Origin: Actinopolyspora erythraea
GTDB taxonomy: Bacteria > Actinomycetota > Actinomycetes > Mycobacteriales > Pseudonocardiaceae
Length of the DNA stretch: 64,000 nt
NCBI RefSeq assembly: GCF_002263515.1
Contig: NZ_CP022752.1
Location: 4,712,001 to 4,776,000, forward strand
Reading direction: 5' to 3'
How positions within the stretch are numbered: the stretch's first letter is position 1; each line of letters starts with the position of its first letter. A program made the translations under genes and the position numbers. The notes under the pieces are model-generated. The model was not told the DNA's origin and made no database searches. It saw only the letters and a list, made by a program, of their open reading frames with translations. Shown here in pieces: positions 1 to 64,000 of this stretch.

Positions 1-71
1 CCGAACGCCGACTGCGCTTCGTCCTCGGTGAGCGAATGTCCCCGGCAGACGGTTCTCAGTTGGTCACGCAT
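1..71 (-). CDS. trpD: Anthranilate phosphoribosyltransferase, N-terminal fragment cut by the window edge
   Basis: Only the first 23 codons are present. They start at an ATG on the minus strand at 71, which overlaps the end of trpG by 8 bases. The peptide contains GHSLTEDEAQSAFG, the helical N-terminal region with LTxxEA that is typical of TrpD proteins. TrpD joins anthranilate to phosphoribosyl pyrophosphate in tryptophan synthesis. The tight overlap after trpE and trpG shows one transcription unit and supports the call despite the short fragment. The presence of trpD suggests that the anthranilate made here goes towards tryptophan rather than being used directly, but the rest of the locus lies outside the window. 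Confidence 0.7.
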   Translation of the reverse strand, partial: MRDQLRTVCRGHSLTEDEAQSAF

Positions 72-651
72 GGTGCGGCTCCAGAAAGTTCGCCATGAGT
101 TGCTTGCCCTCGACGCTGAGTACGGACTCGGGGTGGAACTGCATGCCGAAGGTCGGGTGCTCGCGGTGGCGCAGCCCCATCACCACGCCCTCCGAGGTCC
201 AAGCGTTGATCACCAGTTCCTGTGGTACCGAGGCGGGATCAACGACCAGTGAGTGATAGCGGGTGGACGACAGCGGATTGGGCAGTCCGGCGAACACTCC
301 GCTGCCGTCGTGCTCGATCATCGAGGTCTTGCCGTGGACCGGATCGCCGCGCACCACATCGGCGCCGAAAGCGGCACCGATGCTCTGGTGCCCCAGGCAC
401 ACGCCCAGGATCGGCATCCGCCCACTGAGCCGCCGAATCGCCGGGATCGACACCCCCGCCCGCTCCGGGGAGCACGGCCCCGGTGAGATCACCAACCGGT
501 CGTGTCCGAGAAGCGCTCGCACTGTCGTCTCGTCGTTGCGGTACACGACCGGTTCCGCACCGAGCTCGGCGAGGTAGTGCACGAGGTTGTAGGTGAACGA
601 GTCGTAGTTGTCCAGGACGGCGACCAGCGTTCGACGGGCGTTCGGGCTCAT
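64..651 (-). CDS. trpG: Anthranilate synthase glutamine amidotransferase subunit
   Basis: This 195-residue class I glutamine amidotransferase supplies ammonia to the TrpE subunit for conversion of chorismate to anthranilate. The protein opens with LDNYDSFTYNLVHYL, standard for TrpG/PabA. It carries the nucleophile Cys85 in GVCLGHQSIG and the catalytic His/Glu pair in FHPES near residue 174. Its length is normal for a stand-alone subunit. The start overlaps the trpE stop by four bases (ATGA), so the two subunits are translationally coupled. PabA for folate synthesis is the main alternative. The adjacent trpD start and the anthranilate-type partner favour TrpG. Confidence 0.88.
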   Translation of the reverse strand: MSPNARRTLVAVLDNYDSFTYNLVHYLAELGAEPVVYRNDETTVRALLGHDRLVISPGPCSPERAGVSIPAIRRLSGRMPILGVCLGHQSIGAAFGADVVRGDPVHGKTSMIEHDGSGVFAGLPNPLSSTRYHSLVVDPASVPQELVINAWTSEGVVMGLRHREHPTFGMQFHPESVLSVEGKQLMANFLEPHHA

Positions 652-2132
652 GACATCGCCTCCGCTCGCCGGACCGCGGCGAACAGCGCGCGGGCCTTGT
701 GCAGGGTCTCCTGGTACTCGGCGGTGGGGTCGGAATCGACGACGACACCGGCACCGGCCTGCGCGTGCACCATGCCGTCGGCGACGACCAGGGTGCGCAA
801 CGCGATGGCCAGGTCGGCGTTACCGCCGTGGCTGATGCAGCCGAGAGCTCCGCCGTAGACACCTCGGCGTTGCTGCTCCAACTCGGAGATGATCTCCATG
901 GCCCGGATCTTCGGAGCGCCGCTGAGGGTTCCGGCGGGAAACGTCGCCCGCAGCGCGTCGAGTGCGTCCGCGTCCGAGGTCAGCCTGCCGGACACCGTGG
1001 ACGACAGGTGCATCACGTGCGAGAAGCGCTCGACCTCCATGAGCCTGTCCACCCGCACCGATCCGGTCCGGCTAACTCGACCGAGGTCATTGCGTCCCAG
1101 GTCGACGAGCATCACGTGCTCGGCCTTCTCCTTCTCGTCGTCCAGCAGCTCGTTTTCCAGCGCGAGATCGTCGTTCGCGTCGGGATTCCGTCGTCGGGTA
1201 CCCGCCAGCGGACGGGTCTGCACCCGTCCGCCCTCGTTCTTGACCAGCAGCTCGGGTGAGGCCCCGATGATGTGCCGACCGTTTCCGAGGCTGACGTGGT
1301 ACAGGTACGGGGAGGGGTTGGTGGCACGCAACTGCCGGTAGACATCGATCGGATCGGCGCGCAGCGGTTTGGAGAACCGCTGCGAGAGCACGATCTGGAA
1401 AGCATCGCCGGCCGCGATGTACTCACGAGCCCGGCGCACTCGTCGTTCGTACTCCTCGCGACTGAAGTTGGAGCGCCATTCGTCGAGGTCCGCCGGATCG
1501 GAGTCGGGGTCGGTGGCGGGTACTGGTCCGTCCTCCGGCCCGGGGAGCACGGTGGTGCGCAGCCCCGACTGCATCAGGTCGATGCGCCGCACCGCCTCGC
1601 TGTAGCTCTCCTGGTTCGGCCGGTGCAGTGTGACCAGGAGCAGTTTGCGGGTCGCGTGGTCGACGACCACCAAATCGTCGGTGAGCAGGAACGCCGACTC
1701 CGGCAGGTTCGGCGCGGGCTCCTCGGCGACGGGCAGGTTCTCGAAGTGCCGTGCGGTCTCGTAACCGAGGTAGCCCACGACGCCGCCGTGGAACGGGGGA
1801 AGCCCCGGAACCGGTGCGATCGATTGCTCGACCAGCTCGCACACCGTCGTCAACGGGTCCTCGGAATCGATCTCCAGCGGCTTCGGCCGGTATCCGATGT
1901 AGGAGTACCGTCCGCTCTCGCCGGAGGTCGGCACGTCCTCCAGCAGGAAGCCCGGTTCGTCCGAACCGCAGAGCTGCGCGAACAGCGTCACCGGAGTTAT
2001 CGTGTCCGCGAGGAACTCCCGGTACAGCGGGATGACCGGGTAGTCCACCGCCAGCGTCGCCGCTTCGGCGGGCCCCGGCACACATTCGGGGTCGCGTGTC
2101 TGTCTCGCCGTGTCTTCCAGATAACGTGTCAT
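648..2132 (-). CDS. trpE: Anthranilate synthase component I, biosynthetic-cluster copy
   Basis: This 494-residue chorismate-utilising enzyme has the expected N-terminal regulatory region and a C-terminal catalytic domain with SPELLVK, RPLAGTRRR, LVDLGRNDLGRV and FPAGTLSGAPKIRAME. It makes anthranilate with the coupled TrpG subunit. The usual LLES motif of the tryptophan-binding site reads LLED here, with Asp66 where Ser is normally found. Changes at that Ser in enterobacterial TrpE are known to relieve feedback inhibition, so weakened tryptophan control is a reasonable inference. The gene lies 69 bases downstream of the P450 gene in the same direction. Its place beside kynurenine-type and azoline enzymes suggests it boosts precursor supply for a secondary metabolite. 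Confidence 0.88.
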   Translation of the reverse strand: MTRYLEDTARQTRDPECVPGPAEAATLAVDYPVIPLYREFLADTITPVTLFAQLCGSDEPGFLLEDVPTSGESGRYSYIGYRPKPLEIDSEDPLTTVCELVEQSIAPVPGLPPFHGGVVGYLGYETARHFENLPVAEEPAPNLPESAFLLTDDLVVVDHATRKLLLVTLHRPNQESYSEAVRRIDLMQSGLRTTVLPGPEDGPVPATDPDSDPADLDEWRSNFSREEYERRVRRAREYIAAGDAFQIVLSQRFSKPLRADPIDVYRQLRATNPSPYLYHVSLGNGRHIIGASPELLVKNEGGRVQTRPLAGTRRRNPDANDDLALENELLDDEKEKAEHVMLVDLGRNDLGRVSRTGSVRVDRLMEVERFSHVMHLSSTVSGRLTSDADALDALRATFPAGTLSGAPKIRAMEIISELEQQRRGVYGGALGCISHGGNADLAIALRTLVVADGMVHAQAGAGVVVDSDPTAEYQETLHKARALFAAVRRAEAMS

Positions 2133-2201
2133 GGTCGTCTCTCTCGTCGGTGTCTGGCTCGATGTGGTGCGCGGGAACGACTTCCGCCGAGCGCGGTGGA
2201 C

Positions 2202-3527
2202 TCACGAATCCGTGACGACGCAGCGCGCTCCGTCCGCCGGGGCCATGAACAGGCCCTGCTGCTTGGCATCCGGCACCCCGGAACTCCTGGTCATCCGCAC
2301 CGAGGACAGCACCAGCGCGAGAATGACCCGCATCTCCTCCTTCGCGTAGTTCCTGCCGACGCACGTCCGGGAACCGCCTCCGAAGGAACCGAGTTCGTAG
2401 GGGTCGATACGGGTGTTCAGGAAGCGTCGCGGCAGGAACGTCTCCGGCTGGTCGAACACCTCGTCACTGCGTTGTAGGAGATAAGCGCAGTGGACCAGGA
2501 TCGTGCCCGGTTGAATCGTGTGACCGTCGATCTCCAGTTCCGCGTTGACCATCCGCACCCCGTTCAACGCCGACACGGGGTGCAGTCGCAGGGTTTCCAG
2601 AATGGTCGCCTCGGTGTACTTCAGCTCGGCGAAGTCGTCCCGCCGGAGGGGGCGTTCCCGGAAGCGATCGTCGAGTTCCCCCACCAGCTGCTCGTGCACG
2701 GCTGGATGCGCCAGCACTTCGGCGAACACCCAGGACAGCGTGTTGGCCGTTGTGGCGAAGCCGGTGTAGAGCAGGCTGAAGACCTCGTCCCGCACGACCT
2801 CGTCGGTCAGCGACTCGTCACCGTCGGCAGCGTGGCGCAGCAGCGTGGCGAGCATGTCGTCGTCGCCGGCGCGGTCGGACTTCGCCAGGTGTCCGTCGAG
2901 TCGCTCGGCGACGAACGTCTTGATCGCGCGCTCGGCCGCGGCGGCTCCCTCCGGCCCCAGCTCGGCGCTTTCGGTTCCCGGCAGCAGTGCCGCGAGTTCG
3001 CGGCGGTCGTCCTCGCGGAAATTGCCGCACACGATCTCGACGATGATTTCCGAGGTGATGCGCTGAAGTCGGGGGAACAACGCGATCTCCTCGCCCCTGG
3101 GCCACTCGGCCACACAACGGTCCACCACCTCGGCGACCAGGCCGACGTAGTCGCGCCTGCTGGTCAACGCCGGGATGATCTGGCCGCGCCTGCGCCGGTG
3201 CGGCCTACCGTCGATGTAGCCGACGGAGGCTTCGTCGGTGCCGAAGAACACCTGGTTGGCCGCGGCACCGCTGGCGACGCTCTCGTCCACTCCGTACATG
3301 GTTCTGAGCTGGTGCGGCCGGGAGAGGAAGACCCACTTGCCGTTGTTGTCGACGTCGGTGAGGTCATCGTTGCCCAGCGCACCGAGGTCCAGGGTGAAGA
3401 TGGTTCCGTATTCGGCCCGCATCCGCCGGACGTAGCCGAACGGGTCCCGCTGGAACAGTTCGCTCTGCTGCTCGGTCGGCAGGGTCGGCCCCGGGGGCGG
3501 TCCCGTCGTGAGTTCAGTGGATGTCAT
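2202..3527 (-). CDS. Cytochrome P450 of the biosynthetic locus
   Basis: This 441-residue haem-thiolate monooxygenase has the K-helix ExxR motif in ETLRLHP and the haem-binding loop FGGGSRTCVGRNYAKEE, with Cys as the axial ligand. The I-helix reads LLYTGFATTANT, a slightly altered form of the oxygen-binding (A/G)GxxT motif. The FGGGxRxCxGxxxAxxE loop resembles class II-like bacterial families such as CYP102/CYP110 more than typical actinobacterial CYP105 enzymes. There is no fused reductase, so separate ferredoxin and reductase partners are needed. The start overlaps the end of the upstream fusion gene by 14 bases, so the P450 probably acts in the same pathway. Its substrate cannot be read from the sequence. 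Confidence 0.9.
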   Translation of the reverse strand: MTSTELTTGPPPGPTLPTEQQSELFQRDPFGYVRRMRAEYGTIFTLDLGALGNDDLTDVDNNGKWVFLSRPHQLRTMYGVDESVASGAAANQVFFGTDEASVGYIDGRPHRRRRGQIIPALTSRRDYVGLVAEVVDRCVAEWPRGEEIALFPRLQRITSEIIVEIVCGNFREDDRRELAALLPGTESAELGPEGAAAAERAIKTFVAERLDGHLAKSDRAGDDDMLATLLRHAADGDESLTDEVVRDEVFSLLYTGFATTANTLSWVFAEVLAHPAVHEQLVGELDDRFRERPLRRDDFAELKYTEATILETLRLHPVSALNGVRMVNAELEIDGHTIQPGTILVHCAYLLQRSDEVFDQPETFLPRRFLNTRIDPYELGSFGGGSRTCVGRNYAKEEMRVILALVLSSVRMTRSSGVPDAKQQGLFMAPADGARCVVTDS

Positions 3528-6432
3528 GGCTGAGTGCCTCCTGTGTCATTTCCTTGAGGGAGCCTCGGACGTCTTCGAGAAGCTGGTCGACGATGAGCGG
3601 CCCGGTCCGGTGGTGCATCACGCACGCCCGGATCACCAGGCCCTCGCGGGGAAGCCGCGTGGTGGTCACGTAGACGTTCGCCCGCGCGCAGATGAGCTTG
3701 CACAGCTGTTCGGTACGCTCGGCCGATTCCTCGGGGGTGGCCGCCCGAACTCGGAAGTTGATCACCGGCAGATGCGTTCGTTCCCTGGCCACGACCTCCA
3801 GTTCCTCGAAGGTCGCCAGGCAGGCCGACAGTCGCTCGGCCAGGTCCAGTTTCTGGTCCAGGGTGTCGGTGAAGGCGTCGATGCCGTGCATCTTGATCGG
3901 CAACCAGGCCGTCAGCCCGCGCACTTCCCGGGTCAGTTCCGGTCCGTAGTTGCAGAAGTCGACGTACTCCGGGTCGTCGGTGAGTTCGGGGATGTAGCTG
4001 GCTCCGGGAACCTCGAACGCGGCCCGCAGGTTCGTCCGGTCCCGAACGAGCAGCGCGGAGGTGCCGTGCGGCAGGAACAGCGACTTGTGCGCGTCCACGG
4101 CGACGGAGTCCGACTCCTCGATCCCGGCCAGCAGCTTCCTGCCTCGTTCGGTGATGCCGAAGAAGCCACCGAAGCAAGCATCGGTGTGCAGCCAGATGTT
4201 CTGTCGCCGGCAGAGCTCGCTGATGCTTCGCAGGTCGTCGACGGCTCCGGTGTTCGTGGTTCCCGCGGTGGCCACGACCAGTGTCGGGGTCAGCCCCCGC
4301 CCTCGGTCGTGCTCGACTCGATCCCGCAGTTGATCGACGTCCATCGTGTAGTTGTCGTCGGTCCCGATCGTCCGAACCCGGCAGGGGTCGACTCCGGCCA
4401 GCTTGGCGGCCTTCTCCACGGAGAAGTGGCCCTGGTCGGACACGTAGACGGTGGCGAGCCGCCCCCCGGTGTCCCCGCTGTTGTCCACCGCGCATCGAAC
4501 GCCCATGAAGTTGGCGATCGAACCGCCCGTGGTCAGGTAACCGAACGATCCCTCGCCGTAGCCGAGCATCGTGCAGAACCAGCGGATCACGTTGGATTCG
4601 ATCTGGGTGAATCCCGGCGTCGCCGCCCAGACTCCGACGAACCTGTTCAGTATTCGGGCGATGAACTCACCGACAGCGGCCTGGAACAGACCTCCGGAGG
4701 GCACGTGCGAGAGCATCCCCGGATGCGGGTGCACCATGCCGTTGGTGATCACCCGCTCGAAGATGTCCGACAGCAGGGAGTCGAGGTCCGATCCGACCCG
4801 GGGGACGTCGTCCTCGCGCAGCAGGGCGCTGGCCCGTCGCCCCTCGTCGTAGTCGGCGGGCTCGGAGTCCTGCAGGTAGGATGCCGGATATCCGCCGCCG
4901 GCCATCCTGTCCTGGTAGTCCATGATGCGGTCGGCGACCGCGTCGAGCATCTCCCGCATCTGGTCGCGGGCGAGTTCGAGTTCCGATCCGGACGGAGTCG
5001 ACAGCAGTGAGGTCAAGCCGTCGAAGTGGTCGACAGCGGTGTAGGACTCGATGATGCGATCGGCCTCGGTAGCCATGTCGAAGCGACCGCACAGCTCGTC
5101 CAGCGCCGCGGACTGCTGCTGGTGCCGCTCGACAACCTCGTCATAGGGGATCTCGGTGAACGCGACCATGTGGTAGAGCGGAATGAACTTGTCGGGAGCG
5201 TTCTGGTGCAGTTCCCGTTCCAGCCGCTTCCTGGTGTGGTAGGCGGAGTCCCCCGTCCGGGAGGTCAGCTCCTGGAGATTGAGCAGGGACAGTTCCGCGA
5301 TCGCGTCACCCGGTCCCTTGCGGGTTTCCGTGAATTCGGAGACGGACCGCTGGATCGCACCATCTCCGGAGAACGTCGCCAAATTGTGGTCCAAGATAGC
5401 CAGAAACTGGCGGACGTCCTCGAAACTGCAGTTGATCCCCTGGCCGTAGAACGGAACCATCGTGTGCGACGAATCGCCGATGAGCACCGTCCGGCCGAAG
5501 TGGTAGGGGTGCACCTTGACCGTTTTCAGCGATGCTGGCGGCGCCGCGAAGAAATCGGTGGTCAGCTTCGGCAGGAGATGGGTGATGTCGGGGAAGTGCC
5601 GCTCGAACAGCGCGGTCACGTCTTCGGGAGTGCGCAGTCCGTGGAAGTCCTGTTCCTCGGGGTCGTCGCGCCGCAAGGGCATGAACAGACTGGTGGTGTA
5701 GCTGTTGTCGACGTTGGGCTGGGCCAGCAGCATGAACTCGCCCCGTGGCCAGACGTGCAGGCCGTGCTCCTGACTGGCGGGCTGTCGCCGGTCGCGCAGG
5801 GCCTCCATCAACGCGTGTCGACCGTTGACGTCCGGGGGCATCTCCAGCTCGATGAACCCGTGGTCGATGTAGTCCTGCGACAGCTGCATCCGCGCACCCC
5901 TGCGGCCCATCTCGTGCCGGACGATGCTGTTCGCGCCGTCACAGCCGATGACGATGTCCGCCTCGGAGTGATGTACCTCCGTGCCGTCCACGGCGAAGTG
6001 CGCCCGCGCCGCCATCGGATTCACTCGGACACAGGTGTGGTCGAAGAATAATCGGGCTCCCACCCGGTCGGCTTCGTCCAGCAAGGTGCGATGCAGCATT
6101 CCCCGAGGTATGGACAGCAGGTTGTGTTCCGCCGAGGGCCCGTACGGCTGGTAGGAAAGACTTCCGTCGGTGTGGTGGATCACCCGCTGCGGCAGCGGCA
6201 CGCCGTTGGCGTGAAGCAGGTCGGTGACCCGCTCGTCCAACGAATCCAGTCCGCGCTGGGTCAGCGTCAGGTTGAAGGAGTGCCCCTTGCCCGGGGGGAG
6301 TAGCCGGATGTCGGAACCCTTGTCATAGAGCTCGACCTCGATGCCCCGGGAGCGAAGAGCGATGGCGACCAGACATCCGACCGGTCCCGCTCCCACGATG
6401 ATCGCTTTCATCGAACGATTGGTCTCCGTCAT
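3514..6432 (-). CDS. Fused kynurenine 3-monooxygenase-like and PLP aromatic amino acid decarboxylase-like protein
   Basis: One uninterrupted 972-residue frame holds two enzymes. Residues 1 to about 455 form an FAD monooxygenase with the dinucleotide fold IIVGAGPVGCLVAIAL, the GDSSHTMVPFYGQGINCSFED flavin motif region and features seen in kynurenine 3-monooxygenases (HVWPRGEFMLLAQPN, EIPYDEVV). Residues from about 500 to 970 form a group II PLP decarboxylase with HPHPGMLSHVPSGG and the Schiff-base Lys783 in VDAHKSLFLPHGTS. Family knowledge suggests 3-hydroxylation of kynurenine or a related aryl ketone acid, followed by loss of CO2 to an amine. The order of steps and the exact substrate are inference. 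Both active sites look intact. Neighbouring trpEGD would supply tryptophan, but no tryptophan dioxygenase is visible in the window. Confidence 0.85.
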   Translation of the reverse strand: MTETNRSMKAIIVGAGPVGCLVAIALRSRGIEVELYDKGSDIRLLPPGKGHSFNLTLTQRGLDSLDERVTDLLHANGVPLPQRVIHHTDGSLSYQPYGPSAEHNLLSIPRGMLHRTLLDEADRVGARLFFDHTCVRVNPMAARAHFAVDGTEVHHSEADIVIGCDGANSIVRHEMGRRGARMQLSQDYIDHGFIELEMPPDVNGRHALMEALRDRRQPASQEHGLHVWPRGEFMLLAQPNVDNSYTTSLFMPLRRDDPEEQDFHGLRTPEDVTALFERHFPDITHLLPKLTTDFFAAPPASLKTVKVHPYHFGRTVLIGDSSHTMVPFYGQGINCSFEDVRQFLAILDHNLATFSGDGAIQRSVSEFTETRKGPGDAIAELSLLNLQELTSRTGDSAYHTRKRLERELHQNAPDKFIPLYHMVAFTEIPYDEVVERHQQQSAALDELCGRFDMATEADRIIESYTAVDHFDGLTSLLSTPSGSELELARDQMREMLDAVADRIMDYQDRMAGGGYPASYLQDSEPADYDEGRRASALLREDDVPRVGSDLDSLLSDIFERVITNGMVHPHPGMLSHVPSGGLFQAAVGEFIARILNRFVGVWAATPGFTQIESNVIRWFCTMLGYGEGSFGYLTTGGSIANFMGVRCAVDNSGDTGGRLATVYVSDQGHFSVEKAAKLAGVDPCRVRTIGTDDNYTMDVDQLRDRVEHDRGRGLTPTLVVATAGTTNTGAVDDLRSISELCRRQNIWLHTDACFGGFFGITERGRKLLAGIEESDSVAVDAHKSLFLPHGTSALLVRDRTNLRAAFEVPGASYIPELTDDPEYVDFCNYGPELTREVRGLTAWLPIKMHGIDAFTDTLDQKLDLAERLSACLATFEELEVVARERTHLPVINFRVRAATPEESAERTEQLCKLICARANVYVTTTRLPREGLVIRACVMHHRTGPLIVDQLLEDVRGSLKEMTQEALSHDIH

Positions 6433-6936
6433 TTTCCCCTCGTTTCCGGAAACGCGGTGAGAAGGAACACCTTCTCCACGACGACGCTTCAGAGGGCATC
6501 GACCCAGCTTTCGCGTCTGCCGGAAAATCTAGGGAGAAAACCTCTCGTCGCTCTCTTCGGCGGCTCTCGAACCGCTATCCCTTCGTGTTTCTCGGAGGAC
6601 ACCGCCTTGCTGTCGAGCACAAATCGTCCGCGGGAAGGCGGTGCGGCGAAGCCGACCCCACCGTTCGGCGGAGGACGCGGCCACGGTGGTCGCCCGCGCG
6701 TTTCGGCCCGGCCCCGTCTACCGGTGATCCAGGACGCGAACGTTTCGGAAGAGGGACCTCATCATCGGGTTCCGAAGCGTCGCGGTTTCCGTCTCGCACG
6801 GCTCGACAGCGAGCTCGCCCGAAGGACTGACTCGCGTTACTACGTCCAGTGGAGCTCCCACGACATGCCGTGAAGTACTGTGGGCACGAACCGTACAATT
6901 CCGGCGGGGGCGCGCGGCCGCTTCGAGGGAGGATCC
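6433..6936. other. Divergent intergenic region between the fusion gene and the response regulator
   Basis: These roughly 500 bases separate the minus-strand biosynthetic operon from the plus-strand response regulator. They must hold the promoters of both, although no clear -35/-10 pair was recognised. Reading frames here have no family features and an Arg-rich composition typical of non-coding GC-rich DNA, so no gene is called. The size is larger than usual for this tightly packed locus, so a binding site for the SARP or the LuxR regulator is plausible. Confidence 0.4.
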
Positions 6937-7542
6937 GTGATCACGGCTATGCTCGCCGAGGACATGCACATGCTCCGCGGCGCTCTGGTCGCTCTACTCA
7001 AGACGGAACCGGACATCGACGTGGTGGCCGAGATCGTCTCCGGTGACGAAGTGCTGCCGACCGCTCACGAACACCGCCCGAACGTCGCGGTGCTCGACAT
7101 CGATCTGCCGGGCAAGGACGGACTGACCGCCGCGGCCGAGATCCACGAGCAACTCCCCGAGATTAGAACTCTCATGCTCACCGGCCTCGGGCGGGCGGCG
7201 ACGCTTCGCCGAGCGCTGTCGACCAAGGTGGGCGGTTTCATTCTCAAGGACGCCCCACCGACGGAGCTGACCGACGCCATTCGGAGTGTGGCCGCGGGAA
7301 ACCGGGTGGTGGACAGCCAACTGGCACTGGCGGCGTTCGACACCGTGGAATGCCCGCTGACCACGCGGGAAACCGAAGTGCTGCGGCTGGCCGCGGACGG
7401 CGCCGACGTGGTGGAGATCGCCAGCACCCTGTTTCTGACCGCCGGAACGGTGCGCAACTACCTCACCACCATCGCGAGCAAGCTCAACGCGCGCAATCGG
7501 CTCGACGCCGTACGCATCGCCAGGGAATCCGGCTGGCTGTAG
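6937..7542 (+). CDS. NarL/LuxR-family response regulator
   Basis: The 201-residue protein has an N-terminal receiver domain with acidic residues E8/D9, phospho-acceptor Asp54 in VLDIDLPGKDG and a conserved Lys in FILKDAPP. A C-terminal LuxR helix-turn-helix follows (TTRETEVLRLAADG, with LTAGTVRNYLTTIASKLNARNR). The GTG start at 6937 is preferred because GGGAGG lies just upstream. An earlier in-frame start would add residues unlike the family. It resembles DesR-type regulators that are phosphorylated by HisKA_3 kinases. A kinase of that class lies at 13864-15048 and is the natural partner even though other genes separate them. The gene is convergent with the dehydrogenase gene downstream. Confidence 0.88.
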   Translation: MITAMLAEDMHMLRGALVALLKTEPDIDVVAEIVSGDEVLPTAHEHRPNVAVLDIDLPGKDGLTAAAEIHEQLPEIRTLMLTGLGRAATLRRALSTKVGGFILKDAPPTELTDAIRSVAAGNRVVDSQLALAAFDTVECPLTTRETEVLRLAADGADVVEIASTLFLTAGTVRNYLTTIASKLNARNRLDAVRIARESGWL

Positions 7543-7569
7543 CGGAGTACACCTTGAGCAGCCGGAACC

Positions 7570-9087
7570 CTAGGCCACAGCGGTGGTCCGCTCATCCGGC
7601 AGGGTGCCGAGGACGAACTCGCCGACACTGACCTCGGCCGGCCAGTTCAGCCGGAAAGCCTCGGCTGCCACGGCACCGTCGGAGCTGACCAGCGCGCACG
7701 GCGCGAGCCGCATCGCGGTGGTGACGAGGTGCAGCGTCTGCTGCAGCAGCCCCACCTGTTTCAACGCCATCGCGTAAGCGATCCCGCTGTAGAGCCAGGA
7801 CAGTCGTAGGATTCGCACGGTCATCGTGATCAGTGCCGAGGGACGCTGGGCCATTCCACCGGACATCCGCGCGCTGTCCAGCAAATTGCCCATGCGCTCC
7901 CCCGGCGTCTCGATCAAGGTCACCGAGTGATCGCTCGGATCGTAGTGATAGATACCGCGCGGCAGTCCCGAGCAGCGGTCCAGGGTCAGGTAGAGCTCCA
8001 GCGCGTGCGCACCGCCCATGACGGGGTACGGGCGGTCGGTGCTCTCGTACTGTTCTCCCCCCGGACCGGCCAGGGTCCACACCGATCGGACCCTGGCGCA
8101 GCGGTACAGCAGTTCACCGAGCTGGTCGACACTCACCGGTGCACTACCGAAGCATCGATAGGACTTCGCCTGCTCCATCGTCGCCGTCAACGACGCGTCG
8201 TGCGCGGCGAGCCGCTCGAGTGACGGACGGCTCAACCGGAACCGCCTGCCGTGCGGCCTGGCGGGCACCGCCGGTGGCGACGGCAGGTCACTGTGTTCGA
8301 AGACCGCGCCGAGTGCGGCGTCGTCATGACCGGCTCCGCTCCGCGAGTGGAACAGCAGGTCGTGGTGTGACCACGGAGTCAGTCCGGTGTCGGAGTCCTC
8401 CGCGAAGACCGGCTCCGCGCTTGCCGGGATCCTGGTCCCGACCACCACCATGCCCGCCGCGACCAGATGGCCGACGAGCTGACGTACCGTCGTCTCGTCG
8501 AAGTCCGCGCCGGAAGCCAGCTCGCTGATATCGACGGACCTCGCCAACATGCCGATCGCCGCGACCACCCGCGGACGATGCAGCACCACTCGATACCGCG
8601 CCAGCGGGGACTCCAGGACCATCGCACCCTGGTAGGGGCGCAGAGCGGCGAAGCGGGACAGTCGGAACTCGTCCCGCTTCCCCATCCGGGGGAGCTCGAA
8701 CGACGCGTCGTGCGTGATCGGCACCGCGGACAACAGCGGTCCGGAGCAGTCGTCGATGGCCAGTGAGTGCACCACCGAACCCGACAGCAGATCCAGCACC
8801 CGCATGAGTTCGGTGTAGTTCGGATCGTCCTCCGGCGCACCACCGCGTTGTCTGCTGCCGTTCATGGTGCGTAGGGACAGCATGTTCTCCAGGGCCACCG
8901 GTCCCAGACTCATGCGGTGCAGCCACTCCTTCACCGGTGTTCCCGGGTTCGGTATCCGAACCTCCCCCCATCGAGTGAACACAACCAAGCTGTCCGCGTC
9001 GGTCTCGTAGTCCTCGACGAGCGTGTCCTCGCGCAACGACCACAACCTGAGTCGCTCCGGTGATCGGGTGTGGACCTGCTGGCGCAT
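7570..9087 (-). CDS. SagB-type azoline dehydrogenase
   Basis: This 505-residue protein has a poorly conserved N-terminal half and, from about residue 285 on, a nitroreductase-like FMN domain of the SagB/ThcOx type. Recognisable segments include KSYRCFGSAPVSVDQLGELL, YPVMGGAHALELYL, RGIYHYDPSDHSVTLI and SGIAYAMALKQVGLLQQTLH, which match the family pattern of substrate- and FMN-contacting regions. Such enzymes oxidise thiazolines or oxazolines to thiazoles or oxazoles. The gene starts 28 bases after the YcaO gene stop and is preceded by GGAG, so the two form one operon and probably act on the same product. The role of the long N-terminal part is unknown. It may bind the substrate or the cyclodehydratase. 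Confidence 0.82.
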   Translation of the reverse strand: MRQQVHTRSPERLRLWSLREDTLVEDYETDADSLVVFTRWGEVRIPNPGTPVKEWLHRMSLGPVALENMLSLRTMNGSRQRGGAPEDDPNYTELMRVLDLLSGSVVHSLAIDDCSGPLLSAVPITHDASFELPRMGKRDEFRLSRFAALRPYQGAMVLESPLARYRVVLHRPRVVAAIGMLARSVDISELASGADFDETTVRQLVGHLVAAGMVVVGTRIPASAEPVFAEDSDTGLTPWSHHDLLFHSRSGAGHDDAALGAVFEHSDLPSPPAVPARPHGRRFRLSRPSLERLAAHDASLTATMEQAKSYRCFGSAPVSVDQLGELLYRCARVRSVWTLAGPGGEQYESTDRPYPVMGGAHALELYLTLDRCSGLPRGIYHYDPSDHSVTLIETPGERMGNLLDSARMSGGMAQRPSALITMTVRILRLSWLYSGIAYAMALKQVGLLQQTLHLVTTAMRLAPCALVSSDGAVAAEAFRLNWPAEVSVGEFVLGTLPDERTTAVA

Positions 9088-9115
9088 AATCGCTCCATCA
9101 TCGGGCTGTCGCTCG

Positions 9116-11416
9116 TCAGAGAAACAGCGGTAGCGGGTTCAGATCCTCGTAGCGGGTCGGCTCGGCGACCCGACCGAGGTGCACCGGGACGTCGTAGAGT
9201 CGTCCGGGGCCGAACCTGGCCCAGAAACTGCGCAGTCCCGGCACGATCGTCTTGACCACCGGCAGTCCTATGTCGGGACGGGTCTGGTCGAGCACGAGCA
9301 GCTCCATCCCCGACGCCTCCAGCCGTCGCTGGACCAGACTCAGCTCGGCGAGAAGATCCGACTCCTGGTCGGCGACGTGGTCGGCGGCCGTCCGCGGTCG
9401 CTGCTTCGGATCGGGCAACAGGTAGGGCTGGTTGCGGACCGTCGCGGTGCGCCACCAGTGAACCGCGTCGGGATCGCTCCAGCCGTACTCGCCGTCATCG
9501 TCGATACCGATCATCGTGGGCATCAACTGGTTCAGTTCGGTCAGGCAGCGGTGCAGCGCCACCTGGGGGGAGAGGTGCGCACCGAACCCGAACATGATGT
9601 CCTCACTGGGTTTGTCGGTACGTCGGGAGATCGCGACCATGGTCGGAATCCCCAGGTCGGAGGTCACGTCCAGTACCCACAGCTGACGGTCCAGCCCGGT
9701 GTGGGCCGCGCGTACCTCGTCGATCCACGGATCGGTGAAGGAGTCCAGGTCAACCCCGGCCGCACGGGTGCGGTTGTACCACCACAGCGCGACCGCGTCC
9801 CGCTCCACCAGTTCCAGCAGGCCCTGCAACACCGCGTCCTCGACGCTGCTGCCGGCCGCGTTCCCGTTCGAATCGGCACGCACCGACGACGCCCCCGGTG
9901 CGTCGAAGTACAACATCCCCGTCGGGAGCAACCGGTGTCGCTTCCTGGTCATCGACCACACTGGCGTCCAGTCCAACTCGGCTTCCTCGTCGAAGGGATC
10001 GCAGACGAACTGGAAGGGCGAGTGCCGGCGGTTCCACTCCGCGCGTCCGGTGTACTGTCGCTCATCGAAAAGCTGGCAGGAGTCGGGATGGATCGCCCTG
10101 TCCGACAGTGCGCGGAAACTGCCCCGGACACGCTCCTCGTCGCCGTGGAAATACCCGCAATGCCGTTCCAGCGCCTCGCACAGCGCGCTGACCTCGGCAT
10201 GCAACGGGGTGATTCCCTTACCGCCGTTCTCGGTGCGTAACGCCGTACGTAATCGCTCCACTCCCCCGTTTCCGACGGCGAGGTTGGGACCGCTGCGAAA
10301 GGAGTTGAACAAAGCCGGACCGCGCGGATCCTGTCGGATCTCCTTGATGACACCGGTGACCGGGCTGACCAGGTGTCGGTAGTCGTCGAGCGTTTGCCGC
10401 GCCGTGCGCGAGCGTGATCCCGCACCGGTGCCCTCGACCTTGCGTCGGCTCCGAACCTCCACCGGATGCCACGCCCGGTTACGCACCAGGTCCGGATCAC
10501 CGCACGAAGAGCACTGCGGCCGAGGCCGAACATCGTGGTGCCTCGCCCCCAGGTCGAGGCTGTCCAGGGTCCACACCCCGCGTTGCTCGGCGGATCGGTA
10601 TCCGGCCAACCACTTGCTCGCTTCCAGAGCGACCAGGTGCATTCCGGTGGCGGTCAGCGCGGGTATCGCCGCCCTGACTCGGTGCGCGGGCCCTTGTTTC
10701 CGCAACGTGGCCTGCACGTGGGCCTCCGCTTGGCGATGCCCCCAGATCCTGGTGGCCATGCAGTGCCAGCAAGCCCGCTCGGACTCGGACGGATCGAAAA
10801 CCGGCCCGACCCACAGCTGCGCGCCGACCGGTTTGGCCAGCAACCACGGCTTGTTCGTCGCCCGGTGCCGGGCGTCCACTTCGGCGAGATCGACATGTAG
10901 GTAGTCCTCGCAGAGCACCACGGACAGCAGCGTCGATTCGTGCGGCGCGGCCGCCGTGTCCGCCGTTCGAACCCGCAGTCCGGCGTCGGTCAGAGCCTGT
11001 CTCGCACTGTCCTGGTCAACATCGCCGAGTGCGATCAAACCCACCGTGGCACCGATGGTCTCCGAGCGTACCGCGTCCGCGTCGAGCCCCGCTGTTTCCC
11101 AGTACGCGCGCTCGGCGGCATTCCCGCTGTTGACCCGTGTCGGGTCCCGCAGCTCCAGCAGATTCGCCTCGGCCAGTTGGATGAGCAAACCACCGGCCTG
11201 CTGTGACGTGACACCTTCGGGAAGATCGCGATACAGATCCTCCAGATTCCGAGTACCGTCCAGCATCGGAGCTATCAGCTCCATACCGGATCCCTCCAGC
11301 GCCGTCACACCACGTTCGGAAAAGACATAAGCGGCGTCTCCGCTGACGACCTCCAGACGTAGGTATGATTTGAAGCCGACCAGCAGTCGCCCCGGGTTCT
11401 CGGCCGTCGGATTCAT
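9116..11416 (-). CDS. Fused E1-like/YcaO azoline cyclodehydratase (TOMM)
   Basis: The 766-residue protein begins with a winged-helix, PqqD-like recognition region (about 1-95). An Ocin-ThiF/E1-like middle part carries a zinc site formed by CWHC (near residue 216) and CSSC (near residue 302). A YcaO domain follows from about residue 370. ATP-binding acidic motifs are seen in HAEVSALCEALERH and EDAVLQGLLELVERDA, and the chain ends LNPLPLFL, a Pro-rich tail typical of azoline-forming YcaO proteins. Such enzymes use ATP to cyclise Cys, Ser or Thr side chains onto the preceding amide. The start overlaps the upstream 72-codon ORF by four bases. No typical TOMM precursor was identified with confidence nearby. 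Confidence 0.88.
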   Translation of the reverse strand: MNPTAENPGRLLVGFKSYLRLEVVSGDAAYVFSERGVTALEGSGMELIAPMLDGTRNLEDLYRDLPEGVTSQQAGGLLIQLAEANLLELRDPTRVNSGNAAERAYWETAGLDADAVRSETIGATVGLIALGDVDQDSARQALTDAGLRVRTADTAAAPHESTLLSVVLCEDYLHVDLAEVDARHRATNKPWLLAKPVGAQLWVGPVFDPSESERACWHCMATRIWGHRQAEAHVQATLRKQGPAHRVRAAIPALTATGMHLVALEASKWLAGYRSAEQRGVWTLDSLDLGARHHDVRPRPQCSSCGDPDLVRNRAWHPVEVRSRRKVEGTGAGSRSRTARQTLDDYRHLVSPVTGVIKEIRQDPRGPALFNSFRSGPNLAVGNGGVERLRTALRTENGGKGITPLHAEVSALCEALERHCGYFHGDEERVRGSFRALSDRAIHPDSCQLFDERQYTGRAEWNRRHSPFQFVCDPFDEEAELDWTPVWSMTRKRHRLLPTGMLYFDAPGASSVRADSNGNAAGSSVEDAVLQGLLELVERDAVALWWYNRTRAAGVDLDSFTDPWIDEVRAAHTGLDRQLWVLDVTSDLGIPTMVAISRRTDKPSEDIMFGFGAHLSPQVALHRCLTELNQLMPTMIGIDDDGEYGWSDPDAVHWWRTATVRNQPYLLPDPKQRPRTAADHVADQESDLLAELSLVQRRLEASGMELLVLDQTRPDIGLPVVKTIVPGLRSFWARFGPGRLYDVPVHLGRVAEPTRYEDLNPLPLFL

Positions 11417-11631
11417 CGAGTCACCGCCTCGGTTCGCGTCATCACCGGCTCCGTCGCGGCGGCAACGCCGGCCCAGGAGACCGTGGTGGGTGACACCTGG
11501 GCATCGGCTGGATTCGTCCAGCCGTCGAGCTCGTCGATCACCAGCCCCGTGCGGGCAGCGACCGCCTGATCACCTGAGAGGTTCAGCGATGCGCAGAACG
11601 ACGTTATCCGCTCGGACACTGTGGAAGCCAT
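11413..11631 (-). CDS. 72-residue coupled peptide, candidate precursor or accessory protein of the azoline enzymes
   Basis: This small ORF begins at an ATG with GGATGGAG about seven bases upstream. It ends within the start of the cyclodehydratase gene (ATGA overlap), so it is very likely translated. The first half is predicted helical and acidic. The second half contains clusters of Thr and Ser (SPTTVSWAG, TRTEAVTR) and one Trp; the single Cys is near the N-terminus. A TOMM precursor would be expected at this place in the operon, and Ser/Thr could give oxazol(in)es. However, the C-terminal half is not as Cys/Ser/Thr-rich as known cores, and it matches no family I recognise. A leader-binding helper or small regulator is an equally good guess. 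Confidence 0.5.
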   Translation of the reverse strand: MASTVSERITSFCASLNLSGDQAVAARTGLVIDELDGWTNPADAQVSPTTVSWAGVAAATEPVMTRTEAVTR

Positions 11632-11926
11632 GAGCGCTCCATCCGGGAAGAAGGAAATATCGCTGTGGTACGTTCACCATTCTGCGCCTGGTTCACCCGC
11701 TCGACGAGGGCGCGCGTCACCGATCAAACATGCGTTCCTCACAATCGCGCACCATGAGATCCTCATACCACGAGATCCCACTTTTCATCCGACCTTCGTG
11801 ACGCTCGCACTTTACTCAGAGGACTCCATCGAGCAAGATACGCAGTGCACTGGGGAAACAGGGGAGACGAAATCGTTCTCATTTTTCCGGCAAGTAATTC
11901 AATGCCTCGCAGGAATAGAGTCGATC
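11632..11926. promoter_or_regulatory. Divergent promoter region between the azoline operon and the SARP gene
   Basis: About 295 bases lie between the divergent starts at 11631 (minus) and 11927 (plus). The stretch is visibly less GC-rich than the flanking genes, especially 11640-11690 and 11740-11900, as expected for promoter DNA. SARP proteins usually bind direct heptamer repeats near the -35 of target promoters. I could not pick out a convincing pair by eye. Confidence 0.45.
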
Positions 11927-13801
11927 ATGTTTTTTCGCGTACTCGGACCGCTGGACGTCTCACTCCGGGGAACATCGGTCAAAGTCGGGAAGAACCGACA
12001 ACGGACCGTTCTCGCCGCGCTGCTCGCCGAAGCGAACCGCGCCGTTTCGGTGGGGTGGCTCGTGGAAGTGGTGTGGAACGGCAACCCACCGAGAACCGCG
12101 GCCGAGCAGATCCAGACCTGTATCTGGCGGCTACGCCGCATGTTCGTGCTGGCGGGCGCACCGCGGGACCCCATCGAGACCACACCGTCCGGATACGCAC
12201 TGCGCGTCGATCCGGATGATGTGGACGCCACCCTCTTCGAACGACTCGCCCGAGAGGCCAGGTCCATCGCCTCGGAGGGCGGATCAGCGCTGGCGGCCGC
12301 ACGTTACCGTGAGGCGCTACAACTGTTCCGCGGCCCGGTGCTGGCCGAGATCTCCTCGCCCCTGCTGCAGTCCGTGTCAGCCTCCTGGGAGGAGCGCAGG
12401 CTGACGGCCCTGGAAGAATGCTTCGATCTCGAACTGTCCTCGGAGATGAGCGCCGAGCTCGTCGACGAACTGACGACGCTGGTGTGGCTGCATCCGTTGC
12501 GCGAACGGTTCCGGGCACAGCTCATGCGCGCGCTGCGAGACAGTGATCGCCGTGCCGAGGCGCTGGCGGCCTACCAGGACTGCCGCAACAAGATGGTCTC
12601 CGAGCTGGGGCTGGAGCCCAGCTCGACATTGCAGGAACTGCACCACGGCATTCTGGCCGATGAACCGGTGAGAACCGATGCGGTCCCGAGCCGCGTTCCC
12701 GCGCTGCTGCCCGCTGACATCACCGATTTCGTCGGGCGACAGGACCAGATCACCGAGTTCACCCGATTGCTCACCGGCAGCGGCAGCCCCGTCGCCCCCG
12801 AGTCCGACAACGCTCGTATGTTCACTCTGCTCGGCAGCAGAGGAGCGGGCAAGACGGCGCTGGCCGTGCACACCGCCCATCGGGTGCGTGACCACTTCCC
12901 GGGCGGGCAGCTCTACGCCGATCTCGGCGATATCCCCGCGGACTTGGCCAGGACCGCCGAAATCCTGCGAGGTTTCCTGCGCGCACTCGGCGTTCCCACT
13001 GCCGAGATCCCCGAGGACACGCACGCCTGTGCCTCCCTGTACCGGAGCCTCGTGGCCGAACGCCGGATGCTCGTGGTGCTCGACGACGCGGTGAACTCCG
13101 ACCAGATCGAGCGACTACTACCCAGTGGCCCGAGAACCGCGGTGATCATTACTACACGGTCCAATCTCACCGACCTGCCGGGTAGCGTCCCGGTCGAGGT
13201 GGAGGCGTTCTCCGAGCAGGAAGCGCTGACGCTGCTCGGCCGTATCATCGGGTCCGGACGAGTAGAGGCGGAACTCGGCAGCGCGAGACAGATAGTAGCG
13301 GCAGCGGGCCGGTTGCCGTTGGCGGTCAGAGCCGCCGGTGCCCGACTGGTCGGGCGGCCGAACGTCAGCCTGGCGCACTTCGCCCAGCGCCTGGGCCATC
13401 CGTTCCGCCGCCTGGACATGTTCTCGTACGGGACGCTCGACCTGCGCGCCCGGCTGTCGGTCAACACCCACGCCCTGCCGGCGGAGCCCCGAATGCTGTG
13501 GTGCGCCCTGGGGCTGGTCGGCATGTCGGATTTCGACACACGCCCCGCCGCACAACTGGCCGACTGTGCCCCCTCCCACGCGGAAAGACTGCTGGACCAG
13601 CTGGTCGACCAGCGCCTGGTGGACATCGCGGGCATCGACGACGAAGCACACATCCACTACCACATGCACGAACTGGTCGGGCTGTACGCCAAAGAACGAG
13701 CTCATACGGAATTACCGGAACCGGTGCGCACACGTGTTTCCAATGTCGCCGTCAACGGTTTCCCCGACGACTGGCGGACGACCGTGCACTCCGGTGTGTG
13801 A
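11927..13801 (+). CDS. SARP/AfsR-type pathway activator with NB-ARC domain
   Basis: The 624-residue protein starts with MFFRVLGPLDVSL, the standard opening of SARP DNA-binding domains. The ATG at 11927 is therefore chosen over a longer in-frame extension back to 11621 that lacks family features. Residues 1-95 form the OmpR-like winged helix (RTVLAALLAEANRAVS, TCIWRLRRMF). Residues 100-245 form the BTAD helical region (DVDATLFERLAREAR, LMRALRDSDRRAEALAAYQ). An NB-ARC ATPase follows with Walker A GSRGAGKTAL near residue 302 and a Walker B-like LVVLDD. No long TPR tail is present. Proteins of this class activate antibiotic clusters, so it probably controls the neighbouring enzymes. Confidence 0.9.
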   Translation: MFFRVLGPLDVSLRGTSVKVGKNRQRTVLAALLAEANRAVSVGWLVEVVWNGNPPRTAAEQIQTCIWRLRRMFVLAGAPRDPIETTPSGYALRVDPDDVDATLFERLAREARSIASEGGSALAAARYREALQLFRGPVLAEISSPLLQSVSASWEERRLTALEECFDLELSSEMSAELVDELTTLVWLHPLRERFRAQLMRALRDSDRRAEALAAYQDCRNKMVSELGLEPSSTLQELHHGILADEPVRTDAVPSRVPALLPADITDFVGRQDQITEFTRLLTGSGSPVAPESDNARMFTLLGSRGAGKTALAVHTAHRVRDHFPGGQLYADLGDIPADLARTAEILRGFLRALGVPTAEIPEDTHACASLYRSLVAERRMLVVLDDAVNSDQIERLLPSGPRTAVIITTRSNLTDLPGSVPVEVEAFSEQEALTLLGRIIGSGRVEAELGSARQIVAAAGRLPLAVRAAGARLVGRPNVSLAHFAQRLGHPFRRLDMFSYGTLDLRARLSVNTHALPAEPRMLWCALGLVGMSDFDTRPAAQLADCAPSHAERLLDQLVDQRLVDIAGIDDEAHIHYHMHELVGLYAKERAHTELPEPVRTRVSNVAVNGFPDDWRTTVHSGV

Positions 13802-13863
13802 CAGTCGTGTCGTCACCGAACGAAGCGCCTCCGTTCAACGGCACTTCCCGCTCGGCTCGCGGA

Positions 13864-15048
13864 TCAAGCGACGACACGCTCGTCTTCGTCCGGGACCCGC
13901 AACGGGGCGTAGGCGTACAGCCGGAAACGGTTTCCGGAATCAATTTCGGAGACGAGTTCGCCACTGAGCTCACCGAGTCGATGAGTAAGGTTGTCCAGAC
14001 CGCTCCCACCGCCGAAATCCCGGTCCGACGACACGGCGGCCACACCATCATTGATCATTTCGACGAAAGCGTTGTCGTCGGTACAGCCGACGGTTACCTC
14101 ACAGTTCTTGGCCCGGCTGTGGCGGAGGACGTTGGTCGCCGCTTCCCGCAACACGGTCGCCAGAACCGTGCTGACCCGGATCGGCAGGTCCTCGTATTCC
14201 TGGTTGATTCGCACCTGAACTCCCGCCGCGGTGAGTACCGAGTGCACGGACCGGCACTCTTCGTCCAGGGACAGCTCACGGTACCCACTCGCCACCGAAC
14301 GCACGTCCACCAACGCACGGCGCGAGATCTCCAGGATCTCCCCGAGCTCCTCCTTGGCACGCGCGGGCTGACGGTTCACCAACCGGTGGGTCAGCTCGGT
14401 CTTCAAGGTGATCGTCGAGAGACTGTAGCCCAACAGATCATGCAGGTCCCGGGCGAACCGCAGTCTCTCCTGCGCCACCGCCATCTCCGCGAGTTCGGTC
14501 CGAACCTCGTGGACCTCACGAACCAGCCCCGCCAGCCGGGACAGTCCGTACACCACCAGCCCGGTGATCACGGTGGAGACCGAGGTGTAGACGACGTCCA
14601 CATAAGTCCCGCCGAACTGCGCCTGTGCCACCCCCATGCTCATCACGACCAGCGCGAAGGCGGGCCAGGCCACCGCGGGAGTCAGGGTCAGCAGGACACT
14701 TCCCGCGAGAAAGCCCGGCATACCTACCCAGGCCTGCTGAAACTGCAGTATCGGCAGGTACACCAGTCCGGCCTGGAGCAGCAGTGCCAGCGAGCTCCAC
14801 GGCCGCCGGAACCACGGCGTCTCCCGCCCGAAGTACAGTAGTTGCAGCATCAGCAGCGCCACCATGTACGAGAACGAGAGAACGACTCCGGTCACGCCCA
14901 CGGGCATCATCAGGACGTGCAGGAAGCCCACCAAGCAGATCGCGCAGAAGACCGTGCTCACCACCAGGCGGGCGATCCTGGGAGCGAAACGGGTGTACGA
15001 GACCACGTCATCCGAGGTGGATCCGTCGACACTCGATGCAGCCACCAT
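13864..15048 (-). CDS. Membrane sensor histidine kinase, HisKA_3 class
   Basis: The 394-residue kinase has about five or six N-terminal membrane segments (roughly residues 25-180), with little extracytoplasmic loop. It then has a dimerisation and phosphorylation region with the phospho-acceptor His in ERLRFARDLHDLLGYSLST. The HATPase region shows the N box (LREAATNVLRHS) and a G box (GGGSGLDNLTHRL). This arrangement is that of DesK-like kinases that pair with NarL/LuxR regulators, such as the one at 6937-7542. A GTG three bases after the ATG has better spacing from AGAGG and may be the true start. The gene is convergent with the SARP gene, 62 bases away. The signal sensed is unknown; the membrane core suggests a lipid, antibiotic or envelope cue. 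Confidence 0.87.
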   Translation of the reverse strand: MVAASSVDGSTSDDVVSYTRFAPRIARLVVSTVFCAICLVGFLHVLMMPVGVTGVVLSFSYMVALLMLQLLYFGRETPWFRRPWSSLALLLQAGLVYLPILQFQQAWVGMPGFLAGSVLLTLTPAVAWPAFALVVMSMGVAQAQFGGTYVDVVYTSVSTVITGLVVYGLSRLAGLVREVHEVRTELAEMAVAQERLRFARDLHDLLGYSLSTITLKTELTHRLVNRQPARAKEELGEILEISRRALVDVRSVASGYRELSLDEECRSVHSVLTAAGVQVRINQEYEDLPIRVSTVLATVLREAATNVLRHSRAKNCEVTVGCTDDNAFVEMINDGVAAVSSDRDFGGGSGLDNLTHRLGELSGELVSEIDSGNRFRLYAYAPLRVPDEDERVVA

Positions 15049-15604
15049 ATCCTCTCACTCGTCAACACTGAATCATCAGCTCAGAACGTGCTCCTGCGAC
15101 ACGTAGGACGCCGGCACCCCCCAGAGCAAGGCACGCAGAATTCCTGCTGGCGAAGCTACAGCACGCGCACGGTCGAGCAAAGCCATGTTCGGGTCGACGA
15201 ACCCCGCCAAGAACGGATTCAACGGTCGATCGGCTCGACGAGTCCGTTCGGTACCACCATTACGACCAATCCAGGAGTAAGTCAGCGCATAACTCCGGTT
15301 TTCGGGCCGCCGATACTCGGCTTACAACGGCACCGCTTCGTCTCGGTCGGTGTGCGCGGTAGTCGCGGAGTTGACTGGCCCCGCGCACAGGGGCCTACGC
15401 CGAATGAAGGATCAGCTCGGCAGGGGCCGAAGAATTCCGGCCGGATCTCTCGCTCCCGAACGAGGAACCCCGGCGAAGCCCGCCGCACCACGGCGAGTCG
15501 GAGCGTGCTTTCCGGCGCGGGGCACGCGAAACGCCGTTCTCGGCCGTCCGCCCGCACACGCCGTCCCACGGCGCCCCACGTCGGGCCACTCGTACGTGCC
15601 CGGG
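15049..15604. other. Intergenic region at the right edge of the biosynthetic locus
   Basis: These 556 bases hold the kinase promoter and the 3-prime side of the SLOG-like gene. The part from about 15060 to 15310 is less GC-rich than the rest and probably contains the promoter. Reading frames across it are Arg-rich and have no family features. I take this as the boundary between the metabolite locus and the next module. Confidence 0.4.
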
Positions 15605-16078
15605 TCAGTCGCGGCGGGCGCCCTCCGGCCAGATCACGGTGGTCGGTATCCCTCGGTCTCGCGCCGCCTCCACGATGTCGGCGGTGCCGCCGTAGCCCCG
15701 TGCCGGTTCGCCGTCCCACACCGCGATCAGCCGGTCGGCTCGTTCGATCATTTCCAGGCTGGCGTCCATGTGGGACCGCGAGGTGGATTCCACGTGGTCG
15801 AGCCGCACGACGTCCGAAGCACGTGCCATGAGCGCGTCGTAGATCGGGTGGTGCTCGGTGGGCAGCCCTTCCCGGTACCGGGCCGCCGGAACGATGACCA
15901 CGAGCTCTCCGCCGTGGTCGAGCACGGCGCGCGCGAAGAGGCTGTCGGCGCCGTCGGCGAGGCAGCTCACTCCGACGACCTCGGGGGTGCCCGCTATCTC
16001 CTCGCGAAGCGCGGTGTCCACGAGTCGTTCCGTGTCGTCGGGGAGACCTCGGTGTCCCGTGATCGCCAGTTTCGTCAC
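15605..16078 (-). CDS. SLOG-like nucleotide-binding protein
   Basis: The 157-residue protein starts with KLAITGHRGLPDD, a Rossmann-like strand and phosphate-binding loop. It continues with GVSCLADGADSLFARAVLDHGGELVVIVPA and later ADRLIAVWDGEPARGYGGTADIVEAARDRG. This pattern matches the SLOG superfamily (DprA/LOG/TIR-associated nucleotide-binding proteins), whose members bind or sense nucleotides. The start overlaps the upstream regulator gene by four bases, so the two are co-translated. Such pairs of an XRE regulator with TPR-like repeats and a SLOG-like protein are known in actinomycetes, but their function is not settled. A role in nucleotide-derived signalling or defence is a hypothesis. 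Assignment to a precise SLOG subfamily is uncertain. Confidence 0.65.
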   Translation of the reverse strand: MTKLAITGHRGLPDDTERLVDTALREEIAGTPEVVGVSCLADGADSLFARAVLDHGGELVVIVPAARYREGLPTEHHPIYDALMARASDVVRLDHVESTSRSHMDASLEMIERADRLIAVWDGEPARGYGGTADIVEAARDRGIPTTVIWPEGARRD

Positions 16079-17340
16079 CGCTGGTCCTCTTCGTAGAGCT
16101 TGGTCAACATCCGGTCGAGGTCCTCGACCTCACGGCTGCGCACCGGCAGCTCGAACCGCAGCGTTCGGACGTTCGACACGATCCGCTCGGAACCGTACTG
16201 CCTGCCGACCCGCAGCGCTTCCAGGCCTAGTTTGGCAGCCTCGTCCTGATGGGCCGTCCGTGCCAGTAGTAACGCGTGCTCGACCTTCGCGAGCGCCTGG
16301 GGCTTGGGAGTCGTCATGCCCGGGAGCGCGGCGGCGTAGGCGCTTTTCGCCGCCGAGAGGTCACCGAACTTAGCCAGCGCACTGGACCGGTAGCGAGCCA
16401 CCTTCGCCGAGGTGAAAGCGAACATCCACGGCCATCGGGCCTCACCGGGACGACGATCAGCGAGGTGTTCCGCCGTGGTGAGCGCTTCGGTCATCGCCAC
16501 TCGGTCCCGCAGCGCGCCGAAGGCAACCGCTCGCAGGGACGCGAGCCATGCCCGGGCGGCGGCCGGACTGCTGTTGTCGAGCTGCCGAGCCGCCTTGTCG
16601 AGCAGTCGCACTCCCTGATGAGGGTCACCGATCTCGACGGCGAAGTGTCCCAGGCTTCCGATCATGTAGGACACCAACAGGGGATTGTGGGCTGACTCGG
16701 CGAATCGGATGCTCTCCCGGTACCGCGCACACGCGAGGACCGTATCGCCCCGATCAGCCGCGAGCCACGCCGAGAAACCAGCGACTTCGCTCAGGGCGGC
16801 GAATCCCCGCGCGTCGTGCGGCTTGTCCCGAACGACCTGCTTCACCAGCCGCAGATGTCCTTCAGCGGCAGGTGCGAGATCCCGCGAAGAGACCGACGCT
16901 TCCATGCGCCGATAAGACTCGGTCGGCGCGGCGATCGACGTGACGAGATCTTCGCTGGAGCCACCCGTCACACCGGCACCGCGACTTCGCGCCAGCGCCA
17001 CCCCGACACCAAGTCCGAGGGTCGTTCCGAGGTAGGTCCTTCTGTCCACGTCCTCAGTGGTACACCCGTTACCACGTCGCCTGAACCCGAGTTCGAGATC
17101 TGAATCGGCATTCAGGATGTGCCGCAGCGCTCGCCGGTAGTGAGCGGCCGGCCAGCGGATATCGCCGCGCTCCCACTTGCCGATGTGGTTGGCGTCGACC
17201 TCGGTGATCTTCTCCGTCAGCCGGTAGGTATGGACATTCACGGCTTCGGCCAGTTCTTGGCGGGTCATCGGCTGGCCCGGTGATGACGGTGACCCTAGGC
17301 GTTGCCGCGCAGCGCGTAGGGCTTCGTTGGGCTCCGGCAC
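16075..17340 (-). CDS. XRE-family regulator with TPR-like helical repeats
   Basis: The 421-residue protein has an N-terminal helix-turn-helix (MTRQELAEAVNVHTYRLTEK, then DANHIGKWERGDIRWPAAHY) and a long C-terminal alpha-helical repeat region, from about residue 130, rich in Ala, Leu and Arg. That is the layout of actinomycete transcriptional regulators that sense a ligand through TPR repeats. The GTG start at 17340 follows AGGAG closely and is preferred over the ATG 63 bases upstream. It forms an operon with the SLOG-like gene and faces the small Cys-rich gene and the radical SAM gene across a 364-base gap, so it may control both directions. Confidence 0.78.
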   Translation of the reverse strand: MPEPNEALRAARQRLGSPSSPGQPMTRQELAEAVNVHTYRLTEKITEVDANHIGKWERGDIRWPAAHYRRALRHILNADSDLELGFRRRGNGCTTEDVDRRTYLGTTLGLGVGVALARSRGAGVTGGSSEDLVTSIAAPTESYRRMEASVSSRDLAPAAEGHLRLVKQVVRDKPHDARGFAALSEVAGFSAWLAADRGDTVLACARYRESIRFAESAHNPLLVSYMIGSLGHFAVEIGDPHQGVRLLDKAARQLDNSSPAAARAWLASLRAVAFGALRDRVAMTEALTTAEHLADRRPGEARWPWMFAFTSAKVARYRSSALAKFGDLSAAKSAYAAALPGMTTPKPQALAKVEHALLLARTAHQDEAAKLGLEALRVGRQYGSERIVSNVRTLRFELPVRSREVEDLDRMLTKLYEEDQR

Positions 17341-17704
17341 ACCTGCTCCTCTGATCAGTCCGTATCCGACAGTAACGAACCGACTACCCGAGGAGGAAAT
17401 CAACTCTCCCGGAACTCTCCCCTTGCGCTCCCGGCATCGCTCCCTCCCGTGTCAGGCCACAACGACGGAGGCTCGTGGTGGCACTGCCGAAGCGCTGGAG
17501 AGGTAGCGGACTGTGCAAACACCCGTATCGACCGCACGAGCGACCCGCGCGGTAGCGAAACGCTCGTTCGCACGTGAGCAACGGACCCCGCGCCGAACAC
17601 GGCGCACAACGAGAGCCGCCCGGGCGCGACACCCCGAAGCACATCCGGGATTCACATACGAATCTCCACACGCAGCACCAGTCCCCGTGCGCTGGGGGCG
17701 AACC
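17341..17704. promoter_or_regulatory. Divergent promoter region of the radical SAM module
   Basis: This 364-base gap separates the minus-strand XRE gene from the plus-strand small gene. It must carry promoters for both directions. I saw no clear operator palindrome or sigma consensus. Longer reading frames that cross it lack family features and were not called. Confidence 0.4.
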
Positions 17705-17938
17705 ATGCCCTTGAAGACTCGGATCGAGGACGACGCACGCGTTTACGCGGTGGGCCTTCGAGGAGAGTTCGTTCGGCACGAAGTACCCGAACCCCCGGTG
17801 ATACAGCTCCACGAAAGCCGCGAGGTCGTTATCGCCGAGTGTGGTTGCCTCGCCTTCCCGAGGTTCGGCACTCCTGCTGAGTATTACAAGCGCTGCCCCG
17901 TCTGTCCACTTGGCCCGGACAAATCGCTGCATCGGTAA
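17705..17938 (+). CDS. Small Cys-rich protein upstream of the radical SAM gene
   Basis: From the ATG at 17705 this encodes 77 residues with two cysteine groups, ECGCLAF near residue 50 and CPVCP near residue 68. They could bind one zinc ion or an iron-sulphur cluster. Upstream extension is Arg/Thr-rich and looks like untranslated DNA, so the internal start is chosen. The gene lies 70 bases before the radical SAM frame in the same direction. It may be a partner or a substrate of that enzyme, but its family is not known to me. The two Cys pairs and good reading-frame composition support a real gene. Confidence 0.55.
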   Translation: MPLKTRIEDDARVYAVGLRGEFVRHEVPEPPVIQLHESREVVIAECGCLAFPRFGTPAEYYKRCPVCPLGPDKSLHR

Positions 17939-18008
17939 TTCCGACGCCGGACCTTTTAGGCCGGCTCCACTCCACCACACGGAAGCTGTAATCAACGCGG
18001 GAAATCGA

Positions 18009-19703
18009 ATGATGCCAGATGTCGCCGCGAACGTACCGACCTACGTGGACAAAGACACGACCTTGCGGATCAAAGTTGTGGACGCGTGCGGGATGACATG
18101 CACATTTTGCCACAACGAGGGCACGCCAGTCGTAGCCGACAACAGCCGCCGAACGGCCGGGGAGTTCGTCACAGCGGGCACCTCGGGACGTGTTTCCATC
18201 TATGCCGCGAGCAACGGGGCGAACTTCTTGCCCGCCACAGTCGAACCGAGCGAGGAGTATCAGCGTGCGCTCATCGCGCTACGTGAACTCGGACTGACCG
18301 AGTTGCACATCACGGGAGGCGAACCCACTCTGCACCCCCGGTTGGTAGAGGTCGTGCGGCTCGCTCGTGACGTCGGTTACCGGGTACACATGACCTCGAA
18401 CGGCGAACACGGCGCTGATGTACTCGGGGCGTGCGCTCGCGCTGGGCTCGATCACGTGAACTTCTCTGTGTTCGGCACCACGGCGAGCGAGCTCGCTCAG
18501 GTACAGAGCACGCGGTTTCAGGACACGGCACGTGCCGCGAGGAAGATCGAGGCGCTGCGTGCTTCCATAGCGACTTGCGAACGGTACGGCATCGGAGCAC
18601 GGGCGAATATCGTCGTACTCGACGATACGCACGTCGAACGGGTTCACCGATTGCTCGACGAGTACTCGTCAACGATCTCGGTACGTCTGCTGAACAGCCT
18701 TGACCACGGGACGGCATCAGTAGCCGCGATCGAGCGCGTCCTCGCCGAACGAGGGGCGGTCGCCGTAGCGGACCACGTCACAGCGGGCGTGTCCGGTGCC
18801 CGCACCGAGTACCGCATGGCCGACGGTCGGCACATCTCGTTCAAGCGTCTGCGCCCCACGCGCTTGCCGGACACGTGTGCCGGATGTCGGTTCAACAACG
18901 GCACCGACTGCCAGGAAGGCTTCTACGGTTTGCGCCTGTACCGAGATCGCGACGGTCGGTGGATGGTCGGCGTTTGTATCCGGAGAATGGACCTGTGCCA
19001 ACCTCTTGATGAGTTCCTGCACGGGGAGCTCGCCACCGAGGTCGTACGGTTCCGCGAAGCGGAGTACGCCCGACTGACCCAGAACGCGAGTTCCCTACCC
19101 TCTTGTGTCCCGCGATCCTCACGTCAACGAAGGGCTCACCGCATCATGATGACCGAGCACGAGGCGAAGGTACTGGAGATCGATCCGGACGAATTCGAAC
19201 ACCGTGTAGTCGCGCTCGGCGGGCGCAGGATCGACGGAGCACGGCAACGCCGTTACGTCTACGACATCGTTCCTGGCGACCAATCGCGATGGGTTCGCCT
19301 ACGTGACACGGGTACTGAGACCACGCTCACGATCAAGGAGATCGCTGACGACGGTATCGACGGCACCACCGAAACCGAGGTCACGGTCTCGGACTTCGAA
19401 ACGACCAACATCCTGCTCGGCAAACTGGGCTACCGCCCGAAGGCGTACCAGGAGAACACGCGAGTGAGGTTCGAGCTCGACGGCGCCGAAGTCACCATCG
19501 ACGCGTGGCCGCACATACCACCGTACGCTGAGATCGAAGCCGAGAGCACGTCAGCGGTACTCGCCGTCGCCGACCGTCTCGGGTATGCCGAGCAGGACCT
19601 CACCGGCGAGAACACGACCAAGATCTACGCTCGGTACGGGATCGACCTCAGCTCGATCAGCTACCTGGCGTTCCCGGAGGACGCCAACGCGAAGCAGTCG
19701 TGA
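18009..19703 (+). CDS. Radical SAM enzyme joined in frame to a CYTH (class IV adenylate cyclase-like) domain
   Basis: The frame encodes 564 residues. The N-terminal part has the radical SAM motif C27-x3-C31-x2-C34 (CGMTCTFCHNEG), the GGEPTLHP SAM-binding strand and a C-terminal Cys group (CAGCRFNNGTDCQEGF, then VCIRRMDLC) likely to hold an extra FeS cluster, similar to MoaA-like enzymes. From Met380 a CYTH domain starts with EHEAK (ExExK) and continues with RWVRLRDTG, TLTIKE and a final TKIYARYGID. CYTH enzymes act on triphosphates or make cAMP. The linker from about 358 to 379 (SLPSCVPRSSRQRRAHRI) looks like untranslated DNA, and ATGATG at 19146 sits where a separate CYTH gene would start. 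The join may be a lost stop codon rather than a functional fusion. Confidence 0.8.
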   Translation: MMPDVAANVPTYVDKDTTLRIKVVDACGMTCTFCHNEGTPVVADNSRRTAGEFVTAGTSGRVSIYAASNGANFLPATVEPSEEYQRALIALRELGLTELHITGGEPTLHPRLVEVVRLARDVGYRVHMTSNGEHGADVLGACARAGLDHVNFSVFGTTASELAQVQSTRFQDTARAARKIEALRASIATCERYGIGARANIVVLDDTHVERVHRLLDEYSSTISVRLLNSLDHGTASVAAIERVLAERGAVAVADHVTAGVSGARTEYRMADGRHISFKRLRPTRLPDTCAGCRFNNGTDCQEGFYGLRLYRDRDGRWMVGVCIRRMDLCQPLDEFLHGELATEVVRFREAEYARLTQNASSLPSCVPRSSRQRRAHRIMMTEHEAKVLEIDPDEFEHRVVALGGRRIDGARQRRYVYDIVPGDQSRWVRLRDTGTETTLTIKEIADDGIDGTTETEVTVSDFETTNILLGKLGYRPKAYQENTRVRFELDGAEVTIDAWPHIPPYAEIEAESTSAVLAVADRLGYAEQDLTGENTTKIYARYGIDLSSISYLAFPEDANAKQS

Positions 19704-19779
19704 ACCGCTAGTGCGGCTCCAAGCACACGAACGATGTGCTATTCCCGTGGCGGAGTACCAGAAAGCTCGTCGCTCCAAG

Positions 19780-19854
19780 CGGACGACCGGAGGAGGTGAG
19801 AACGAGGTGGTTCTCACAGCGCTTTCCCGCCGCTAGAATCCCAGCGCAGTGAGT
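19780..19854 (+). promoter_or_regulatory. CRISPR leader of array 1
   Basis: The 75 bases before the first repeat match the sequence before array 2 (about 24070-24144). The final part, CGCTAGAATCCCAGCGCAG followed by TGAGT, is identical in both, and the part before it (AGAACGA.GTG.TTC) is similar. A shared sequence in the same position next to repeats marks the leader and sets the direction of transcription as plus. It holds no gene. Confidence 0.7.
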
Positions 19855-20065
19855 GTAGGCCCCGCGCATGCGGGGATGGACCCCGTGAGCGCGGTTTGGA
19901 TACCAGGGGGATGCCGTAGGCCCCGCGCATGCGGGGATGGACCGTCCCACGACGGCAATGTGTTTGGGAACCCGTTGTAGGCCCCGCGCATGCGGGGATG
20001 GACCGCCTTTGCTGCCGAGCAGGAACCAGCCGTGGATATAGCCCCCGCGCACGCAGGGGAATCTG
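19855..20065 (+). CRISPR. CRISPR array 1, type I-E-like, 3 intact repeats plus a degenerate end repeat
   Basis: Three identical 28-base repeats lie at 19855-19882, 19916-19943 and 19977-20004. Each begins GTAGGCCCCGCGCATG and ends GCGGGGATGGACC. A fourth, degenerate copy is at 20038-20065. The three spacers are 33 bases each, at 19883-19915, 19944-19976 and 20005-20037. The inner CCCCGCGCATGCGGGG palindrome and the 28/33 spacing fit type I-E. The decayed final repeat marks the leader-distal end. No cas gene is present in the window, so crRNA processing depends on genes elsewhere or has been lost. The end sequence after 20065 has further GC palindromes that may be older decayed repeats. Confidence 0.95.
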
Positions 20066-20155
20066 TCGCCGCGTGCGCGGGTACTTGACCGGAACCCCAC
20101 CACCGTTGGCGACGCTCGCCGCGCACGCTGGGCGAGGCAGCGGACCGGCAGCCGG

Positions 20156-21382
20156 TCAGTCGGGCAGTACCTCGCGCATGACCCGGATCGTGTTGCCGCC
20201 CATGATCGCGGCGATGTCGGCCTCGGAATGCCCGCGGTCGCGCAGTTCCTGCGTGATCACCGCGATGTCGCTGGTGTCCCAGCCGACCGTCGTCGACCCG
20301 TCGTAGTCGCTGCCCAGCGCGGCCGTCTCGATGCCGCCGACGTCGATGACGTGCTCGATGGCGTCGACGACGGCGGCGGGAGTGGTGTCGCAGACGGCGG
20401 CGTCCCAGTATCCGATGCCGACGACTCCGCCGGTGCGCGCCACGCCCCGGATCTCCTCGTCGGTGAGGTTGCGGTTGACGTCGCAGGTGGCCTGCACACC
20501 GCCGTGGCTGTACACCACGGGTTTCGTGGCACGGTCGAGCATCTCGGCCACCGCGCGGTGGCTGGAGTGTGCGATGTCGACGATGACCCCCCGCTGTTCC
20601 AGTTCGTCGAACACCCGGCGTCCCAGGTCGGTGAGTCCGCCCTTGTCGATGCCGTGCATCGAGCCGACGACCTCGTTGTCGAAGAAGTGGGCGAAGCTCG
20701 CCATCCGCATACCGGCGTCGAACAGCGCATCGACGTTGCTCTGCTCGCCCTCGAGGTTGTGCAGCCCCTCGACGGAGAAGAGAGCGCCGGTGACCCGCTC
20801 GCCGGCTTCGCGGGCGGCGACCAGCTCGTCGAGGTCGGTTCCGGTGCGGATCAGCACCAGGCGGCCGTCGGAACGCGCGGCCGCGTCGCGGAGCTTCTCG
20901 GCGTGGTAGAGCGACCGCTCGAGCAGCGAGGTCCACGTCGCCGGTGGTTGGAGCTGGGCGATGGACAGCGGGGTGATGTTGTCGGTGTCGGCGGAGTTGG
21001 AGTCGTAGTTCTGTCCCCTCGGGGACTTCGACACCGACGAGAACACCTGGAGGCCCACGTTGCCCTCCTCGAGCCGAGGAAGGTCGACGTGCCCGCGGTC
21101 GGAGCGCTCGAGCGGGTCACGGTCCCACAGCAGCGTGTCGGCGTGCATGTCCACGATCGACAGCGAATCGTGCAGCTCCCGCGTGGACGCGTCGACCGAG
21201 GGAAGGCGGGTGTCGACGACCTGGTTCATCCTGCGCTCGACGATCCCGGGCGCGAACACGAAGAACGCGATCACCGCGAGCACCACGAGGAGCGAGCCCA
21301 CACTGACGGTCCACCGCAGCCACCCGCGCTTGATCCGAGCCACGAAGGCGAACCGTAGCGCTTCCATCCATCCGTGGTCCAT
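20156..21382 (-). CDS. Membrane-anchored dipeptidase, peptidase family M19
   Basis: From the chosen start this is a 408-residue protein with one N-terminal membrane segment (WTVSVGSLLVVLAVIAFFVF, about residues 21-42), so the catalytic part is outside the cell. M19 metal-binding features are present: VDMHADTLLWD near residue 77, the bridging Glu in FSVEGLHNLEG, later HSSHRAVAEML and YSHGG. The GSDYDGST segment near the end is also typical. Renal-type dipeptidases cleave dipeptides, including D-amino acid forms. The start is uncertain: ATG at 21382 lies inside a CRISPR-repeat-like sequence, ATG at 21367 is an alternative, and longer forms are unlikely. The gene is convergent with CRISPR array 1. 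Confidence 0.85.
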   Translation of the reverse strand: MDHGWMEALRFAFVARIKRGWLRWTVSVGSLLVVLAVIAFFVFAPGIVERRMNQVVDTRLPSVDASTRELHDSLSIVDMHADTLLWDRDPLERSDRGHVDLPRLEEGNVGLQVFSSVSKSPRGQNYDSNSADTDNITPLSIAQLQPPATWTSLLERSLYHAEKLRDAAARSDGRLVLIRTGTDLDELVAAREAGERVTGALFSVEGLHNLEGEQSNVDALFDAGMRMASFAHFFDNEVVGSMHGIDKGGLTDLGRRVFDELEQRGVIVDIAHSSHRAVAEMLDRATKPVVYSHGGVQATCDVNRNLTDEEIRGVARTGGVVGIGYWDAAVCDTTPAAVVDAIEHVIDVGGIETAALGSDYDGSTTVGWDTSDIAVITQELRDRGHSEADIAAIMGGNTIRVMREVLPD

Positions 21383-21398
21383 CCCCGCGCACCCGGGG
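21376..21398 (-). repeat. Lone CRISPR-repeat-like sequence in reverse orientation at the dipeptidase start
   Basis: These 23 bases read GGTCCATCCCCGCGCA then CCCGGGG. They match the reverse complement of the array 1 repeat at 21 of 23 positions (TG replaced by CC), with only the outermost end missing. It lies between the two arrays but points the other way, with no second copy at 61-base spacing. It could be a relic of a third array or a chance GC palindrome. The length of the match and the preserved outer GGTCCAT part favour a relic. Confidence 0.5.
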
Positions 21399-21547
21399 AC
21401 GGCCCCGGCTCGGCGGCGCACTGGCGAACAGGAACGAAACCTCCGGGCGGAGCAGTGACGGGACGAGCGATGCTCTCGACCGTGGCCTGTGGCCGGGGCG
21501 CACCCGGCCCTGCCCGGGATCGACCGCGGGACTTGCCGCACGTCGAT

Positions 21548-21564
21548 GTAACGTTTACTGTTAC
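21548..21564. promoter_or_regulatory. Operator of the Rrf2-type regulator gene (GTAAC-N7-GTTAC)
   Basis: GTAAC and GTTAC arms separated by seven bases form an inverted repeat 35 bases before the regulator start. The same arms and spacing occur at 22093-22109 before the SDR gene and I saw them nowhere else in the window. A shared operator in front of the regulator and its neighbouring operon indicates autoregulation and control of the SDR genes. Confidence 0.7.
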
Positions 21565-21599
21565 GGCCAGGGTCGGGAGACGGGGAGGTGGAGTCCGAC

Positions 21600-22031
21600 G
21601 TGAGCGCCAACAGCAGACTGACCGTCGCGGCGCACGCCTTGACGTGGATCGGGCTGTACCAGCGGCGCGGTCATGAGGTCGCCACCTCCGAACAGATAGC
21701 GACGAGCGTCAACACCAACCCGGTGGTGATCCGCCGCCTGCTGGCCGAGCTGCGCAAGGCGGGCCTGGTCGATTCGCAGCGGGGGACGGGGGCGGGGTGG
21801 ATGCTCGTGCGGGACCTGGAGACGATCACCCTGCTCGACGTCTACCAGGCGATCGACCCGGGACCGATCTTCGCCTTGCACCGCGCGCCACCGGACCCGG
21901 AGTGCGTCGTGGGCCACGGCATCGGCCCCGCGATGACCGCCGTTTACGACGAGGTGGAGGCCGCCCTGCGCGGGGAGCTGGCCAAGACCACGTTGGAGGA
22001 CGTGCTGCGGGACGTCCTGAAAGCCGCCTGA
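21600..22031 (+). CDS. Rrf2-family transcriptional regulator
   Basis: The 143-residue protein has an N-terminal winged helix typical of Rrf2 ([15 protein letters not shown], then [29 protein letters not shown] and the wing GTGAGWML). The [14 protein letters not shown] linker is also characteristic. The usual three-Cys iron-sulphur site of IscR or NsrR is absent; only one Cys is seen (PECVVG). It is therefore probably of the cluster-free type that senses a small electrophile or redox change. GTG at 21600 is preferred over GTG at 21588 because GGAGG and GGTGGAG lie at better distances. Matching inverted repeats stand before this gene and before the SDR gene downstream. Confidence 0.85.
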
Positions 22032-22092
22032 CCTCGGACCGCTGACTTTCCCCGTTCGAGGGAAATCACGGTCGCGAACATCGATCATTGAT

Positions 22093-22109
22093 GTAACAAA
22101 AATTGTTAC
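22093..22109. promoter_or_regulatory. Operator of the SDR operon (GTAAC-N7-GTTAC)
   Basis: The inverted repeat GTAACAA-N3-TTGTTAC is perfect over seven-base arms. It has the same GTAAC-N7-GTTAC core as the site before the Rrf2 gene and lies 22 bases before the SDR start, where a bound repressor would block transcription. The regulator is most likely the Rrf2 protein encoded just upstream. Confidence 0.72.
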
Positions 22110-22130
22110 TTCGAGGAGTTGGAGAATCTC

Positions 22131-22883
22131 GTGGGACAGCTGGACGACAAGAGCGCCCTCGTCACCGGCGCATCCAGCGGCATCGGCCTGGCGATCGCCC
22201 ACCGTTTCGCCGCCGAGGGCGCGACCGTCTACCTCACCGGCCGCCGCGAGGCCGAGCTGGACGCCGCCGTCTCGCGGGTCGGTGCCCGAGGTATCGCCAT
22301 CCGGAGCGACGTCTCCGACCACGGCGACCTCGACCGGCTCTTCGCCGAGATCGCCGACCGCAGCGGCCGACTGGACGTCGTGGTGGCCAACGCAGGGGTC
22401 GGGGACTACGGTCCGCTCGGCACGATCACCGAGGAGGAGTACGAGCGCACGACCTCGATCAATCTCAAGGGGACGGTCTTCACCATCCAGAGGGCGCTGC
22501 CGCTGCTGACGACGGGGGCATCGGTGATGCTGGTCTCCTCGGGCGCGGCCCTGCGGGCCGCCCCGGGGCTGGGCGTCTACGCCGCGACCAAGGCCGCGAT
22601 CCGCAGCCTCGCACGCACCTGGGCCGCCGAGCTGGCAGACCGGGGTATCCGCGTCAACACCCTCACCCCCGGCGATGTCGAGACCCCGGGCGGGGACGAA
22701 CTGCGCGCCTCCTTCCCGCACCACGATCGGCCCACCGCGGCCGAGTCCGCCCCACCCACCCCGCTCGGGCGGATCGGCGGTCCCGAGGAGGTCGCCGCCA
22801 CCGCGCTCTACCTGGCCGGAGACCAGAGCTCTTTCACCACCGGTGCGGAACTGCTCGTCGACGGCGGCGCCACCCAGCTCTAG
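22131..22883 (+). CDS. Short-chain dehydrogenase/reductase
   Basis: The 250-residue protein has the classical SDR cofactor motif VTGASSGIG near residue 14, NAG near residue 86, the catalytic Ser in LVSSGAAL and the Tyr-x3-Lys pair in VYAATKAAIRSLA. The C-terminus GAELLVDGGATQL is standard. TGRREAEL with an Arg after the second strand suggests NADPH as cofactor. The GTG at 22131 has GGAG six bases upstream and is preferred over a TTG at 22119. It follows the Rrf2 operator directly and precedes a SnoaL-like gene. Such Rrf2/SDR pairs are usually involved in oxidising or reducing small carbonyl compounds; the true substrate is unknown. Confidence 0.9.
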   Translation: MGQLDDKSALVTGASSGIGLAIAHRFAAEGATVYLTGRREAELDAAVSRVGARGIAIRSDVSDHGDLDRLFAEIADRSGRLDVVVANAGVGDYGPLGTITEEEYERTTSINLKGTVFTIQRALPLLTTGASVMLVSSGAALRAAPGLGVYAATKAAIRSLARTWAAELADRGIRVNTLTPGDVETPGGDELRASFPHHDRPTAAESAPPTPLGRIGGPEEVAATALYLAGDQSSFTTGAELLVDGGATQL

Positions 22884-23005
22884 GCGCCGGTCGGCGATGC
22901 GTGACGCCCACGCTCGGCGGACCGCTGAGCGGCAAGCACTTCCGGTCCCAGGGCTTGAAGGCCCGACCGAGACACCACAGACGAACGACAAGACGAAGGA
23001 CGACG

Positions 23006-23422
23006 ATGGCAACGGACACTCAGACCTCGCGGACCGTGGCCGAGAGGTTCGTGGCGCGCCTCGGCAGGCAGGATCCCGAAGGCGTCCAGGAACTGTTCGC
23101 CGCGGAGATCGACTGGTACGTCCCCGGCAGCGACGCGCTGCCCTGGACCGGACGCCGTACCAGCCGGGAGGAGGTCGCGCCGTACTTCACCACGATGTGG
23201 CCGCACTTCGAGCCCGGCAGGAGCGAGGTCGCGCTGGATCGCGTCATCGTCGACGGTGGTGACGTGATGCTGCTGGCGGTCTTCACGCACACCGTCGTGT
23301 CCACCGGCAAGGAGTTCACCACACCGGTGGCCATACACCTGGTGGTCGAGGACGGCCGGATCGTCCGCATGCACCTGTACGAGGACACGCTGACCGTCGA
23401 CAAGGCGTTCACCGCTGACTGA
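23006..23422 (+). CDS. SnoaL/NTF2-like small protein
   Basis: The 138-residue protein has the alpha+beta cone-fold pattern of the SnoaL-like/NTF2 family: an N-terminal helix (TVAERFVARLGRQDPEGVQELF), then AAEIDWYVPGSD, and strands ending with AIHLVVEDGRIVRMHLYEDTLTV. Family members include ketosteroid isomerase-like enzymes, cyclases and proteins without known activity. AAGGA precedes the ATG at a good distance. It lies 122 bases after the SDR gene in the same direction and is probably under the same Rrf2 control. It could handle the product of the SDR. Confidence 0.85.
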   Translation: MATDTQTSRTVAERFVARLGRQDPEGVQELFAAEIDWYVPGSDALPWTGRRTSREEVAPYFTTMWPHFEPGRSEVALDRVIVDGGDVMLLAVFTHTVVSTGKEFTTPVAIHLVVEDGRIVRMHLYEDTLTVDKAFTAD

Positions 23423-23572
23423 GCGGCAGGCACGCGAGGACTCCGTGACACAGGGCGCCCCGGCCGGGCGCGTACGGCCTCACCGCTCGGTCGGGCCCGC
23501 CGAGCCGGTCACGGCCGTAGGCCGCGAAAGCACCTCGACATCGACCCGAACCGGCAGGAGTGGCACGAAAAA

Positions 23573-23599
23573 GCGTCTCCGGAGCGTATCCGGAGGCGC
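23573..23599 (-). terminator. Intrinsic terminator of DUF397 gene 1
   Basis: An 11-base-pair stem with one G-T wobble (arms 23573-23583 and 23589-23599, five-base loop) is followed on the minus strand by a run of five T. It lies 20 bases past the stop of the DUF397 gene and is nearly identical to the terminator of the second DUF397 gene. Confidence 0.8.
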
Positions 23600-23618
23600 T
23601 GGACCGCTCATCGCGAAA

Positions 23619-23810
23619 TCAGTCGAACCTCTCGGCCTTCACCGCACCGATGAACGCCGCCCACTGAGCGCCGGTCGTGGTGAAGTACCCGGCCGAACGG
23701 TCCTTCGTGTCACGCACCGCCGCGCCGTCGTTGAAGCAACCGACCTCGACGCAGTTGCTAACCCGGCCAGAACGGCTCGATTTCCGCCAGTTCGTAGGGT
23801 GCGGCTTCAT
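23619..23810 (-). CDS. DUF397 protein, copy 1, without an adjacent XRE partner
   Basis: The 63-residue protein has the typical DUF397 pattern WRKSSRSG, NCVEV and VRDTKDR followed by a C-terminal W-x2-F helix. DUF397 proteins are small partners of XRE/DUF5753 regulators in actinomycetes and take part in developmental control. GGGAGG stands six bases before the ATG. Its last 40 residues are almost identical to copy 2 at 24526-24717, including the downstream terminator, so one is a recent duplicate. The XRE gene expected upstream is missing; only a CRISPR leader and array follow there. It may work with the regulator of copy 2 or be an orphan. Confidence 0.85.
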   Translation of the reverse strand: MKPHPTNWRKSSRSGRVSNCVEVGCFNDGAAVRDTKDRSAGYFTTTGAQWAAFIGAVKAERFD

Positions 23811-24144
23811 CGCTTACCTCCCGGTCTCCCACCAACCCGGCCATGAACCCAACGGGCCACCCAGGCCCACTCTCACGAACGGTAGCGCACCCATCGCCCT
23901 TCCGTAACTCTCCACACCACCCTGCCCCGGAAGACAGATGAAATCGCGACAGCACTCCAAGCACACACAGTCCACACAGGTCATAAACTGACCCGAAGCG
24001 CAGCACCCCGAAACCTTCCGTGCGGCAGCCCGACTACACACCACCGAGCTCACTCACCACGACCCCGAAACACGACCCAGAAAGAGACCAGAACGAAGTG
24101 ATTCCCACAACGCGCTCCGCCGCTAGAATCCCAGCGCAGTGAGT
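23811..24144. other. Region between DUF397 copy 1 and CRISPR array 2, including the array leader
   Basis: The 75 bases before the array (about 24070-24144) match the leader of array 1. The rest, 23811 to about 24070, is less GC-rich, contains the promoter of DUF397 copy 1 and shows no gene with family features. Short frames here are Cys-rich and unlikely to be real. If an XRE gene once stood here, no recognisable trace of it was left. Confidence 0.5.
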
Positions 24145-24415
24145 GTAGGCCCCGCGCACGCGGGATGGACCCACGTCGGTCAGCCGTATGAGCTGTGTGT
24201 CCCCGTAGGCCCCGCACACGCGGGATGGACCGATGACGGTCGGCAGGTCCGCCGCGCCGGCGGAGTAGGCCCCGCGCACGCGGGGATGGACCATCTGATC
24301 CGCGGAAATGCGGCCGGGTCGTGACCGTAGGCCCCGCGTACGCGGGGATGGATCCGGGCACATGTAGCCCTGCAGCACGAAATGCGCGTAGGCCCCGCGC
24401 ACGCGGGGATTGGTC
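24145..24415 (+). CRISPR. CRISPR array 2, type I-E-like, 5 variable repeats
   Basis: Repeats lie at 24145-24171, 24205-24231, 24265-24292, 24327-24354 and 24388-24415. They begin GTAGGCCCCGC and mostly end GGGATGGACC. The first two are 27 bases because one G of the GGGG run is missing. The centre differs between copies (GCACG, ACACG, GTACG), and the last copy has a changed 3-prime end. Spacers are 33, 33, 34 and 33 bases. The leader is shared with array 1. Repeat variation near the leader, where new repeats are copied, suggests the array no longer gains spacers actively. No cas genes are near. Confidence 0.95.
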
Positions 24416-24479
24416 GCGCAGGTGGTGGCTGCGAGGACAGCTCGGCGTCGGGGCGAACCGGCGGGAGTGGCACGAAAAA

Positions 24480-24506
24480 GCGCCTCCGGAACGCATCCGG
24501 AGGCGC
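24480..24506 (-). terminator. Intrinsic terminator of DUF397 gene 2
   Basis: A perfect 11-base-pair stem (arms 24480-24490 and 24496-24506, loop of five bases) is followed on the minus strand by five T. It stands 20 bases after the DUF397 stop and 64 bases past the last CRISPR repeat, so it ends minus-strand transcription before the array. Confidence 0.85.
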
Positions 24507-24525
24507 TGGACCGCTCATCGCGGAA

Positions 24526-24717
24526 TCAGTCGAACCTCTCGGCCTTCACCGCACCGATGAACGCCGCCCACTGAGCACCGGTCGTGGTGAAGTACCCGGC
24601 CGAACGATCCTTCGTGTCACGCACCGCCGCTCCGTTCGGGGTACGGCCGACCTCGACGCAGCTCGTACGTTGTCCTGAGCGACTAGACTTCCGCCATCCT
24701 TGGGGGTGTATCGTCAA
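24526..24717 (-). CDS. DUF397 protein, copy 2, paired with an XRE regulator
   Basis: From the TTG at 24717, which has AGGAG seven bases upstream, this encodes 63 residues. WRKSSRSG, CVEVG, AAVRDTKDRSAGYF and a C-terminal AAFIGAVKAERFD are shared with copy 1. An ATG at 24741 would add eight residues but has no better ribosome site. The gene overlaps the end of the XRE gene by 35 bases, the usual arrangement for these partners. Known pairs of this type (for example around whiJ in Streptomyces) affect development and antibiotic production. Confidence 0.87.
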   Translation of the reverse strand: MTIHPQGWRKSSRSGQRTSCVEVGRTPNGAAVRDTKDRSAGYFTTTGAQWAAFIGAVKAERFD

Positions 24718-25564
24718 TGTCGTTCTCCTTTTCGTCTGCACAGTTGGCGATGAACTCTGCCGACGCCTCGGGGCTCATCGCCACTTCGTGCAGGTTAGTA
24801 ACCGCATCCTGATACGCCTTTGCGGTACCCGGGTTGTGCAGGGACACCGACGAGTGGTACTGCTCCATGTGCACGATCGGCGTAGCTTTCGGGAACTCGA
24901 ACAGGATGAACGAGCCCATGTGCGCCGGGTGCAGCGAGGTCGCTCCGATCCGCACCACGCGCACATCGACATTGTCCCATTCGCTCATCTTCACAACGTG
25001 TCGAAGCTGTTCGGCCATGACCGCATGGCCGCCGATGGATTCGAGCAACGCCGCCTCGGAGATGAAGCACGTCAGGTGCGGCGCCTTCGGCTTCATCAGT
25101 ACTTCGCGACGGCCTACCCGCATCAACACCATCGTTTCGATTTCGTCGAGCGAGAGATGTTGCATCACCGCTCGTGCGTAGTCCGACGTCTGCAACAGTC
25201 CGGGGATCACACCGGTAGCGACTTCGGTGATGTGACTGGCACTGCGCTCGAACTCGATGAGCGTGGTCAGCTCCTTGCGTGCTCCAGACGTGGCTGTCGA
25301 TAGCCAATCGAGCTTGTCCGCGTCACGGGCCATATTCGTGAGCCGATCTCGCGTTTGGGCGGGTGCACCGAGGGTTGTTATGTAGGCGGCAACGAATTCG
25401 GAGGTGGGAACTGTTTCGCCCGATTCGTAACGTTGTAGACGAACGTGACTCACCTCGAGCTCTTTGGCGAGATCCCGCAGGCTATACCCTGCGTTTTTTC
25501 GTACCTCACGCAGTTCCGCGCCAAGTGCGCGTGCTTTCGGCGTTCCTCCACTGTTTCGTCGCAT
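24683..25564 (-). CDS. XRE-family regulator with DUF5753 domain
   Basis: The 293-residue protein has an N-terminal helix-turn-helix (LREVRKNAGYSLRDLAKELEV, VRLQRYESGETVPTSEFV) and a C-terminal DUF5753 region (EFERSASHITEVATGVIPGLLQTSDYARAVM, LHPAHMGSFILFEFP). This is the standard actinomycete regulator that pairs with DUF397 proteins. It overlaps its DUF397 partner by 35 bases. The divergent 127-base gap before it holds a GC-rich palindrome that could be its operator and could also control the six-gene string on the other strand. Confidence 0.9.
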   Translation of the reverse strand: MRRNSGGTPKARALGAELREVRKNAGYSLRDLAKELEVSHVRLQRYESGETVPTSEFVAAYITTLGAPAQTRDRLTNMARDADKLDWLSTATSGARKELTTLIEFERSASHITEVATGVIPGLLQTSDYARAVMQHLSLDEIETMVLMRVGRREVLMKPKAPHLTCFISEAALLESIGGHAVMAEQLRHVVKMSEWDNVDVRVVRIGATSLHPAHMGSFILFEFPKATPIVHMEQYHSSVSLHNPGTAKAYQDAVTNLHEVAMSPEASAEFIANCADEKENDIDDTPPRMAEV

Positions 25565-25691
25565 GAAACAAACACTAACCAGATGTGTGTTCCTTAAACG
25601 ATCCCCCGTTTAGGGGATTGTTTATAAGTTTCAGTTAGCGGCAATCTGTTTCGCGTAACGATGCAACGATTCGACGGAGCGCTTAACAGCT
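25565..25691. promoter_or_regulatory. Divergent promoter region with an ATCCCC-N6-GGGGAT palindrome
   Basis: This is the most AT-rich stretch of the neighbourhood and separates the XRE gene from the small-gene string. The inverted repeat ATCCCC-N6-GGGGAT at 25601-25618 is centred between the two starts. Outer arms CTAAC (25575-25579) and GTTAG (25634-25638) lie on either side. The likely ligand is the XRE protein, which is inference. Confidence 0.5.
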
Positions 25692-25910
25692 ATGCCACAG
25701 ACGTACGACTGGACAGGTTTCGGAGTGCGGGTGAGATGCCGCCACGAGGCCGGACCCGATTCGCTGCTGGTTTGGCGGTCACAGTGGACGCCCCAGGTGA
25801 TTCGGATCGAGACCCCCACGGTCTACAACCGCACCGCGTGGACGATCGAGCAGGCCCGGCAGCTGCGGGACGTGCTCGACGCCGCGATCCGGGCGGGCGA
25901 GCGGTCATGA
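25692..25910 (+). CDS. Small protein 1 of the coupled string
   Basis: The 72-residue protein reads as a beta strand-rich N-terminal part (VRVRCRHEAGPDSLLVWR, QVIRIETPTVYNR) and a C-terminal helix (WTIEQARQLRDVLDAAIRAG). I do not recognise a named family. Its balanced composition and clear coupling to the next gene, whose ATG overlaps its stop (ATGA), support a true gene. It is the first of six small genes that follow the XRE/DUF397 pair divergently. Confidence 0.6.
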   Translation: MPQTYDWTGFGVRVRCRHEAGPDSLLVWRSQWTPQVIRIETPTVYNRTAWTIEQARQLRDVLDAAIRAGERS

Positions 25911-26185
25911 GCCAGCCGCACACCCAGCTGTCGGTCTTCCTGCGACAGGGCGAGTGGCTGCTGGACGAAGCCGCCTTCGCGGTCGGCGGGCAGCACTACA
26001 GCCCCACCCAGTGCCGCCGGGCCGCCACCGTGCTGGACGAGCTCGCCGCCGCGCTGCGCCAGCACGCCGACCTGCTGCCCTCCGGGGAACTACCCACCGG
26101 GGAACCAACCACCGGCGAGCTGCCCACTGGCGAACCGCCCACCGAACCCCCGCCCGACGACAGGGACGACGAGCCGGATGGCTGA
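25907..26185 (+). CDS. Small protein 2 of the coupled string, with a Pro/Glu/Thr repeat tail
   Basis: The 92-residue protein has a helical first part (FLRQGEWLLDEAAFAVGG, RAATVLDELAAALRQHADLL). From about residue 62 a low-complexity tail repeats GELPTGEPTT-like units and ends in acidic residues. The tail is probably disordered. No family was recognised. The start overlaps the previous stop by four bases and the stop overlaps the next start by eight. Confidence 0.6.
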   Translation: MSQPHTQLSVFLRQGEWLLDEAAFAVGGQHYSPTQCRRAATVLDELAAALRQHADLLPSGELPTGEPTTGELPTGEPPTEPPPDDRDDEPDG

Positions 26186-26519
26186 CACGCGACCCCCTGA
26201 GCGGGCACTGCCCCCGGACGCACCACCCCACGACGCGCCACCACCGGTAGCACTGCCCGCCGGGACACCGCCCGGCCTGCCGCGCGCCGACGCGGCCCCC
26301 ACCGAGATCATGCCCACCGTCAGATCGGGGCGCTGGTCCCGCTGGCACGGCACGCTCCCCCTGGCGACCGTCACCAGGCGCCGACCGGGCAGCAGCACCC
26401 TCCCCGAACGCCCCACCGAAACCGACACACCGACCACGCTCGCCCCACCACACCCCCAGCTGCTCGCCCGCGTCCTCGCCGGACTCCGCGCCCTGCCGAA
26501 CCACGGCCCGGCCCCGTGA
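26178..26519 (+). CDS. Small protein 3 of the coupled string, Pro-rich
   Basis: The 113-residue protein is mainly low-complexity and Pro-rich (APPHDAPPPVALPAGTPPG). It has a conserved-looking middle (TEIMPTVRSGRWSRWHGTLPLATVTRR) and a short C-terminal helix (HPQLLARVLAGLRALP). No family was recognised. It is called mainly because it is joined by overlapping start and stop codons to its neighbours. Confidence 0.5.
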   Translation: MADTRPPERALPPDAPPHDAPPPVALPAGTPPGLPRADAAPTEIMPTVRSGRWSRWHGTLPLATVTRRRPGSSTLPERPTETDTPTTLAPPHPQLLARVLAGLRALPNHGPAP

Positions 26520-26815
26520 TCCCCGACATCCGGAGCCAGGCCGTCCACCGCCCGGCCGGGAGACTCCCCTCCCCCGCCCCGGCCGGGCGGCATCCACCCC
26601 AGCACGCCGCACACGCCTCCCCGTCCCCGACACGGCGCGACACGGCGACCACCCGAAGCGACACAACGACAGCCCGGAACGACACGACGAATTCCCGACA
26701 CGACAACCACGACGACGCGGAAAGGACGACGCGAATGCCCACCGCCGAACGCGGTTCCACCCGCACGCGACCGCCCCGGCAGCACACGGTGCCGCGCGCC
26801 GGTGATGCCTCATGA
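26516..26815 (+). CDS. Small protein 4 of the coupled string, low complexity
   Basis: A GTG at 26516 overlapping the previous stop opens 99 codons rich in Arg, Thr, Asp and His (TTRSDTTTARNDTTNSRHDN). The content has no recognisable fold or family and could be non-coding. Its ends overlap both neighbours by four bases (GTGA and ATGA), which is the only strong point in its favour. Confidence 0.35.
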   Translation: MIPDIRSQAVHRPAGRLPSPAPAGRHPPQHAAHASPSPTRRDTATTRSDTTTARNDTTNSRHDNHDDAERTTRMPTAERGSTRTRPPRQHTVPRAGDAS

Positions 26816-27054
26816 CCGGCCCCTCGGCACGGCCGAACCCCACCCCGTCCCACGACCCGGAGCGCCTGGAACGAACCATGCGCGACATCGCGGCCGGGCG
26901 GGCCACCGCCCGGCAGTGCGCCGAAACCGCCTCGGCACTGCGACACCTCTCCCACGAACTGAGCGACTACGCCGCCGCACTCGCCTTCGGCGGTCGGCCA
27001 CCGACCACCGGAACGACCCCCGAACAACCACCGAACCGCGAAGGACCCGAATGA
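26812..27054 (+). CDS. Small protein 5 of the coupled string
   Basis: The 80-residue protein has a well-formed amphipathic helical centre (DPERLERTMRDIAAGRATARQCAETASALRHLSHELSDYAAAL) between Pro-rich ends. No family was recognised. Start and stop both overlap neighbouring genes by four bases. The helix pattern suggests a protein-protein contact role. Confidence 0.55.
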   Translation: MTGPSARPNPTPSHDPERLERTMRDIAAGRATARQCAETASALRHLSHELSDYAAALAFGGRPPTTGTTPEQPPNREGPE

Positions 27055-27467
27055 ACACCCATCCCGCCATGCTGCTGGGCACGGCGGTGCTGCTGGCGGG
27101 CACCGCGATCGTGCTCACCCTCTGGGGAAACCGCGCCTGCTACCGTCCCCGCCACGCGGGCGGCAGCGGCCCCGCCGCCCGACGGCTGGCCGCGCTGCGG
27201 CTGGAGTCGTACTTCCGGCCCGAACACCCCACCACCGAAGTCATCCGCTGGCCGCTGTGCGACCCGGACCGGCACCCTAGGCTGTTCGAACCCGCGCCAC
27301 CACGAGCGATCCCGGCACCCGGCCCACCGACTCCGGAACCCGCACCACCGAACTCCGGCACAGCCCCCGGGAACAGCGCACCCACGGGCGTGTCGGGCGA
27401 CCCCGGCACCGAGCACCCCGAGCTCGCACTCATGCGCCGCGTGCTCGACGGACTCCACCGGCTCTAG
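27051..27467 (+). CDS. Small protein 6 of the coupled string, single-pass membrane protein
   Basis: The 138-residue protein starts with a membrane segment (AMLLGTAVLLAGTAIVLTLW, about residues 6-25). A basic stretch follows (RACYRPRHAGGSGPAARR), then a part with LESYFRPEHPTTEVIRWPLC, a Pro-rich linker, and a final helix (ELALMRRVLDGLHRL). The membrane segment followed by Arg suggests that the rest is inside the cell. It ends the string. No family was recognised. Confidence 0.6.
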   Translation: MNTHPAMLLGTAVLLAGTAIVLTLWGNRACYRPRHAGGSGPAARRLAALRLESYFRPEHPTTEVIRWPLCDPDRHPRLFEPAPPRAIPAPGPPTPEPAPPNSGTAPGNSAPTGVSGDPGTEHPELALMRRVLDGLHRL

Positions 27468-27745
27468 AACCGCTCGCCACCCCGCGCTGTCCGTCCCAAG
27501 CTCCCGGGGATCACCGCCTCACCGCTGCTGCCCACTCCCGGTTCTCGTCGATCTCTCGCGAAATCGACGCCCCGGCCACACGTCCGGGGCAAGAAACCCG
27601 GAGAACACTGGGACGAACGGGTAAGGCGAGGTCACCGGTTCGGGCAACTCCCCTTCCGGCCCTCCTTCCGGGCTGTCTACCTTCGCGGCCACGAGACGAA
27701 GAACGGAACCGTTCCGCGATCCCTCTCACGTCGGAAGGAGAACGA
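27468..27745. other. Intergenic region with one copy of a dispersed palindrome
   Basis: This 278-base gap holds the promoter of the next gene (strong GGAAGGAG at 27733-27740). Around 27545-27566 it has the near-palindrome GTCGAT-N10-ATCGAC. That sequence resembles the tandem units at 30457-30610. No gene was recognised. Confidence 0.45.
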
Positions 27746-28606
27746 ATGTCCTCACCGGAGAAACCCTCCACCACAACGGAACTGGTACGCGACCCCTGGC
27801 TGAAACAGTTCTACACGAAGCAGGGGACTCCCGGCAGCGGGAACATCAAGCGATTCGTGGATTTCCGGTACAGCTTCGTGGACTACTTCAAGCACTGGGA
27901 AGCGTACTACATCGTCATGGAGGGATCCCCGGACATTCCCGTCACGGTGCATCTGGAGTTCGAGTACCCGGACCTGATGCTGCCGCCGGGAGCACCCGAG
28001 GACGCGAAGGTCGTGGACCTCAACGGGTGGGGGAACCAGGGCTACATCCAGCAGGAGATCCCCACCACCAAGGGAGTGCGCTACACGCTCTCCTACTGGG
28101 TCGGGTTCGACATGCACGAGCACGCCAGAAACAAGCAGAAGATGGCGGCACGGGGGTACGTGCTGGACGGCTACAGCAGAAAGGAGCTGAACGAGGAGAC
28201 CATCACCGTCGTGCACGAGAACGGCACCGTGAAGTCCCAGGGAAAAAGCCCGAAGCCGAACTGGAAGAAGGCCGAGACGACCTTCACCGCGCAGTCGGCA
28301 CTGACCGTCATCCGGCTGGTCGACTGGACGGGGCCGATACAAGACTCCAGCAAGAACCGGATAGGCACGACAGGGGTGGACGTCACGGGAATATCAGTGC
28401 GGAAAGCGGGAATCTCCGACGACGACCACGATGACGACGATGACGACCACGACGACAGCGGGAAAGACCGCAAGCAGTTGCTGAAAGAGCTGGAGGAGTG
28501 CCGGAAGAACTGCCAGCGGAAGGCCGACGACGCCTACCGGGAGGGGCGCAGGGACGCCTGGAGGGACGCCTGGAAACGCTACAAGATCAACAAGGGAGAC
28601 CAATGA
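27746..28606 (+). CDS. Unrecognised protein with beta-rich domain, Asp/His-rich linker and charged helix
   Basis: The 286-residue protein starts at an ATG with GGAAGGAG five bases upstream, an excellent ribosome site. Residues 1 to about 220 are rich in aromatic residues and strand-like segments (HWEAYYIVMEGSPDIPVTVHLEFEY, GVRYTLSYWVGFDMHEH, ALTVIRLVDWTGPI). This resembles a carbohydrate-binding or DUF642-like beta sandwich. Then comes a tract DDDHDDDDDDHDD (about 228-240) that could bind metal ions, and a charged C-terminal helix (ELEECRKNCQRKADDAYREG). There is no signal peptide, which is odd for a carbohydrate-binding fold. It overlaps the next small gene by four bases. Its function is unknown. 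Confidence 0.75.
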   Translation: MSSPEKPSTTTELVRDPWLKQFYTKQGTPGSGNIKRFVDFRYSFVDYFKHWEAYYIVMEGSPDIPVTVHLEFEYPDLMLPPGAPEDAKVVDLNGWGNQGYIQQEIPTTKGVRYTLSYWVGFDMHEHARNKQKMAARGYVLDGYSRKELNEETITVVHENGTVKSQGKSPKPNWKKAETTFTAQSALTVIRLVDWTGPIQDSSKNRIGTTGVDVTGISVRKAGISDDDHDDDDDDHDDSGKDRKQLLKELEECRKNCQRKADDAYREGRRDAWRDAWKRYKINKGDQ

Positions 28607-28827
28607 CCACGCCCGACGACCTCACCGACCACCAGCGGGAGGAAGGCGCGCCGAGCGAGTACCGCCGCGGACTCGCCGACGGCGAGGAGCACGGACAGCG
28701 GGACAAGCGCGCGGGAAACCCCAAGGAACAGCACCAGCGGGACGGGACGCGCGGCTACCGGGACGGCTACGCCGACGGGTACTCCGACGGCTGGACCCTC
28801 ACCCCGGATCCCGAGCACGGTGACTGA
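28603..28827 (+). CDS. Small charged partner protein with YRDGYADGYSDGW repeat
   Basis: The ATG overlaps the previous stop (ATGA), giving a 74-residue very hydrophilic protein. It has EYRRGLADGEEHGQRDK and then GYRDGYADGYSDGWT, a run of (Y/W)xDG-like units. Similar YREGRRDAW spacing is found at the C-terminus of the protein before it, so the two may share an origin or interact. No known family was recognised. Confidence 0.6.
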   Translation: MTTPDDLTDHQREEGAPSEYRRGLADGEEHGQRDKRAGNPKEQHQRDGTRGYRDGYADGYSDGWTLTPDPEHGD

Positions 28828-28892
28828 CGGGAACGGTCACGACCTCGGCGGTCTCGATTCCCCGTGAAACCAAGGGGCCGCCCGTGAGACCA

Positions 28893-28914
28893 CCGGGCGG
28901 GCGCGCCCGCCCGG
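28893..28914. terminator. Perfect 22-base palindrome between convergent genes
   Basis: CCGGGCGGGCG followed by its exact reverse complement forms a very stable hairpin or cruciform between the plus-strand gene ending at 28827 and the minus-strand gene ending at 28957. It is well placed to act as a bidirectional terminator, although no T run follows, as is common in actinomycetes. Confidence 0.5.
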
Positions 28915-28956
28915 AAACCGGGACCCTGGCACGCGGAACCGAAAAACCCGGTGAGA

Positions 28957-29361
28957 TCAGTCACTTCTGGTGCCGGAGCCAGGCTCCTCGTCGTCCACCG
29001 GCGGGTCGGACTCGACCTCGTCGGCCTCGCCGCGCAGCTGCGCCCGCAACTGCTCTTTACGTTCCGAGCGCTCGGCGGCGCGCTCGGCCATCCCCGCCGC
29101 CACCCTGCGGCGCAGCCGGGAGAAAACCACCAGGGAAAGCGGCATGGCCACCACCACACCGACGGCCAGCGCCACCAGCAACGGCACCCGGAAGAGCACC
29201 AGCACGCCCGCCAGCGCGGTGAGCATGCCGAACCTGGCGACGGTGTAGAGCGCGATGTCGAGCGCGAGCGCGCCACCGCGTGGTGCTTCGCCCCACTCCG
29301 TACTCGCCCCGGAGCGCGGTTCTTCCGAGTCCCCGGGCGTTTCCTGCTGCTGTTGCTGCAC
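28957..29361 (-). CDS. DUF4229-type membrane protein
   Basis: The 134-residue protein from a GTG start has two membrane segments (ALDIALYTVARFGMLTALAGVLVLF and VPLLVALAVGVVVAMPLSLVVFS, about residues 32-80). It then has a charged helix (RLRRRVAAGMAERAAERSERKEQLRAQLRGEAD). The LYTVAR...LRRRV pattern matches the small actinobacterial DUF4229 family of unknown function. The C-terminus is acidic. It is convergent with the previous gene and divergent from bldC. Confidence 0.75.
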   Translation of the reverse strand: MQQQQQETPGDSEEPRSGASTEWGEAPRGGALALDIALYTVARFGMLTALAGVLVLFRVPLLVALAVGVVVAMPLSLVVFSRLRRRVAAGMAERAAERSERKEQLRAQLRGEADEVESDPPVDDEEPGSGTRSD

Positions 29362-29528
29362 GTCAGCCAGGGTATAGGACGACTCAGGGAGCCGTCGCTC
29401 CGCCCGAACCGCACCTTTCGTCCCTTACTTTCCCTTTACCTGGACCCAACGGTTCGAGTACCCGGGCTCATCAGTGCCAGGATGCGACCGGAATGCCCGG
29501 ATACCATCCTTCGACCGTGGAGGTCACA

Positions 29529-29771
29529 GTGACAGCGTCGACCCAACAGATCCCGCAGAACGGCCAGGACCATCTGCTCACCCCAGGCGAGGTCGCCGCT
29601 ATGTTCCGGGTTGACCCGAAAACCGTGACCCGATGGGCCACCGCGGGCCGGATCGGTTCGATCCGCACCCCGGGCGGGCACCGCCGCTTCCGCGAGTCCG
29701 AGGTCCGCACGATGCTGGCCGAGCTGACCAACGACGCGGACGTGACCAACGGGATCGGCCCCGCCCACTGA
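29529..29771 (+). CDS. bldC: BldC-type developmental regulator
   Basis: The 80-residue protein is almost wholly a MerR-like winged helix-turn-helix: LLTPGEVAAMFRVDPKTVTRWATAGRIGSIRTPGGHRRFRESEV. This is highly characteristic of BldC, a small MerR-like protein that in Streptomyces binds direct repeats and delays the onset of sporulation. The GTG start is preceded by GGAGG six bases upstream. The chain is slightly longer at the C-terminus than the core domain. It is a single gene followed by a hairpin. Confidence 0.9.
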   Translation: MTASTQQIPQNGQDHLLTPGEVAAMFRVDPKTVTRWATAGRIGSIRTPGGHRRFRESEVRTMLAELTNDADVTNGIGPAH

Positions 29772-29784
29772 GACGGGCACCTGC

Positions 29785-29807
29785 CCGACTCCCCCCCGGA
29801 GTCGGGG
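29785..29807 (+). terminator. Hairpin after bldC
   Basis: Arms CCCGACTCC (29785-29793) and GGAGTCGGG (29799-29807) form a nine-base-pair stem with a five-C loop, 13 bases after the bldC stop. No T run follows, so it is an intrinsic terminator of the actinomycete type at best. Confidence 0.6.
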
Positions 29808-30226
29808 AAGACGGCCCGGCCGAGTCGGCACCTTGCTGTGTGGCAGGGCACGGGGACCACGACGTCACGTACCCTGCCGTCCGGCAGAGCACCCGGCTCG
29901 GCCCCGGCCGCGACCTCCCGCCGTCCGCCCAGCACCGACCCCGACGCGGAACCGCCGCGAGGAGAGCGGCTCCGTCACCCGCGTTCCGGCGGGACAGCCG
30001 CCGCACGAGGTGTTTCTCACCGGACCGCGCGACATCCGTCACCACATCGCGGGGTCATCGATGCCGTTGCCGGCTTCCCCGACCGGTTATCATTGAACTT
30101 CGCACGCCACACGGATCGGACAAATCCCCGCGCCGTGGCCAGCGATCCGGCATGCGGCAACGAACCACGGGACGACAACGCTCCCGGACGGATCCGCTAC
30201 CCAGCGGAACAACGGAGGTGACCACG
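29808..30226. other. Intergenic region after bldC
   Basis: These 419 bases hold no reading frame with family features. The end has the ribosome site (GGAGG at 30214) of the next small gene. An AT-richer stretch around 30080-30130 could be its promoter. Confidence 0.4.
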
Positions 30227-30412
30227 ATGGTCTACATCCTGGCGGCGATCGGCGCCGTGACGCTCGTCGTGCTGCTCTGGCAGGGATTCGGCCCCACTGG
30301 CGGTATATCCGGCAAGGGCACCGAACCGCCCGAACGCCCCGCCCCGGACGACGACCCCGACTTCCTCCGCAGGATCTCCGAGCAGCAGCGCAAACCCCGC
30401 GACGAGAACTGA
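30227..30412 (+). CDS. 61-residue single-pass membrane protein
   Basis: The peptide opens with a membrane segment (MVYILAAIGAVTLVVLLWQGF, residues 1-21) and continues with a short hydrophilic tail (PAPDDDPDFLRRISEQQRK) that is probably in the cytoplasm. GGAGG stands eight bases before the ATG. Small proteins of this layout are frequent in actinomycetes. No family or function is known to me. Confidence 0.6.
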   Translation: MVYILAAIGAVTLVVLLWQGFGPTGGISGKGTEPPERPAPDDDPDFLRRISEQQRKPRDEN

Positions 30413-30456
30413 GGCCCCGGGCCGGTGCCCGTGCGCGGGTTCCGGCCGCCTGGAAC

Positions 30457-30610
30457 GTCGATCTCCCACGAATTCACGCGCCGGCGCGGCGATGGTCGGC
30501 CCGGGCGGCGTAAATTTCCCACGAAATCGCCGGTCCGGCGGGACAGTGCGGCCCAGGCGATGTCAATTCCTCACCAAATCGCCGGCCGAGCGGGCGCGGG
30601 ACGACGGTAG
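30457..30610. repeat. Three imperfect tandem units of about 52 bases
   Basis: Units begin near 30461 (ATCTCCCACGAATTC), 30514 (ATTTCCCACGAAATC) and 30566 (ATTCCTCACCAAATC), each followed by a GCCGG-rich part. The spacing is 53 and 52 bases. The first unit also resembles the sequence at 27544-27566. Together with the hairpin element at 30764 they fill a 520-base gap without genes. Confidence 0.6.
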
Positions 30611-30763
30611 TCCGGTAACGAATCCCAGCCACTCTCACCGGCCGAACCCCGAGCACCTTCGCGGTCGGCGTCCCACCTCGCGAACGCGACCACGCGGATT
30701 CGCGCGGTGCCGAGCCCCCACCACGCCCGCAGTGCCGAACTCCGACCACCCTCGCAGACCGAA

Positions 30764-30894
30764 CCCCTACCACCCTCGCCACCGGCACCGCCGCGGGTTC
30801 TCTCGGGGTGCTCTCGCGAGGAAGGCCCGACGTCGTGTAGGTCGCTACCCGAGGTCGGGCCTGGCCGCAGCGAGAGCCCGCGAGAGGTTCCGCC
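30764..30894 (-). repeat. Dispersed nested-hairpin element, copy A
   Basis: About 130 bases match, in inverted orientation, the element at 43085-43212, with about four of five positions the same by eye and only short indels. Inside are nested inverted repeats: GGCCCGAC (30824-30831) with GTCGGGCC (30854-30861), and CTCTCGC (30811-30817) with GCGAGAG (30870-30876). Both pairs are kept in copy B. The element ends 40 bases past the stop of the ATPase gene, so it could act in its 3-prime end or as a mobile repeat. Confidence 0.75.
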
Positions 30895-30934
30895 AAGCGA
30901 GCGCACGATCAGATGAGGGTAGGAAACTCCAAAA

Positions 30935-32383
30935 TCAGCCGGACTGCTGCCTACCCGCGGCGTAGGGGAAGTCGTCGGCCACCGTGGCGGCCAGCTCCAG
31001 CAGTGCCAACCTGGTGGGCGTGGCCAGCTGGTCCAGATCGACCTCGGCCCCCTCCTCCAGGTGCGGGTCGAACGGGATCTTGGACACCGAGCGGCAGCGG
31101 GACGCGAAGTGCGCCGCCAGCTTGTCGACGTCGACCTTGCCCGAACCCGGCCGCACCGAGTTGATGACCGCCACCGAGCGCGAGACCAGCTCGCCGTAAC
31201 CGTGGGCGTCCAGCCAGTCCAGTGTGGCCGAAGCGCTGCGCGCGCCGTCGATGGAGCCGGGCGAGACGATCACCAGCGAGTCGGCCACATCGAGCACGCC
31301 CTTCATCGCGGAGTGCATCAGCCCGGTGCCGCAGTCGGTGAGCAGCACGTTGTAGAAGTGCTCCAGCAGGTCGACCGTGGTGCGGTAGTCGCTCTCGCTG
31401 AACGCCTCGGAGACCGCCGGATCCTGCTCGCTGGCCAGGATCTCCAGCCTGCTCGGGCCCTGCGAGGTGTAGGAGCGCACGTCGCTGTACTTGCGGATGC
31501 GCTGCGCGTCCCGCAGCAGGTGCCGCACGGTGGCCGTGGTCTCCAGCGGGATCTTCTGGCTCAGCGTCCCCCGGTCCGGGTTCGCGTCCACCGCGACCAC
31601 CCGGTCACCGCGCAGCGAGGAGAACGTGGAGCCGAGCGTGGCGGTGGTCGTGGTCTTGCCGACCCCGCCCTTGAGGCTCAGCATGGCGATCTTGTAGCAG
31701 CCGTAGAGCGGCTGGTTGATCCGCGCTATCAGCTCGCGGCGGTGCACGTCGGCGGGACTCTCACCGGGATTGACGGTCTTCCCGCTGGCCAGGTAGATGG
31801 CGCGCCGCCAGCCCGACTGCGGCGGGCGCTTGGACTGCCGCAGCAGCTGCGCCGAGGAGAGGTCCTGGGCGGGGTCCTGCTGCCCGGGCGGGACCTGCTG
31901 CTGCCACCCCGGAACGCCCTGCGGCTGCGGCGGTTGCTGGCCGGGCGGGGGTTGCTGGGGCTGGCCGGCCGGAGCACCCTGCGGCGGATAGGGCTGGCCC
32001 GGCGGCGGGGGGTACGGCCCGGAACCGCCGCCCGGCGCGGGGTACGGCCCGGAGGGTGTTCCCGGCGGCATGCGGTAGGGACCGGAGTGCGCCTGGTTGG
32101 GGTCCCCGCCGGGAACCGGCCTGGGGCCGGAAGCCGCCGGATTCCCCTGGGGGTTGACCACCGGGTTCGGCCCGGACTGCGGGTACTGCTGCCCGGAGGC
32201 GGGGTACTGCCGCGCCTGTTCGGGATGACCGCCCGTCGCCGGGGCACCGGCGGCGTGCTCGGGTGCCACGTACCCCGTCGGGGACGAGCCCTCGCTCGAC
32301 TCCGCGTTCGGGTCCGCTCCTCCCCCGGCGGGAAACCCTCCCGAGTCCTGTCGGGCGTCCGGCTCGTCGTTTCTTCCGGTCAC
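30935..32383 (-). CDS. MinD/ParA-family ATPase with Pro/Gln-rich N-terminus
   Basis: The 482-residue protein has a long low-complexity N-terminal half, rich in Pro, Gln and Gly (about residues 1-200), and a C-terminal P-loop ATPase. The deviant Walker A is MLSLKGGVGKTTTTATLG near residue 240, followed by VVAVDANPDRGTLSQ and later LLTDCGTGLMHSAM. The layout is that of EspI-like and SCO5717-like actinobacterial ATPases, some linked with type VII secretion. GTG at 32383 has GGAGG nine bases upstream and opens with a sensible sequence. No type VII genes are near, so the role is open. Membrane- or partner-bound positioning is a general possibility for the family. Confidence 0.85.
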   Translation of the reverse strand: MTGRNDEPDARQDSGGFPAGGGADPNAESSEGSSPTGYVAPEHAAGAPATGGHPEQARQYPASGQQYPQSGPNPVVNPQGNPAASGPRPVPGGDPNQAHSGPYRMPPGTPSGPYPAPGGGSGPYPPPPGQPYPPQGAPAGQPQQPPPGQQPPQPQGVPGWQQQVPPGQQDPAQDLSSAQLLRQSKRPPQSGWRRAIYLASGKTVNPGESPADVHRRELIARINQPLYGCYKIAMLSLKGGVGKTTTTATLGSTFSSLRGDRVVAVDANPDRGTLSQKIPLETTATVRHLLRDAQRIRKYSDVRSYTSQGPSRLEILASEQDPAVSEAFSESDYRTTVDLLEHFYNVLLTDCGTGLMHSAMKGVLDVADSLVIVSPGSIDGARSASATLDWLDAHGYGELVSRSVAVINSVRPGSGKVDVDKLAAHFASRCRSVSKIPFDPHLEEGAEVDLDQLATPTRLALLELAATVADDFPYAAGRQQSG

Positions 32384-32628
32384 CGTTCGAATCCTCCAAG
32401 AACGAATCGAGACCCACCCGGCCCGTGTGCACGGTAGTGACGAGAGCTCTCCCGGTTCACGGCGGGTGGCCCACGCGGGGAATCCGGCCCGCGCCGCCTC
32501 CCCGCGGGCCCGCCCGGCCTGCCGGGCCACTATCACAGCCGTGATCTTACGGACAACACTCGCGTCCACGCGAGCACCGGGCCACGAACGACGACCGGGA
32601 AACCCGGCTGCCGCGCCCCGCGCCGCGA

Positions 32629-33648
32629 TCACAGACCGGCGTAGGAGTGCAACCCGGAGATCACGATGTTGATGAAGAACAGGTTGAAGATCATCACCGC
32701 CAGGCCGAGGATGTTGATCCAGGCGGCACGGGTCCCCCGCCATCCCGAGGTGGCCCGGGCGTGCAGGTAGGCCGCGTAGACGATCCAGGCGATCAGCGAG
32801 CAGGTCTCCTTGGGGTCCCAGCCCCAGAAACGGCCCCAGGCGGCCTCGGCCCACATGGCGCCCGCGATGATCGCGAAGGTCCACACCGGCATGATCAGCA
32901 CGGTCGCGCGGTAGGCGAACCGGTCGAGCACCTGGCTGCTGGGCAGCCGACTGCCGATGCCGCCGGGCCTGACCGGGTCGTTCTCGCTCCGCAACCGGAC
33001 CAGGAACAGCACGCTGGCCACACCGGCGAACATCAGCACACCGGTGGACACGATGGCGGCGGAGACGTGGATCCAGATCCAGTAGGAGCGCAGCGCGGGC
33101 TGCAGCTGCGAGGCGGTGGCGTAGAGGGCGGTGCCGGACAGGAACAGCAGCAGCGTGGCGGGCAGCAGCACGAAACCGCCCAGCCCGCGCAGCTTCGGCG
33201 CGGTGGTGGGCTTGCGGACCGAGCGGGACTGCCGGTAGAGCACCACCAGCCAGGCGATCACCGCGACCAGGCAGATCGCCGAGCCGAACTCGTACATGTT
33301 GCCCCAGGGCACGCGGCCCACGGCCATACCGCGCGTGACCAGGGAGAAGGCGTGCACGAGCACGCCGAGCACGGTCACGGCCACGGCCATGCCGCCGAAG
33401 CGCTCCGACCAGGGCTTGCGCGGCTCGGGCTCCAGGCGTCCGACGGTGGGCCGTGCCGGCGGCTCCTGGGTGGCGACGCCGCCCACGCCGACGGTCGCCC
33501 TCGCCGGTTCGGCCGCGCCCCGCTCGGCGGTGTCGGTGGCCTTGCCGGAGGCGAACTCGGCGAAGTAGAGCAGCATGGCGAGGATGTAGACCGCGACCGA
33601 GGTCGCGAACGCCATGTCGCTCAAATTGGACAGTGCCTGGTTGACCAT
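32629..33648 (-). CDS. ccsB: Cytochrome c biogenesis protein CcsB (CcsA/ResC type)
   Basis: The 339-residue integral membrane protein has about eight membrane segments. It also has the haem-handling WWD-like stretch WGWDPKETCSLIAWIVYAAYLHAR near residue 275 and a conserved WGNMYEFG near residue 117. CcsB and ResB form the system II synthase that carries haem across the membrane and attaches it to apocytochrome c. The ATG at 33648 with AAGGAG upstream is preferred over a TTG one codon earlier. Its ATG overlaps the resB stop. It is the last gene of ccdA-resB-ccsB. Confidence 0.93.
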   Translation of the reverse strand: MVNQALSNLSDMAFATSVAVYILAMLLYFAEFASGKATDTAERGAAEPARATVGVGGVATQEPPARPTVGRLEPEPRKPWSERFGGMAVAVTVLGVLVHAFSLVTRGMAVGRVPWGNMYEFGSAICLVAVIAWLVVLYRQSRSVRKPTTAPKLRGLGGFVLLPATLLLFLSGTALYATASQLQPALRSYWIWIHVSAAIVSTGVLMFAGVASVLFLVRLRSENDPVRPGGIGSRLPSSQVLDRFAYRATVLIMPVWTFAIIAGAMWAEAAWGRFWGWDPKETCSLIAWIVYAAYLHARATSGWRGTRAAWINILGLAVMIFNLFFINIVISGLHSYAGL

Positions 33649-35300
33649 CAACTGCTCCTTCCGAGGGAGTTGCTCCCCGACGAGCCCCGTGCGGGGGATT
33701 CCGACCCGCTCGCGAGCAGCTCATCGGCCAGCCTGGTGAACTCCTCGCCGTACCCGGCCTGGTCGGTACGCGCGAGCCCGCCGATCTCGACCGAGGCACC
33801 GGCGGTGCCCTCGTCGCGGGAGGTGCTCTCCGCCCCGTCGTCGCCGAGGCCCTCCGGCGACGGCCTGATCCGCAGCCAGATGCGGCGGCGCTTGATGCTC
33901 AGCGAAGCGCCGAGGCCGATGACCACCGCGACCGCGAACACCAGCACGTAGCGCTGGAACGGGTTGTGCGAGACCTGCAGGTTCGCCCAGCGCTCCACCC
34001 CGTCGAACCGGACGGTGGTGCCGTCGTCGAGCCGGATCGTCTCGCCGACCGCCAGGTTCTCGCGGGCGACCCGGTTCAACTCCCCGGAGTCGATCAGGGA
34101 CTGGTCCACGCTGAAGATCGACTGCCCTCTCCCACCCGCGAGTCCGAGCTTGCCCTTGAGGACGTCCACGGCCGCCATCGGGTCGTTCAGCGCCGGGAAG
34201 CGCGAGCTGAGCACCTTGCCGTCGAGACTGGCCGTCGGGGCGAACAGGCCGGTGATCGCCAGCTGGTTCTCGTGCCTGCGCTGTTCGTCCGACATGCCGG
34301 GACGGTCGAACTTGGTGGCGCCCTGCGAGAGCATCGTGGTCGTGTCGACCGGCTGCCACTGCGTCCGCTTGGTCCGCTGGGTGCCGTCGGGGAAGGTGAC
34401 CGTGAACACCGGGGTGTAGCCGTTGCCGGTCAGGTAGACGCGGTCACCGGCGACCCGCAGCGGATTGTTGACCCGCAGGTCGTAGGGCTTCCAGTCGTCG
34501 TTGTCCAACGACTCGCCGGCCTGGTACTCGATGTCGGCGTGGAAGCGCTCCGGCTGGCCGGAGTGCTGGTAGCGCACGTCGAAGTCGTTGAGTCGCAGGC
34601 AGAACGGGCTCAGGTTCGTGCCGTCGACCGTCAGCCCCGCGTCGAAGGAGTCGTAGTTGAAGGTCCCCGAGTTGCAGAACCCCTCGTCGCCCACCTTCAC
34701 GATCTTCTGGCCCTCGTAGCGCATGAGCTGGTCACCGCCGACGGTGATCAGCAGCCCCACCAGCGCGAAGTGGAACACCAGGTTGCCCGCCTCCCGCAGG
34801 TAGCCGCGTTCGGCGCTGAGGGTGCGTGTGCCGTCCTCCTCGGTGTTCTCGGACACGCGCCAGCGGCGCAACCTGCGGCGCGCCACGGCCGCCATCTCGT
34901 CGGTCGAGAGCGGGACGGTGCCCTCGGCGTGGTGCGGCATCCTGGCGAGGTTGCGCGGCGTGCGCACCGGGCGCGCGCGCAGCTGTCGCAGGTACTCCGC
35001 ACTGCGCGGAACCAGGCACCCGATCAGCGAGATGAACAGCAGCACGTAGATCGCGGCGAACCACACCGAGCTGAACACGTTGAACGCGCCGATGGAGTCG
35101 AGGACCTTCGCCCACGTCGGGTGGTTGTCGTAGAACGTCTCGACGTTCCGGCGGTTGAGCGACCACTGGGGCAGCAGCGCCCCGGGCAGCGCGGCGAGCG
35201 CGAGCAGGAACAGCAGCACCAGGGCGGTGCGCATCGAGGTGAGCCCGCGCCAGGTGTTGCGCAGGAGGGCCAGGGCTCGCCGGAAGACCGAAGTGTTCAT
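33648..35300 (-). CDS. resB: Cytochrome c biogenesis protein ResB
   Basis: The 550-residue protein has N-terminal membrane segments (TALVLLFLLALAALPGALLP and VWFAAIYVLLFISLIGCLV). A third follows near residue 190, then a large extracytoplasmic part with FNYDSFDAGLTVDG and QYAGES-like strands, and a last membrane segment (YVLVFAVAVVIGLGASLSI). This is the standard ResB layout. ResB works with CcsB in system II cytochrome c maturation and holds the apoprotein and haem outside. The start overlaps the ccdA stop by one base (TGATG), which shows translational coupling. Confidence 0.93.
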   Translation of the reverse strand: MNTSVFRRALALLRNTWRGLTSMRTALVLLFLLALAALPGALLPQWSLNRRNVETFYDNHPTWAKVLDSIGAFNVFSSVWFAAIYVLLFISLIGCLVPRSAEYLRQLRARPVRTPRNLARMPHHAEGTVPLSTDEMAAVARRRLRRWRVSENTEEDGTRTLSAERGYLREAGNLVFHFALVGLLITVGGDQLMRYEGQKIVKVGDEGFCNSGTFNYDSFDAGLTVDGTNLSPFCLRLNDFDVRYQHSGQPERFHADIEYQAGESLDNDDWKPYDLRVNNPLRVAGDRVYLTGNGYTPVFTVTFPDGTQRTKRTQWQPVDTTTMLSQGATKFDRPGMSDEQRRHENQLAITGLFAPTASLDGKVLSSRFPALNDPMAAVDVLKGKLGLAGGRGQSIFSVDQSLIDSGELNRVARENLAVGETIRLDDGTTVRFDGVERWANLQVSHNPFQRYVLVFAVAVVIGLGASLSIKRRRIWLRIRPSPEGLGDDGAESTSRDEGTAGASVEIGGLARTDQAGYGEEFTRLADELLASGSESPARGSSGSNSLGRSS

Positions 35301-36085
35301 CAGATGGGCAACTCGAATCCGTTGATCGGGGCGCGCAACGACGCGATCATGCTTCCCCACAGGCCGGTGACCAGCAGCAGCCCGACCACTATGAGCAGCA
35401 CCCCACCGATCCACTGGATCTTGCGGGAGTGCCTGCGAAGCCAGCCGGTGCCGCGCACCGCCCACCGCGCCCCGAGCGCCAGCACCACGAACGGGATCCC
35501 GAGGCCGAGGCAGTAGACCAGCACCAGCACGACACCGCGCATCGCGGCGCCGCCCTGCCACTGGGTGCTGTAGGCGAGCGAGACGACTCCGGTGAGGGTG
35601 GGGCTCAGGCAGGGGGTCCAGCCGAGGCCGAACACGGCACCGAGCGCGGGGGCACCCCACACCCCACCGCGCGGCACCCGTCGGACGCGCACGTCACGTT
35701 GCAGCGCGGGGAACACGCCGAGGAAGACCAGCCCCATCAGCACGGTGACCACACCGCCGAGCCGCCGCAGCAGCGGCTCGTTGAGGGCCAGGGCGTCGGA
35801 GAGCCCGAGAACGCCCACCGTGGCGACCACGAACACGACGGTGAACCCGAGCATGAACAGCAGCGCCGCGCCCGCGACCCGCCAGCGCCCCCTCCGGCGC
35901 CCCGCGGCCGCCTCCCCGGCGTCCACCGCCGGGGCCTCGGCACCGACCAACCCGGCCAGATAGGCGAGGTAGCCGGGCACCAGGGGAATCACGCAGGGGG
36001 AGGCGAAACTGACCGTCCCGGCGAGAACGGCGAATCCGACCGCCGCGAGCAGCGGGCCGGTCTGGACTAGCTCGGTCGGATCCAC
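35300..36085 (-). CDS. ccdA: Cytochrome c biogenesis thiol-disulphide transporter CcdA
   Basis: The 261-residue membrane protein has six membrane segments and the two Cys motifs that define CcdA: SPCVIPLVPG near residue 30 and GWTPCLSPTL near residue 158. It moves reducing power from cytoplasmic thioredoxin to the outer side, where a ResA-like protein reduces apocytochrome c before haem attachment. It starts with GTG. It is the first gene of the three-gene ccs operon and is separated by 386 bases from the ResA-like gene upstream. Confidence 0.93.
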   Translation of the reverse strand: MDPTELVQTGPLLAAVGFAVLAGTVSFASPCVIPLVPGYLAYLAGLVGAEAPAVDAGEAAAGRRRGRWRVAGAALLFMLGFTVVFVVATVGVLGLSDALALNEPLLRRLGGVVTVLMGLVFLGVFPALQRDVRVRRVPRGGVWGAPALGAVFGLGWTPCLSPTLTGVVSLAYSTQWQGGAAMRGVVLVLVYCLGLGIPFVVLALGARWAVRGTGWLRRHSRKIQWIGGVLLIVVGLLLVTGLWGSMIASLRAPINGFELPI

Positions 36086-36471
36086 GAACCCGAGGGTAGG
36101 TAAGCCCGCGCGGGGCGAGGACAGCGGCCCTGGTGACCGGAACCACAGCCGAGACGTCCCATTCCCCGCACACCTCGGGAAACCGACGGCACCACCCGGG
36201 ACGAAACGGACAAAAACCGCACCGCAGCGTGCTGCGACACATAGTCCGGCAGCCCCTTCGGGCGACCGAGGCCCCGGCGGGGAACCAACAGCCGCGAGCT
36301 CGCACGGCTCCAGCGCGAGGCGGGCACGAACACATTGAGATCCGGATCACACCGCATCGCCGCGCCGAGGCCCGGGGATCGCGACGCCCGGGGATCGGTG
36401 GGCTCTGCCACGACGAGCACGGCGGGCGGGACCGACGAAGCGCCGCGGACCGCTAGCTCACGGGCCGGAAG
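36086..36471. other. Intergenic region before ccdA
   Basis: The 386-base gap contains no recognisable gene. The part from 36130 to 36360 is less GC-rich than coding DNA around it and probably holds the promoter of the ccdA operon. No regulator site was recognised. Confidence 0.4.
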
Positions 36472-37119
36472 CTACTGCCCGGACCCCTGCTCGCCGGAGC
36501 CGTCCGAGCCGTACGTCTCGTCGGCCACGTCGCGGACCTTCGGCAGCAGCCCCTCCTCGGTGATCTCGCTCAGGTAGATCGCGGCCACGCGGTGCTCGCG
36601 GTCCAGCACCAACGTGGCGGGGGTGGTGCTGCGCGGGAAGCCGTCCAGCGCCAGCAGCGAGCGTCCGGCGGGATCGAAGATCGAGGGATAGCTGACGTCC
36701 AGGTTGTGCACGAAGTCCTGGGCGGCATCGCGGTTGTCGCGCACGTTGATGCCGAGGACCTGGACGCCCTCGTCGCCGAGCTCGTCCTGCACCGCCTGCA
36801 GGTCGTCGGCCTCGGCACGGCAGGGCGGGCACCACGAGCCCCACACGTTGAGCACGACGACCTCCTCGCGGAAGTCGGAAAGCCGGAGGGTCCTGTCGGC
36901 ATCGGCCAGGGCCTCGCCCTCCAACCCGGTGACGCGCCCGCGCTCGCCGGGCGAGTAGAACAGCCTCGTCTTGCCCCCGGGGGACACGAAGGTGAACTCG
37001 CCGTTGTCGGAGACCGCGTCGTCACTGCCCGCGCACCCGGAAAGCAGCGCGAACAGCGCGGCGAGCAGCAACGCACCCGCGCGCCCGCCCGGACGACCCC
37101 ACCGACGGTTCGGTCTCAT
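36472..37119 (-). CDS. resA: ResA/TlpA-like lipoprotein thioredoxin
   Basis: The 215-residue protein starts with a lipoprotein signal (RAGALLLAALFALLSGCAGS, lipobox LLSGC with Cys near residue 28). It then has a thioredoxin fold with the redox pair WGSWCPPCRAE near residue 108 and the cis-Pro region STTPATLVLDRE. Such proteins reduce the haem-binding cysteines of apocytochrome c with electrons from CcdA. The ATG at 37119 is chosen because it opens directly on the signal peptide. It overlaps the phosphatase gene by four bases. The neighbouring ccdA-resB-ccsB genes support the role. Confidence 0.88.
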   Translation of the reverse strand: MRPNRRWGRPGGRAGALLLAALFALLSGCAGSDDAVSDNGEFTFVSPGGKTRLFYSPGERGRVTGLEGEALADADRTLRLSDFREEVVVLNVWGSWCPPCRAEADDLQAVQDELGDEGVQVLGINVRDNRDAAQDFVHNLDVSYPSIFDPAGRSLLALDGFPRSTTPATLVLDREHRVAAIYLSEITEEGLLPKVRDVADETYGSDGSGEQGSGQ

Positions 37120-37751
37120 GCACCGCTCGCTCTCGCGTCGGTCCCGCCCACGGGTTCGGCGTAGGCCAGACGTTCGAACTTCTCGTCCCGGAAGACCAGG
37201 CTGGTCACCGAGGCCAACGAGCACTGCCGCCTGCGCGGGTCGTGCCAGAGCGCCTTGCCCTCGATGAACCGGCGCAGGATCCAGATGGGCAGCTGGTGGG
37301 AGACGCAGACCGCCTCGCCGGACTTGGCGGCGCTCCGGGCGCGGTGCGCCGCGGCGAGCATCCGGTGCGCGATACCCAGGTACGGCTCGCCCCAGGAGGG
37401 CCGGACCGGGTTCCAGAGCTTCGGCCAGTGCCGGGGAGAGCGCAGCGCGCCGTCGCCCACCGACACCCGGCAGCCCTCGAAGCGGTTCGCCGCCTCGATC
37501 AACCGCTCGTCGGTGTCGATGTCCAGCCCGTGCCGCTCGGCCAGCGGGTTCGCGGTCTCCGCCGCCCGCTGCATCGGGGAGGCGTGCACCACCCGGATGT
37601 CGCGGTCGGCCAGGTAACCGGCCACGACCTTGGCCTGCCGCTGCCCTTCCTCCGACAACCGGTAGCCGGGCAGGCGGCCGTACAGGATGCCCTCCGGGTT
37701 GTGCACCTCACCGTGCCGCACGAAGTGGACCACGGTCGTTCTGCCGCTCAC
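37116..37751 (-). CDS. Histidine phosphatase family protein
   Basis: The 211-residue protein has the phosphoglycerate mutase-like motif [12 protein letters not shown] (RHG, residue about 12), the Glu region [12 protein letters not shown] and the second His in [11 protein letters not shown]. These are the catalytic residues of histidine phosphatases, which remove phosphate from sugars or other small molecules. GTG at 37751 is preceded by GGAGGGG and overlaps the hemL stop. The link with heme and cytochrome genes is conserved in many actinobacteria, but the substrate is unknown. Confidence 0.87.
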
Positions 37752-39097
37752 TTCGACCCCTCCGGCTCGGCCGCCGCCGCTGCCGCCGCCGCGTGCGGCA
37801 ACGCCTCGGCGATCACCTCGAAAGCGGTGTCGTCCATGGCCGCGTTGACGAACCAGCACTCGAACGCGCTCGGCGGCGGGTAGACCCCGCGCCGCAGCAG
37901 CTCGTGGAAGAACGCCGGGAAGCGCCAGGTCTGCTGGGCCTGGGCACCGGCGAAGTCGTGCACCGGCGTCTCGGTGAAGAAGACGCTGAGCATGTTGCCC
38001 GCGAAGGAGAGCTGGTGGGGCACTCCCGCCGCGCGCAGCGCTTGGCCCAGCAGCTCGCCCAGGCGCTCGGCGTTGCGGTCCAGCGCGGCGTAGACCTCGG
38101 AGTCCGCGGCGCGCAGGTTGGCCAGCCCGGCGGCCACCGCCACCGGGTTACCCGCGAGCGTCCCCGCCTGGTAGACCGGGCCGCGCGGCGCGAGCAGGTC
38201 CATCACGTCGGCCCGGCCACCGAAGGCGGCGGCGGGAAGCCCGCCCGACATCACCTTGCCGAAGGTGTAGAGATCACCGGCGACGCCGTCCACGCCGTAC
38301 CAGCCCGCGCGCGAGACGCGGAAACCGGTCATGACCTCGTCCATCACCAGCAGCGCCCCGGCCTCGCGGGTGATCTCGCGCAGCGCGGCGTTGAAGCCCT
38401 CGCGCGGCGGCACCGCGCCCATGTTGCCCGCGGCGGCCTCGGTAATGACGCAGGCGATCTGGTCGCCGTACTCGGCGAAGGCGTGGCGCACCGCGTCCAG
38501 GTCGTTGTAGGGCACCACGATGGTGTCGGCCGCCTGGGCCTCCGTCACACCGGGAGTACCGGGAAGGCCCAGGGTGGCCACGCCCGAACCCGCTCCCGCC
38601 AGCAGCGAGTCGACGTGACCGTGGTAGCAGCCGGTGAACTTGAGAACCTTGGCACGACCGGTGAAGGCGCGGGCCAGCCGGATGGAGGTCATCGTGGCCT
38701 CGGTGCCGGAGTTGACCAGCCGCACGTGCTCGACCGGGTCCACCCGGTCGATGATCTCCCGCGCCAGCTCGATCTCACCGGTGGCGGGAGTGCCGAACGA
38801 GAGCCCCTCCAGGGCCGCCTCGCGCACCGCGCCGACCACGTCGGGGTGCGCGTGACCGTTGATCATCGGCCCCCAGGAGGAGACGAGATCCACGTAGCGG
38901 TTGCCGTCGGCGTCCCACAGGTACGCGCCCTCGCCACGCACCATGAACCGCGGTGTGCCGCCGACCGAGTGAAAGGCGCGCACCGGGGAGTTGACCCCGC
39001 CGGGCGTCACCGCCTCCGCACGTTCGAAGAGCTGCCGGGAGCGGGGCGCCGGATCGGATGCTGCTGTCGTCGCGTTGGCGGGAGTATCGGCAGTCAC
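37748..39097 (-). CDS. hemL: Glutamate-1-semialdehyde 2,1-aminomutase
   Basis: The 449-residue class III PLP aminotransferase has [17 protein letters not shown] at the N-terminus, [17 protein letters not shown], the aspartate region [13 protein letters not shown] and the Schiff-base Lys in [18 protein letters not shown]. It forms 5-aminolevulinate from glutamate-1-semialdehyde, the product of the HemA enzyme also encoded here. The GTG start at 39097 gives the family length; a longer in-frame extension is unlikely. The C-terminus has an extra Ala-rich tail ([13 protein letters not shown]). Confidence 0.95.
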
Positions 39098-39231
39098 GTC
39101 GCCCAGTTTGCCAGGCCACGGATGCCACCGGGCAGGCCTCCCCACCGGGAGGTGGCGAATCTTGCACCCGAACCGGCGGGCTCGCGCGCTCGCCCTTCCG
39201 GCACGACCGCGCCGGGGGTCACCGGCGAAGA

Positions 39232-39618
39232 TCACTCCGAACCGGAGGTGGGCTCCGAAGTGGTGGCCCCGGAGTCACGCCGGGAACGGCCGCCCGACCG
39301 GCCCGCCCGAACCCCCAGCACCAACTGGCGCGAGGCGTCGATCAGCAGCAACCCGCCGAACGTGACGGCGAGCACCGAAAGCGTCACCCAGCTGCCCAGC
39401 ATCCGGGAGACGACCGCGCCACCGGCGGCCTCCGGCAGTTCGATGCGGACCACCGAGTTCTCCCAGGCGGGAAAGGCCAGCGCGATCAGCAGCGCGGCAA
39501 CCAGCACCTCGGCGCCCGCCACGACCAGCCGCCACGGCTGGTGCAGCCGACGTGACCGCGTCCCGGAATCGGTCTCCTCGGATCGGGAATCGTGCACCCG
39601 GCCAGGATCGCATGCCAC
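39232..39618 (-). CDS. Small two-pass membrane protein
   Basis: The 128-residue protein has two membrane segments ([21 protein letters not shown] and [21 protein letters not shown]) between charged ends. No family was recognised. It lies three bases from the stop of the previous gene in an operon of small membrane proteins between hemB and hemL, so it is probably expressed with the heme genes. A GTG one codon before the ATG could also be the start. Confidence 0.65.
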
Positions 39619-39621
39619 GAA

Positions 39622-40113
39622 CTACTCCGAACGCAGCAGTGCCACCAGTTCGGCACGCAGCCGTTCCGGATCGGCGGCCCAGGCCAGCACCACGGTTCCC
39701 GCTCCGGCCGGGGTGGCCTCCCCGGCGTCGGTGCCGGATTCGTCGGTGTGGTGCAGCAGCAGCGGAACCTCGGCCATCCCCCTGGGGACCGTGCCACCTC
39801 CCCCGAGCACCCGGGCCGCGTCCGTCGAAGGCGGTTCCTCGGGCAGCGCGAGAAGCCGGAGCGGCACCGACTCCCCTCCCAGCGTCAACTCCGAGGTGGT
39901 CAGCCGCACCGAGCGGAACCGCCTGCGCGCCAGGACCCACGGCACGGCCATCGCGGCCAGCAGGACCGCCAGCACCAGCCACTGCGGCAGGTGCAGCGGC
40001 CCCGGCGTGCTCAGCTCGACCGCGAGGCCGAGCAGGGCGAACGACGGCCCCCAGAGCAGCGGCCACCAGCTCGACCCCCGCTCGGCGTAGCGGACTCGCG
40101 GAGACCCGGTCAC
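39622..40113 (-). CDS. Membrane protein resembling DUF3093
   Basis: From the GTG that overlaps the previous stop (GTGA) this encodes 163 residues. It begins VRYAERGSSWWPLLWGPSFALLGLAVEL and has a second membrane segment (LPQWLVLAVLLAAMAVPWVLA). A folded cytoplasmic part follows (SVRLTTSELTLGGESVPL, VLAWAADPERLRAELVALL). The YxERxxxWW start and the domain order resemble the actinobacterial DUF3093 family, whose function is unknown. Confidence 0.6.
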   Translation of the reverse strand: MTGSPRVRYAERGSSWWPLLWGPSFALLGLAVELSTPGPLHLPQWLVLAVLLAAMAVPWVLARRRFRSVRLTTSELTLGGESVPLRLLALPEEPPSTDAARVLGGGGTVPRGMAEVPLLLHHTDESGTDAGEATPAGAGTVVLAWAADPERLRAELVALLRSE

Positions 40114-40553
40114 CGGTCGCCGGCCAACCACTCCGAGGTTTCCCGGCGCCAGAAGCACGCCCACGCGAGCGCGGCCAGCACCAGCACGATCAGGTTGGAG
40201 GCGCTCCACGCCCCGGACAGCAGCAACAGCAGCACGTGCGCCACCGCCAGCGCGCTGACGGCTATCCGGGCCCAGGAGTGCCGCCGCAGCACCAGCCAGC
40301 CCAGTCCCGCGTAGCCCGCGGCCAGCACGACCGCCAGGACGGTGTTGGCCACGAGGAGATCGCGGGCCATCCGCTCGGCCTCGCCGGGAAGCAGCCCGCT
40401 GGCCTCGACGAGCCTGTCGCGCATCGCGCCGAGGTCGGCCCACGAGATCGTCGCGCGGAGTAGCAGGAAAACGCCGAGCGCCACCCAGAGCCCCAGTCCC
40501 GCCCGCAGCGTCCGCGGCACTCCCGTGGGCACCTCCCCCGGGGTGTTCGTCAT
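40110..40553 (-). CDS. Four-pass membrane protein with SWAR motif
   Basis: The 147-residue protein has four membrane segments and a motif RRHSWARIAVSALAVAHVLLLLLS before the third. The two genes upstream encode proteins with the same layout (NWAR at the matching place), so the three look like diverged paralogues. The family function is unknown. The next gene start overlaps its stop by four bases. Confidence 0.65.
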   Translation of the reverse strand: MTNTPGEVPTGVPRTLRAGLGLWVALGVFLLLRATISWADLGAMRDRLVEASGLLPGEAERMARDLLVANTVLAVVLAAGYAGLGWLVLRRHSWARIAVSALAVAHVLLLLLSGAWSASNLIVLVLAALAWACFWRRETSEWLAGDR

Positions 40554-40590
40554 CGGTGCCCGTCCCGTTCGCCGTGGTGTCGGAGTTCGG

Positions 40591-41400
40591 TCACCGTCGC
40601 GCCGCCGCCCGGAAGAACGCGTTGGACTGCTTGAGGTAGACCAGTACGATGAAGGCGATCATCGCCAGCAGCGTGATGATGCTCTGCGCGTAGGACATGG
40701 CCAACTGCGCCGTGGAGACCTCGAGGGTGTAGACCCCTCCTTCGGGGAGCCGCACCGTCTGCGGAGCGGCGGCGGTGACCATGCTGCTGAGGGCACTGAC
40801 CATCCAGAGGCCGGCGAAGACGGTCAGCGTGATCCTGGCCCAGTTGCGGCCCGCGCGCATCTTGAACGCGAAGAGGACCCAGAGCACGGTGAACACCACC
40901 GAGATGATCAGCCCGAACGCGACACCGAACATCATGGCGTACCGCATCATGTCGTCGCTCATGACCGCGGAGGCACCGGAGATGTCCTCCAGAATCCGCT
41001 TCATGTAGTTCCACTGCAACAGCATCGACACCGCCGAGAGCACCGTGAACAGTATGGGAACCACGACGGCGATCCAGAAGGCGATGTCGATCGTGTTCGG
41101 CCGTGGTGGCCCCTCCACCTCCTGTGCCGAGATCGGCGGCGCGGCGTAGGGATTGGGGTAGCCGCCCTGCGAGGGATCGCCCGGCTGGCCCTGCGGATAG
41201 CCCTGCTGCGGGTAGCCCTGTTCCGGATAGCCCTGCTGCGGGTAGGAGGGCGGGCCGTAGCCGGACTGCTGGAACCCGCCGGACTGCGGATCGGGTTGCT
41301 GGAAACCACCCGACTGCGGGTCGGGCGGGTAACCGGGCTGCTGCGGGGAGTTCTCCTGTCGCGAGGGATCCTGCTCCCAGGGATTCTGTGGGGAAGTCAC
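40591..41400 (-). CDS. Membrane protein with Gln/Pro/Tyr-rich N-terminus and NWAR motif
   Basis: The 269-residue protein begins with about 100 low-complexity residues built of units such as SGGFQQPDPQ and QQGYPEQGYP. Four membrane segments follow; before the third is the motif KMRAGRNWARITLTVFAGLWM. The GTG at 41400 is chosen because it opens MTSPQNPWEQDP, a typical start for such proteins; an ATG 36 bases upstream is an alternative. The low-complexity part may form contacts in the cytoplasm. It is related to the genes on both sides. Confidence 0.7.
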   Translation of the reverse strand: MTSPQNPWEQDPSRQENSPQQPGYPPDPQSGGFQQPDPQSGGFQQSGYGPPSYPQQGYPEQGYPQQGYPQGQPGDPSQGGYPNPYAAPPISAQEVEGPPRPNTIDIAFWIAVVVPILFTVLSAVSMLLQWNYMKRILEDISGASAVMSDDMMRYAMMFGVAFGLIISVVFTVLWVLFAFKMRAGRNWARITLTVFAGLWMVSALSSMVTAAAPQTVRLPEGGVYTLEVSTAQLAMSYAQSIITLLAMIAFIVLVYLKQSNAFFRAAARR

Positions 41401-41472
41401 GCGGAAACCGTAGAAACCCGCCGTGGCGATGTCCAATTCCGGCGGGCGGGCACGAGCCCGCCCGAACCGGGC

Positions 41473-42030
41473 TCAACCACGCCGCCGCTCCCCCGCCTCG
41501 GCGAAGAAGCGCCTGGACTCACCGCGCAGCAGCAGCACGAACACGGCCACGTTGAGCCCCGCGATCACCGTGCTCAACAACACACCGAGCGGCCCGACAG
41601 CCACACTCGGCATCGCCGCCTCGGGCAGCACCCGCGCGGCCAACCCGAGCGTCAGCAACGACAGCAGGGTGCCGCACACGAACAGCCCGCACAGCACCAT
41701 CACCAGCACCCGCGCCCAGTTGCTGCCCCGCGCCATCCGGTTGCCGAAGAACACGTAGAGCAGTGCCATCCCGACCATGAACAGCAGCGCGACCATGATC
41801 CCGCTGTTGGTCGCGGCGTCGACCTCGTACTGCGAGAGGTCGGGATCGACGCGCCGCAGCTCCTCGACGAGCATCCTGCGGTCGGACAGCTGTAGCAGCG
41901 AACGCGCCAGTCCCACCACGGCCGCGCCCATCCAGAGCCACCTGGCCAGCCACACCGAGTACGGCGGCTCGGGGGACCGGTCCGGAACGTGGCCACCCGG
42001 GGCGTCGAGCGGAGCGCGCGGGCCGGTCAC
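41473..42030 (-). CDS. Four-pass membrane protein with NWAR motif
   Basis: The 185-residue protein has four membrane segments, with [20 protein letters not shown] before the third, as in its two downstream neighbours. The second segment reaches [20 protein letters not shown]. It starts with GTG inside the end of hemB (GTGA), so it is coupled to heme synthesis genes. No function is known. Confidence 0.68.
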
Positions 42031-43022
42031 GAGGCGTCCTCTCCGGACTCCTCCCGAAGCCAGCGAGCCGCCCGCGCCGCCCAGTAGGTCAGCACGATGT
42101 CGGCCCCGGCCCGCCGTATCGAGGTCAGCGTCTCCAGCACCGTCCGCCGCCGGTCCAGCCAGCCGCGCTCGACGGCGGCCTCGATCATGGAGTACTCCCC
42201 GGAGACCTGGTAGGCCGCCACCGGGACCTCGGAGATCTCGGCGGTCCGCCTGACGAGGTCGGTGTAGGACATGGCGGGTTTGACCATCACCATGTCCGCT
42301 CCCTCCGCGAGGTCCTGCTCCACCTCCCGGACGGCCTCCCTGCCGTTGGCGGGATCCTGTTGGTAGGTCTTGCGGTCCCCGGACAGCTGGGAGTCGACGG
42401 CGTCGCGGAACGGCCCGTAGAACGCCGAGGCGTACTTGGCGGAGTAGGCCAGCAGCGAGGTGTCGTGGAAGCCCGCCGCGTCCAGCGTCTCCCGGATGGC
42501 GCCGATCTGGCCGTCCATCATCCCGCTGGGGCCGAGCACGTGCGCTCCCGCCTCGGCCTGGGCCAGCGCCATCTCGCCGTAGAGGCGCAGCGTGCGGTCG
42601 TTGTCCACCCCGCCGTGCTCGTCGAGCACGCCGCAGTGGCCGTGGTCGGTGAACTCGTCCAGGCAGGTGTCGGCCATGATCACGGTGTCGTCGCCGACCT
42701 CGGAGGCCACGTCGCGCAGCGCCACGTTGAGGATGCCGTCCGGGTCGGCAGCCGCCGAGCCGGAGGCGTCCCGCTCGCGCGGGACGCCGAACAGCATCAG
42801 CCCGCCGACGCCCGCCCGGACCGCGTCCACGGCGGCGGCGCGCAGCGAGTCCCTGGTGTGGTGCATGACGCCGGGCATGGAGGGGATCTCCACCGGCTCG
42901 TCCGCGCCCTCCCGGACGAACATCGGCAGCACCAGGTGGCGCGGCCGCACCTCGGTCTCGGAGACCAGTCGCCGCAGCGCGGCGTTGCGGCGCAGTCGGC
43001 GCGGGCGGACCGATGGATACAT
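42027..43022 (-). CDS. hemB: Delta-aminolevulinic acid dehydratase (porphobilinogen synthase)
   Basis: The 331-residue enzyme condenses two aminolevulinate molecules to porphobilinogen. It starts [18 protein letters not shown], which is typical. The metal-site region is [16 protein letters not shown] and the Schiff-base lysines are in [15 protein letters not shown] and [14 protein letters not shown]. The presence of Cys in the metal site suggests a zinc enzyme. It stands 316 bases after hemD, with a dispersed repeat in the gap, and leads the membrane-protein string by a four-base overlap. Confidence 0.96.
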
Positions 43023-43084
43023 CTCTCGAACACCTCGCGGGAGCGGATGTGTCTGGTTTCAATTATCGAGGGTGGTTCCGTGGG

Positions 43085-43212
43085 GGAACCTCTCGCACGG
43101 CTCTCGCTGCGGGAGGCCCGACATCGGGTAGCGACCTACACAACGTCGGGCCGTCCTCGCGAGAGCCGTACGCGAGAACCCGCGGCGGTGCCGACTGCGA
43201 GGGTGATCGGAG
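43085..43212 (+). repeat. Dispersed nested-hairpin element, copy B
   Basis: It matches copy A (30764-30894) in the opposite direction. The nested inverted repeats are kept: GGCCCGAC (43115-43122) with GTCGGGCC (43145-43152), and CTCTCGC (43101-43107) with GCGAGAG (43159-43165). Between the arms TCGGGTAGCGACCTACAC is shared with copy A. The element fills the gap between hemD and hemB and may lie in the hemB leader transcript, so an RNA role is possible. Confidence 0.75.
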
Positions 43213-43338
43213 TGCTCCCCGGCAGCGCCGAAGAGCACCACTCGGTTCACGAGCCCGCCGAAAACCTCGCCGAGATTTTCGGCTACCGCCGGGGTTCCGC
43301 CAAGCAACCACCGCGCCAACCTGACAGGAAAGCTCCGG

Positions 43339-44871
43339 TCACGAACGGCGGGTGCGCTTGGCCTTCTTCGGCGGCGGCAACGCCCCCTCGGCACGCAGCT
43401 TCGCGGCGTGCTCGGCCAGCGAGTCGACCAGCGACGGGACCTGCGCCAGATCGGGCCGCACGTCCACGCGGAGGCCGAACTCCTTGGCCGTCTCGGCGGT
43501 CTTGGGGCCGATGCAGGCCACGAGCGTCCTGGCGTGCGGCTTGCCCGCGATGCCGACCAGGTTCCGGACGGTGGAGGAGGAGGTGAAGCACACCGCGTCG
43601 AAGCCACCGGTCTTGATCATCTCGCGGGTCTCGGCCGGCGGCGGCGCGGCGCGGACGGTGCGGTAGGCCGTGACGTCGTCGACCTCCCAGCCACGTTCGG
43701 TCAGCCCGGCCGACAACGTCTCGGTCGCGATGTCCGCACGCGGCAGCAGCACCCTGGCCACCGGGTCGAGCACCTCGTCGTGCGGCGGGAAGTCCTGCAG
43801 CAGCCCCTCGCTGGACTGGTCCCCGGAGGGCAGCAGCTCCGGGTTGATCCCGAAGGAGCGCACCTTCTCCGCAGTGGCCTCGCCGACGCAGGCGATCTTG
43901 ACGCCCGAGAAGGCGCGGGCGTCGAGGCCGAACTCGTGGAACTTCTCCCACACCGCGCGCACCGCGTTGGCGGAGGTGAACACGACCCACTGGTAGCGGC
44001 CGTCCACCAGCCCCTTGACGGCCCGCTCCATCTGGGCGGGGCTGCGCGGCGGTTCCACCGAGATGGTGGGCACCTCGTGGGCGACGGCACCGTGCGACCA
44101 CAACCGGTCGCTCATGGCCCCGGCCTGGTCCTTGGTGCGCGGCACGAGGACCTTCCAGCCGTACAGCGCCCTGGTCTCCCACCAGGACAGCGCGGCGCGG
44201 TTGCCCGCCGCCGTGCCGATGGTGACCACCAGCTGCCCCTGGAGCTCGCCCGCGTCGCCGGGCAACGAGGCCAGCGTGGTGTCGATGGTGCGTTCGGACA
44301 CCGTGGTGCCGGAGGCCGTCACGGCCACCGGGGTCTGCGGGCTCACGCCGTGCTCGGCCAGCGCCGAGGCCGCCTCCGCGAGGTGGCTGCCTGAGGCGTG
44401 CAGCACGATCGGGCCGTTGGTGGAAGCCAGCGCGGCCCAGTCCACCTCGCCGCGCACGTCCACCTCCGCGTGGGCGGAGCCGAGCGCCACGCCCGCGTAG
44501 GCGGGGACCGCCGTGCCCGAGGACACACCGGGAACCACCTCGAAGGAGACGTCGGTCTTGGCGATCTCCTGGACCTCGCGCACCACCGCGTCGGCGGTGA
44601 ACGGGTCACCGGCGACCAGCCGCACCACGGGGCGACCGGTCTGGGCCTCGCCTGCCAGGTTGCCCGCCACGTCGGCGGGATCACCGACGGCCGGACGCAC
44701 CTCGGCCGCGTCGTCGGCGAGTCCGGAAACCTCGGCGGGCACGTCCGGATCGGTCACGACGAGCGAAGCGTGTGTAAGCAACTGCCTGGCCCGGACGGTG
44801 AGCAGGCCCGAATCACCGGGACCGGAGCCCACGAAAGCCACTCGTCCGGGGGTATTGCGTGCTCGGGTCAT
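43339..44871 (-). CDS. hemD: Fused uroporphyrinogen-III methyltransferase/synthase
   Basis: The 510-residue protein has an N-terminal SUMT-like methyltransferase domain (RVAFVGSGPGDSGLLTVRA, VRLVAGDPFTADAVV) and a C-terminal HemD domain from about residue 235 (WKVLVPRTKDQAGAMSDRL, WVVFTSANAVRAVWE, DAVCFTSSSTVRNLV). HemD closes the tetrapyrrole ring to uroporphyrinogen III; the CobA-like domain would divert it to sirohaem or cobalamin. Similar fusions are standard in actinobacteria. ATG at 44871 with GGGGAG is preferred over the ATG that overlaps the hemC stop. The SUMT domain looks diverged: the GDP loop is intact, other parts less so. Confidence 0.92.
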   Translation of the reverse strand: MTRARNTPGRVAFVGSGPGDSGLLTVRARQLLTHASLVVTDPDVPAEVSGLADDAAEVRPAVGDPADVAGNLAGEAQTGRPVVRLVAGDPFTADAVVREVQEIAKTDVSFEVVPGVSSGTAVPAYAGVALGSAHAEVDVRGEVDWAALASTNGPIVLHASGSHLAEAASALAEHGVSPQTPVAVTASGTTVSERTIDTTLASLPGDAGELQGQLVVTIGTAAGNRAALSWWETRALYGWKVLVPRTKDQAGAMSDRLWSHGAVAHEVPTISVEPPRSPAQMERAVKGLVDGRYQWVVFTSANAVRAVWEKFHEFGLDARAFSGVKIACVGEATAEKVRSFGINPELLPSGDQSSEGLLQDFPPHDEVLDPVARVLLPRADIATETLSAGLTERGWEVDDVTAYRTVRAAPPPAETREMIKTGGFDAVCFTSSSTVRNLVGIAGKPHARTLVACIGPKTAETAKEFGLRVDVRPDLAQVPSLVDSLAEHAAKLRAEGALPPPKKAKRTRRS

Positions 44872-44885
44872 CAGGGCACTCCCCA

Positions 44886-45824
44886 TCAACTACTGCCGGG
44901 GCCGCTGAGCGAAGCGGCCCTGGCTTCGAGCAGCTGGGCGGCGATGTCCCTGCCCAACTGCTCAGCGGCGGTCGTCTCACCCGTGGCGGATGCGCGAACC
45001 AACTGGTTGTCGTCGGTCGCCACCACCCCGCGCATGGACAGTCGGTCAATCACACGGCCGTCCTCGTCGAGGTCCTCCACCACTCCGGCCAGTGCGCCGA
45101 CGGGCGCACTGCAGCCGGCTTCGAGCGCTGCCAGCATGGCGCGCTCGGCGGCCACCGCGACGCGGCTGGCCTCATCGTCCAACACGGACTGCAGCAAGTG
45201 CTCGGTGTCCACGTCGTCGACGCGGCATTCCACAGCCAGCGCGCCCTGAGCGGGTGCGGGCAGCATCTGCAGTGGATCGAGCGATTCAGTGATCACCTCA
45301 AGCCGGCCCACCCTGGCCAGGCCCGCGCGGGCCAGCACGACGGCGTCCAGCTCACCGTCGGCCACCTTGCGCATCCGGGTGTCCACATTGCCACGAATAC
45401 CGCGCGTCTCCAGCCCCAGTCCGAGGGCTTGCAGCTGGCTCGCGCGGCGCGGCGAACCGGTCCCCACAACGGAGCCCGGAGGCAGTTCCCCCAACGTCAG
45501 ATCGTCCCGTGCAACCAGCGCGTCCCTCGGGTCCTCCCTCGGGGGGACGGCGGCCAGCGCCAGCCGGGGATCGGGCGCGGTGGGCAGATCCTTGTAGGAG
45601 TGCACCGCCACATCGACCTCCCCCGCCGCGAGCGCCTCGCGGAGCGCGGAGGTGAAAACACCGACACCGATCTCGTTGATCGGTGCCTGCGACTGGTCGC
45701 CGGAAGTGGCGATCCGGACCAGTTCGGTCGTGTAACCGGCGCGTTCCAACTCCTCGGCGACCATGGAGCTCTGTGCCATCGCCAGAGCGCTGCCCCTGGT
45801 GCCGATCCGGAGCGTGTTGGTCAA
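44886..45824 (-). CDS. hemC: Porphobilinogen deaminase (hydroxymethylbilane synthase)
   Basis: The 312-residue enzyme joins four porphobilinogens. It begins [22 protein letters not shown], has [28 protein letters not shown] and binds the dipyrromethane cofactor through the Cys in [15 protein letters not shown]. The start appears to be TTG overlapping the hemA stop (TTGA), which is less common but fixed by the family start LRIGTRGS. It is third in rex-hemA-hemC-hemD. Confidence 0.95.
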
Positions 45825-47245
45825 CGGTCCTCACCGTCCTGTTCGGAACGATCGCGCGAGACCACGGCGGCCTTCGGGGTCTGGGCCCGCGAGACCGAGG
45901 TGCTCCCGCCGGAGACGGCGCCCTCGGCGTCCTCGACGGCCTGCGGAGTACCGATGGCCGCGGCGGTCTGCGGATCGAGTTCGAATAGCTCACGAAGGGC
46001 GTCGGCGTAACCGGACCCGCCGGGGGCCGACGCCAGTTGCTTGACCCGAACGGTCGGAGCGTGCAGCAGCTTGTCCACCACCCGACGGACGCTGCGCGCC
46101 AGCTCCTCCCGGACGTCCGCGTCGAGCTCGGGCAGCCGGGAGTCCAGCCGCAGCAGCTCGGAGTCCACGACTTCCGCGGCGCGCTTGCGCAGCGCGGTCA
46201 CGGTGGGAGTCACCTCGGCGGAACGCTGCGCGGCCAGGTAGGAGCGGACCTCCTCGGCGATGATGTCGCCCGCGTCCCGCCTGGCTCCGCCACCGTGCTG
46301 GTCGGCCAGCCTGCGCTGCAACGACTCCAGGTCGACCACGGTGACGCCCGGCAGCTCGGCCACCTCCGGGTCGATGTCGCGCGGCAGCCCGAGGTCGCAG
46401 CACAGCAGGGGGGAGTCCGAGGACCTGTCCCGCAGGGCCCGCGACACGGTGTCCGCGTCGACCACGGAGCCCACGGCCCCGGTGCAGGTGACCACCAGAT
46501 CGGCCTCGCGGATGGCCCCGCTGAGCTCGGAGAGCGCGACCGTGCCGGCCGACAGCCCCTCCGCGCGCAGCGACTCGGCCAGCCGGTCACCGTTGGTCGG
46601 GGTGCGGTTGGCGATCACCACCTCGGCGACCCCGAGCCGCCTGAGCTGCGAAGCGGCCAACGCGCCCATCGAACCCGCACCGACCAGCAGGGCGGAACGA
46701 CCCGAAAGGCTCGTCAGCACCTCCTCCGCGTCGGACAGCGCCTCGGAGACCACCGAGGCACCGGCGGCGTCGATGTCGGTCTCGGAGTGCACCCGCTTGC
46801 CGACGCGCAGCGCCTGCTGCGCCAGCTCGTGCAGCGTCTTGCCGACGGTCTCCGCCTCGTCGGCGTCGCTGTAGGCCTGCCGCAGCTGCCCCAGGATCTG
46901 CGCCTCACCGACGACCATCGAGTCCAGGCCCGCCGCGACCGAGAACAGGTGCTCGACGACGGCTCCGGCGTAGTGCACGTACAGGTGTTCGGCCAGTTCG
47001 GTGAACTCGACACCGCCGTGCCTGGACAGCACCGACGTCACGTCGTCGAGGCCGCCGTGGAAGGTTTCGGTCACCGCGTAGACCTCGACGCGGTTGCACG
47101 TGGCCACCAGCATCGCCTCGCAGATGTGCTCGCTGCGAAGCAGCTCGTGCAGCAGCTTGCCGACGTCGTCCGCGCCGACGGCCATGCGTTCGAGCATCCG
47201 TACCGGGGAACTGTTGTGAGACAGACCGACGGTGAGCAGATTCAC
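45821..47245 (-). CDS. hemA: Glutamyl-tRNA reductase
   Basis: The 474-residue enzyme starts [18 protein letters not shown], has the catalytic Cys in [13 protein letters not shown] near residue 50, the [13 protein letters not shown] substrate loop near residue 112 and the NADPH-binding region [19 protein letters not shown]-terminal dimerisation part follows. It reduces glutamate on tRNA-Glu to glutamate-1-semialdehyde, the committed step of heme synthesis by the C5 path. The GTG start overlaps the rex stop by four bases, so the redox repressor and this enzyme are made together. The last 50 residues are a non-conserved tail. Confidence 0.96.
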
Positions 47246-48084
47246 GGCCGAACCACCATCCCGTCCACCGGGTTGTCCCCGGTATTCACATCACGATTTT
47301 CCGACTGCGGCGCTCCGGCTCCCGCGTCCCCGGAGTCGGGCGGCTCGGGTGCCTCCTGACTCCGCCGGGCCACGTGGAAGGAAAGGATCTGCATCTCCAC
47401 AGCGAGGTCGACCTTGCGCACCTCGACCTCCTCGGGGACCTGCAGAACCACGGGCGCGAAGTTCAGGATGCACCGCACCCCGGCCCGGACCAAGCGGTCG
47501 CAGACCTCCTGAGCTCCTTTGGCGGGCGTGGCTATGGCACCGATGGTCACGTCCCGTTCGGCGCACACCCTGGGGATGTCGTCGACGTGGTCGACCGGGA
47601 TGCCCCCGACGGGCACTCCCATCAGGTCGGGGTCGAGATCGAACAGCGCGGTGACGGGAAAGCCCCGGCTGGGGAACCCGCCGTAGTTGGCCAGCGCGTG
47701 ACCGAGGTTTCCGATACCGATCACCGCGACCCGGTTCTGCTGGGTCAGCCCCAGGGTGCGTTCGATCTGCCCGATGAGTACGGCCACCTCGTAGCCGACT
47801 CCCCTGGTGCCGTAGGAGCCTATGTAGGAAAGGTCCTTGCGGAGCTTCGCCGAGTTCACGCCCGCGGCGACGGCGAGCTCCTCGCTGGAAACGGTGTGCA
47901 CCTCGCGTTCGTGGAGACCGGAGAGCACACGCAGGTACACCGCGAGTCGTGCCACCGCCGCTTCCGGGATCGACCTGGCGCGGTCCTGCGGCTCGGGGAT
48001 GCTGATCCCGTCCGACGACTGCGGATCCGCCGCGGTCCCGGCGTGCGCGTCGCCGTCTCGCACGTCGTCTCCGTGCGCCGTCAC
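47242..48084 (-). CDS. rex: Redox-sensing transcriptional repressor Rex
   Basis: From the GTG at 48084 the 280-residue protein has an N-terminal winged helix ([45 protein letters not shown]). It also has an NAD(H)-binding fold with [19 protein letters not shown] and [10 protein letters not shown]. Rex senses the NADH/NAD+ ratio and represses respiratory genes when NAD+ is high. A good Rex operator lies 216-233 bases upstream, indicating autoregulation. The gene is coupled to hemA; rex-hemACD is a known arrangement in Streptomyces. N- and C-terminal tails are poorly conserved. Confidence 0.95.
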
Positions 48085-48745
48085 GCTGGCTCTCCCTCGA
48101 CCTGCCTGCTGTTGCGTTCGTCGGTGGCCGGGGGAAGCGCGAACCGGCTGCCGCCCCGTTCGGCAACGTGACGGCCGGTTGGCCACAACACCGACCACGA
48201 AGAGGTGACATCCGGGGGCGCGTGCCAACGCCACCAGTAATCGCGTGCGGAAATTCCGCGGAACGAGTCCGGCAACACGACACCGCCCACCGTAGCTATT
48301 TGTGAACACGTGCACAAAGTTCGCGGGCCCCGTAGTAACGAGCCCCACACCCACCCGAGTGCCCGCCCGGAGACCGGTCCGGCCACGTCGGGCCGGTCCA
48401 CCGGACCGACGGTCCGGCCCCGGGGAATCCCGGACGGCCCACGAGTGGACACCTGTCCCGGAACCGGATTCCCGGATCGGACGAACTCGCCCCGGCCGAA
48501 CCCCCTCACCGAGTCGAGTGGTCCGCCGAACGGCCGAACCCGCGCGGACGAACGACCGCCACGTTCGGCGACGGACCGGGCTCCGACTCGGCGGACGACT
48601 CGAAGCCACCGGACCGAGCTGCGGAACAGGTACTGGAACATCCTCCCCGACTGCCCCCCGAGGTGCCAAAACGAGTGGTCTGCGGGCCGCGGCGAACACG
48701 AAACGGACACGCGGAAACCACTCCGGGGGCCTCACGGGATCCCGC
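48085..48745. other. Long region upstream of rex
   Basis: The 661-base gap contains the Rex operator at 48300-48317 and the rex-hem promoter. From about 48330 to 48745 I see no gene; frames there are Arg/Pro-rich and lack family features. The downstream 215 bases between operator and rex start would form a long leader transcript if the promoter overlaps the operator. Confidence 0.5.
48300..48317. promoter_or_regulatory. Rex operator (ROP site)
   Basis: TTGTGAACACGTGCACAA matches the inverted repeat TTGTGAA-N4-TTCACAA known for actinobacterial Rex with one changed base. It lies upstream of rex and is AT-rich compared with its surroundings. Binding of Rex here would couple heme synthesis to the NADH/NAD+ state. 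It lies between rex and the divergent or upstream genes, but the glutaredoxin gene reads in the same direction as rex. Confidence 0.85.
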
Positions 48746-48997
48746 TCAACGGGTCAGTGCGGCCCGCAGCCGCCGCGGCTCCACCTTCCAGAACCCGTGT
48801 TCGACACCGTCGACGAGGATCACCGGAACGCGGTCGCCGTACTCCGCCCGAAGCTCGGGATCGGAGTCGACGTCGGAAACGCTCCAGGCGACACCCAGTT
48901 CGGAGCACACCTCGTCGATGTCGGCGGCAGCGGTGTCACAGGCCGGACAGTCCTGCCGAACGAGCAACGTCACCTCGTGACCGGCGTTCCCGGGCAC
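48746..48997 (-). CDS. Glutaredoxin-like protein
   Basis: The 83-residue protein has the redox pair in LVRQDCPACDTAAADI near residue 17, the cis-Pro loop DRVPVILVDGVEHGFWKV near residue 58 and a single thioredoxin-like fold. It is the short glutaredoxin-family type that neighbours rex and hemA in actinobacteria. A thiol-based redox or delivery role is likely. It starts with GTG. Its stop lies well upstream of the Rex operator, so it is probably a separate unit. Confidence 0.85.
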   Translation of the reverse strand: MPGNAGHEVTLLVRQDCPACDTAAADIDEVCSELGVAWSVSDVDSDPELRAEYGDRVPVILVDGVEHGFWKVEPRRLRAALTR

Positions 48998-49292
48998 CCC
49001 GCACCACCTCGTCTCAACGCTTCACGCGGACGCTCGCCCGCCACGGGCGATTGTCCCCCCGACCTGCCCGCGACCGTCCCCGGCCATCCCGAACGGGGCG
49101 GTCGCCGGTGGGGAAAATCACCGGAATCCGGGCCGGGAAGCCGAGGACAGCGGGGGTCGCCGGGAAATCGGCACCAATTCGAACCCCGAACACACTACCT
49201 ACCCGGCAGTAACAAGACGTATGCTGCCGATCCTGACAACCGATTCCCGACGAGGCTCGCACGATCACACCGAAGACTCCAGGGACCAGAGA

Positions 49293-50036
49293 ATGCTTCA
49301 GGCCACGGTGCAACACCAGCGGACGCTGCGACGCCCACCCGCCCGTCAGCAGGCTCCCCAACAGCCACCCGCCCCGCTACGGGAGGAGGCAGTGGTGCCC
49401 CGGGAACCCACCCCGACGGACGAACCGAGGGAACCCACCGACACTCCCTCCCACACCCCCGCGCCCGCCGAACCAGCGGAACCGGACGGCTGGAACCACG
49501 TACGCGCCGCCCAGCACGGCGACAACCAGGCCTTCGGCAGGCTCTACGACCAGTACGCGCACCTGGTCTACCGCTACGTGCTGCTGCGGGTCAGCGACCA
49601 CTGCCTGGCCGAGGACATCACCAGCGAGACCTTCGCGCGCGCGTTACGACGCATCGCCTCGGTGAGCTACCAGGGAAGGGACGTGGCCGCCTGGTTCATC
49701 ACCATCGCCAAGAACCTCCTGCTCGACCACATCAAGTCCAGCCGCAACAAGCTGGAGGTCCCGCTGGCCGATCCCGGCGAGGCCAACGGCGGCACCGCGC
49801 AGCACCCCCCGGGGCCGGAACAGCACGTGCTGGCCGAGGCGGCACACCACGAACTGATGGACTGCGTCCGCAGGCTCAACCCGGACCAGCGCGAGTGCAT
49901 CCGGCTGCGCTTCCTGCTCGGCCTGTCGGTAACCGAGACCGCGACGCTGATGAACCGCAACGAGGGAGCGGTCAAGGCGCTGCAGCACCGGGCGATCCGC
50001 AGACTCGCCCAGCTGCTGCCCGACGACCCGCGCTGA
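49293..50036 (+). CDS. bldN: BldN-like ECF sigma factor
   Basis: The 247-residue protein has a disordered, Pro-rich N-terminal part of about 70 residues. A sigma-70 region 2 follows (WNHVRAAQHGDNQAFGRLYDQYAHLVYRYV, DHCLAEDITSETFARALRRI) and then region 4 (LMDCVRRLNPDQRECIRLRFLLGLSVTETATLMNRNEGAVKALQHRAIRRL). The extra N-terminal part recalls the pro-sequence of BldN in Streptomyces, needed for sporulation. The neighbours (rex, hem, glutaredoxin, HAD phosphatase) also match the bldN region as I remember it. ATG at 49293 is chosen; ATG at 49221 is possible. No anti-sigma gene is next to it. Confidence 0.75.
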   Translation: MLQATVQHQRTLRRPPARQQAPQQPPAPLREEAVVPREPTPTDEPREPTDTPSHTPAPAEPAEPDGWNHVRAAQHGDNQAFGRLYDQYAHLVYRYVLLRVSDHCLAEDITSETFARALRRIASVSYQGRDVAAWFITIAKNLLLDHIKSSRNKLEVPLADPGEANGGTAQHPPGPEQHVLAEAAHHELMDCVRRLNPDQRECIRLRFLLGLSVTETATLMNRNEGAVKALQHRAIRRLAQLLPDDPR

Positions 50037-50332
50037 CCAGGGCCCGGGCGACAGTGGGCCCCGCGAACACACCTCGCCCGAACGGGCGACACCCCGCCAC
50101 CAGCACCCCCTCCCCGATGCCCCAGGGGACCGCCACACACCGGAAACACCAGGACACGAGTTCGAAGTCACTCACACCGGTGGAATAACGCCGTCCCCGA
50201 CTGGGTCAACACCGAAAACGGACAATACCTCTAAGCTAGGAACGCTGGCGGTAGGCGCGACGGCGGAAAGCCCCCACCGCCCGCAGGCCAGCAGCGAACG
50301 GACGACTCCGGAGGAGACCGGGAGGCGCGGCG

Positions 50333-51286
50333 GTGCCGACACGGCCAGGCTCAGCCGAGGAAACCAGCGACGGGGACCAGCACGACAACGTGTCCGAACC
50401 ACGGGAGTCGACGCTGGAGGACGCCCCGGACAGCGCCGAGGTCGCGGGACGCGCCTCGGCGGAGGCGGCTGTCACCGCCCCCTCGGATGACGGGAACACG
50501 GCGGCGTCGCGAGACCTCACCGCGGCCGCGTTCTTCGACGTGGACAACACGATGATGATGGGGGCGTCGCTGTTCCACTTCGCCAGGGGCCTGGCGGCCC
50601 GGAAGTTCGTCCGGGCGGCGGACCTGGCCGGGTTCGCCTGGCAGCAGATCAAGTTCCGCATCGGCGGCGCGGAGAACTCCACGGATCTGCAGTCCAGCCG
50701 GGAGCAGGCGCTCTCGTTCGTCGCGGGACGCGACGTCTCCGACCTCGTGGGGCTGAGCGAGGAGATCTACGACGAGCTCATGGCCGACCGGATCTGGGCG
50801 GGCACCCGAGCACTGGCGCAGATGCACCTCGACGCCGGGCAACGGGTGTGGCTGGTGACCGCGACCCCGGTGGAACTGGCGCAGATCATGGCGCGCAGGC
50901 TCGGACTGACCGGTGCGCTGGGCACGGTCGCCGAACACTCGCAGGGCGTCTACACCGGCAAGCTCGTCGGGGAGATGCTGCACGGCCGCGCGAAAGCACA
51001 AGCGGTACGCGCGCTCGCCGCCAGCGAAGGGCTGGACCTGCGACGCTGCACCGCCTACTCGGACTCCGCCAACGACGTGCCGATGCTCTCGGTGGTGGGA
51101 ACCGCCGTGGCCGTCAACCCGGACCAGCGGCTGCGGGAGACAGCACGCGCACGCGGCTGGGAGATCCGCGACTTCAGAACCGGCCGCAAGGCCGCGCGCA
51201 TCGGCGCGCACTCCGTGCTGGGGGCGAGCGCGTTGGCCGCCGGAGTGGCCGCCGGGGTGGCCTACCGCCGCAAGGACCGCTCCTGA
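50333..51286 (+). CDS. HAD-IB family phosphatase
   Basis: The 317-residue protein starts with a non-conserved acidic region of about 60 residues. HAD motif I follows ([10 protein letters not shown]), then motif II (WLVTATP), a conserved Lys in HGRAKAQAV and motif III ([12 protein letters not shown]). The cap has helices typical of the IB subfamily (phosphoserine phosphatase/lysophosphatidate-like). A hydrophobic segment near the C-terminus ([20 protein letters not shown]) may anchor it to the membrane. GTG with GGGAGG upstream is the start. The substrate is not known; a role in lipid phosphate removal is suggested for related proteins. Confidence 0.88.
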
Positions 51287-51344
51287 CGGCTCGCCCCCGA
51301 ACTACCCCGTCGCGCTCCTTCCCGGTCCCGAACCGCCGAACCCC

Positions 51345-51821
51345 TCAAACGTGGGACCGAGCCACCCGGGCACCGAGCAGACAGCCCAACCCCAGGCCGA
51401 GGAGCGCGCTGCCGAACACCACCCCGAGCGGCACGCGGACCCGGCCGCCCGGCCCGGTCACTCCGACCGATGATTCCCCCCGCGCCGGAACGAGCTCAGC
51501 TTCGGCCACCGCGTCCCCGTCGACCCCCTCCGGCCGCTCGCTCGGCTGGTTCGCCCGCCGCGCGCGTTCCCGGTGGGCGGCCTCCCACAGCGCCAGCACG
51601 CGCTCCTGGTCGGCTTCGACGACCCGGCAGAAGGACAGTACCGCCTGGTACGGCGGCAGCGTCCTGCCGCTGAGGTAGCGCCCCCACGAGGACTTGCTGT
51701 AGTTCGTCCGCTCACCCAACGCCGTCAGCGTCAGCCCGCTGCGGGCCCGCAGTCTTCGCAACTGGGTCACGAGCTCGTCGATTCCCCCGGTCTCGGAGTT
51801 CCGATCTTCCTGTCGTGCCAT
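51345..51821 (-). CDS. XRE-family protein with C-terminal membrane anchor
   Basis: The 158-residue protein has a helix-turn-helix (LVTQLRRLRARSGLTLTALGERTNYSKSSWGRYLSGRTLPPY) and a short helical part (AVLSFCRVVEADQERVLALWEAAHRERARRA). A final membrane segment follows (PLGVVFGSALLGLGLGCLLGAR). Tail-anchored helix-turn-helix proteins are known in actinomycetes. ATG at 51821 with GAGAGGA is chosen. It is convergent with the HAD gene and divergent from the peptidoglycan-binding gene. Confidence 0.8.
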   Translation of the reverse strand: MARQEDRNSETGGIDELVTQLRRLRARSGLTLTALGERTNYSKSSWGRYLSGRTLPPYQAVLSFCRVVEADQERVLALWEAAHRERARRANQPSERPEGVDGDAVAEAELVPARGESSVGVTGPGGRVRVPLGVVFGSALLGLGLGCLLGARVARSHV

Positions 51822-52316
51822 GTCCCGGTCCTCTCGTGGCTGTGGCGCGTCCCCCTGAGTCGACGCGGTGCGGCGGAACCGTTCGACGGTTACCGCGGTC
51901 GCGATCGACTCTAAACGGCGTGTCCCCCCGGGACAGTGGTGTTCCTCGACGCGTGTCCGGGAATTCCCGGTTCCCACACCGCTCCGGGGGACGGGCGGCG
52001 CACTGATTGATCCATAGTGGACAACTCCGGAAGTGGTAATACGGTCCCACCACCGGCTTCACCACCACCCCTCGCGCCCGGAACCCGCGGTCCGGGAATT
52101 CCCGTCAGCTCCCACCAGCCCTGGCCACGAGGGCGAATCACCGAGATGATCCGCTCCGACAGGTTCGCCGGCCGTGGCCGTGTTCCGACACGTGTCCTCG
52201 CTGGGGGCGGGCGTAAGCGACGCCCGGGTCGCGGACCGATCCACCGCCGTGCGCCTCCGGCGCCCGGCGTTCCCCGCGAACACGACCGGCGACTCGACTT
52301 CCTCGGGAAGGAATCC

Positions 52317-53615
52317 ATGCGCAAGTCACGTTTACCGAAGGCGGGTGCGCGTAACCTGCTGTTCGGGCTGCTGGCACTGCTGCTGGCCACCACGGGCGCG
52401 GTCGCGACCCCCGGCCAGTCGGCGGCCGCCCCCAGCCTGTCCGTTCGCGAGGTCCAGCAGAACCTCGCCGGCCTCGGCTACCTGCCCTGGGAGGGAGTGG
52501 ACGGGGTCGACGGCCCGCAGACCTCCGGGGCCATCACCAAGTTCCAGTCCTCGCAGTGCCTGGCCGTGGACGGCATCGCCGGCCCCAACACGACCACCGC
52601 GCTGATGGACAAGGTCAAGGAGGTCCAGCGGGCGGCCCACACGAGCGCGGACGGCGTCTACGGACTGTGGACGATCCAGAGCGTCGAGCGCTACCAGTTC
52701 GAGCACAACCTCACCTACGACGGCATAGCCGGACCGCAGACCATGAGCTCGATGGGCATCGAACGGCGGAAGGGCTGCTCCGACGACGTCGAGGGCCTGC
52801 CGTACCCGTCCTCGTACACCAAACAGGTGCAGTGGAACCTGGCGGGAATGGGCTACCTGCCGTGGAGCGGGATCGACGGCATCGTCGGGCCGCAGACGCG
52901 TTCGGCGACCATGGAGTTCCAGCGGGACGCCTGCATCTCCACCGACGCGATCGCGGGCCCGGTGACCGGTGACCACATGAGCCAGCAGATCACGGAGGTC
53001 CAGCGGGCCGCGGGAGCGTCCGTCGACGGTGCCTACGGTCCGAACACCCGCGCCGCGGTCGAGGACTACCAGCGCGCCCACGGGCTGTCCGTGGACGGCA
53101 TGGCCGGACCGAACACCATGAGCGAGATGGGCATCGACCGAGTGATGTGCGACCAGTCCTCGGGAGACCCCACCCCACCCGCCGACGGCTCCACGCGGGA
53201 CAAGATCGTCGCTATCGCGGCCGGTGAGCACGGCTATCAGGAGTACGGCACGAACTGCCAGAAGTACGACGACTGGTGCGCCGCCTGGTGCGCGAAGTTC
53301 GGCACCTGGGTGTGGCAGAACGCCGGGGTAGACGTGCCGACCTACTGGTTCACCGGGGACTGGTACGTGTGGGGCCTGAACAACGGGCACTCCGTGCCCG
53401 CCTCGCAGGGCTTCTCCAACATCAAGCGGGGTGACGCGGTGTTCTGGGGCTCCGGGCCTTCGAACACTTCGACCAGCTACCACGTGGACCTCGTCGAGTC
53501 GGTCAACGCGGACGGCACGTTGAACCTCATCGGCGGCAACGTTTCCGACGCCGTGAACCGCAAGTACAACATCGACCCGTACGCGGCCAACATCTACGGC
53601 TACACCCGGCCGTGA
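52317..53615 (+). CDS. Secreted CHAP-type peptidoglycan amidase with four peptidoglycan-binding repeats
   Basis: The 432-residue protein has a signal peptide (NLLFGLLALLLATTGAVATPGQSAAA) and four PG_binding_1-like units at about residues 40-95, 99-148, 165-215 and 222-270. Long units (LAGLGYLPWEGVDGV, LAGMGYLPWSGIDGI) alternate with short ones (AHTSADGVYG, AAGASVDGAYG). The C-terminal CHAP-like domain has the Cys in DDWCAAWCAKFGTWVWQNAG and the His in SYHVDLVESVNADGTLNLIGG. It probably cleaves cell-wall cross-links. GGAAGGA precedes the ATG well. It is followed by a second peptidoglycan-binding gene. Confidence 0.87.
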   Translation: MRKSRLPKAGARNLLFGLLALLLATTGAVATPGQSAAAPSLSVREVQQNLAGLGYLPWEGVDGVDGPQTSGAITKFQSSQCLAVDGIAGPNTTTALMDKVKEVQRAAHTSADGVYGLWTIQSVERYQFEHNLTYDGIAGPQTMSSMGIERRKGCSDDVEGLPYPSSYTKQVQWNLAGMGYLPWSGIDGIVGPQTRSATMEFQRDACISTDAIAGPVTGDHMSQQITEVQRAAGASVDGAYGPNTRAAVEDYQRAHGLSVDGMAGPNTMSEMGIDRVMCDQSSGDPTPPADGSTRDKIVAIAAGEHGYQEYGTNCQKYDDWCAAWCAKFGTWVWQNAGVDVPTYWFTGDWYVWGLNNGHSVPASQGFSNIKRGDAVFWGSGPSNTSTSYHVDLVESVNADGTLNLIGGNVSDAVNRKYNIDPYAANIYGYTRP

Positions 53616-53731
53616 CCCGGCGGGAACCAGCGGTGGCCGGGTAGCGGGACGCCGGTCCTACTCGGACGGAGCACGACCGGCGTCGCCCCCGGCGCACCGC
53701 CCCCACCGAACCCAGGATTGGCGGACCACCC

Positions 53732-54148
53732 ATGTCACGAACGACGACCGGAACGGGACGCGCTCTCAGGGCGCTCGGAGTTATGGCGGCCTCGGCCGCG
53801 GCCGTTGCGGCGTTTCCGCTCGCGTCCTCGGCGGCCACGAGCGCGATTCCGAGCTGCACCACCGCCGACGGAGTGATCCCGGCGACCTCCAGCGGCTCCC
53901 ACTACTGCGTGATGGGAGTGGGCAACGGCGGTTCGGCCGTGACCGCGTTGCAGCGCTCGCTGCGTGCCTGCGAGGGGCAGTCCATCGCCGTGGACGGCAT
54001 CTACGGCCCCGCCACCCGCGACGCCGTGCTGAACGTGCAGCGGCGGGCCGGGATCGCGCGGGACGGCGTGTACGGCCCCCAGACCCGTGACGCGATGCGC
54101 TGGCACATCGGCGCCGACTGCGTCAGCTACCAGTACGGCTGGGACTGA
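53732..54148 (+). CDS. Small secreted peptidoglycan-binding protein
   Basis: The 138-residue protein has a signal peptide (ALGVMAASAAAVAAFPLASSAATSA) and one complete peptidoglycan-binding unit: VTALQRSLRACEGQSIAVDGIYGPATRDAVLNVQRRAGIARDGVYGPQTRDAM. Four Cys near the ends (SCTT, YCVM, ACEG, DCVS) may form two disulphides. There is no catalytic domain. It lies 116 bases after the amidase gene and may bind the same wall material. It may limit or guide wall cleavage, which is inference. Confidence 0.85.
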   Translation: MSRTTTGTGRALRALGVMAASAAAVAAFPLASSAATSAIPSCTTADGVIPATSSGSHYCVMGVGNGGSAVTALQRSLRACEGQSIAVDGIYGPATRDAVLNVQRRAGIARDGVYGPQTRDAMRWHIGADCVSYQYGWD

Positions 54149-54463
54149 CGCGCCTCCGGTTCGGCCGTCCGGGGCGCCCGGGCGGCCGAACCGAGTTCGC
54201 GGAACCGGCGGTAGCGGCTGGCCCCACGTCGAGGCACACGCTCGTGAGCTCCCGTCCGGGCGACCGCGTGGGCGATCGCTCGGTACCGGTACCGAGCGCG
54301 ACGGCCCCTTCGACAGGGCGGGACGTCGCGGTGTGGCACGGGACGGGGCCATGCGGTTCGGCGGGCGAGGTACTCGGCGGTTCTCATCCGCTCCCGCCAC
54401 GCCCCGTCCCCTCACCTCAACGTCAACAATTTCTCGCGCCACAACAGTCAGGCCGCCCCGCGA
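54149..54463. other. Gap between convergent genes
   Basis: The 315 bases between the peptidoglycan-binding gene and the cyclic di-GMP gene contain no recognisable gene. No clear terminator was seen by eye. Confidence 0.35.
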
Positions 54464-56245
54464 CTAACCCCGCCGCCTGTCGAGCGTCGTGATCGCGGTT
54501 TGGCGGAATTCGGCCGCGGGGACGGGGCGACCGAAGAGCCAGCCCTGGTAGGTGTCGATACCGAGGCCTGCGAGGAGGTCGCGTTGGGCTCGGGTTTCGA
54601 CGCCTTCGGCGATGCAGTGGTGTCCGGTGGCCCGGCACAGATCCACGATGGCGCGGATGATGGCCACGCTGGTCTCGTCGGCATCGGTGGTGGGCAGGAA
54701 AGTGCGGTCGAGCTTGATGATCTGCGCCGGCATTTCTCGCAGGCGGGCCAGTGAGGAGTAGCCGGTTCCGAAGTCGTCGATGGCGAAGGCCACGCCGCGC
54801 TCGGTCAGGTTGCTCATCGTGTGCTGCTGGCGCAGTGGCAGTTCCAGTAGTGCGGTTTCGGTGAGTTCGAGAATGACCCGGTGGGGATCGATGCCGGAAG
54901 CTGTGACGAGCGTCGCCAGGGTTTCGAGCTGGCCGGGTTCGTTGGTGGGCGGACCGGAGAGGTTGACGGCGATGTCGATCTCGGGCCAGGTGGCCGCCTC
55001 GGCCAGCGCGGTGCGCAGGACCCAACGATCGAGTTCGGCGAGCAGATCGCCCTGTTCGGCCAGGGGCAGTATCACGTCGGGAGCGAGCAGGCCTCGCTGC
55101 GGGTGCGGCCACCGCAGGAGCGCCTCGGCACCGGTGATCCTGCCCTGGGCGTCTACGAGGGGTTGATAGTGCAGTGCGAGCCCTTCGTTGGCCAGGGCGT
55201 CGCGGAGCTGGTCCTCCAGATCGAGCTGACCGGTGCTGGTGTTGTCAAGGGTGGTGTCGGCGATGGCGAAGCGGCCGGTTCCGCGTCGTTTGGCGTCGAA
55301 CATCGCGGCGTCGGCGAAGCGGACGAGGTCGCCGAAGGTGGCCGCGTTGCCGTTGATGGCGGCGGCACCGACAGAGCCCGAGATCCGCACGAGGCGCCCT
55401 CCGAGAGGGAGGCTGACCCGCAGGATTCCGGACACGCGGGCGGCGAATGTTTCGATCCCCCCGTGCGCCGCCACGTCGGGGCAGGTGATCAGGAACTCGT
55501 CGCCGGAGAAGCGGCCCACGCGACAGTCCTGGGGCAACGCGTCGGTCAACAGCCGGGTCACGGTGATCAGCAGTTCGTCGCCGATGACGTGGCCCCACGA
55601 GTCGTTGACACGTTTGAAGTTGTCGATGTCGCAGAACAACACGGCGAAGCCTGTCGGAAGCCCCTGGGCGAGGTGGGTGGCCAGCTGGGCTTGCAGACCC
55701 TGGCGATTGGGAAGTCCGGTCAGTTCGTCGTGGTTGGCCCGGTGGTGCAGTTGTTCGATGCGCTGCTGCTGCGTAGTGACGTCCTGGGCCACCTTCAACC
55801 ACAGGCGAGTGCCGTCGTGCTGGACCGAGACAGCGGTGTGGACCTGGCAGTACACGGTGTGCCCGTCGGCGTGGGGCAACACCCGGAGCTCTCCGTGGAG
55901 CGGGGTCTCCGGTGTCGCCGCCGGTCCGGAGCCACCCCTGCCCGGCAACGAAGCTTCGTTCGTGCCCAACAGTTCCGTGCGGTCGCGGCCGATCAACCTC
56001 CCGGCCGCGTCGTTGGCATCCAGCACTCCGCCGGACTCACCGACGATGAACAGGGCCACCGGTACGAGGTCGAACAGGCCCGGTATCAGCCGCGGTGGTG
56101 ACGGCCGTCCCGCCACTCGAATGGCGTCATCGAGCGCTTCCAGATGGTTCAGCACGCCGTCGTCGTGGTGCCCACCCGAGCCGCTCAGCCGCTCCCGCAG
56201 GCTGACCAACGCGTCCCGCCGCAGGAAATGGCGCGAATCAATCAT
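54464..56245 (-). CDS. PAS-GGDEF-EAL cyclic di-GMP turnover protein
   Basis: The 593-residue cytoplasmic protein has a helical start, a PAS-like sensor (LFDLVPVALFIVGESGGVLDANDAAGRLIG, about 65-165), a GGDEF domain with RFSGDEFLIT near residue 250 and an EAL domain from about residue 345. The EAL domain has GAEALLRW, VNLSG, ELTETALLEL, AIDDFGTGYSSL, IKLDRTF and IAEGVET. SGDEF is an accepted active form of the diguanylate cyclase motif, and all EAL metal and catalytic residues appear intact. The protein could make and break c-di-GMP, a signal that blocks sporulation through BldD in Streptomyces. It is divergent from three GAF-ANTAR genes. Confidence 0.92.
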   Translation of the reverse strand: MIDSRHFLRRDALVSLRERLSGSGGHHDDGVLNHLEALDDAIRVAGRPSPPRLIPGLFDLVPVALFIVGESGGVLDANDAAGRLIGRDRTELLGTNEASLPGRGGSGPAATPETPLHGELRVLPHADGHTVYCQVHTAVSVQHDGTRLWLKVAQDVTTQQQRIEQLHHRANHDELTGLPNRQGLQAQLATHLAQGLPTGFAVLFCDIDNFKRVNDSWGHVIGDELLITVTRLLTDALPQDCRVGRFSGDEFLITCPDVAAHGGIETFAARVSGILRVSLPLGGRLVRISGSVGAAAINGNAATFGDLVRFADAAMFDAKRRGTGRFAIADTTLDNTSTGQLDLEDQLRDALANEGLALHYQPLVDAQGRITGAEALLRWPHPQRGLLAPDVILPLAEQGDLLAELDRWVLRTALAEAATWPEIDIAVNLSGPPTNEPGQLETLATLVTASGIDPHRVILELTETALLELPLRQQHTMSNLTERGVAFAIDDFGTGYSSLARLREMPAQIIKLDRTFLPTTDADETSVAIIRAIVDLCRATGHHCIAEGVETRAQRDLLAGLGIDTYQGWLFGRPVPAAEFRQTAITTLDRRRG

Positions 56246-56946
56246 CAGTCCCCCCGGAGGCGGGACTGAACCGTACCCATGCGGACGGCGTGAGCATCGG
56301 AATCTTCGTGGCCAACCGTGAGGGGCGGTTCCACCCCACGAGCCGGTCGAGCGAGATAAGTCGAGCCACAGGAATTCTCATTCGTCGAAGCGGGCTCGTA
56401 GCCAGGATCAATAAACCGTGCCAGCTTCTGCTCAACCAGCTATGTTTAGCCTACCAAAGGAACGGACAGCTCAGCACCACCACACGTTGTGTAGTTGTAT
56501 ACACTCGAGGTGATGAGAGGGGGATAACACCGTCGGACCGTCGACGGGCTCTCGGATACTCCGGGAGACTGACCCCGGTTCTAGTGAGCACGTATGAGTT
56601 GTTCGCCCCTCACGGCCAGCTGACCGCGGGTACGGACGGGAGCGTCAACACATGTGGGTCGGCCGGGACGAGCCGTTGCCGCCATCCCGATCGAAGAACG
56701 CGGGGGCGGCCCGTCCAACAAGGGAACGTTCGCCGCCGTGCGAGGTCGACACTTCCATGACACGACCGAGTCCCGGCGACTGATCTCATCGCCCGGCATC
56801 GCACCGGCCACGGCGCGGACCGCCACGACAAGGAGGCGGGTGATCGAACCCGCGTGACACCGCCGCGACCGGACGGATCGGCCGACCTCGGGTGAGGACA
56901 ACACGACCAACCGGGCGACGTGCCTCAGCAATTCAGTCAGGTGGTG
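56246..56946. promoter_or_regulatory. Divergent region between the c-di-GMP gene and the GAF-ANTAR string
   Basis: This 701-base gap has an AT-richer part at about 56380-56510, probably the promoter area. It has an inverted repeat GTGTA-N6-TACAC at 56489-56504 that includes TGTATACA, a pattern often bound by GntR-type regulators. A long frame crosses it but lacks family features. Transcripts into the ANTAR gene would have a long leader, where hairpins recognised by ANTAR proteins could lie. Confidence 0.45.
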
Positions 56947-57660
56947 ATGATGAGCGAGACGACCGACGAGGAGAGCGGCCTCGTGGTCGAGCTGTCGCGG
57001 GCCGCACAGCGGTTACAGCGTTCGAGCTCGGAGACCGAGGCGTTGCGATTGATCGTGTCCGGCGCCGTGGACACGGTGCCGGGCGCCGAGCAGGCGGGGG
57101 TGTCGTTGTTGCATCGCGATGGCGGGGTCACCTCGGCGGCGACCAGCGATCCCACCGTCGACGAGGTGGATCAGCTGCAGGCCGACTACCAGGAGGGCCC
57201 CTGTGTGACCGCCCTGCGGGAGCAGCACACGGTCATAGTCGACGATCTGACCGTCGAGACGGACCGCTGGCCCCGCTTCGCGCCCGACGCGACCGCGCTG
57301 CGAGTGGCCAGCATGCTGTCGTTTCACCTGTTCACCCGCGACGACACCGTGGGCGCGTTGAACCTGTACTCCGGGAGCCCGCGCAGTTTCGGGACGGAAT
57401 CACAGCTGCTGGGCGGGTTGTTCGCCGCGCACGCGGCCACCGCCCTTGGCGGGGCCCGCCACGTCGCTCAACTGCACCGAGCGTTGGCCACCCGTGACCT
57501 GATCGGGCAGGCCAAGGGCATCCTCATGGAACGCTTCGACCTGGATGCCGACGCGGCGTTTCAGCTGCTGGTCCGCAGCTCCCAGGACGCCAACATGAAA
57601 CTCGTGGCGGTGGCACGATGGTTGACCCGAGCCGAGGCCTCGGACGAGCAGGACGCGTGA
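56947..57660 (+). CDS. GAF-ANTAR protein 1
   Basis: The 237-residue protein has a GAF domain (about 20-165: LRLIVSGAVDTVPGAEQAGVSLL, YQEGPCVTALREQHTVIVDDL, RVASMLSFHLFTRDDTVGALNLYS) and a C-terminal ANTAR domain (LIGQAKGILMERFDLDADAAFQLLVRSSQDANMKLVAVARWL). ANTAR proteins bind RNA hairpins and prevent termination; the GAF domain senses a ligand. The start is one of two ATGs at 56947 and 56950; AGGTGG is near. It is the first of three similar genes. Confidence 0.9.
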   Translation: MMSETTDEESGLVVELSRAAQRLQRSSSETEALRLIVSGAVDTVPGAEQAGVSLLHRDGGVTSAATSDPTVDEVDQLQADYQEGPCVTALREQHTVIVDDLTVETDRWPRFAPDATALRVASMLSFHLFTRDDTVGALNLYSGSPRSFGTESQLLGGLFAAHAATALGGARHVAQLHRALATRDLIGQAKGILMERFDLDADAAFQLLVRSSQDANMKLVAVARWLTRAEASDEQDA

Positions 57661-57816
57661 GGACCGCCTGCCGGGGTGACGGGGCACGCCCCTGCTGGGC
57701 GAGTCGTCCTCGTGGCCCGGGCTACGATGAGGCCGCGGGGCGTGCCGTTTCACCGTCCAGCAGTCGGCACGGCCGCGCACAGTACATCGAGACCGCCTCC
57801 GCGGTGGGAGATGGTG

Positions 57817-58566
57817 ATGAGTCAGGACCGGCGAACAGTGCTGATGTCCCGGCTGGAAAACCGGCTCGACGCCGCCGATGGGACGGCATCACGGATGGGC
57901 GTGCTGTGCGCGCTGACCGTCGAGCACTTGGCCGTGTCCGGGGTGGGCGCCACGGTGTTGGCCTCGCTGGCCGACGGTGACGGGCAGGATCCGAGTCGCG
58001 GGTTGGTGCACGCCACCAACGAGGTCAGCACCGGCCTGGAGGACTTGCAGCTGACCGTCGGCGAGGGACCGTGCCTGGACGCCTTCGTCACCGGCGGGCC
58101 GGTACTCGTCGCCGATCTGGCGGACAGTCATACCCGGTGGCCCGGTTTCACGCCCGGCGCGCTGGCTCTGGGGGCGGCCGCGGTGTTCTCGTTCCCGCTG
58201 CACATCGGCGCCGCCCGGCTCGGCTCGCTGGACGTGTACCACGACCGGCCCGGCAAGCTGTCGGACACCCAGATCTCCGACGCGCTGATCCTGGCCGATC
58301 TGGCCACCCATGCCGTCGTCACCGAACTCGAAGGTCACGCCAGCGGCGACGCCGGCTGGCTGGCCGACCCGCACGCCGAGATACACCAGGCCACCGGCAT
58401 GATCCAGGCCCAGCTGAACACCACCACCGAGGCCGCGCTGCTGCGGCTCCGCGCCCACGCCTACACCCACGCCCTGCCCCTGATCGACGTGGCCCGCCGG
58501 GTCACCGACAGACAACTGCGCTTCACCGACGAGCCCGACGAGGATCAGCAGGACGCACCCGCCTGA
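57817..58566 (+). CDS. GAF-ANTAR protein 2
   Basis: The 249-residue protein repeats the layout: GAF (MGVLCALTVEHLAVSGVGATVLA, VGEGPCLDAFVTGGPVLVADL, AAVFSFPLHIGAARLGSLDVY) and ANTAR (EIHQATGMIQAQLNTTTEAALLRLRAHAYTHALPLIDVARRV). The ANTAR part is more diverged (QATGMI for QAKGIL). ATG at 57817 is seven bases after GGGAG and is chosen over one at 57811. It may respond to another signal than copy 1. Confidence 0.88.
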   Translation: MSQDRRTVLMSRLENRLDAADGTASRMGVLCALTVEHLAVSGVGATVLASLADGDGQDPSRGLVHATNEVSTGLEDLQLTVGEGPCLDAFVTGGPVLVADLADSHTRWPGFTPGALALGAAAVFSFPLHIGAARLGSLDVYHDRPGKLSDTQISDALILADLATHAVVTELEGHASGDAGWLADPHAEIHQATGMIQAQLNTTTEAALLRLRAHAYTHALPLIDVARRVTDRQLRFTDEPDEDQQDAPA

Positions 58567-58610
58567 GTCGGCACGACGGATTCGATACCGAGAAGGAAAC
58601 GAGATCGGCG

Positions 58611-59369
58611 ATGACTACCCGGCGCGAACAACGGCTGGCCCAGACCTTCGTGACGCTGTCGGACACACTGGTCGACGACTTCGACGTGCTCGACTTCCTG
58701 ACCCTGCTGGCCGAACGAGCCACCACACTGCTCGAAGTCACCGCTGCCGGAGTGATCCTGTCCGACCAGCGCGGTGGCTGGCACCCCACCGCCGCGTCCA
58801 CCGAGGACGCCCACCTGCTGCAACTGCTGGCAACCCAAACCCACGAAGGGCCCTGCCAGGACAGCATCACCACCTCGGCTCCGGTAACCAGCAGCGACCT
58901 CAGCACCGAGCACGCCCGCTGGCCCACCTTCAGCGAAGCGGCCGTCGCCGCCGGATTCCACACCGCCGCCGCCGTACCGATGCGGCTTCGCCGTCAGACC
59001 ATCGGTGCTCTCACGCTGCTGGACACCACACCCGCCGCCGTGGACACCAACGGCGTCCAACTGGGGCAGGCCCTGGCCGACCAGGCAACAGTCGGCCTAC
59101 TGCACCACCGCGCGCTGCGCCACGAGGAAACCCTGTCCGAACAGTTGCAGGCCACCCTGCACCACCGCGTCGTCATCGAACAGGCCAAGGGCATCCTCGC
59201 CGAAGCCGGAAATCTGACCATGCAACAGGCGTTCCAACTGCTGCGCGAGCACGCCCGCCTCCACGACCGTCACCTCACCGACCTCGCCAACAGTCTCACC
59301 AACCGCACCACCCAGCCCGCCGACCTGCTCACCCCCCATCCGCATCCCACCCCCCACAACAACGAGTGA
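58611..59369 (+). CDS. GAF-ANTAR protein 3
   Basis: The 252-residue protein has GAF (FLTLLAERATTLLEVTAAGVILS, THEGPCQDSITTSAPVTSSDL, TAAAVPMRLRRQTIGALTLLD) and ANTAR (VIEQAKGILAEAGNLTMQQAFQLLREHARLHDRHLTDLANSL), then a His/Pro-rich tail. It begins 45 bases after copy 2. The three genes are related at the level of shared domain order and of GPC in the GAF core, so an old tandem duplication is likely. Confidence 0.9.
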   Translation: MTTRREQRLAQTFVTLSDTLVDDFDVLDFLTLLAERATTLLEVTAAGVILSDQRGGWHPTAASTEDAHLLQLLATQTHEGPCQDSITTSAPVTSSDLSTEHARWPTFSEAAVAAGFHTAAAVPMRLRRQTIGALTLLDTTPAAVDTNGVQLGQALADQATVGLLHHRALRHEETLSEQLQATLHHRVVIEQAKGILAEAGNLTMQQAFQLLREHARLHDRHLTDLANSLTNRTTQPADLLTPHPHPTPHNNE

Positions 59370-59577
59370 CCACCGCGGAGCCCCCGTTCGGAATGCCGTC
59401 CCGGCCCGGGCGAGCGGTCCGTGAGGTGCGGATGGCTCCGACGCGTGAACCGGACGCACGGCAAGGCAGCGGGACACGTGGCACGGGCCAGCTGTCCGAG
59501 GCATCCCGCACGAGGCTGACGAACCGAGGACCTCGCCGGTCGGTTAGCGGACCTTTGGTCGAGCCGTGAAGCACCGG

Positions 59578-60570
59578 TCAACCGGAGAAGACGCTCCCGC
59601 GCTGGGCGAGCAATCGGTAGATCGTCTCCTGGATCGTCTCGCGCACCTGGTCACTGAGGTTGAAAACCACCATGGGATCCTCCGCCGACTCCGCGTCGAA
59701 GTCCGCCGTCCCGATCGGCTCACCGAACTCGATGTACCACTTGGACGGCAGCGGCACCGTCCCCAGCGGCCCCAGGTGCGGGAAGAACGGCGTCACCGGG
59801 AAGTAGGGCAGCCCCAGCAGGCGGGCCAGCGGGCGGATGTCCCCGATCTTGGGGTATATCTCCTCCGCTCCGACGATGGAGCACGGCACGATCGGCACCC
59901 CGCAGCGCATGGCCGCCGAGACGAACCCGCCCCGCCCGAAGCGCTGCAGCTTGTAGCGGTCCCGGAAGGGTTTTCCGATCCCCTTGAACCCCTCCGGCCA
60001 GACGCCGACGAGCTCCCCACCGCGCAGCAGGCGTTCCGCGTCCGGATTGCACGCCAGCGTCTGCCCGGTCCTGCGAGCCAGCGGTCCGATCACCGGCGTC
60101 CCGAAGACCACGTCGGCTCCGAGCATCCGCAGCTGTCTGCCTACGGGATGGTGGTCGTGCAACGCCACCGTGGTCATCAACGCGTCCCAGGGCAACGTGC
60201 CGGAATGGTTCGCGACCACCAGGGCACCGGATTCGGAGGGCACGTTGTGCAGCCCGACGGCCTCGACCCGGAACCAGTTGTCGTAGACGGTGCGCAGCAG
60301 CGGCAGGAAGACCCGCTCGGTCAGTTCGCGGTCGAAGCCGAACTCGTCCACCGCGTACTGCCCGAGCAGCCGCCTGCGGGCGAAGGCCACCGCCTCGGCG
60401 AGCGCCTCGTGCCGGTCCGCGCTCCTACCGGTCTCCTCCTCCGGCTCCTCGCCCGCCCCGGCGAGCTCGTCTCCCGAGGAGGGACCGCCACGCCCGAGGG
60501 GGGACTCGGGGTCGGCCCGACCACCTCCGTCCCCCTCGGGATGCAGCGGAATCACTCGTGCGTCCGCCAT
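59578..60570 (-). CDS. Lysophospholipid acyltransferase-family protein (PlsC-like)
   Basis: The 330-residue protein has an acidic, Gly/Pro-rich start of about 60 residues and then the acyltransferase core: VVANHSGTLPWDALM (the NHxxxxxxD form of the catalytic motif), VGVWPEGFKGIGKPFRDRYKLQRFGRGGFV and PIVPCSIVGAEEIYP. Such enzymes attach fatty acids to glycerol phosphates or other acceptors. It follows the epimerase gene by nine bases in the same direction. This pair is conserved in many actinobacteria, so the two may act on one lipid. The true acceptor is not known. Confidence 0.88.
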   Translation of the reverse strand: MADARVIPLHPEGDGGGRADPESPLGRGGPSSGDELAGAGEEPEEETGRSADRHEALAEAVAFARRRLLGQYAVDEFGFDRELTERVFLPLLRTVYDNWFRVEAVGLHNVPSESGALVVANHSGTLPWDALMTTVALHDHHPVGRQLRMLGADVVFGTPVIGPLARRTGQTLACNPDAERLLRGGELVGVWPEGFKGIGKPFRDRYKLQRFGRGGFVSAAMRCGVPIVPCSIVGAEEIYPKIGDIRPLARLLGLPYFPVTPFFPHLGPLGTVPLPSKWYIEFGEPIGTADFDAESAEDPMVVFNLSDQVRETIQETIYRLLAQRGSVFSG

Positions 60571-60579
60571 CGCGCCTCC

Positions 60580-61614
60580 TCAACGTAGCCGGGTGATCGT
60601 CCTGTTGATCTCCCGCTCGGCTGCCTCGACCACTTCGGGGTCGATCACCGGGCGAAGTTCGCGCCCGTGCACGAAGTCGTCGAAGGCCTGCCGCGTGGTC
60701 CACCTCGGGACGAAGCCGAACCGCTCGCGCAGTCTCGCGGTGTCCACCACGCGACCGAAGTTCAGAAACCGCATCTGCTCGGCGGACAGCGAGGCCAGGT
60801 TGGCCCCCCGGAAGAACCCGGCCAACGGCGAGACCACCGTTCCCGGAATCGGCACGGGGACCCGGCCGGCGCGCCGGATGGCCTGCTCCAGCATGAGCAC
60901 CCCGTCCGCCCCGACGTTGAAGACCCCGGGGTGGTCCTCCAAGGTCGCCCGCCGCAGCACCGCGAGCGCGTCCTCCGGGTGCAGCAGCTGCAGGCGCGCG
61001 TCGCGGCCGAACACGGTCGGAACGACGGGAAGCGAGAAGTACCTGGTCAGTACGGAGTCGATGCGTGGGCCGATCAGATCGGTGAAGCGGAGCAGCGTGA
61101 CGTCGACGTCGGGACGACGCCTGCCGAAACCGCGCACGTACCCCTCGACCTCGACGGCGTCCTTGGCGTACCCCGAGGAGGGGAGGTCCTTCGGCACCAT
61201 CTCCTCGTCGAACACCGCCGGGTCCCGGGGGCTGGCCCCGTAGACGGCGCTGGTGGACTTGACCACCAACTTCCGCATGTGCGGCGACTCCTGACAGGCG
61301 GCGAGCAGCCGCATCGTGCCCAGGACGTTCATCTCCTTCATCGCGGCCCGCGCCGCCGGCATCTCGTCGGAGTTGCCCGCGGCGTGCACCACGGTGTCCA
61401 CGGCCGCCTCGGAAATGATCCTCGTGATCAGCGGGTTGCGGATGTCGGCGCGGACGAACTCGGCGGCCCCCATGCGGCGGGACAACTCGCGGCGCGGGCG
61501 TTCGCTGTCCACACCGAGCACCCGGCCGACACCGGGGTGCTCGGCGAGCCTGCCCGCCAGGTGCGCGCCGAGGAAACGGCTGACTCCGGTGACGAGCACG
61601 ACGTTCGGGACCAT
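60580..61614 (-). CDS. NAD-dependent epimerase/dehydratase family protein
   Basis: The 344-residue extended SDR has NAD-binding VVLVTGVSRFLGAHLAGRL, a GxxxxxG form of the usual GxxGxxG. VVKSTSAVYGASPRDP and GYAKDAVEVEGYVRGF stand for the Ser and YxxxK positions. The change from TGxxGxxG to TGVSRFLG is common in this subfamily of unknown substrate. The ATG at 61614 has GGGAGG upstream. It forms an operon with the acyltransferase gene. Confidence 0.87.
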   Translation of the reverse strand: MVPNVVLVTGVSRFLGAHLAGRLAEHPGVGRVLGVDSERPRRELSRRMGAAEFVRADIRNPLITRIISEAAVDTVVHAAGNSDEMPAARAAMKEMNVLGTMRLLAACQESPHMRKLVVKSTSAVYGASPRDPAVFDEEMVPKDLPSSGYAKDAVEVEGYVRGFGRRRPDVDVTLLRFTDLIGPRIDSVLTRYFSLPVVPTVFGRDARLQLLHPEDALAVLRRATLEDHPGVFNVGADGVLMLEQAIRRAGRVPVPIPGTVVSPLAGFFRGANLASLSAEQMRFLNFGRVVDTARLRERFGFVPRWTTRQAFDDFVHGRELRPVIDPEVVEAAEREINRTITRLR

Positions 61615-61964
61615 GGGGCCTCCCTGACCGCGTTCGGCCTCGGTGTCGAACCATTTCCGGCGGGACGGTCGCGGCACGCCCCTGCCGGGGGAACCGGACA
61701 CCGCCGAATGCGCGAGAACCGGGAACGACCGGCACCTCGAACCACCGCGCGGCACCGGCCTCGACGACGATCGTAACCACGACGGTGTCGCCGCCGTGTG
61801 TCAACGCCGTCACGACACGCGGCACCGCGACGCCACGGCGGCCAGGGATCGCCCCGGATCACGGGGGCGAGGAGTCGTCCCGGTACGCGGTTGGAGCGTT
61901 CCGCGAGGGCCCAGGGGCCTCCGCTTCGGCACCGCAACCGGTGAACCGGGACGACGGGAAACGG
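61615..61964. other. Intergenic region between the epimerase gene and proC
   Basis: The 350-base gap holds the promoter of the epimerase operon. In related genomes small genes (a helix-turn-helix protein and a tiny basic ribosomal-associated protein) may lie here; I looked for the very Lys/Arg-rich short peptide and did not find it. No gene is called. Confidence 0.4.
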
Positions 61965-62792
61965 TCAGTCGTTCTCCCCGGGATCCCGCCGGTGCTTGGC
62001 ACCGAGCTCCACCGAACGGGAGTGGGCCGCCTCGACCGCGTCGATCAGGGCCGCCCGCACGCCGTGCTTCTCCAACTCCCGAACGCCGGAGATGGTGGTT
62101 CCGGCGGGGGATGTCACCCCCTCGCGCATGATCACCGGGTGGCCCTCCCCCTCGCGCAGCATCGCGGCCGAACCGACGGCGGACTGCACGACCAGCTCGG
62201 CGGCCACCGCGCGGGGCAGCCCGAGCAGTATGCCCGCGTCGATCATGGCCTCTACCAGGTAGAAGAAGTAGGCCGGTCCGGAACCGGACAACGCGGTCAC
62301 GGCGTCCTGCTGGTTCTCCGGAACCCGCACGACCCGCCCGACGCTGCCGAGCATCCGCTCCACCAGCTCCAGGTGCGACTCGGTGGCGTGGCTGCCCCCG
62401 GACACGGCGCTCATCGCCTCGCCGACGAGCATCGGCGTGTTGGGCATCACCCGGACCACGGGTGTTCCGGCGGCGAACCGCCCCTCGAACATCGAGGTCG
62501 GCAGCCCCGCGCAGAGGGTGACCACCAGCTTGTCCGGCGTCACGAGGTCGGCCGTCTCGTCCAGCAGCGCCTCGATGTCCTGCGGCTTGACCGAGACGAC
62601 CAGCACGTCGGCCCGCCGCACCGCGTCGGGCAGGTCCGTCCCCCGCACGCCGTATCGCTTGGACAGCTCCTCGGCACGCTGCTGGTACCGCTCCGTGAAC
62701 AACAGGTCCTCCGGGGAGTACCCCGCGTTGATCAGGCCGGAGAGTAACGACTCCCCGATCTTCCCGGCCCCGAGTACGGCGATCGTCGACAT
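61965..62792 (-). CDS. proC: Pyrroline-5-carboxylate reductase
   Basis: The 275-residue enzyme makes proline from pyrroline-5-carboxylate with NAD(P)H. It has the dinucleotide motif IAVLGAGKIGESLLSGLI and VVSVKPQDIEALLDE. VRVMPNTPMLVGEAMSAVS and the conserved TALSGSGPAYFFYLVEAMIDAG region with LVVQSAVGSAAML complete the family pattern. Length is standard. It stands in line with the sugar isomerase-like gene upstream, 112 bases away. Confidence 0.95.
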   Translation of the reverse strand: MSTIAVLGAGKIGESLLSGLINAGYSPEDLLFTERYQQRAEELSKRYGVRGTDLPDAVRRADVLVVSVKPQDIEALLDETADLVTPDKLVVTLCAGLPTSMFEGRFAAGTPVVRVMPNTPMLVGEAMSAVSGGSHATESHLELVERMLGSVGRVVRVPENQQDAVTALSGSGPAYFFYLVEAMIDAGILLGLPRAVAAELVVQSAVGSAAMLREGEGHPVIMREGVTSPAGTTISGVRELEKHGVRAALIDAVEAAHSRSVELGAKHRRDPGEND

Positions 62793-62903
62793 GCGGTCAG
62801 GGTGCCAGAACGGGACGACCGGCGAGTCCGTGGCCCGGTCGGCGACCGACCACGGGGCCGCCGGACTCCCCGACCGCAGCCGCGGTCCGCGCGGAGGTCC
62901 CGG

Positions 62904-63767
62904 TCAGAACATCGACTCTGCCTCGCCGGGGTTCTGCCGCAACGGCTCCAGGTGGAGCCTGGCGAACAGCAGCGCCTCGGCCAGCTGCGCGGCGCGCTGG
63001 TCCGCCGTCCTGGCCTTCCTGGTGTTGACCTCGACGATGACCGCTCCGGTGTAGCCCCCCGAGCCCAGGGCGGTGCAGATCTCGGCGCAGGGCTGCGTGC
63101 CGTGCCCGGGCAGCAGGTGCTCGTCCCTGGGAGCCCCCGTGCCGTCCGTGAGGTGGACGTGCACGAGCCGCTCCCCCATGCGGTGCATCAGCTCCACCGG
63201 ATCGACCTGCGCCGCGGCGGCGTGCGAGACGTCCAGGGTGTAGTTGCGGAAACCGACCTCGGTCGGATCGGGGGAGGGCCGGAACGCCGACAGGCCGGAG
63301 GCCCGGCTGCGGCGCAACCGGTCCCAGCTGTTCGGAGGTCGGATCGGGAACATGTTCTCCACCGCGATCCGGATGCCGCTGGCCTCCTCCAGCTCGGAGA
63401 CGAGCTCGGTGAAGTTCTCGGCGTACCTGCGCTGCCAACGGAACGGCGGGTGCACGACGACCGTGGCGGCCCCGAGGTCGCTGGCCGCCACCACGGCCCT
63501 GCGCAGCCGCTCCTCGGGTTCGGAGGACCACACCCGCTGCGTGATCAGCAGACAGGGCGCGTGCACCGCCAGCACCGGCACGCCGTGCCGCTCCGCCAGC
63601 CTGCGCAGCGCCGAGACGTCCTGACTGGTCGCGTCGGCCCAGACCATCACCTCGACACCGTCGTAGCCGAGATCGGCGGCCATCTCGAACGCGGCGCGGA
63701 CCGGCTGCGGCCAGACCGAGGCACTGGAGAGGCCGACCGGAACGGCGGGCCGATGTGGTTCGGACAT
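62904..63767 (-). CDS. Sugar phosphate isomerase/epimerase-like TIM barrel
   Basis: The 287-residue protein has the xylose isomerase-like barrel pattern: MAADLGYDGVEVMVWADA, PVLAVHAPCLL, ATVVVHPPFRWQRRYAENF, IRIAVENMFP, YTLDVSHAAA, LVHVHLTDGT and AVIVEVNTRKA. The metal ligands expected (Glu in VEN, His in SHA, Glu at VEV) are present. The ATG at 63767 gives the family start; a GTG at 63830 would add 21 residues and has no better ribosome site. Its substrate is unknown. Confidence 0.85.
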   Translation of the reverse strand: MSEPHRPAVPVGLSSASVWPQPVRAAFEMAADLGYDGVEVMVWADATSQDVSALRRLAERHGVPVLAVHAPCLLITQRVWSSEPEERLRRAVVAASDLGAATVVVHPPFRWQRRYAENFTELVSELEEASGIRIAVENMFPIRPPNSWDRLRRSRASGLSAFRPSPDPTEVGFRNYTLDVSHAAAAQVDPVELMHRMGERLVHVHLTDGTGAPRDEHLLPGHGTQPCAEICTALGSGGYTGAVIVEVNTRKARTADQRAAQLAEALLFARLHLEPLRQNPGEAESMF

Positions 63768-64000
63768 CACTGGAACCGTTTCACTGCTCGTGTCCGTCAG
63801 GCTCGGCGCTGGCACGGACTGGGTGTACACGGCGTCACCACGGTAGCCGGGAACACCTCGCGGCAGGGGCCCAGTCCGGGCTCCGGGAAGCGGGGCGCCC
63901 CCGGACGCGGGACGGCTGGGCAGCCGACCACGTACCGGCCACCGGTTCCATGATCACCCAGCCCCGGAGCTCCGCCGCCGGCCGGTCACCGACCCGCCCC
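63768..64000. other. Right-edge sequence without a called gene
   Basis: The last 233 bases probably hold the promoter of the barrel gene. No family feature was found in frames that run off the edge. Confidence 0.35.

What the first reader, a model, noticed from the sequence alone, without database searches (positions are those of the whole stretch)
1..15048. Hybrid locus joining tryptophan/kynurenine chemistry with TOMM azoline enzymes
Seen: trpEGD, P450 and the KMO-decarboxylase fusion on one side, SagB dehydrogenase and YcaO cyclodehydratase on the other, with SARP, response regulator and kinase around them. Known: each part is common in specialised metabolism, but I know no pathway with this set. 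Inference: the product may contain both a kynurenine-derived aromatic amine and thiazole or oxazole rings, or the two halves may be two adjacent pathways under shared control.
Basis: inference. Interest (0 to 1): 0.85.

Follow-up and report, generated by a model that had tools for sequence, protein, structure and literature searches.

The report
Two nested pathways, not one hybrid
This stretch of an Actinopolyspora chromosome holds two gene sets that occur independently in other genomes but here share one island: one likely turns tryptophan into a methylated kynurenine-type aromatic amine through an unusual fused enzyme, and the other is predicted to make an oxazole-bearing peptide from a small candidate precursor gene beside it.

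Summary
Among 390 genomes of the family the KMO-decarboxylase fusion occurs in 7 and a close YcaO in 136. They are neighbours only in this genome and one near-twin; in four other fusion genomes they lie on different contigs or about 185 kb apart, and in one no YcaO was found. Left half: DAHP synthase, trp genes, fusion, P450, DszC-type monooxygenase and, outside the window, a methyltransferase 57% identical to SibL that keeps 11 of 12 residues contacting 3-hydroxykynurenine. It likely makes 3-hydroxy-4-methylkynuramine, a decarboxylase replacing the kynureninase of sibiromycin-type pathways. The SARP falls in the left pathway's clade (100/99), so TOMM genes lie between that pathway and its own regulator. 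A SARP-like heptamer array precedes the fusion gene; none was found before the precursor/YcaO or kinase genes, so shared control is not supported. No product or reaction was shown.

The parts
1..71 (-). trpD, 5' end only (gene runs to window position -960); the supply genes trpC, trpB, trpA and DAHP synthase lie further left, outside the window
64..651 (-). trpG-type glutamine amidotransferase
   Evidence: PF00117 and TIGR00566
648..2132 (-). trpE-type anthranilate synthase component I
   Evidence: PF00425, PF04715; TIGR00564 506.4 bits, just under its cut-off of 517.7
2202..3527 (-). cytochrome P450 of the left set
   Evidence: PF00067; next to the fusion in 7 of 8 other loci
3514..6432 (-). 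fusion: kynurenine 3-monooxygenase-like half plus PLP decarboxylase-like half
6542..6581 (-). predicted SARP site: heptamers at 11-base pitch before the fusion gene
   Evidence: highest score in 86 kb with a matrix made from other genera
6880..7542 (+). NarL-type response regulator of the TOMM cassette
   Evidence: beside YcaO in 16 of 19 other loci
7570..9087 (-). SagB-type azoline dehydrogenase
   Evidence: TIGR03605 over cut-off
9116..11416 (-). TOMM leader-binding domain + YcaO cyclodehydratase
   Evidence: PF02624, TIGR03604, TIGR03882; PDB best LynD, TruD, MusD
11413..11631 (-). candidate precursor peptide, 72 aa; stop overlaps the YcaO start; leader motif LVIDELDGWTNP, core with PTTVSW
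11927..13801 (+). SARP/AfsR-type activator of the left set (ORF opens at 11621; start at the Met before FFRVLGPLDV is more likely)
13864..15048 (-). histidine kinase of the TOMM cassette
   Evidence: PF07730; beside YcaO in 17 of 19 other loci

Best explanation
The locus holds two biosynthetic gene sets, each found without the other in other genomes, with peptide-set genes lying here between the kynurenine-type set and that set's own SARP regulator, and they are most likely two separate pathways. Pathway A (inferred): the cluster's own DAHP synthase and trp genes raise tryptophan; a dioxygenase encoded elsewhere would open it to kynurenine; the KMO half of the fusion would add the 3-hydroxyl; the SibL-like enzyme would methylate C4 while the carboxylate is still there; the decarboxylase half would then give 3-hydroxy-4-methylkynuramine (or the matching aldehyde, which could close to a quinoline). 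The DszC-type monooxygenase with its flavin reductase, the P450 and the aldo/keto reductase would oxidise this further, perhaps to a quinone, and the GST of hydroquinone-reductase type and the WrbA-like protein would handle quinones. The SARP is predicted to switch this set on through the heptamer array before the fusion gene. Pathway B (inferred): the 72-aa precursor would bind the YcaO protein by its conserved leader, YcaO and SagB would turn Thr/Ser of the PTTVSW core into (methyl)oxazoles, and the kinase/response-regulator pair would control it. Shown here: gene content, conservation, independence of the sets, SARP phylogeny. Not shown: any product, reaction or binding.
For: Independence: fusion in 7 of 390 family genomes, YcaO in 136 of 390; adjacent only in G000 and G049; unlinked in G016, G214, G216, G218; no YcaO at that threshold in G361. 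Left set conserved without YcaO; YcaO set conserved without the fusion or the P450 in 19 of 19 loci looked at. Chemistry: methyltransferase identical to SibL at 188 of 332 positions, 11 of 12 substrate contacts kept; KMO residues R84, Y98, N369, Y404 kept, R, Y, Y in 42 of 42 fusions and PLP lysine in 42 of 42; DszC-like and hydroquinone-reductase-like partners. SARP: best match in G216, G361 and G016 is the copy beside the fusion; one clade, 100/99. Site array highest in 86 kb. Precursor: leader motif conserved, 57 relatives.
Against: No product or activity is known. The two sets do stay together in both Actinopolyspora genomes that have the fusion, and 6 of 7 fusion genomes carry some YcaO relative against 130 of 383 others (kinship is the likely cause, not tested). 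SibL's Tyr99 is Phe, and N369 is kept in only 25 of 42 fusions. No dioxygenase lies in the cluster; the one in G000 is fused to DUF6875. Plain counts of 11/22-base repeats before the fusion gene do not exceed shuffles (shares 0.14, 0.36, 0.12, 1.0, 0.17, 0.42, 0.82); no site of score 15 or more was found before the fusion in G218 and G361 or in the flanks L088-L091. The precursor is short and was picked by eye; no candidate was picked in 3 of 19 loci.
Confidence: 0.72

Rival explanations
1. One hybrid pathway: a kynurenine-derived aromatic amine is joined to an azole-bearing ribosomal peptide.
For: Both sets side by side in G000 and G049, with the left set's SARP inside the TOMM genes.
Against: Sets occur apart in the other fusion genomes and in 19 of 19 YcaO loci looked at. 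No ligase or NRPS gene was seen among the genes annotated in the locus.
Confidence: 0.05
2. Two separate products, but under shared control: the SARP has taken the slot that a TOMM SARP holds elsewhere and now also drives the peptide genes.
For: In 11 of 19 TOMM loci another kind of SARP lies near YcaO; here the only one in the locus is the left set's, divergent from the precursor/YcaO genes.
Against: No heptamer array before precursor/YcaO (best 3.0) or kinase (best -1.3), against 24.9 before the fusion. The response regulator shares the 6433-6936 gap with the array, but the array faces the fusion.
Confidence: 0.15
3. The fusion works on tryptophan or tryptamine (indole hydroxylation and decarboxylation), not on kynurenine.
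For: No dioxygenase gene in the cluster. The decarboxylase half is nearest in the PDB to 4obu, which I recall as a tryptophan decarboxylase. VioC is the best NCBIfam match of the FAD half (122 bits, cut-off 760).
Against: Kynurenine-binding residues kept; SibL-like methyltransferase with its 3-hydroxykynurenine contacts; the PDB proteins nearest to the FAD half are kynurenine 3-monooxygenases.
Confidence: 0.1

Closest known systems
Sibiromycin branch through 3-hydroxy-4-methylkynurenine (SibL; PMC4426599: abstract and passages read)
   Same: KMO-type enzyme and a SibL-type methyltransferase, 57% identical, substrate contacts kept.
   Different: No kynureninase or dioxygenase in the cluster; a decarboxylase is fused to the KMO instead, so the side chain and amine would be kept. 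That sibiromycin uses a kynureninase is recalled.
TOMM gene clusters with a fused cyclodehydratase (PMC4603692: passages read), above all the mobilisin group of Actinobacteria
   Same: Fused leader-binding/YcaO protein, B-type dehydrogenase, short precursor nearby with few Cys, Ser and Thr.
   Different: Here with a kinase, a response regulator and a different host range; whether the YcaO falls in the mobilisin group was not tested.
Mansouramycin pathway of Streptomyces albus (PMC12690601: passages and sections 4 and 7 read)
   Same: Tryptophan-fed aminoquinone chemistry in an actinomycete.
   Different: Its C7 precursor has lost the side chain; its genes were not compared here.

Membership tests
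TOMM (azole/azoline peptide) | YcaO cyclodehydratase with leader-binding domain | tested here: met
   TIGR03604 and TIGR03882 over cut-off; LynD, TruD, MusD best in the PDB
TOMM (azole/azoline peptide) | precursor peptide with leader and heterocyclisable core | tested here: inconclusive
   72-aa ORF with conserved leader and PTTVSW core; binding or modification not shown
TOMM (azole/azoline peptide) | azole or azoline in the product | not testable with these tools
   needs expression and mass spectrometry
Mobilisin group | YcaO falls in the group's sequence network | not tested
   only text passages seen
Kynurenine 3-monooxygenase | kynurenine-binding residues R84, Y98, N369, Y404 (P. fluorescens numbering; roles recalled) | tested here: met
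   all four identical in the window's protein; among 42 fusions R 42, Y 42, N 25, Y 42
SibL-type 3-hydroxykynurenine C-methyltransferase | residues contacting 3-hydroxykynurenine | tested here: met
   11 of 12 identical, Tyr99 is Phe; both catalytic tyrosines kept
Sibiromycin-type 3-hydroxy-4-methylanthranilate pathway | kynureninase in the cluster (recalled) | tested here: not met
   TIGR01814: no match in the cluster; in G000 nothing over cut-off, best 24.7 of 246.4 bits
Sibiromycin-type 3-hydroxy-4-methylanthranilate pathway | tryptophan 2,3-dioxygenase in the cluster (recalled) | tested here: not met
   PF03301 in 6 of 7 fusion genomes, none of the listed matches in the cluster
Single hybrid kynurenine-TOMM pathway | both halves co-occur as one locus across genomes | tested here: not met
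   together in 2 of 7 fusion genomes, a near-twin pair

The most novel reading that the evidence does not exclude
An undescribed class of actinobacterial alkaloids is built on 3-hydroxy-4-methylkynuramine: a bifunctional KMO-decarboxylase takes the place of kynureninase, so the side chain with its amine is kept and closed or oxidised to a methylated quinoline- or aminoquinone-type product; in Actinopolyspora an oxazole-peptide cassette has lodged between this cluster and its SARP.
Probability: 0.5. Interest if true: 0.7.

Novelty: new variant of a known kind. Interest (0 to 1): 0.55.

Why it matters
If the inference holds, there is a genetically defined bacterial route to methylated kynuramines, which keep the side chain that kynureninase pathways cut off, and one gene (the fusion) by which to mine for it: 41 full-length or nearly full-length relatives besides the window's were listed, one of them from Sorangium, and the names seen describe domains only. 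The leader motif gives a sequence handle on a TOMM type whose relatives in the database are nearly all labelled hypothetical. The interleaving is also a warning for automatic cluster borders: the regulator of one set lies inside the other.

Tried and rejected
Hybrid pathway: rejected by the co-occurrence test. SARP as part of the TOMM cassette (my first reading): rejected. Tyr/Phe rule for decarboxylase against aldehyde synthase (recalled): not usable, because the bacterial DOPA decarboxylase 7xin has Leu at the aligned place and 37 of 42 fusions have Phe. IDO (PF01231) as kynurenine source: no match in 7 genomes, but the control rang nowhere either, so this says nothing. Phylum-wide search: 1 of 396 genomes, the window's own. 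Paper searches for a known product or a kynurenine-decarboxylase cluster and for YcaO/SagB with kynurenine or with kinases showed none in the listings; only the listed titles and abstract starts were seen, and the library lacks most subscription journals. The plasmid collection gave the two fusion loci used here; Ensifer holds only a lone decarboxylase gene. No structure was predicted. The site at 17404-17432 (score 21.0) stands before an unrelated gene, and shuffles reach 21.2, so single sites of that score are weak.
Full report
Where it lies. The window is G000:C1:4712001-4776000 of a 5.24-Mb single-contig genome.

Left of the window. The flank continues the operon: trpD, trpC, trpB (found in the frame's region), trpA and a class-II DAHP synthase, then a GST, an acyl-CoA-dehydrogenase-fold protein, an aldo/keto reductase, a WrbA-like flavoprotein, a methyltransferase and a flavin reductase. 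PDB matches sharpen the names: the acyl-CoA-dehydrogenase-like protein matches DszC over nearly its whole length (250 bits), the GST matches glutathione transferases including Xi-type and glutathionyl-hydroquinone reductase entries, and the methyltransferase matches SibL at 413 bits against 88 for the next.

The methyltransferase is the strongest clue to chemistry. SibL methylates C4 of 3-hydroxykynurenine; six residues (Tyr99, Tyr134, Tyr288, Asp292, Tyr295, His335) hydrogen-bond it and six more make hydrophobic contacts (PMC4426599, passages). The Actinopolyspora enzyme is identical to SibL at 188 of 332 aligned positions and keeps 11 of these 12; Tyr99 is Phe. His335, which the paper says contacts the carboxyl group, is kept, so methylation before decarboxylation is inferred.

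The fusion. The N-terminal half aligns with kynurenine 3-monooxygenases (best 233 bits), the C-terminal half with PLP decarboxylases (best 209 bits). R84, Y98, N369 and Y404 of the P. fluorescens enzyme (roles recalled) are all kept. One search listed 53 proteins; I used the 41 that run over both halves plus the window's own and left out 12 (two shorter pieces and ten without the decarboxylase). In these 42, R, Y and Y are invariant, N is kept in 25, the PLP lysine in 42. In Streptomyces sp. 3211 the two halves are separate neighbouring genes followed by a P450 and an acyl-CoA dehydrogenase family protein. In G361 the match is split over two frames.

Conservation of the left set. Eight loci were compared: the six other genomes and two plasmid records (flanks of G214, G216, G218 and G016 extended). 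Near the fusion: P450 in 7 of 8; trpE, G, D, C, B, A and DAHP synthase in 5 of 8; the SibL-like methyltransferase and the DszC-like protein each in 6 of 8; a SARP close to the window's in 6 of 8. Embleya shares the fusion and otherwise only an SDR match far off; S. sp. 3211 shares the fusion halves and the P450 by tblastn.

Independence of the halves. The fusion was found in 7 of 390 family genomes (E up to 1e-150) and in 1 of 396 phylum-wide, the window's own; a YcaO relative (E up to 1e-130) in 136 of 390. G000 and G049 have them side by side. In G016, G214 and G218 they are on different contigs, in G216 about 185 kb apart, and G361 has no YcaO at that threshold. Against this, 6 of 7 fusion genomes have some YcaO relative, against 130 of 383 others; eight genomes of genus g22 are listed with YcaO, three of them with the fusion, so kinship is the likely cause, which was not tested. 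In 19 other YcaO loci of about 17 kb, chosen by me, none had the fusion or the P450; scattered weaker matches to other left-set genes were a DAHP synthase (42%), a WrbA (46%), an MFS (45%) and a weak acyl-CoA dehydrogenase (24%).

The right set. In those 19 loci a SagB match over nearly its whole length occurred in 11, a partial one in 4 and none in 4; the histidine kinase in 17, the response regulator in 16, a SARP in 11. Regulator, SagB, YcaO and kinase thus form the cassette. A short ORF before YcaO with a leader like LVIDELDQW was picked by eye in 16 of the 19; none was picked in L067, L070 and L079. Of these 16 and the window's, 10 rows were given to the profile: I and D invariant; L, W, N and P at 90% or more. 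The profile search lists 58 proteins, one of them the window's own; the names shown are nearly all 'hypothetical protein'. Of the twelve relatives read, three share PT(T/S)VSW after the leader with the window's (P0203, P0210, P0214). Between G000 and G049 the ORF differs at 6 of 219 bases, the 294 bases before it at about 10%.

The SARP. Its best match in G216 (609 bits; next 337, among 80), G361 (547; next 255) and G016 (526; next 363) is the copy beside the fusion. A 42-row tree puts the seven fusion-cluster SARPs in one clade (100/99), apart from 13 rows out of 11 TOMM loci. So the left set's regulator lies beyond the response regulator, SagB, YcaO and precursor, and the kinase lies beyond the SARP.

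Promoter sites. Before the fusion gene stands a run of heptamers at 11-base pitch (TCGAGAG, CGAAGAG, ACGAGAG), the arrangement recalled for SARP sites. Similar runs were seen before the fusion in G216, G214 and G016, and a two-unit one, picked by eye, in G218. Simple counts of such repeats do not exceed shuffles in any of these regions. A matrix built from those four genomes only puts the window's site first in 86 kb (24.9; highest of 60 shuffles 21.2); weaker sites stand before the methyltransferase (19.9) and DszC-like (18.1) genes, and one before an unrelated gene (21.0 at 17404). With a first matrix that also held the Actinopolyspora sites, G016 had a second strong site before its flavin-reductase-like gene (27.4) and G361 weak ones near its DszC-like gene (18.1, 19.1), but none was found at that threshold before the fusion in G218 and G361, nor in the flanks L088-L091. 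Before precursor/YcaO and kinase the best scores are 3.0 and -1.3. The response regulator shares the gap with the array, which faces the fusion gene.

Island. The MFS gene left of the set and the dipeptidase right of it are 33.8 kb apart in G000, 31.2 kb in G049, 9.2 kb in G046, 7.8 kb in G050 and 1.85 kb in G052. The dipeptidase was found in 5 of 10 genomes of the genus, the MFS in 10 of 10; the other five genomes were not read. Both sets therefore sit in one variable site.

Supply of kynurenine. TDO-family genes occur, unlinked, in 6 of 7 fusion genomes. The one in G000 is fused to DUF6875 and stands in another operon. G000 has no kynureninase over the cut-off and G016 none either; G049, G216, G218 and G361 have one elsewhere, and G214 one just under the cut-off.

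Literature. No paper seen describes this set. Mansouramycins are tryptophan-fed aminoquinones of Streptomyces albus (PMC12690601, passages and sections 4 and 7), but their genes were not compared. The mobilisins (PMC4603692, passages) are the nearest described TOMMs by layout.

Verdict. Two clusters lodged together, not a hybrid. The left one is a new variant of the 3-hydroxykynurenine pathways with a plausible new product class; the right one is a new member of the TOMMs with its candidate precursor named.

Noticed in passing
window 19854-20058: Three near-identical 29-base repeats at 61-base spacing plus a degenerate fourth, which looks like a small CRISPR array remnant. No cas gene was looked for.
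   Followed up: partly
window 17841-19703 (+): One long frame joins a MoaA-like radical SAM part (weak match to the viperin family, far under its cut-off) and a CYTH/cyaB-like part under its cut-off.
   Followed up: no
window 17404-17432 (-): SARP-like heptamer array (score 21.0) just before the HTH/TPR gene 16075-17403, not seen in G049.
   Followed up: no
L087:6090-7487 (-), G000:C1 near 2659 kb: Tryptophan-dioxygenase-family protein fused to DUF6875, next to a class-III aminotransferase, an amidase and a class-I/II aminotransferase.
   Followed up: partly
P0045-P0053: A different KMO fusion family: KMO-like protein joined to a PF04199 domain, about 700 aa.
   Followed up: no
between window about -13600 and 20156: Variable island site of the genus: the same two flanking genes are 1.85 to 33.8 kb apart in five genomes.
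   Followed up: partly
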